DNA of 23,921 nt from Gracilaria domingensis (Eukaryota; Rhodophyta; Florideophyceae; Gracilariales; Gracilariaceae), in NCBI GenBank assembly GCA_022539475.1, contig VCMS01000245.1, forward strand, positions 1-23,921, written 5' to 3'. This document shows positions 1 to 23,921 of the stretch, one piece after another. The translations under genes were made by a program, and so were the position numbers. The notes below the pieces were generated by a model, which was not told the origin of the DNA, did not search any database, and was given only the letters and a program-made list of their open reading frames with translations. Every line of letters starts with the position of its first letter. The first letter of the stretch is position 1.

Positions 1-298
1 TCCACGGATGATTAGACATCGGACTCGAATAAAAAGGCCAGAGTATTCAACCGCCTAGACGCCAACTCCCAAGAGGACAAACTTTCCTTTTGAAATTCAT
101 TGCTTTTCGTATCTAAGCATCATTTTTTCAATGCTCAAGCATCTTCAAATGGATCGAAAGTTTTAGAAAACTGCTTTCCAATGGAGTCTAAGTAGAATTT
201 CGATGCACACGAACAGATCATAATTACACACCACCTGGACACAGAATGACACAAAATTGACCGCAACAAGAAATGAAAATCCTATGACATTCGAATTA
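1..298. other. No gene recognised
   Basis: AT-rich sequence with no open frame that I can assign to a family. It lies upstream of the reverse transcriptase relic and may be eroded upstream pol sequence, but I see no protease or early RT motifs. Confidence 0.4.
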
Positions 299-655
299 AA
301 TTTGATTGCATGAGTTTTCGCTGGGAATTGGGGTTACTGGTAAGTTCCAATTCGAAAAGAAGATCGCGAAAAGACCGCATTTGTGTTTCATCAAGGACTG
401 AACCGTTTCAAATGGATGCCCTTCAGGCTAACGAATTCTTCTGCTACGTTTCAGCGCGCGATTGATATTCTGCTGCCAAACTCAAGTGGGAGACTTGTCT
501 TGTGTACTTGGACGACATTCCGTATTTCCAACATATGCATGAACATATGTCTCATGTGAGGAAAGTGATGCAGGTTTGCGTAACGCCGGTGTTACCTTGA
601 AGTTCAAGAAATGCGAATTCTTTCCCGACTCCGTCTGTCTCTTGCAGATGCTAGT
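299..655 (+). pseudogene. Degenerate Ty3/gypsy reverse transcriptase fragment
   Basis: Core of a gypsy-type RT. Reading with frame changes gives NWGYW-like palm residues (about 325-340), then EDREKTAF, then MPFRLTNSSATFQRAIDIL (about 418-470), then VYLDDI with the YxDD catalytic box at 505-516, then HMSHVRKVM and finally GVTLKFKKCEFF near 590-625. These are in family order. Lesions seen: TGA at 311-313 and TAA at 341-343 in the RT frame, a shift near 474-480 between FQRAIDIL and KWETCLVYLDD, and a one-base loss near 573-576. The match ends where the usual SVxYLGH motif should follow. No RNase H or integrase follows it, so it is a dead fragment. The family is clear; the element's original limits are not. 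Confidence 0.85.
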
Positions 656-1030
656 TTTTGGCGAGGGTCGTCCAGAAATTGGCAAGGGTCGTCCAGTAAA
701 TCTTTTGAAAAAATATCGAGATCAATTATTTCAAATTTGGAGATAATTGCTTGGGTCGTCCAGAATCGTTGTGCAGTAAATACTGGTGGGTTTTCCACTC
801 ATGCTAGTTCTTTATCGAGGGCTACCTGAACGGTATTTCGCGAAGTCTAGGTTCAGTTTCCATTAAGGTGCACATTACACGATACCTTCTGCGGAATGAT
901 ACCCTGCAACGCATGGAATACTGGTGCTAGTACAGATGATGCCCATTTTGAAATCATACCGTTTTATTCGTATCTATTCTTCTATCGACCGCTTTTGCTA
1001 ACCACTACTTCGCTATATTACATGTACCAT
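656..1030. other. Non-coding stretch with dispersed 12-mer repeats
   Basis: No convincing gene. The 11-mer GGGTCGTCCAG occurs three times (near 665, 686 and 753), the first two 21 bases apart. This looks like a small degenerate repeat inserted after the RT fragment. Confidence 0.45.
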
Positions 1031-1037
1031 TTCCCCA

Positions 1038-1204
1038 TGATGGAGCGGGTGTAGGCGCAATCTGCGGCAGATGCCGCAGACTGCACCTCCACCATAGTGC
1101 TGTATCGGTAAAACAAATACGCACTCCGAGAGGATGAGGCGCGAAGCGCCTCATCCTCTCCGTTTCTCATGTAGGGAACCATGCCCAGATGCATGGTTCC
1201 CTAC
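1038..1204. repeat. Cluster of three hairpins
   Basis: Three consecutive palindromes. Hairpin 1 has a perfect 9-bp core (TCTGCGGCA at 1061-1069, complement at 1072-1080) and an imperfect extension out to about 1038 and 1097. Hairpin 2 has a perfect 15-bp stem (1128-1142 with 1146-1160) and a GAA loop. Hairpin 3 has a perfect 14-bp stem (1171-1184 with 1191-1204) and a six-base loop. Near-perfect stems in otherwise decayed DNA suggest recent insertion, selection or ongoing correction. They could be foldback or MITE ends, or a structured transcript. Confidence 0.8.
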
Positions 1205-1254
1205 TTTAGGAACCTGCACCTGCTACTCGTGAGCTACGTACGCATCAAAAGTCA

Positions 1255-1397
1255 TTTACCTGTATACGCAAGAAGAAAGTATCCATAAGTTAGTCAATGA
1301 TCCGTTAGATACATTTGAAATGCGATGGAACGTACCATTGATAAAACAAAACAGAAACGTTGCGCTATAAAAGTCGAGGGACCTAGTAACTCGCAAA
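1255..1397 (+). repeat. 143-bp direct repeat, copy 1
   Basis: Runs from TTTACCTGTATACG to CCTAGTAACTCGCAAA and matches 1630-1772 in the same orientation at roughly 90% by eye. This copy contains TATAAAAG (about 1367-1374), which is altered in copy 2 (TAGAAACG). It may be subterminal repeat or promoter sequence of a mobile element. Confidence 0.85.
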
Positions 1398-1629
1398 CGG
1401 AAGAAGAAGCAGGAAAGGGATCGGTTAGATTACCAGCCCACCATATCATCGTAAAGCGCGAAAGGTGTCGAAGCGAGAACTCACAAGCAAGGACACCAAG
1501 AATGCCCATGCAGCAAACATACCGCAAGATGCGATAAACGAGAGAGCAGCCTATGTCCCAACCAAGTACCAGAATCGCCTATCCCGAACAGCCAGAGATC
1601 GATCTTGAGAGACGAAATGAAATTGGTCG

Positions 1630-1772
1630 TTTACCTGTATACGTAAGCAGAAAGTATCCATAAGTTAGTCAATGCTCCGTTGGATACATTTGAAATGCGA
1701 TGGAACGTACCATTGATAGAGCAAAATAGAAACGTTGCGCTAGAAACGTCGAGGGACCTAGTAACTCGCAAA
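1630..1772 (+). repeat. 143-bp direct repeat, copy 2
   Basis: Second copy of the repeat at 1255-1397, with its start 375 bases downstream. About a dozen substitutions are visible and no large indel. The sequence between the copies has no recognisable gene. Confidence 0.85.
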
Positions 1773-2332
1773 AGTAACCCAAAGCCTTTTTCTGCCGTTT
1801 ACATGTCGCAGAGCGCGAAGAGACGTGGTGAGGATTGCTTAATTTAGAACAAAGATACGTAGAAGGATATGGAAGCACGTACGAAAAGACTGCACGGAAA
1901 GACTGCACGGAATTACGGATGCGGATGATGTCCGCTTTATGGAGGCGTCCATTAGGCGGACATGAAGCGTACCTCATTCTCTTCCCCGCACTCTACTTTG
2001 TAGCGAGTGCGAGGGCGGAGAAAGGTACGACGGAGCGCCGCTCGTGATCCGTGCCATCCACATCTTCGCGTTCTACTCCGGCGAGGGAGAACGCGCGACG
2101 GTAACGGTAGGTCGGACGCCGGAGGCGCGGCGGCGGCGGTGGAGGGAAGAGATTTATTTTTCTGTGCGAGATTGGACAGGTGTACAGCGTACAACGTTGC
2201 GAAACCACAGGTTTATAACCAGTGGTAGATAATACGAGAAGTACACCCTTGTGTTGAGGTCGACGTGTACCTACGTTCCTTTTTGAACGAAAGCACGTGA
2301 TTTAAACTCAAAATATATTCTCCGTTCTGAGC
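1773..2332. other. Leader region upstream of transposase, no gene recognised
   Basis: No supported coding sequence. It holds a near-duplicate AAAGACTGCACGG pair near 1890-1915, a GC-rich block with GGCGGCGGCGG near 2125-2142, and the TTTAAA box at 2301. It may include the left subterminal part of the transposon, but no terminal inverted repeat could be defined by eye. Confidence 0.4.
2301..2306 (+). promoter_or_regulatory. TTTAAA core promoter box before transposase
   Basis: TTTAAA lies 32 bases before the first ATG (2333). The same hexamer sits upstream of the first ORF of both divergent trains (11408 and 12915), so it may be the common core element of this transposon's promoters. Confidence 0.4.
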
Positions 2333-5300
2333 ATGACGTCGATATTGACTGTCGCTCGACCTCCTTCTCCCTTCGGACGACCTTCCCTTGCAGTCTTTGT
2401 CTTCGTTTCTCGTTCATTTCTTCTTCCCATGGTCTACTACTGTACACATAAGAAGCGTGGGTGCCCCTTCGTTACTCGCCGAGGAGTCTTATCTCTTCAA
2501 CAGCATGTCAACCATTGCCTTTTTCGTCTGAAAGCAGCGCTGGAAGACGAAAATAGGCAGCCCATTCGGAGAAGCAAGCGTCTCAAGCTTTCCGCGCCCG
2601 CGCCCGCATCTTCCGAAACGGTCACTGCCCCTTGTCGCCTTCCCGAGCCTCCGGTGTCCGAGGACATCGTCGACCCCATTCCGTGCGCCCCTCCCATTCC
2701 GGACACTTCGCATTGTGTTTCTCCTTCCCCGGATCCCGCGTCATTAGAGCGAGAATACGGAAGCAGTTCCGGCCCAGTGCCTTCTGAGGAGGCCCTCGGT
2801 GATTTGCATATGGATTATCTCACGGTTTGTCTGGCTTCAGTAGCTTCCAACCTTGGTCATCGTGAGGCAGACGAGCTAATTGGGCTACTTCGGGACCCGC
2901 GATTCTCGAAAAGCGATTCAACGAGACCATAACAAGTTCCAAGCGCTGTACAGAACTGAAGAACGCCATTTTCGAACGATACGCCTCAAAGGACGGTTTC
3001 AATCGCAGAACTGTCTCGCCAGAAGGATGTAAGTTCAGCGCCACCCTCTACACGAGAGACCCCGTTCAGACACTTGTGAAACAGCTCCACTTGGCTAACA
3101 ACGAAAACACATTCTTCCACCCTATACCACAGACCAACTCCACGAAAATATCTCACCCCATGTCCGGCTCTCTCGCAATAGACGCCACCTCAAAACTTAA
3201 GGAAATGGTTATGGGCTTTTTGGATAGTAGAATAGTGTGGTACTCCCAAGAAATAAGTTACAGTGAATCTTTCGTAGGTCTTCTGCAGGTATACACCGAT
3301 AAGTCTTCAACAACTCTAAAGCAAACATCGGTTACCGCCTATCCTCTTCACCTCATATTTCTCAACTTCTCCGACGAGCTTCGCCGTAAGTGCATCCGTG
3401 ATGACCTCACAGTAGTGGCATACTTCCCTACTACACTGATCGAGGTTTCCGCATCTGAAGCAGACGCAATGCCATTCGTTTCTAGCAAGTCTCTACGCCA
3501 GTCCAGGATGCAAATCCTTCAAGAATCTCTTCGTCAAGTCCTGGAGCCCATTCTAAATCTCACGCAGAAAGGTTTTCAGTTCATCGGCGAAGACAAACTA
3601 AGTGGAGTGTGCCATCCTCTGCTTGCAAGTTATTGTGCGGATATTCCTGAGGCTAAGGACATTCTGTCCATTCTTCATGGGACCAAAACGGAAAGCCCGT
3701 GTCATAGATGCAAAGCCCCTCGCTCATCTTTATGCAGTCCTATTCCCACCTCATTCAACGGATGTTCTCAAAAGCACACGAAAAGCATCCAAAGACATAC
3801 ACAGCTATCTTGCAACATGCACAAAAATACGAGGCGGAAAGACGTCCACGTCGTGCGAGGGAGAGGAGATCTCAAGCGGATACTCTGATGCGTTCAAATT
3901 CCATATCTCTCATTCCTTCGTTCCTCGAAACTTCCGTAAGCCTTGGAATGATCCCGGGATTGTCTCCATACAGTCTGTTCTCATTCAAACATTACAAAAC
4001 TTGCATCTCGGTATCTCAAAGCTGATAAAAACGGCCACAATCGAGAGACTGCAGTCAGACACCCTGTGCACTACAATAGGAACATCTGCATCGCGTTCAT
4101 TTCGAACGATACGCACCCAACTCTTGAACCATGCAAACGCAATTCTAGCTGCCATAGAACGCGATTCTCCTGCCAAAGGTTTACATATCGATTTCTCCAC
4201 GCAGGAGAAAGGCAAATCTTTGAATGGTATCTTCACGAAAGACGGTCTCCGTGGAATGGTGGAGGCCAAAAACTACAAAGCACTTGACATGGTCTTCCCC
4301 TTCATAGGAGCATTCTTTGACATATGCTGTGGAGAACTGGACGTTGCCCCAATCACAACCGTTTTCTCTCAGTACTCGGACTTGCTTTCGACCTTATTCA
4401 GATACAATCGTGACCCGTATTGGACTGAAAGCTCTCTCCTGTGTCTTAGTTCGGAGATTGAAGCCTTCAAGCGTTCCGCAACAAAGACTCTGGCGGATTT
4501 TCATCCCTCCAGACTGGGAACTCTGAAGTTTCATCTTCTCGATCATCTAGTGGACGATATTCGCCGCCTGGGAAGTATCAAGTACTACGACGCAGGCATA
4601 TACGAACATGCACACCTGGTATTTAAGAGACACTACAAAAAGACGTCCAGAAGAACAGCAACGGCTGTGGAGGAGACTATTCGCTCCATTGAGCACGGAC
4701 ATGTTAGAAAGCAATGGAATGGCAATACTCCTTACCAGCGTAATCCAGGTTTACCAGGGACTTCCACACAGCTTCCTCGGTTTGCAATAAGAGGGCGTTC
4801 TTTCACTTTACGAGCTCTTCAACATTGTGTTTCAAGTATGTCCAGTTCAAAAACATGGACTGCTGTTAGAGAGATGTTCTCAAGTACGGACACAAGGTCG
4901 ATTCTTGACCAAATTGGTGAACAGGCCCTTCCTCCTTTCCTCAGTCTCGTGAAAGAAACACTGGATGAGCACTCTATTACATACTTCCCAGAAAAGACAA
5001 GGATAACTCTGGTGAATTCGGCCCTCGTGAAAGGCGGTTTCGTTCCGACTCTTGAACACTTCGATTTGTCTTCTAAGGCACTTAAGCTGGGACGACCCAA
5101 ATACCCCTTCATCCAACGTGTCTTCGCTTCTCCAGCATTTGGTCCCAGTAGAAAGCCAAAGTTTTCCACTGTATTGGTAAGCGGAGAAGATTCAGAGACT
5201 TGGGTTGCCCAGGTAGTCGCTCTGATTCGAATATCTCTCCTTGATTCTGCACTTACCGCACCAGAGGTGGCATTCGTCCGGTATTTCGAGGTTTTACCCC

Positions 5301-5605
5301 CAGCAACAAACATCGACCACATATTGAAATGCATATCTTTACGGTGCGCTACAAACGATGAAAAGAACCACACTCTTCCGTTCCCTCGTCATTCCAAAGC
5401 GGAGACTATCGTAGAGTTAACTCCTTGGTACGGGATGGTTCCGGCTTCTGCACTACAGGGAACTGTCCATGTTGTTCGATCAAACTACCCTGCTCCACCT
5501 TTTTGTCCTCCACTTCAATGGTTTCAACACCGATTCTACATCAATCGATTCTATCATGATTCAGATGAAGGACCAACTGAGCACGTTGATGTTGTACAGC
5601 CTTAA
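2333..5605 (+). pseudogene. Plavaka-type (KDZ-related) DDE transposase, frameshifted
   Basis: A DNA transposase that would cut and join the ends of its element in the nucleus. The N-terminus (ATG 2333, or 2429 just before the finger) has a zinc-finger-like CX6C...HxxHC motif at about 2441-2518, then a Pro/Ser-rich linker. The core shows the Plavaka order: VYTDKSSTT (first catalytic Asp, about 3290), TAYPLHLIFLNFSDELRRK, VVAYFP, ASYCADIPEAKDI (second Asp, about 3640), CHRCKAP, NLHLGISKLI (about 4000), then GMVEAKNYK (likely catalytic Glu, about 4265), KFHLLDHLVDDIRRLGS and YEHAHLVFKRHYKKTSRR. The frame changes near 2900-2925, near 3730 and near 3990. Coding sense is continuous across each shift, so these look like indels and not introns. 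It ends at TAA 5603-5605 and overlaps the convergent gene's stop. It is inactive as read. A related algal Zisupton/Kyakuja member is the main alternative. Confidence 0.75.
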
Positions 5606-6930
5606 ACATTAAGGGCTCCATCCCCTACATGTTCACCTTGTGGTGCCTTTTGTTGTGATCCTGTGCTACTTCCAAAATCGTTCATGTCCATTTCCTTGAA
5701 CTCCATATCCCCTTCCTTGCATTCACCAACGAAACAATCGCTAATAGACCCCAATCTTCGGCTCACACTGTCAATAAAAAATTGTTCTTTCACAGTGAGG
5801 TAAAGTCTTCCGTTCGACGGCATTCGATATCCAAATGTAGCCTCTCTCATGTCATTACCAAGAACCTTAGTCCAATCTTCCGTTGTCGTTCCAAAATTAT
5901 GAAACTCGCTGGAATTGGTCCTCAAGACACGTTGCCTAACATCCCCCAGAACAATCTTTAAACACAGAGGTAGCAGTTGGGCAAACGTCTTTGTAAACAG
6001 TTTCTGTCTCTGGCCACCCCTTGACACATCCGTACTTAGAAGGCTCACAACCGTCAACACCCAAGCGTCCAAACGTGCGAGCAACAGTATTTTGCCATCT
6101 AAAAAGGTGCCCGTATCCTTGTCTTCCACATCATACCCAATAAACTTCTTCAGTACTTGTACCCCGACACGGTTTTGGAAGAACAAGTCTTGATCTTCCG
6201 TCGGCATATCCTCGACATTGTCCGCATTGGAGTACTTTAGACGAACAAAGGGAGCTTTTCTCCACCATGAAGTGTTCGGTACACCATTTTCGTCAAGACG
6301 CAGTATGTTCTCCTGCGCTTCCTTCAACTGCATTGTGAGTTCGTCAGCATTCTCTTCTACCAGCTTTGTTCTTCTCCAAATCAGATCGTACCCCAGGAGC
6401 AGAAATAGTTTATCCCTCGTATTTCTCTTCCGAACGCCCACGACGTCACTCATGGTCTGCCGCATTCTCTGCCTAAGGCACATATCTGCACAAAGTTCCA
6501 GTATACACCTGTCGGTAAGAGATGCTTTTCTAATACCTTCCCAGCTCAACTCCTTCAACTCGCTTTCAACCATTTTCTTCAGCAAAGCATCTGGCCCCCC
6601 CTCTACCGACGGTGTGAACATGCCAAAACTGCCCAAGAGCTCCACGTGGTTTTGAGGAACCATGGATGAACCACCTTCCTCCGGCTCAATAAGCCCTTCC
6701 CCACTCTCAGTTGCGTCTTTCACCTTCTCGGCACGGTGACCCCAATTTCGGGTGAGCGACTCACCTTCGAGCCATAGCTCACTTGTTTCTCTCCTTGCCC
6801 ACGTAAGCATGTTGTGATACACTGCTCGAGCAACCCCTCGAAACTCGTCGCACACCTCAATTTTATGCTTATTTCGACCTGTCTGCCCAGGTTCAGCAGC
6901 ACGTGTACTCCTATCTCCCTCCTGTTTCAA
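5602..6930 (-). CDS. Transposon-encoded protein, C-terminal part, family unknown
   Basis: About 440 residues with no family that I recognise. The first 15 or so continue a coiled coil from the upstream ORF. Reading this frame back past the TTG at 6930 gives EKRLEEKDLVIEGLREALKQ, which is a heptad-like continuation of LNCLKEKVKTLQEDL in the 6954-7964 ORF. A single-base shift near 6990 therefore separates two halves of one ancestral protein. The rest is mixed alpha/basic with several Trp and Cys but no enzyme motif. The stop codon (5602-5604) overlaps that of the convergent transposase by two to three bases, which argues that both belong to the same compact element. The codon pattern looks like real coding sequence. 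Function unknown. Confidence 0.6.
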   Translation of the reverse strand: MKQEGDRSTRAAEPGQTGRNKHKIEVCDEFRGVARAVYHNMLTWARRETSELWLEGESLTRNWGHRAEKVKDATESGEGLIEPEEGGSSMVPQNHVELLGSFGMFTPSVEGGPDALLKKMVESELKELSWEGIRKASLTDRCILELCADMCLRQRMRQTMSDVVGVRKRNTRDKLFLLLGYDLIWRRTKLVEENADELTMQLKEAQENILRLDENGVPNTSWWRKAPFVRLKYSNADNVEDMPTEDQDLFFQNRVGVQVLKKFIGYDVEDKDTGTFLDGKILLLARLDAWVLTVVSLLSTDVSRGGQRQKLFTKTFAQLLPLCLKIVLGDVRQRVLRTNSSEFHNFGTTTEDWTKVLGNDMREATFGYRMPSNGRLYLTVKEQFFIDSVSRRLGSISDCFVGECKEGDMEFKEMDMNDFGSSTGSQQKAPQGEHVGDGALNV

Positions 6931-6953
6931 TGCCTCTCTTAGCCCTTCAATGA

Positions 6954-7964
6954 CTAGATCCTTCTCTTCAAGCCTCTTTTCAAAGCCGTACTCTGCTCTT
7001 GGGCGATCTTCACTAGAATTCCCCCAACCATCAAGTCCTCTTGTAGCGTCTTAACCTTTTCTTTCAAGCAATTCAGTTCATTTAAAAGATCACGTCTGTT
7101 CATAGAGGTTGAATTCACACCAGTGTGGATATCTTCCGGTATTTTCCTAGCCTCTTCGGCGACAGGCCCCGGTAATGCCGCAAGATTCGGTGTTATTTCG
7201 TTATTGGAACTATCCTCCTGTGCCATACCCTTAGACACGAGAGGCTGCAGGCGTTCTGTGTCCACCCTTGGCACGGCTCCGAGCTCCAACTCCCGTGTCT
7301 GTCTTCCTCCATGGCATCGTATATCAGATGAATTGGGCCTCGTACGAGCTGCAACAGCCCCCGTTCTGGAAAGAGGGGAAGGTCGAGGAGTAACTCGTTT
7401 ATCAGTTGTCTCTCGATTTCTTATAGTCTTTCTCCCTTGTCCGGACCCATTGCGAGGCATAATACGATTCATAGCGGCCCCAGTTCTAGAAGACAGGGAG
7501 GGACGTGACGATCTTAATATACTAGGGCTCTCACGACTTCTCGTCATTGTCCCTTGTTGTCCAGATCCACTGGGCGGCGTAACCCGCGCCCCAGTAGCTC
7601 CGGTCTTCGATATCGGCCGGGGACATGAAGGTTTTGGTGTCATACGAACCTCTTCAGTTCCAGATGTCATGCCCTCCTGTCCTGACCCGCTGGGCCGAGT
7701 TACCTCATCTTCTTGAGGAGCAGAGACAGATGCACGATTTGAATTATCGGCAGTTGACGGCACGACATCGTTCGCTGATCCACGAATTCTTGACGCAATC
7801 CCGGAAGACGCCCCGCTGCGAGATGGGCGAGAGAGTACTGTAGAAGGACGCCCACTGACTCTCTCCTTCGTCGAGGACGACTTCCGTTTAGGAAGTGCGG
7901 TGCTTGTAGCCTGATTCGTATCGTCCGATGCTCCTTCTTCTGTCCACTCTTGTTCCGCTGCGTA
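6954..7964 (-). CDS. Low-complexity protein with three 40-residue repeats and a coiled coil
   Basis: N-terminal half of the same ancestral protein as 5602-6930. The frame is open from 7964, just after a TAG at 7965-7967, to the TAG at 6954. No in-frame ATG lies near the start. A GTG occurs at 7763, the first in-frame ATG is at 7670, and a short ATG reading (MGITPRK) begins at 7993 in another frame, so the true start is uncertain or damaged. Residues (from GTG 7763) 24-63, 64-103 and 104-143 are repeats of exactly 40 residues with the pattern GSGQxG...RPS..SRTGA...R..P; a partial earlier unit is visible upstream. The C-terminus (about 220-265) is a charged heptad helix. It is Ser/Arg/Pro-rich and probably disordered. 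It could be a scaffold or a nucleic-acid-binding partner. No known family. Confidence 0.6.
   Translation of the reverse strand, partial: YAAEQEWTEEGASDDTNQATSTALPKRKSSSTKERVSGRPSTVLSRPSRSGASSGIASRIRGSANDVVPSTADNSNRASVSAPQEDEVTRPSGSGQEGMTSGTEEVRMTPKPSCPRPISKTGATGARVTPPSGSGQQGTMTRSRESPSILRSSRPSLSSRTGAAMNRIMPRNGSGQGRKTIRNRETTDKRVTPRPSPLSRTGAVAARTRPNSSDIRCHGGRQTRELELGAVPRVDTERLQPLVSKGMAQEDSSNNEITPNLAALPGPVAEEARKIPEDIHTGVNSTSMNRRDLLNELNCLKEKVKTLQEDLMVGGILVKIAQEQSTALKRGLKRRI
7335..7694 (-). repeat. Three 120-bp in-frame tandem repeats
   Basis: Encodes the three 40-residue GSGQxG...SRTGA units of the coiled-coil protein. The units keep the reading frame and length exactly, although their sequence has diverged substantially. 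This suggests past selection on repeat spacing. Confidence 0.75.
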
Positions 7965-8239
7965 CTATTTCACTTTCTCGGCGTTATACCCATGTTGTGG
8001 AGATAAACGGGGTAATGAAACGAAATTGTTGGGGGGGGGAGGGGGTGGGGGGGGGTGCATGGTTCAGATATTCCGGGAGACTCCGCACGTCCTGCTTTTT
8101 AGGAATTTTAAGTGCCCAATGGGTCGCAAATATCGCCGTTACTAATAGATGAAGAGCTCCAGTGTACATGTACAACGCATATTGCAGGCAGCTGCAACAT
8201 TCACAAGCATATTTACTTTCTATTCGGTACTGAACTCAT
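7965..8239. other. Gap between SET ORF and coiled-coil ORF
   Basis: About 275 bases without a gene. It holds a G-tract cluster (8031-8055) and presumably the promoter and start of the leftward coiled-coil gene. No TTTAAA box was seen here. Confidence 0.4.
8031..8055 (+). repeat. G-tract cluster, candidate G-quadruplex
   Basis: Runs of nine, five and nine G separated by single A and T bases. The leftward transcript would carry the C-rich strand. It sits just upstream of the damaged start of the 6954-7964 ORF. Such runs are also prone to length errors in assembly. Confidence 0.7.
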
Positions 8240-8758
8240 CTATTGCTCCAATGTCAGAGCCCAGTCCCAGGCGTACTGCTCTCCGTAGTTGAAATACAAC
8301 TCTTCGCCCCTCTCAATATCTCTCACTGCTCTACAACGAAGTAGAGCATAGTTAGAAAGGTCGGACTTAAACTGTATCACGGACTTCGCTTCCACCATCT
8401 GCACATTGGCACTTCGAGTCCTGTTTGACCGGGGCTGCGATAAATCGGGATTCCCGGCATGATATCCGGCGTCGTTAATGTAGCCACCGATACAAAAAGG
8501 CGCCGAGACAATGTACACTTCGCTCTCCTTTCTATCCTGAGCCTGTCCTGGTCTGTTCCTCAGGTGCAGAAGCTCCGTACCAGTCACAGTGACCATCATA
8601 GAAAACAACTTGTACCGCACTGGAGTTGCTCCGAGACAGCCACTTCCATACGTTAAGTGTCTTTCCTTCCGGTTCGTCAGATCCGTGTATACCAAAGTTC
8701 CATAGAAATGACAGATAGTTTCCCCAGCCAATATCTTATGTTCCGTGAACACCTCCAT
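8240..8758 (-). CDS. SET-domain lysine methyltransferase-like segment
   Basis: SET domains transfer methyl groups from S-adenosylmethionine to protein lysines, often on histones. Visible parts in order: RAGMEVFTEHKILAGETI (the G-x-G-VF motif at the start of SET), ICHFYG, then GGYINDAGY...RSANVQ (the NHxxxPN-type region, with the conserved Asn kept) and RAVRDIERGEELYFNYGEQY (the ELxxDYG-type end with the conserved Tyr). There are no pre-SET or post-SET Cys clusters. The ORF is 172 residues from ATG 8758, but the motif begins before it: the residues HPRAG just upstream are in frame and are preceded directly by the TGA (8774-8776) that ends the methyltransferase ORF. The SET segment is therefore in the same frame as the methyltransferase and was probably its C-terminal domain. 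Confidence 0.8.
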   Translation of the reverse strand: MEVFTEHKILAGETICHFYGTLVYTDLTNRKERHLTYGSGCLGATPVRYKLFSMMVTVTGTELLHLRNRPGQAQDRKESEVYIVSAPFCIGGYINDAGYHAGNPDLSQPRSNRTRSANVQMVEAKSVIQFKSDLSNYALLRCRAVRDIERGEELYFNYGEQYAWDWALTLEQ

Positions 8759-8773
8759 ACCAGCACGGGGATG

Positions 8774-9895
8774 TCAAATCTTAGAAGATGCTACATGTAC
8801 GCGATAGCGATTGGCTTCAACAGTCAACAGCAAATGCATATCCATTAGATTCAGAGCTCCTCGGTACTTCTCGTCCCAAAGATCTACAGTATGCTGTCCA
8901 CACTTGTCGACAAACTCCCAGTCCTTCCAGTATCTTCCTAGGAACTGAGTAATATGTGCAGGCATCACTTGGTACTGGGGGTATCCAAATAGAGCCTCCC
9001 ATTCAAGCCGACTTCGGTCCCGATGTGGAACCCGTTCATAAGTCGTTGAAGCAGCATCCACCACCTCCTGTTCAACCACGATGTCATTCTTCCCCTCGCG
9101 AAGAACTTCGGCCATAAGAGTCGTTACATGGTGCTTCGCATGGCTGAAACATGGCCTATTCTTCTCGCACCCCAAGAACTTCCTATGCTTTGTCAGCGAT
9201 AGGCACGCCATACCCGTAGAAAAAGTTCCCGCGAACATGTCCATGGCAAGATCACCCGGTCTTGTGAACCGACATATCAACTCTTTCATCAACTCCCTGG
9301 ACTTCTGCTCCGGTCTTATGTACTGCCCACTTGGTACTGAACTACCTGGCTCATTTACCTTCCATGTCAACCACTCCCCCGCTCTCGGTTTTGGCACCCG
9401 GTCAATTACATTCCTGTTAGCCGGGAAAGTAGAAGGAATGAAATTGTTCTCCTCAAATGGAGTAAGACTGGCTTCCTCGGATGGTCGCAATCCACGCTTC
9501 ACCCCATGAACGGCGTACTCCGTTACGGGCTGTATCCCAAACTTCCGTGGATTCCCTCCAACATTACTTCGATCCCGGATGAACACCAGTGGATTCCCAT
9601 CCACTTTAAACGAAGGAATGAGTTCTGGTTTACCTTCGCTTCCAGCTTCATCTTTCGTACTCGCCGTTTCCGAAAGTATCCTGTGCCAAACATGAAACTG
9701 TGCCATGGCACAGAATATGATGAAGTGCCCACCTGACCGAAGCGCGGAACTTATTAAGTCAGCCGTTCGGATCATGTCATCCTCACTGAAGACATCGTGA
9801 GAACTATTCCGTTTGTTCCTCTTCCTTCGAGTGTTGAAGGGAGGGTCTGTTAGGACAAGCTGTGCCTCACCCCATAAAATCTCACTCTGATTCAC
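8774..9895 (-). CDS. Bacterial-type DNA amino-methyltransferase (beta motif order)
   Basis: SAM-dependent methylation of exocyclic amino groups (N6-adenine or N4-cytosine) in DNA. The catalytic motif IV, LVLTDPPFNTRR, is near the N-terminus (D17-F20 from the GTG at 9895). It is followed by SGGHFIIF, then a 120-residue probable target-recognition region, then RPEQKSRELMKELI (motif X-like) and GDLAMDMFAGTFSTG (SAM-binding motif I, D219), ending in FLGCEKN. Motif IV before motif I is the beta-class arrangement of bacterial restriction-type enzymes, which is unusual in eukaryotes. Motif I reads FAGTFSTG where FxGSGTT is common. The true start is upstream: the frame is open to 9931 and reads GPEAHTHETFVNQSEILW, which joins the 9892-10089 ORF after a one-base shift. 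The TGA at 8774 separates it from the in-frame SET segment. Confidence 0.85.
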   Translation of the reverse strand: MNQSEILWGEAQLVLTDPPFNTRRKRNKRNSSHDVFSEDDMIRTADLISSALRSGGHFIIFCAMAQFHVWHRILSETASTKDEAGSEGKPELIPSFKVDGNPLVFIRDRSNVGGNPRKFGIQPVTEYAVHGVKRGLRPSEEASLTPFEENNFIPSTFPANRNVIDRVPKPRAGEWLTWKVNEPGSSVPSGQYIRPEQKSRELMKELICRFTRPGDLAMDMFAGTFSTGMACLSLTKHRKFLGCEKNRPCFSHAKHHVTTLMAEVLREGKNDIVVEQEVVDAASTTYERVPHRDRSRLEWEALFGYPQYQVMPAHITQFLGRYWKDWEFVDKCGQHTVDLWDEKYRGALNLMDMHLLLTVEANRYRVHVASSKI

Positions 9896-10089
9896 AAACG
9901 TTTCGTGTGTGTGTGCCTCAGGTCCTTCATGTCACAGTTGTACGCTACAAAGTGTGACTTTCTCATCCCCTTCCACACCGTGTCCATATTCATTCGAAGG
10001 AGACTGGATATCCCCTTCATGGGCGGCTCAATACCAGTCTTTTGGATGTTGTACCCGGCAACCCGAGATTCATGCTCCGCACAATTCAC
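9892..10089 (-). pseudogene. N-terminal segment of the methyltransferase, displaced frame
   Basis: Sixty-five codons in another frame, ending ...SHFVAYNCDMKDL, which leads directly into the methyltransferase reading at about 9925. A substrate or metal-independent Rossmann lead-in of this kind (hydrophobic strand, then CDM) is expected before the DPPF block. Both joints (about 9925 and about 10087) need only a one-base-type change, and I read this as part of the same gene. It has no ATG of its own at 10089 (GTG overlapping TGA). Confidence 0.55.
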
Positions 10090-10622
10090 CGCCTCTCGAA
10101 GTCGTCGCCATCGGAGCTCACGAGATCTATATACTCTCGACGAGGTGGGGCTGGGGCAGATTTGGTCGAAGAAGGTTCGGCATTACCGGAAGTTTTAGGA
10201 GTTTTCGTCAGTTCAATATCGGGTTTCCCATGAATGCCCACATTGAACCCTGCCGCATGACGCATACCCTGTATCGGTTTCCATAGCAACTCCGAAAAGT
10301 TCTGAAATCGTGCAGGCAACTCACCGGAGTCAGAACCAGATACGGTATCCATCCGCATCTCCGAGAACTCTATCCAGTTCCTCATCTGATCAGCCCGTCA
10401 GCTATAGAGGCTATCGTGGGTGCATATGGTTTCGAGGTCTGTCAAAAATTCCTTAGCCAGTATTCGGAGGTTTGTATCGCATTCATCACTCAAGGTCTCT
10501 ACCGATCCACTAGTACTGCTCTGTGGCACATCCTGTGTGTTCAATCGAGTACTCTGGCTGGGCGGGGCATAACCAGACTCCCGTGTCTCTAGCGCTGTAT
10601 ACTTCAAAGTCTGCATATTCAT
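10086..10622 (-). pseudogene. Upstream linker segment of the methyltransferase train
   Basis: Two ORFs in one frame (10398-10622 and 10086-10385) separated by a single TGA at 10398-10400. The first part is Ser/Thr-rich (STSGSVETLSDECDTNL), the second has an aromatic motif RFQNFSELLWKPIQGMRHAAG and a Pro/Ser tail (SAPAPPRREYIDLVSSDGDDFE). No known domain was recognised. The frame is also that of the 10635-11378 ORF, so it links the unknown N-terminal domain to the methyltransferase. It is probably a hinge in a multi-domain protein. Confidence 0.5.
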
Positions 10623-10634
10623 GTAAATGTATGG

Positions 10635-11378
10635 TTATACCATGTGCTGAACGTTTGTGTATCCAAGATGACCCGCAAAACAACTCCATGCCCATACGAC
10701 CTCACTGATACCGAATCCCAGTCGATCATAGTTGTCTTTGGAGATTGACGTAAAAGTGGGTATGTACACAGATGGTGCATGGTTCACTTTTCGTTTCTTT
10801 TTCTGTTGTTTCTTCTTCATCATTCTGATGTTGTCGTTCTCTCCCATTATGTGGCCGAGGTATGATAAGTATCTAACGACCTCAAATGGGTTCACAGCTG
10901 TTGGTGGGATGAACACTGTCGTCTTCAGAACCTGCTTTCTCCTGGTCATGAAATAACCAACCAGGCATCGCACCGGTAGGTATATACCCATATCCATAGA
11001 GAGAAGGAAAAAATTGCGGAGTCTCTGGTCCTCATCCCCGTCCTTCTTGTCAAGAAGCTTCGTTACAAGATATCGTTGTTCCACAGGTTTGTTATTCACA
11101 ACACTCTTTCGCAGCTGTTGCAGTGTCAAGTTCTGCAGGTTCTTGGAGTTAGTGGCCTCCTCAAACATCTTCCTTGCCTCCGGAATATCCTTATAGTTCT
11201 CGGCGCAGAACTCTATTAGCCCTCTAAACCCCACGTCCCGTGGCGGATCAGGGCCTCCATCGCTGTCTGCCAAAGCATCGCGAAGAACCAAGAAAAGTCT
11301 GACATATGCATGGAACGCCGGAGGGGGAGCACTCATGTCGATAAGATGTATCTCCTCTCCATCATCGGTGGAATCCAT
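10635..11378 (-). CDS. Unknown N-terminal protein, first ORF of the leftward train
   Basis: The ORF is 247 residues, from ATG 11378 to TAA 10635-10637. The ATG is about 30 bases downstream of TTTAAA (11408-11413). The sequence has an acidic start, an amphipathic helical region (about 60-110), a hydrophobic block FFLLSMDMGIYLPVRCLVGYF (about 125-145), a basic run KKKQQKKKRKV (about 195, a possible nuclear localisation signal) and a Trp-rich end. I do not recognise a family. After the stop, the same frame continues through PYIYMNMQTLKY into the 10622 ORF, so the stop may be a CAA-to-TAA change inside a longer protein. Alternatively this is an independent small gene. Confidence 0.6.
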   Translation of the reverse strand: MDSTDDGEEIHLIDMSAPPPAFHAYVRLFLVLRDALADSDGGPDPPRDVGFRGLIEFCAENYKDIPEARKMFEEATNSKNLQNLTLQQLRKSVVNNKPVEQRYLVTKLLDKKDGDEDQRLRNFFLLSMDMGIYLPVRCLVGYFMTRRKQVLKTTVFIPPTAVNPFEVVRYLSYLGHIMGENDNIRMMKKKQQKKKRKVNHAPSVYIPTFTSISKDNYDRLGFGISEVVWAWSCFAGHLGYTNVQHMV

Positions 11379-11388
11379 CGCTTCATCG

Positions 11389-11490
11389 CAAACAACGGAG
11401 GCGAACCTTTAAATGGCACTTACGCTAGGCACCCCCGCTTTCGGCAGCTCCTCCCAGCGCACTGCCAGTCTCGTCCGTGTCCGTGTCCAC
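11389..11490 (-). promoter_or_regulatory. Left arm of duplicated divergent promoter
   Basis: About 100 bases matching the reverse complement of 12836-12938 at about 93% by eye, with two one-base gaps. It covers TTTAAA (11408-11413), GGCACCCCCGCTTTCGGCAG and TCTCGTCCGTGTCC. It lies just upstream of the first leftward ORF. Both gene trains would therefore share regulation. Confidence 0.85.
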
Positions 11491-11502
11491 TCGGTGCGAT
11501 AG

Positions 11503-11570
11503 CGTCGCGTGTCGGCCACGTCGCGATTCGGAGCTATTGCAAAGGTCGCGTATTGTGCTAAAAGTCGCGG
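11503..11570. repeat. Four GTCGCG repeats
   Basis: GTCGCG occurs near 11505, 11520, 11546 and 11564 on the plus strand, just outside the left promoter arm. The spacing is irregular. It could be a cluster of short binding sites; no equivalent cluster was seen beside the right arm. Confidence 0.5.
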
Positions 11571-11629
11571 ATCAAGTGGGTGTGAAGCGCTAGTTTTTTC
11601 TAGTTTGATATATGTGCACGGCGTGTGCA

Positions 11630-11819
11630 GCGAAATCACTGCCGGAAGTGCCGGGAGGAGTGTTTTGGGAGGCCTCCAGAGGGTGCCAGAATGTGGCTAG
11701 AACGTGCCCGCGGGCGGGGGGGGGGTCAGTCGTGTTAGGGTAGGTACCCTAACACGACCGGACCCCCCCGCCCGAGGGCATAAAATCGCACATTTTTCAA
11801 AAAATCGCCCAAAACGTGC
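11630..11819 (+). repeat. GC-rich foldback unit, copy 1
   Basis: Runs from GCGAAATCACTGC to CAAAACGTGC. Its core is a hairpin at about 11706-11780: GCCCGCGGGCGGGG, then a near-perfect palindrome CGTGTTAGGGTA/TACCCTAACACG at 11731-11756, then CCCCGCCCGAGGGC. It is inverted relative to copy 3 (12459-12636). Confidence 0.85.
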
Positions 11820-11894
11820 GGAATCAGTGACCGAATCTGTACTATCAGTGGTTCCCACCTGTTCTACACGCTGCAGCAGTATATGCACCAGGCT

Positions 11895-12087
11895 GTTGCA
11901 ATTGTGCAACATGGCACTTGCAGGGGTTGGTCCAATCCGATTGCGAGAAATTGCAATCACCCTTCCCCTCTGCAATCGCAATTGCAATCTCCCTCACCGT
12001 TTTCAATCGCGATTGCAATCATCTCTCTCCTTCGCAATCACGAATGCGATTGGGAGTATTTGTGCAATCGCAATCGCAATTGCAATA
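11895..12087. repeat. Cluster of GCAATYGC palindromic iterons
   Basis: Short inverted motifs built from GCAAT/ATTGC recur: GTTGCAATTGTGCAAC (11895-11910), ATTGCGAGAAATTGCAATC (11939-11957), TGCAATCGCAATTGCAAT (11971-11988), CAATCGCGATTGCAATC (12004-12020), CGCAATCACGAATGCGATTG (12033-12052) and CAATCGCAATCGCAATTGCA (12065-12084). They sit at the centre of the divergent region. The arrangement resembles iterons or partition-type sites. They are a reasonable candidate target for the ParB-like protein encoded next door, but that is inference. Confidence 0.75.
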
Positions 12088-12319
12088 CAACGTAGATCTG
12101 GCAGCTCTCGTTATGTTCTACATTGTATGTTTAACTCTACGCTAATCTCAAACATAATATGAGAGTGTAGAGAAAGCTTTGTTTACGTACGAATAACTTT
12201 AGAACGGCGCTGTTCCGGATGTGGTGATCGCAGAGAGAGTAGGTGTGGTGCGCGTGGGAATTAGGGAGCGTTTGCGGGATGGAGAAGACGCGTTGGTGCA
12301 TTGAGGTGACGCGGTGGGT
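12088..12319. other. Spacer between iterons and foldback
   Basis: No gene. It contains a weak inverted repeat CTCTACGCTAATCTCA...ATGAGAGTGTAGAG (about 12134-12172), and is otherwise unremarkable. Confidence 0.4.
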
Positions 12320-12461
12320 GCCGGAAGTGCCGGGAGGAGTGTTTTGGGAGGTCTCCGGAAGGCGCCAGAATGTGGCCAGAACGTGCCCGCGGGCGGGGGG
12401 GGGGGGTCGGTCGTGTTAGGGTAGGTAACCTAACACGATCGGACACCCCCGCCCGCGGGCA
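12320..12461 (+). repeat. GC-rich foldback unit, copy 2
   Basis: Same unit as copy 1 from GCCGGAAGTGCCGGGAGGAG onward, with its own TTAGGG/CCTAAC palindrome at about 12410-12437. It faces copy 3 across a spacer of about 38 bases (ACGTTTTGGGCGATTTTTTG...), so 12320-12620 forms a very large hairpin with arms of about 120-140 bases. Confidence 0.85.
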
Positions 12462-12636
12462 CGTTTTGGGCGATTTTTTGAAAAATGTGCGATTTTATGC
12501 CCGCGGGCGGGGGGTCCGGTCGTGTTAGGGTACCTACCCTAACACGACCGACCCCCCTCGCCCGCGGGCACGTTCTGGCCACATTCTGGCGCCTTCCCGG
12601 GACCTCCCAAAACACGCCGCCCCGCAGTGATTTCGC
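12459..12636 (-). repeat. GC-rich foldback unit, copy 3 (inverted)
   Basis: Reverse-orientation copy of 11630-11819, including the same GCGAAATCACTGC end (12624-12636), the palindrome at about 12523-12548 and the AT-rich tail (CGATTTTTTGAAAAATGTGC). Copies 1 and 3 bracket the iteron cluster as an inner inverted repeat. Confidence 0.85.
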
Positions 12637-12835
12637 TACACCCGGCCGCCGGTACGTTGGCGCCGCTGTCCACGTGTATTGGCGGGAGTAGGTTGTACAT
12701 GAAAGTGAATGAGTGTACTCTTGACTACTATGCAAAGCATTTGAAGAGCACGATTAGAGAGCGCGACCATTGCTCGCGTGAGTGATCATTGCGCGAACTC
12801 CACGACTCTAAAGCGTACAATCAGCGTGCGAGCGG

Positions 12836-12938
12836 CCACGGACAGGACACGGACGAGACTGGCAGTGCGCTGGGAGGAGCTGCCGAAAGCGGGGGTGGCC
12901 AGCGTAAGTCGCCATTTAAAGGCTCACCTCCGTTCTTG
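12836..12938 (+). promoter_or_regulatory. Right arm of duplicated divergent promoter
   Basis: Inverted copy of 11389-11490, with TTTAAA at 12915-12920 and the same GC-rich upstream segment. The first rightward ATG is at 12997, about 77 bases after the box, where the left side has about 30; the leader has therefore diverged while the promoter stayed similar. Confidence 0.85.
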
Positions 12939-12996
12939 TATCGTCCAGAGCGAGCGTATTGTTGATATACAAATTTCACTGCAATAGGGGTTCAAC

Positions 12997-13881
12997 ATGA
13001 AGCCAACTCGTGTTAGAAAGCGTACGCAAAGCGTGACTCCTCGCACTCGGCGGAGCACTCGATCATTGCAAGGTGGAATGCGGGTTTCTCTGCAGATGGA
13101 TATTGAGAATGAAGGAAAGGTGATAGTCGGGGAAGCGTTGTTGCATGGAATTGGAAGTGTTCTACGCCGCGAGTTGAACGGGAAGCAATTGGACCCAGGT
13201 CTTGTGGTGGTTCATAATACTCTCATCAGTCGAAGCGGTCACACGTTCTACCCTTACCGGGCGGAGGGCCTGGATCTTCCACAATACATCCAGGATCTCC
13301 GGACGGCCGCTCCTTGGGATGAGAAAATGATGGAACCGGTGGCAGCCAGCATTCCCGCGGCCAAGCGACGAACGGTGAGTGCTATGAGTGAGGTGAGGAC
13401 GCCGACAAGCCGCACGGAGCCAATTCGAAGTTCATCAACACCGAGAGGTAGCGCATCAGTAGCACCTCCGCGGGCAGGTCCGTCGTCTTTTATGAAGCGG
13501 TCTATGGAGACGAGAGCATCCCCAGCTACGAAGCAGACAGGTCAAACAAAGTCTACCTCCGCTACGAAGCCCACTGCGTCGAAAAGGGCATCTCCTGCGA
13601 TGAATCAGACCGTCGACACAAGGGGATCTTCTGCGTCGAAACAGACGGTTCAGCACGGGACGGCTGTGCAAGAAGAGGAAGATGAGATCATAAAAGGTCC
13701 CCTTCCAGACGCGGATGCGCAATCCGCACAAGGAGCTGGTCCATCTGTACCCCAAACTGCACCAGAAACTGCGGAGCAGCAGGACGATGACGTTGTGCTT
13801 CTGTCCGCAAGAATGGCACGTTCAAGTTTTTCTGGCGAGCGGTCTGGAACACAAGGGACACCTACTCGGAGCAAGAGGTAG
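12997..13881 (+). CDS. Unknown N-terminal domain of the ParB-like protein
   Basis: The ORF is 294 residues from ATG 12997. Residues 1-25 are Arg-rich (possible nuclear localisation or DNA contact). Residues 28-115 form a compact conserved-looking domain (VIVGEALLHGIGSVLRREL, LVVVHNTLISRSGHTFYPYR, APWDEKMM). From 120 on it is Ser/Thr/Ala-rich with degenerate repeats of the type KQT...RASPAMNQT. It ends acidic (EEEDEI, DDDVVLL). No family recognised. The TAG at 13879-13881 is the only break before the ParB-like ORF: the same frame continues as RRIRQKVPIVNLNQYRM, so this was probably one protein. The stop could be a CAG-to-TAG change. Confidence 0.65.
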   Translation: MKPTRVRKRTQSVTPRTRRSTRSLQGGMRVSLQMDIENEGKVIVGEALLHGIGSVLRRELNGKQLDPGLVVVHNTLISRSGHTFYPYRAEGLDLPQYIQDLRTAAPWDEKMMEPVAASIPAAKRRTVSAMSEVRTPTSRTEPIRSSSTPRGSASVAPPRAGPSSFMKRSMETRASPATKQTGQTKSTSATKPTASKRASPAMNQTVDTRGSSASKQTVQHGTAVQEEEDEIIKGPLPDADAQSAQGAGPSVPQTAPETAEQQDDDVVLLSARMARSSFSGERSGTQGTPTRSKR

Positions 13882-13908
13882 AGACGAATTCGTCAGAAGG
13901 TACCAATC

Positions 13909-15021
13909 GTGAACCTCAATCAGTACCGGATGGTTGTTGTTACTGTTGACATCACTCTGGTGGACACTCCGCCCAATTTACTCCGTGGAGTAATTAAACG
14001 TCACGGTGAAGCCCTTGTGAAGAGTATGGAGGAGCAGGGGATATTGCAGTCGATGGGTTCTCCAGTGGTGGCCTTACAAGATGCTACTGCGGGAGAGAGG
14101 GATACTGACAAGGGACGCCTAACGAAGAAGTGCTTCATTGTAGATGGTTTGCATCGTCTGAAAGCTATACAATATTTGGCAGCGACTGGTGCACCGAATT
14201 GGAAGCGATTAGCCAGGTTTTGGCGTTGCAATCTGCTGATACGAAGAGATGGGAGGCCCATTGGGATGAAGGAATTGTTATGTGTTGCTTCGTACCTCAA
14301 TGAGTCGAGGAGTACCATGCGAAGGATGATGTTTGCGGACAAGATACACTCTATAGTTAGTGTTGTCGCCATTCTAATTGAAGATGTTGAGGGGGTGACG
14401 CCAGCAGACGTGGATCCTGCAGAAGGGACAGAAGTGTTGAAGGAGAGCCAACTGAATGGGACTGTGCAAGAGCGTCAGTATCTGAGATATGCCAATGTCG
14501 CCCTGCAACTCATGTCTCGTGAGGGAATGCTGGCCCATTTCGAGGATATATGTGAGAGTGTGAGTGACATAGGTCTCACACCTCTGTCCCATACTCCGCT
14601 ATATGTTTTGGATGCCGAGGAGTTTTCCTTCATTCTAGACTGTCTTCAGATGTTTCTATTGAAGCGCAAGTCGACGAAGACAAAGCAATGGAAACGCTTT
14701 GAGGAGGTTCGAGGTTTCTTTTATGATAGAGCAGTGTCTCTGTTCCGCGCGGCTCGAGCAGTGAGGAATGAATTGAACGAGGAAGAGTCGATGGAAGTGT
14801 TCCTGAAACGCGAAATCAGTCTGTCTGCTCCATCGAATGAAGATGACGTTGAAGACCCAGATAACAACGCAGCTGTGAATCAGTTCCTTTTGGGACAAGT
14901 TGTGAACTTCAACACATTGCCGCGTGTTCGGAGCAGGATGAACTCAATTAGAACTGCCACGACATCCGTTCAAAATCGATTGCGGACGATGCTCAAGTTA
15001 ATTCCCCCCCCGCACCAGTGA
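13909..15021 (+). CDS. ParB/Srx-like domain protein
   Basis: Pattern of the ParB/sulfiredoxin-like fold, which binds DNA and, in ParB, CTP. After VDITLVDTPPNLLRG comes a helix (ALVKSMEEQGIL), then FIVDGLHRLKAIQYLA with the signature DGxHR (D79, H82, R83 from the GTG at 13909). This stands where ParB has GERRxxA and related nucleases DGxHR. It is followed by WKRLARFWRCNLLIRRDGRP and a helical region that includes ASYLNESRSTMRRMM. The remaining 200 residues are helical with no named domain. The GTG at 13909 is not a believable eukaryotic start; the frame continues from the 12997 ORF. At the 3' end a run of eight C (about 15004-15011) precedes the stop, and a one-base change there would open into the 15018 ORF. 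Confidence 0.65.
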   Translation: MNLNQYRMVVVTVDITLVDTPPNLLRGVIKRHGEALVKSMEEQGILQSMGSPVVALQDATAGERDTDKGRLTKKCFIVDGLHRLKAIQYLAATGAPNWKRLARFWRCNLLIRRDGRPIGMKELLCVASYLNESRSTMRRMMFADKIHSIVSVVAILIEDVEGVTPADVDPAEGTEVLKESQLNGTVQERQYLRYANVALQLMSREGMLAHFEDICESVSDIGLTPLSHTPLYVLDAEEFSFILDCLQMFLLKRKSTKTKQWKRFEEVRGFFYDRAVSLFRAARAVRNELNEEESMEVFLKREISLSAPSNEDDVEDPDNNAAVNQFLLGQVVNFNTLPRVRSRMNSIRTATTSVQNRLRTMLKLIPPPHQ

Positions 15022-15644
15022 AGCAGTCCGTGACGAAGAGGAGGACTCCCGCTGCTGCTGCTGCAACATCTGCCAGTGAAGAAGGGGAGCCGCGAAGAAG
15101 TGCACGAGAACGGGCGCAGGTGAGTTATAGGGAAATTGAGCACGGCCGAAATCGAGGTGCCATAGAAGTTCTGGATAGCTCTGAAGAAGAACAGCGGGCT
15201 CCGCCGAGGAAGAAACGGAGAAAGGCTTTCACACAACAGATGAGATCTACTCTGAACAGCATGACACCGGATGACCTGATGTCTCAAATAAATGAACATG
15301 TGCTGAGAGGAAGGTCGATGAAGGTTCAGTTCATGGCATTGGAAGAGGGAGCGAATGCAGAGAACGCAGGCAGTTCTGCATTTGTGGATGACGAAGAGCT
15401 TCTTGATGTGACAGTTCCACGGGTTGTCACTGTCGAGAAAGATGCTGCGCCAGACGATCAGCAAGAGACAGGTGGGGGGTCATTTGATGACGAGTTACCT
15501 ACAGCTCTTCAGGAATCTGAAGAGCACGGACTTGTTCGAGGAGACCCATATGATGGCCCACCGAACCCATCATGGTGCGGGTATGTCAGGCTGAGACCGC
15601 AAGAATGGCAAGGGAAGAACATAATTGAGCACAAGGACCCCTAG
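15018..15644 (+). CDS. Charged linker between ParB-like and dioxygenase ORFs
   Basis: About 208 codons beginning at a GTG that overlaps the previous TGA. It opens basic and Ala-rich (KRRTPAAAAATSASEEGEP), has a probable nuclear localisation signal (PPRKKRRKAF, about 55-64), then an acidic middle and a more ordered end (PSWCGYVRLRPQEW). No known domain. It follows the ParB-like ORF after a C8 slip and shares its frame with the dioxygenase ORF, separated only by the TAG at 15642-15644. Best read as an interdomain linker of one long protein. Confidence 0.6.
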   Translation: MKQSVTKRRTPAAAAATSASEEGEPRRSARERAQVSYREIEHGRNRGAIEVLDSSEEEQRAPPRKKRRKAFTQQMRSTLNSMTPDDLMSQINEHVLRGRSMKVQFMALEEGANAENAGSSAFVDDEELLDVTVPRVVTVEKDAAPDDQQETGGGSFDDELPTALQESEEHGLVRGDPYDGPPNPSWCGYVRLRPQEWQGKNIIEHKDP

Positions 15645-15659
15645 CTCAGAGTCATTCAC

Positions 15660-16913
15660 TTGCCGAAGGCACATAGGTCGGAGCTGCTAAGTGTCTCAGA
15701 TCTCAGAGATGTACACCATCTTGTCTTTTGGCACGCTGCAAGGGCTGAACATCGCCTACGGGCGGAGACATTTGGTATGCAGTATCCTCGTACTCGGCCG
15801 ACAGGTATGGATGATGAAGAGGTGCTGTGGGTTGCTGCGAAGGAGCATGACGAATTTGGGCAAATGTTCTTCGCCCGAATGCAAGCTGAACTAAGGCAGA
15901 ATGGATATTGCGTGCTTGATGGCTTTGCGACGGATAATGGTGTCTCTAAATGGGAGGAGTGGGAAGAAGTTCGGGAGTTCGGAGATGTGTCGGGGAAGTT
16001 GGTGGAATTCTTCGAGAATGAGTATGGAGCGATGCAGGATATACCGAAAGGGGAGGAACAGAAGTCGTTTGTTCAAATCATCATCGATGATGAAGAATGG
16101 AAGGACCGGAGCGATGGACCATTTGAGGGGAGAGTGATGTCGACACGTTGGGGTACGGTGGAGAAGCCGGAGGATAATGAGGAGCTCAGGTGGGTTGTAA
16201 GATGGCGTGCTTTACTTGATGTTCGAATGGGTACAATTGCTGCGGCTTTGGGACTATGGGACAGTGAAAGGGAAGCTGTGAAGATGTACACTCCGAAAAC
16301 TGGTGGTCGATTTCTGGGGACCACGAGAAAGTGCAAGCGCCAGACGCTGCACACCGACCTCAGTGGTCTGGTTACGAAGGAAACAATGAATACTGGTAAC
16401 CCCGGATACTTTTTAATGGCCTCTGGGAAAGAGCGCTTTCCTCTCTGGGTGAGCGCTGGAAGCCATCAACTGGTGGGGATGAACAACCAACAGTTGCGAG
16501 TGATGTCGGAGGTGTATCCAGCGAAGAAGATAATCATCCCACCGTACTCTGTATTCGTGGGCCGTGGTGATGTGACACATGCTGGAGCAAGTGGGAAGGA
16601 CAAGGTGGATAGGCTCGAGTCTATGGATTTGCTGGTTAGATACCACATGTACATGGTACCAGAGGGCTACGCACTACCTGATGCTGTTCATCAGGTGCAG
16701 GATTTCCGACCCACGTTTGTCAATGGTGACGAGGAGGAGGAGGCGGAGGATGAACTGTTGTCCGATAAGGAGGGTGGAGCGGTTGACATGGAAGAAGACC
16801 AAGTGGTCGTGGAGATTGGTGTGGAAGCGGACGCCGGTAGAACCGAAGTGCTCGAGAGTAGTAGTGATGACGATTTGCCAATAATGAGGCTGCGAGCGCC
16901 TCGAAGTGGATGA
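15660..16913 (+). CDS. 2OG-Fe(II) dioxygenase-like protein, TET/JBP possible
   Basis: Enzymes with this double-stranded beta-helix oxidise substrates with iron, oxygen and 2-oxoglutarate. Counting from TTG 15660, the iron ligands are in RQTLHTDLSG (H231, D233) and GRGDVTHAGASG (H307). The 2-oxoglutarate-binding Arg is in LLVRYHMYM (R327). NPGYFLMASGKERFPLWVSAGSH supplies the intervening strands. The first 150 residues are helical with YCVLDGFATDNGV, a typical lead-in to this fold. The tail (about 350-417) is very acidic and ends SSSDDDLPIMRLRAP. The start codon is not ATG; the frame continues from the upstream ORF across one TAG. With a ParB-like domain and a DNA methyltransferase nearby, a DNA base oxidase (TET/JBP-like) is attractive, but a protein or small-molecule hydroxylase is not excluded. 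Confidence 0.7.
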   Translation: MPKAHRSELLSVSDLRDVHHLVFWHAARAEHRLRAETFGMQYPRTRPTGMDDEEVLWVAAKEHDEFGQMFFARMQAELRQNGYCVLDGFATDNGVSKWEEWEEVREFGDVSGKLVEFFENEYGAMQDIPKGEEQKSFVQIIIDDEEWKDRSDGPFEGRVMSTRWGTVEKPEDNEELRWVVRWRALLDVRMGTIAAALGLWDSEREAVKMYTPKTGGRFLGTTRKCKRQTLHTDLSGLVTKETMNTGNPGYFLMASGKERFPLWVSAGSHQLVGMNNQQLRVMSEVYPAKKIIIPPYSVFVGRGDVTHAGASGKDKVDRLESMDLLVRYHMYMVPEGYALPDAVHQVQDFRPTFVNGDEEEEAEDELLSDKEGGAVDMEEDQVVVEIGVEADAGRTEVLESSSDDDLPIMRLRAPRSG

Positions 16914-17227
16914 GAATGAGATGATTAGTAAATTATGAGTGTCTTGCGAGTATTAAGAGTAGTATACTATTGCAAGGCTATACATATGAACATGGAAAAG
17001 GTGCGGCAGGCTGGTAATTGAACAAATGTCATACGTCTTTGGTCCAGTTTCGTCTAATTGCAACATGCCACATGCTCGGTATCGTTAACATCATTGGTGG
17101 CACCATTCAATTCGCAATGAACATGTAGCGTCCTAACACTTCTGAAACTGCACTTAAGGTTGCTTTTAAGAGAAGTAGGAAACTGAGAAGTCTATGCAGT
17201 GCCTGTCTGTGTGGTACTTGTGGCACC
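16914..17227. other. Spacer between the transposon ORFs and the HAD relic
   Basis: About 314 bases, AT-rich, no gene. The right boundary of the mobile element should lie here or nearby, but I could not match it to a left terminus by eye. Confidence 0.4.
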
Positions 17228-18086
17228 ATGGTGACTGTACCAGGAAAAATGGCAGAGGAACAGAGAGACTTGGCGGAAATTTCACCTAATACCTTGTCTA
17301 AGTTCATATATGCCAATGGTTACGGTATATTAAGTTCCGTTGATGGAACGTTGAGAAGAGAAGGAGAGTCAATTCCAGAAGAAGTTGTGAAGTGTATGAA
17401 GTTCATTGACGAACGTGTTGGTTTCGGACTTGTCACAGGGGTGATGTGGGCGACGTGGAGCGGAAAATGGAAGGACTCGGAGAGTTTAAGTTTGGTGTGT
17501 CGGCGAATCATGGAGCTTTCCTCCGTTTCTCTGACGAGAGGGAAATTAAGGCTGCATTCAATGATCACACCCTTGACCACACTGTTGACGGACTACTGTT
17601 CCTGGCAAGGGATTTGAATAGGAGGCATGGTGTTGCGAATGATGATTGAAAGGGTTCGTGGAGAGCAGAAGTGATAATGGCCTTCCCAATTTCGTGTACA
17701 ACAAACTGTGGCAGTGGAGAGAAGAAGTGGATTCTGCTATTGGGGACCTGTTGCAGAAGATGGATGCGTTTCTTATCTATCCTGGCGATAAAAGTTGCGA
17801 AATTGTGGACAAGCGATACACAAAAGGAAGCGGAGGAGCAAATCTTGTGGATAATGAACCGAGATTTATTGATACGGATGACGTCGTGACGTTCGGAAGT
17901 GCTTTGAGCGACGGGCCTTTGCATGAGGTAGGCGTGTACGGCGTTCACGTCAAAGAAGATTGTATCCCGGGTGGAGTACACAACCTGTTCGAAAGCGTGG
18001 AGGATTTACATTCGACGATTATGTTGGTGGCTCTGTTGTACGGCTACGAGGAAAAGCGGCACGATAAAAACCACCATGATTCATAA
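17228..18086 (+). pseudogene. HAD-superfamily phosphatase, decayed paralogue
   Basis: Frameshifted relative of the intact gene at 18139-19089. The ATG frame (17228) reads ANGYGILSSVDGTLRREGES and runs to about 17440. The match then moves to a second frame (ERKMEGLGEFKFGVSANHGA, about 17455-17640) and a third (VESRSDNGLPNFVYNKLWQW onward, from about 17655) up to TAA 18086. The shifts are small, with no splice-site pair of plausible length. The catalytic DxDxT motif reads SSVDGT, so the nucleophilic Asp is Ser, and motif IV has become GSALSDG. Catalysis would be lost even without the shifts. It lies tail-to-tail with its paralogue, with 52 bases between stops. Confidence 0.85.
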
Positions 18087-18138
18087 AAGGGTATTGAGAT
18101 ATATACGACACTTTTATTACTGAGATCTCATATCCTAG

Positions 18139-19089
18139 CTAAGTATTATAGGCATCGTAGCACTTGAAACAAATTCCAAGAGCATTTCTAAACCATTGAC
18201 ACTTGCATTTTCTGTACCCGTACAGTTCTGCCACCCTTCTGATGGTCTCATGCACGTCCTCCACCCCATCAACAAGATATGTTACCGCTGCTGGAGGGTC
18301 GTCTCCCTTCACATGAACCGCCAGGGTTGCCATTTCATATAGAGGGCCATCATTGGAAGCATTCCCGAAAGCAACGATTAAATGTGTGTCGAACTGGGGG
18401 TCGTTTTCAACCAAGGCTAGCGCCCCACTGTTTTTCGTGAAACGAATGTCCCCTATGTCACAGTTTTCATCTTGAGGGTACGCAACCAGGTTCGGAAAGG
18501 ATGTCAACACTTTTGAAATACCGGAGTTAACTTCTGTTTTCCACTTCGACAGTCCATTGTACGTGAAGTTAGGGAGTCCACTGTCTTTTCTAGTGCTCAC
18601 AACTGCTTGTTGACGCTCTTCGTGAAGTCCGTGCGATTCATTTAAGGAGAGTGCAAGTCTCTCAAGTTCGGCTGCACATCTTTCGTAGCCTTCCCTGTCA
18701 AGGTCCTGATCAATTTCGGTACCATTGGATAATCTCACCCGTGCGCCTTGGTTTCCAGAGATGCCAAAAGTGTAGCCACCCAGGTGCTCCATGAAACTCT
18801 CGGCATCCTCTATATCTTGCCCAGTAGCAATTCCGAAACGAACGCGTGCATTGATGTACTTCATGCATTTGACTGTTTCGGCAGGAATGTTCTCCCCAGC
18901 TCTTTTCAGAGTACGGTCAATATCACTAATGACGGCGTAGCCATTTTCGAATATTTCGTTAGCCAGCTGCTGAGGAGTTACTTCTTGGGCTCTAACTTCT
19001 GAGTTATACATGTTTTGAAAGCTTTCGAAAGGGTTCGTTTTGCAAATGGGTATGGGTATACGAATGAGTAGGATGTGATTGATGTTCAC
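18139..19089 (-). CDS. HAD-superfamily phosphatase (Cof/SPP-like)
   Basis: Likely phosphatase acting on a small phosphorylated compound such as a sugar phosphate. Motif I is ISDIDRTL (D56, D58, T60 from 19089). Motif II is FGIATGQ, the cap-side conserved strand is FGISGNQGARVRL, and motif IV is FGNASNDGPLYEMATLAVHV, in the usual order for the type IIB class. The first acid of motif IV (usually GD) is Asn here. Length of about 290 residues from the probable start ATG 19011 (MYNSEV) suits the family; the extra 26 residues from 19089 are hydrophobic and may be untranslated or a short targeting peptide. It ends with Cys-rich CKCQWFRNALGICFKC. This is the only clearly intact host-type gene in the window. 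Mannosylglycerate, trehalose or sucrose phosphate substrates are all possible; none is shown. Confidence 0.75.
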   Translation of the reverse strand: MNINHILLIRIPIPICKTNPFESFQNMYNSEVRAQEVTPQQLANEIFENGYAVISDIDRTLKRAGENIPAETVKCMKYINARVRFGIATGQDIEDAESFMEHLGGYTFGISGNQGARVRLSNGTEIDQDLDREGYERCAAELERLALSLNESHGLHEERQQAVVSTRKDSGLPNFTYNGLSKWKTEVNSGISKVLTSFPNLVAYPQDENCDIGDIRFTKNSGALALVENDPQFDTHLIVAFGNASNDGPLYEMATLAVHVKGDDPPAAVTYLVDGVEDVHETIRRVAELYGYRKCKCQWFRNALGICFKCYDAYNT

Positions 19090-19719
19090 AATGTGTTTCG
19101 TAGTATAAAAAGAGTCTAAGAACGACCATATGCGGGTATTGTAGTACTGTTTTAAAACGTTACTACGACGAGAAGCTTTTGCATCGATTTGCAGTAAAGA
19201 AAGGATGATTTAGTCATAAATTATATGTACGGGTTCAAGTGGGTAAAGAAAACTATGAATTTCTTCAACATAAGCTTAGAAATCAAGATCAGTAAAACAA
19301 CCTCCATTAAGGGTTGAAACCCATAAAAGGTTTACCTTACTTTATACGGGTGCCCCAAGTATTGCAAAGGCTTAGTTCTTCAGAAATATCACAATTTTGT
19401 ACTTGTTTCCTTACTAGTATCGTGCACTTTAATGATGCGGAATGACCCTTTTCCATCTAGCAAAAACTTAGCCAGGTATTAGTGATAAAGGATGTAGGAT
19501 TTAAAGGGGCATATTTGAACCACAGAAGGACGAACAATATAACTAATATAATAGGAACAGGTCATTTCGATAAAGTAACTTTTATGTTTAACTATCTCTA
19601 AAAGGTTTACAACACCGAAAAGTCATGTGTTCTAACCTCAAAGCTGGGGGAATGGGGAGGGGGATAGCTTTTCCTTAACAACGTTGACGTAGTTTGTATG
19701 AAAAGAGCGGGGTCACCGC
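19090..19719. other. Intergenic region, nothing recognised
   Basis: About 630 AT-rich bases between the HAD gene's 5' end and the 3' end of the reductase relic. No gene, RNA or strong repeat seen. Confidence 0.45.
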
Positions 19720-20536
19720 CTACGATGTTTCTTTCTTGGCGGGAAAATCGTAGAAGTACGCGTTCCTAAACTGAAAGTCGGAGAAAGAAGTAGGGAAGCC
19801 AACAAGAGTTTTCCCATATGCAAGAAGTCGCCCAACGGTCTCTTCCAGGTTGAAAGTAGTACCTGTCTTAAGCGAAACTATCTTCAACAGCTCTTTCATT
19901 ATTGTGAGCACAACCGTACTGCACTCCGTAGCGACTACGTCCATGGGAATGAAACCTCTTGAGGCCCCGACGATGTTGAACGCTGATAGCCACACGAGCT
20001 TCTCATAATAGCTTACGAGAAATGTGTCTTCGTCGACAACCCCGCAAGTGAGACCCATAGACCTAAACCTGTCTGCAACGTTGGAGGCCCACTTTCCTCT
20101 TGCGACAGTGAGACCATCTGGACTTTCAGGAGTGACACCATCCTGCGGAGCTGCGTTTCTTGAGGGGACAACAACGTATAGGACAACTTTTGAACATTTG
20201 TCCACACCGAGCTTCGAAACCAATGGTATGATGTCTCCATTCTGGAAGAAAACGAGATTCTCTCTGAGCGAATAAGGGCAAGCCTGAATTACGGTCTCCA
20301 GGGTGTTCGTTCTTCCACAAACTAGTATCGGTACATCAGAAAGATGAGAGGTAGCAGCCATGCTGCAGAATTCGTGTGCGGAAATGACCATATCTTCTTC
20401 GTTCGCCAGCATGGTACCTATACGCCCCTTCCAACAATAACAGCCCGAGTCCTTCGGGTGGGAGATGAGGCCTGAGGGACGTCAGAGTATCTGGGACTCG
20501 GAGGCGGAGTCGGAGGATGTCGGACTGGGAGTTCAT
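19720..20536 (-). pseudogene. Ketopantoate-reductase-like (ApbA/PanE) oxidoreductase, frameshifted
   Basis: The 230-codon ORF (ATG 20412) lacks its dinucleotide-binding start. Just upstream in another frame is TRRTRAVIVGRG, which joins RIGTMLANEEDMV of the main frame if one base is restored in the GGGG/CCCC run at 20423-20428. Together they make a GxGxxG Rossmann motif after a beta strand. Further matches are DVPILVCGRT, ENLVFFQNGD (the QNG of the family) and EKLVWLSAFNIVGA (start of the ApbA C-terminal domain, with the Lys in place). The upstream Met at 20536 (MNSQS) is in a third frame, so a further shift is implied. Family members reduce ketopantoate in pantothenate synthesis; the distant match allows other 2-keto acid substrates. 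It is divergent from the epimerase relic. Confidence 0.6.
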
Positions 20537-20996
20537 TGCGAGTGTTCGATTGTTTTGTGTGACGATAGAAATGGAAGATGGGGCGGAGAACTGCTGGGGT
20601 AAAGAGTGATATTTAACTACAAACGGTTGGGAAGCGGAGAACGGGAACATGGTTCACCTTGTGAAAGTGAGCGAAATTTATGATATGTGATTGTACTGAA
20701 TGGATGGTAGGGCTTGTATGAGACGACAAGCCACAAAGTGTGATGATGCTTTATGAAAAGTAGGTGGAAGTAGAAAGTGTACAACGAATGAAACTGATTT
20801 CGAACCTGAGTTGTAAAGTAGTTGTAAAGTACGAGTTACGGGGAGCTTGAATACAGGATGAAAGGAGCCATTTTGGCTTCATAAATGACGTGAACGGGTT
20901 CTATAGCTTCACTCGGATTGCCATAATCTTCTTTTTATTGAGGTATAAAAGGGGGTGTGTCTGGGAAGGACGGGTTTGGCGTTACTGAAGTTATCG
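20537..20996. other. Divergent intergenic region
   Basis: Shared upstream region of the reductase relic (-) and the epimerase relic (+). It contains a direct duplication of GTTGTAAAGTA at about 20811-20832 and the TATA box at 20944. No gene recognised. Confidence 0.45.
20944..20950 (+). promoter_or_regulatory. TATA box of the epimerase copy
   Basis: TATAAAA followed by a G-rich tract, 47 bases before the ATG at 20997. Its survival next to a damaged coding region suggests that the damage is recent, or that the reading is wrong. Confidence 0.6.
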
Positions 20997-21707
20997 ATGT
21001 TCAGTATGGAGTCTCGTTTAATTATAGCGCCATCAATTTTGGCTTCAGACTTTGCTCGCCTTTCAGATGAAGCGAGTGCAATGGAAGAGGCTGGAGCGGA
21101 GTGGCTGCATATAGATGTAATGGATGGTCATTTTGTGGCGAACCTTACTGTTGAACCGCCTGTTGTGAAAGCGTTGCGGAGGCATACGAAATTGTTTTTG
21201 GACTGTCATCTGATGGTATCAGATCCTGGGCTCTGGATAAAAGACCTTGCAGAAGCAGGCGCAGACGGAGTCACATTTCATATCGAGAGTGTGTCTAAGG
21301 GACTAGAAAAGTGCGAGGTACCAACTGAGGAGGAGAACGTGGTGTTGAAAAAATTATGTAACCGAATTAAAAGGATGGAATGCAGGTTGGAGTTGCGTTG
21401 TGTTGCGCCCGAATACGTCTATAAAGGTCGTAGAAGCACTTATGAAAGAAGGAGTTGTAGACATGTTATTGTTGATGACGTGGAGCCAGGGTTTGGAGGA
21501 CAGGCGTTTATAGGGGGTGTTCTTGATAAGGTGCGACATGCAAGGGAGTTGTACCCAAGAATAGGGATACAGGTGGATGGAGGTATTGGACTGAGTACTG
21601 TGAAAGGAGTAGTGAAGGCCGGTGCAAACATTTTAGTTGCAGGATCTGCCATCTTTGGCTCGAGTAACCCAGCTCATGTCATAGCTGGTTTTCGAAAGGT
21701 TGGTTAG
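20997..21707 (+). pseudogene. RPE: Ribulose-phosphate 3-epimerase with three indels
   Basis: Interconverts ribulose 5-phosphate and xylulose 5-phosphate in the pentose phosphate and Calvin pathways. Clear motifs: IIAPSILASDFARL, EWLHIDVMDGHFVANLT (metal-binding His and Asp), LFLDCHLMVSDP (second His), VEPGFGGQAF, IQVDGGIG (catalytic Asp) and AGANILVAGSAIFGS (phosphate binding). Start ATG 20997 or 21006, without an obvious plastid transit peptide. Between about 21376 and 21482 the family sequence moves through three frames: a one-base loss near 21376-21379 before GMQVGVAL, about five extra bases near 21401-21405 before RPNTSIKVVEALMKEG, and a one-base loss near 21480 before VEPGFGG. The net change is a multiple of three, so the frame stays open but the strand holding LRPNTS and LLLMTV is lost. 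There is also a modest insertion EKCEVPTEEENVV. Probable pseudogene or sequence-error cluster. Confidence 0.92.
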
Positions 21708-21770
21708 AGATAGTAGCATAAAATTATTGTTTATTACATTGTTACCTTTACGTGTTATCACGACTATATT

Positions 21771-21886
21771 CTCCATCTCTATTGGAGATGTATTTTTCTA
21801 GTGTCACAACCGGGAAAGGATGTGAGAGAACATCAATATATTCCCAGTGGATGTTGAGAGGGAGGATGAACTACTCTACGTGCTAT
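21771..21886. repeat. Tandem foldback unit A
   Basis: Inverted repeat centred on GTCACAACC...GGATGTGA (21802-21825) with imperfect flanking stems (CTCCATCTC...GAGAGGGAGG), followed by the linker GATGAACTACTCTACGTGC. Homologous to units B and C. Confidence 0.6.
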
Positions 21887-21896
21887 CATTATTATA

Positions 21897-22018
21897 CCTC
21901 CGGTGTCGAGTGGTGACATATTCTTTTTTGTCACAACCTAAAAAGGATGTGACAGAAGAAGAAGGTGCCCCCACTCGAGACGGAGGGTGAGCTACTCTAA
22001 GTACAATCACTAGTCCCC
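21897..22018. repeat. Tandem foldback unit B
   Basis: The clearest unit. CCTCCGGTGTCGAGTGG (21897-21913) pairs with CCACTCGAGACGGAGG (21971-21986), and inside it TGTCACAACC pairs imperfectly with GGATGTGACA. The linker GTGAGCTACTCTAAGTAC follows, 121 bases after the same linker in unit A. Confidence 0.7.
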
Positions 22019-22024
22019 AGCTTG

Positions 22025-22110
22025 CCTCCACTGGCGATATCTTCCTGTTTTGCAATAACCACCGATTGAGGTTATGGCGGAAGAGAAAAATATCGCCGGT
22101 CGAGGCGAGG
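22025..22110. repeat. Tandem foldback unit C
   Basis: CCTCCACTGGCGATAT (22025-22040) pairs with ATATCGCCGGTCGAGG (22090-22105), with an inner stem AATAACC/GGTTATG. The start is 128 bases after unit B. The outer sequence differs from A and B, but the pairing is kept. Confidence 0.65.
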
Positions 22111-22343
22111 TGGGTGAGGACTATGTGAGCGCGAAAGAGGGGACAGAGGGGTGGCGCTTAAATAGTGGAAGGTGCGGAGGTGTGCAGTAGATGTTTTGGC
22201 GGGAAATGGGATGAGGGAAACAGGAACAATCATGGTGCTGGATATAGCCCGTGTGGTTGGACAGTGGGGTGGACAGCACAGTTTAGCTCGATTGCTCTGT
22301 ATCGCAGCGGAAACTTCGATCCAACTACTACTTCTTCTTCTAA
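22111..22343. other. Region before the gag-like relic
   Basis: No gene supported. It includes TTTTGGCGGGAAATG near 22195, an E2F-like site by sequence only. Together with the foldback units it may be remnant LTR or leader sequence. Confidence 0.35.
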
Positions 22344-23600
22344 AGATGTCGAACGGATACGTGAAGGATGAGGAGCTGTTGGCGCTGTTAGAGGGGAAAG
22401 AGGTACCGCCGACGCCGTCACCAAAGCGGGAAGAGGACTTGATTACGGCGGCTGGTCGGATGTCGCAGAAGAAGGAAGTCGGCGATGAAGAAAAGAAGTG
22501 TGAGGCGAGGAGAGGGATGGTGATGAGGTAGAGAAGGGTGTAGAATTGGAGGTGGAGGGGTCGCAATGGAGAGAAGGGGTGCGGTGCATTTGAGTCAGTT
22601 AGAGGTTGGAGACCAGATAGAGAGTGGGGCGGAGAGGGTGACAAGGAGATGCGGTTTGTGGGGAGATGAAGGCGAGGGTGGGATGTTGGGGTTGGTGATG
22701 AAGGAGCGACTGGACGATGGAATTGTGGAGATTGTAACGGAAATGGGCGGTGTGGTGCTGAGTGGGGTGGTAGTGGTGTTTCGGTTGAGGCGATTTCGAG
22801 CCTGCGGAATTCGTTGTCGGTATTGGGAGTGGAGATGAGGAATCATGTGTATGGGATAGTGGAGTGTGCGGGAAGGGAGGTTGGAGAGTTGCGGGAGGAG
22901 AATAGGGTTCTGAACGAGAGGTTGGACGTGCTGGAGAAGGAGGTGAAGGAGCTGGGCAAGAGGCAAAGATTGGTGGAAGAGGAGACGGTGAAAGGAGGTG
23001 TGGAGGGAAAGACGGAGAAGGGAAGTGTGAGAAGGGTGGTGGTGCAGAAGGGTCCCCTGTGACACCGAAGACAAAGGGTGGTGGGTTGGGGATGGGAAGA
23101 GCCGTCTGAAGAAGAGGCGTAAGGAGATGGAGAAGGTGGTGGAGGAGGTGCCGCGGGAGGGAGTCGGAGCTCCGGTGTTGACTGGGTTTAGGAGTGCGGC
23201 GGAGGTAGCGCGGACTGCGAAGGGGATTATGAGGGGACAGGAGGAGAGAAGGATGGGAGGGATTTGAAACCGTTTTGGGGCGAGGCGGGTATACGAGAAA
23301 GGGGAGAGTTGTCCACCTGACTTCTACAAAATGAACGCGTGATGGGCGAGAAATGGGTAAATAGGGGGGGTGATGTGGACTGGGAAGAAGTGATGGGATG
23401 ATTGAGGTGGAATGAGTTGCGATTGGCATTGCAACATGGGAGAAAATGGAAACGCAAACTAGCACGAGTGCAGTTTTGAGAGAGGGTCGCGGAAAAGAGT
23501 AATGGGGTGGTGCAGCAAAGTAAAACCTCTGCGAAAACTAGAGACCCAAGAACTAAACTGCGCGACATGGAATTTAATATTCCAAAATTCTTAACTTTTT
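22344..23600 (+). pseudogene. Gag-like retroelement relic with coiled coil
   Basis: A run of degenerate coding segments on the G/A-rich strand. It starts ATG 22344 (NGYVKDEELLALLEGKEVPP), then KERLDDGIVEIVTEMGGVVL (about 22700), then ISSLRNSLSVLGVEMRNHVY leading into the heptad helix VGELREENRVLNERLDVLEK (about 22880-22940), then basic RLKKRRKEMEKVVEEVPREG (about 23103), GFRSAAEVARTAKGIM (about 23185), RRVYEKGESCPPDFYKMNA (about 23285), WVNRGGDVDWEEVMG and KTRDPRTKLRDMEFNIP (about 23530). At least three frame changes and several stops separate them. The order (coiled coil, basic patch, then RT downstream) suits gag of the adjacent gypsy relic. No CCHC knuckle seen. The product is inferred from context. 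Confidence 0.5.
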
Positions 23601-23639
23601 GAGTGCCAGCCTCTGCCACCCCCTCGCGGACCCCAAATA

Positions 23640-23921
23640 TCCCCAAAACTAGCTTAGTTTCCAAAGCGAACAGACTATATTCCACTTTGCAGAACACAGA
23701 CGTCGGTGAAATACCTGGGCCACATTATTCGCCCCAGGGAAACTTCGGGCGACGAGGTAAGGGCGAAGTCGCTGAAGGAAGCAAAACAGCGACAACTCAA
23801 ACGAACCGTCCGATCATTTTTCGGTTTGTGTAAATCTACCTCGTTCCGCCCGATATTTCACTGACACTGGCCCGCTCCCTGCTAAACGTTCTCTCAAGAA
23901 AGAGCTTCAGCCTGTTAAACT
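23640..23921 (+). pseudogene. Second Ty3/gypsy RT fragment, runs off the window
   Basis: After a degenerate segment (LVSKANRLYSTLQNTD) comes VKYLGHIIRP (23706-23735), then DEVRAKSLKEAKQ and RSFFGLC (about 23811-23831), and, after one more shift, FTDTGPLPAKRSLKKELQPV to the window end. This is the RT thumb and start of RNase H in gypsy order, one step downstream of the residues left in the 299-655 fragment. Frameshifts and a stop make it inactive. Confidence 0.8.

Follow-up and report, generated by a model that had tools for sequence, protein, structure and literature searches.

Giant EnSpm/Plavaka elements, as well as accessory proteins combining ParB with a methyltransferase, have already been reported in algae. 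Petroll et al. 2025 (cited in PMC12477816) reportedly described giant EnSpm/Plavaka transposons in the red alga Bostrychia moritziana, which resemble the element presented here in host group, transposase group, giant size and the presence of several accessory genes. Bostrychia moritziana belongs to a different order of red algae from Gracilaria.

The following systems are described from the available parts of the papers cited. The 21.5 kb transposon Sola1-1_Ec32 of the seaweed Ectocarpus encodes a 1104-aa protein with ParB and amino-methyltransferase domains (PMC12477816). Both are also accessory domains of the Gracilaria element, but Sola1-1_Ec32 has a Sola-1 transposase, carries the two domains in one protein, and neither a SET domain nor a dioxygenase is mentioned in the available text. 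Fungi contain TET+ Plavaka and Kyakuja transposons, with 2-bp duplications in PlavakaA, and Plavaka is placed with EnSpm/CACTA (PMC12730594). In the fungal TET+ Plavaka elements, too, the Plavaka transposase is accompanied by an accessory dioxygenase gene; the host is different and the termini are TGT..ACA or CATCA..TGATG, the types of the PlavakaA and PlavakaB subgroups, whereas the Gracilaria dioxygenase is PhyH-like, is fused to ParB and is joined by a methyltransferase-SET writer. Phytophthora HarbingerS and MuDR transposons carry SET genes (PMC12730594), as the Gracilaria element does, but have other transposases, and the Gracilaria SET domain is instead fused to a DNA methyltransferase. 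In bdelloids, which are eukaryotes, N4CMT couples a permuted amino-methyltransferase of prokaryotic type to a chromatin domain; it marks transposons and has been connected with silencing (PMC8885841). It is, however, a host gene with a chromodomain, neither transposon-borne nor fused to SET. In Amoebidium, giant repeats flanked by Plavaka transposases, found next to viral insertions in one survey, are intron-poor clusters of up to 50 kb whose genes have relatives in red algae and dinoflagellates, but many of these genes are tyrosine recombinases and the host is different (PMC11244446). The literature searched, whose coverage left out most subscription journals, contained no published description of the element reported here.

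We analyzed a window of 23,921 nucleotides. The original prediction had interpreted positions 2333..16913 as one decayed giant transposon with chromatin and DNA modification domains, comparing it to KDZ-type transposons of fungi; the host is the red alga Gracilaria domingensis. Comparison of multiple copies revealed sharp termini and an element larger than predicted (Table 1). The left end is common to the window and six copies with different flanks, and the right end is the stopping point in 38 of the 49 rows listed by a genome search with the right-end segment. The termini (5'-CGTCTGT..ACAGACG-3') are a 17-bp imperfect inverted repeat. The flanks joined across the insertion read GACTCGGTG, and 64 uninterrupted copies of this target with at most three mismatches were found in the genome, compared to 0 for the control; target duplication and empty site refer to the one insertion examined. 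The layout of the subterminal repeats differs among copies.

Table 1. Features of the element (window coordinates).
Feature	Positions	Strand	Remarks
Left copy of 2-bp target duplication	630..631	.	TC
Whole element	632..23702	.	23,071 bp; shared left end, right-end stops, colinear segments
Left terminal inverted repeat	632..648	+	13/17 match to right copy
Subterminal repeats	658..1777	.	21-bp tandem (658-701); 152-bp direct repeat (1251, 1626)
Plavaka transposase	2429..5605	+	1059 aa counted from the ATG at 2429 (1091 aa if from 2333), in intact copies
ORF2	5602..8001	-	798 aa from first Met in copy C187; frame broken in window
N-domain / N6_N4 amino-methyltransferase / SET fusion	8240..11378	-	about 1055 aa; broken in window
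Upstream arm of MTase-SET gene	11391..11482	-	inverted repeat with 12845-12937
GC-rich palindromic centre	11640..12644	.	three copies of 26-bp palindrome
Upstream arm of ParB-2OG gene	12845..12937	+	inverted repeat with 11391-11482
ParB / 2OG dioxygenase fusion	12997..16913	+	about 1300 aa; broken in window
ParB-type CTPase fold and helical domain	13945..14859	+	AF2 model of L027:5444-6358, position carried over
2OG-Fe(II) dioxygenase domain	15489..16751	+	AF2 model of L027:6988-8250, position carried over
HAD-like protein 1	17130..18089	+	named by eye from resemblance to adjoining HAD gene
HAD hydrolase (PF08282)	18139..19209	-	E 1.9e-10 in window, 1.1e-11 in L022
ORF without assigned family	19641..20653	-	open in L020-L023, split in L024
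Ribulose-phosphate 3-epimerase-like gene	20997..21707	+	PF00834, E 3.2e-53
Right terminal inverted repeat	23686..23702	-	pairs with left repeat at 632..648
Right copy of 2-bp target duplication	23703..23704	.	TC

Colinearity was determined with five segments (transposase, MTase-SET, ParB-2OG, HAD and right end). At least two of them agreed in orientation and position (within 1.5 kb) in 22 of 161 listed placements, this agreement itself being the grouping rule. Placements mostly show a single segment, as the searches list the best candidates only and contig breaks fall within the repeat; among the 161, a copy split between contigs is counted more than once. The rows entered were 37 of 37 for the transposase, 37 of 38 for ParB-2OG, 36 of 68 for HAD, 32 of 49 for the right end and 45 of 47 for MTase-SET; secondary pieces and rows that were short or incomplete were set aside. 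Taken together, common termini, one empty site and colinear segments established the predicted unity of the element, and genes without co-occurrence or with separate termini were not seen among the copies compared. Copy number is uncertain since each genome search scored the best 37-46 candidates; the overlap of neighbouring segments (5 placements shared between 36 for HAD and 32 for the right end, 6 between 37 for ParB-2OG and 36 for HAD) suggests roughly 200 copies as an order of magnitude. A telomeric location, considered because contig ends are close to many left-half copies, was rejected, as right-half copies lie inside contigs and contigs end at varied positions of the repeat.

The transposase is intronless in intact copies, and its frame was intact in nine of the 13 copies read, a share that may be high, the copies being partly best-scoring matches. 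In the window the frame is broken by three 1-bp gaps. Because these are absent from a 99.96% identical contig and from 12 other copies, the breaks are most simply explained by contig-edge errors. Introns modelled in the window frames were discarded, as the frames are simply continuous in other copies. Decay of the family was not borne out; sequencing gaps can pass for decay when one contig alone is read. The intact transposase matched the Plavaka transposase domain PF18759 (E 6.8e-19, 68.7 bits, cut-off 26.3) as its sole Pfam match at E up to 1, with no KDZ transposase domain, so that the suggested KDZ affiliation was abandoned. The TC duplication of the one insertion lies within the 2 or 3 bp given for Plavaka, and the termini fit neither PlavakaA nor PlavakaB as defined in the available text (PMC12730594). 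As predicted, the transposase stop overlaps that of the convergent ORF2 at 5602-5605.

Pairwise divergence in the transposase region was 0.06-2.3% among 13 copies, with L002 standing for the locus of the window. Changes common to more than one copy comprised 13 synonymous, 9 nonsynonymous and 0 stop changes, with 27% synonymous expected without selection; those private to one copy comprised 41, 71 and 1, respectively. Strong CpG decay of the RIP type was not seen among these changes. The rate of CpG transitions exceeded that of other C-to-T changes only by a factor of about 1.5 (15 per 350 opportunities versus 34 per 1192, changes being counted over the whole stretch and opportunities over the coding part), so that the copies give no marked sign of a cytosine methylation that the element would have to counter.

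The predicted amino-methyltransferase, SET, ParB-like and 2OG-Fe(II) dioxygenase-like domains proved real, and they form two fusions, each a single intronless frame in other copies. In the first, of 1055 aa, the methyltransferase domain matches PF01555 and has a DPPF motif in permuted order, with motif IV before motif I, as in permuted N6_N4 amino-methyltransferases. This frame was stop-free over query residues 13-1011 in nine of 45 scored placements; three were stop-free but partial and 33 contained stops. In the second fusion (about 1300 aa), a frame of 1290 aa or more had both the ParB and the 2OG match free of stops in 13 of 46 scored placements, a count that covers the two matches and not the linker between them. 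Fold matches of AF2 models showed a ParB N-terminal fold followed by a helical DNA-binding domain, and a double-stranded beta-helix for the 2OG domain, in which HxD..H..R is present. H288 and D290 are invariant in 11 sequences, and the distal His and Arg are found in the alignment rows reaching them. Searching PDB sequences with profiles built from the ParB and 2OG alignments yielded nothing meaningful. The 2OG protein matched no TET/JBP family at E up to 1, and none was among the 50 rows of fold matches listed. Homologues of both fusions are 33-49% identical. Metagenomic homologues keeping the fusions are P0005 (37% over 99%), P0008, P0009, P0012, P0013 and P0014; the alignment of P0010, a metagenomic 2OG match, contains no ParB part, and P0006, one of two Gracilaria matches, is the dioxygenase part only.

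The two fusion genes diverge from each other, and the regions upstream of them form an inverted repeat; in copy C169 the arms are 93 nt long and 100% complementary. A ParB-2OG gene facing away at 1.9-3.1 kb was found in 8 of 45 MTase-SET placements when the lists were compared by hand. The 26-bp palindrome between the arms has 1377 matches genome-wide with at most two mismatches. Among the matches listed, clusters with a spacing of about 110 bp are frequent, and matches on contigs C2 and C6 fell outside the known element placements there (compared by hand). A parS-like role of this palindrome is weakened by its abundance.

We regard it as highly probable that the locus is one copy of a giant cut-and-paste transposon of Plavaka type (EnSpm/CACTA-like) that has been active recently and whose fusion pair would act as an epigenetic counter-silencing kit against the host; the epigenetic part of the original prediction is kept in this conditional form. 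In this scheme the DNA of the element would be marked by the permuted DPPF methyltransferase, more probably at adenine N6 than at cytosine N4, and the SET domain fused to it would place methyl groups on histones of that chromatin. As a CTP-gated sliding clamp loaded on the element, the ParB domain would take the dioxygenase fused to it along the DNA, and this enzyme would oxidise a silencing mark set by the host, whether on DNA, histone or RNA. Joint expression of the two proteins would come from the duplicated inverted regions upstream of their genes. Motif I of the methyltransferase is off-consensus (FAGTF), which counts against this explanation, as do the genome-wide abundance of the palindrome as a candidate ParB site, the stops in most scored MTase-SET placements, the lack of a synonymous excess in the dioxygenase and right-hand genes and the modest CpG transition rate. 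The element joins themes known apart, namely giant algal transposons, prokaryote-type DNA methyltransferases in eukaryotes and ParB clamps, and the fused writer with its divergent ParB-dioxygenase is a compact system for testing transposon control of host chromatin. Intact copies are available in a seaweed whose genome has been sequenced, and the metagenome homologues indicate that it is not a single oddity. A tentative extension, which we consider doubtful, is that the transposon carries a full chromatin programme addressed to itself, with a base and histone writer and a ParB-clamped oxidase removing host marks, and so sets its epigenetic state independently of the host.

By analogy with the bdelloid N4CMT, a transposon-marking fusion with a chromatin domain for which a link to silencing is known (PMC8885841), the writer might instead help to silence copies, as self-limitation or host defence; this is somewhat unlikely, since here it is the transposon that encodes the writer, in many copies and next to a dioxygenase. 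Lower still is the probability that the genes are passengers captured by chance, which hitch-hike without element function and decay. Genes of unknown function are frequent in giant algal transposons (PMC12477816, available part), stops occur in 33 of the 45 MTase-SET placements, and substitutions among recent copies look neutral in the dioxygenase and right-hand genes, which show no synonymous excess (26-29%, five or six copies). However, both fusions are open and recognisable in comparison to the distant homologues and to distant placements in the same genome, which requires long purifying selection, and the divergent pairing recurs in 8 placements. Between the window and copy C169, the synonymous share was 40% in ParB and 44% in the N-domain/MTase part.

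A virus-like or virus-derived element is very improbable. Giant viruses contain amino-methyltransferases and SET genes. In Amoebidium, Plavaka-flanked giant repeats lie beside viral insertions in one survey (PMC11244446, available part). But three viral-contig scans (few peptide patterns each, limited sensitivity) gave no relatives of either fusion, phage records contained no ParB-2OG relatives and matched the methyltransferase domain only (66 records, ten listed at 25-26% identity), and no virus structural family was among the Pfam matches of the window and copies, so that viral origin was rejected. Co-located separate insertions, for which the nested repeats in the centre might speak, have a negligible probability and are refuted by the colinear copies, together with common termini and one empty site.

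The right-hand genes vary among copies. HAD-like protein 1, which has no Pfam match, is open in L020-L023 (319 aa) and L024 (305 aa) and split in the window. The adjoining HAD hydrolase is open in L020-L023 and split in L024, and the ORF at 19641..20653 has no Pfam match above the cut-off. The segment 20928-21396 is missing from L022-L024 and present in L021 as far as L021 reaches.

The window comprises the first 23,921 bases of its contig in a genome of 77.9 Mb and 680 contigs, and searches of this genome revealed many repeats of window segments. The left end at position 632 is common to the window and six other copies with different flanks, while 38 of the 49 listed matches at the right end stop at 23698-23713; none of these matches continues past the right end apart from the window's own and that of a copy on contig C169 that shares the window's right flank. 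The element is 23,071 bp long, and its termini are imperfect inverted repeats, identical at 13 of 17 positions. Joining the flanks without the element yielded 64 uninterrupted genome matches with at most three mismatches (control: none), showing that the target duplication at the one insertion examined is 2 bp, TC. Five segments (transposase, MTase-SET, ParB-2OG, HAD and right end) gave 161 placements among the best candidates listed; grouping was based on concordance in orientation and position (within 1.5 kb), and at least two segments were concordant in 22 placements. The remainder are single-segment, since the searches list best candidates only and contigs break inside the repeat. Common ends, empty sites at one insertion and 22 colinear placements thus bear out the single element inferred in the original prediction, and the overlapping convergent stops described there were seen as well, at the ends of the transposase and ORF2.

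The transposase frame of the window is broken by three 1-bp gaps, which are absent from all 13 other aligned copies; one of them is a contig that matches the window at 99.96% identity. The gaps are most simply read as errors of assembly close to the end of the contig. Nine of the 13 other copies have a single unbroken transposase frame, and in four it is broken. Copies diverge by 0.06-2.3% in this stretch; changes common to several copies comprise 13 synonymous, nine nonsynonymous and no stop changes (27% synonymous expected), and private changes 41 synonymous, 71 nonsynonymous and one stop, with a smaller synonymous excess. The family has moved recently, and the decay that the original prediction proposed does not hold for it. 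The fungal setting assumed there was wrong: the closest named proteins, at 92-93% identity, are from the red alga Gracilaria domingensis.

Two fusion genes lie in the element. In the C169 copy (L027), the methyltransferase shares its frame with an N-terminal part of about 480 residues, and the frame continues past the site of window stop 8774 into SET; arginine takes the place of this stop in all four other copies read there. The C169 copy also carries single-base breaks inside this gene. The same three parts form a single 1015-aa chain in the metagenomic protein P0005 (ENA; 37% identity over 99% of the query), and a genome search with P0005 gave, among the 45 best placements, nine without any stop across residues 13-1011, three further stop-free but partial ones and 33 with stops. 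DPPF precedes the cofactor motif in the methyltransferase, as in the permuted order of DpnA/CcrM-like enzymes.

ParB and dioxygenase are joined in one protein in Gracilaria P0007 and metagenomic P0008, P0009, P0012, P0013 and P0014; a large share of the dioxygenase core is missing from P0007, whose ParB motif residues are also altered, and P0008 stops short of the last strands. In 13 of the 46 best genome placements of P0009, neither domain match contains a stop and the two share a frame of at least 1290 aa. A second placement group (36-38% identity to P0009 in the dioxygenase part) likewise retains the pair. The predicted model of the ParB part resembles ParB, Noc, KorB and pNOB8 ParB, and that of the dioxygenase part KanJ, AsqJ, PrhA, SnoN and other 2OG dioxygenases; no TET/JBP family or structure was among the matches listed for the latter (Pfam to E 1; the 50 structure matches shown).

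The two genes are divergent around a 1.6-kb centre. The same stretch lies inverted upstream of both (65 nt at 97% and 27 nt at 89% in the window; 93 nt at 100% in the C169 copy), which fits a putative shared, duplicated promoter. By hand comparison, eight of 45 MTase-SET placements have the ParB-2OG gene in this divergent arrangement, at a distance of 1.9-3.1 kb. The right-hand genes inside the repeat are two HAD-like genes, one ORF and one epimerase-like gene.

Mobility, conservation and architecture are shown. We infer that the fusion pair is a counter-silencing or self-marking kit, in which the methyltransferase-SET protein would methylate bases and histones, the ParB domain would load in a CTP-gated manner and the dioxygenase would oxidize a host mark. 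The main alternative is that the pair acts in self-silencing.

The element's general kind is already known. Genome expansion was reportedly attributed to giant Plavaka elements in a paper on Bostrychia. Plavaka termini and fungal dioxygenase-bearing elements are treated, and SET-bearing transposons named, in PMC12730594. New, as far as the literature searched shows, are the two fusions, methyltransferase-SET and ParB-dioxygenase, arranged divergently and present in intact copies.

Positions of the element, its features and related stretches
Feature	Position	Remark
Element	window 632-23702	
Flanks	window 1-631; 23703-23921	by eye, look like pieces of a gene for a Gypsy reverse transcriptase
Ribulose-phosphate 3-epimerase-like gene	window, about 20949-21707	within element
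Stretch including first part of this gene	window 20928-21396	missing in three of four other copies read (L022-L024)
26-bp palindrome CGTGTTAGGGTANNTACCCTAACACG	window 11731-11756; 12412-12437; 12521-12546	element centre
Second copy of left part	1151-4620 of stretch L025	just right of window, past a run of N
Distant fusion-gene relatives	C6:482978-484741; C289:26798-29686; C382:40531-43722; C20:221257-224088	same genome

The palindrome has 1377 genome matches with at most two mismatches (control: 0), is often clustered at about 110 bp spacing among the matches listed, and probably belongs to a hairpin or MITE-like repeat of its own. The second left-part copy has diverged further, with 88.7% identity over its longest piece. 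The distant relatives (52-56% identity to P0005, 29-48% to P0009) suggest further element families.
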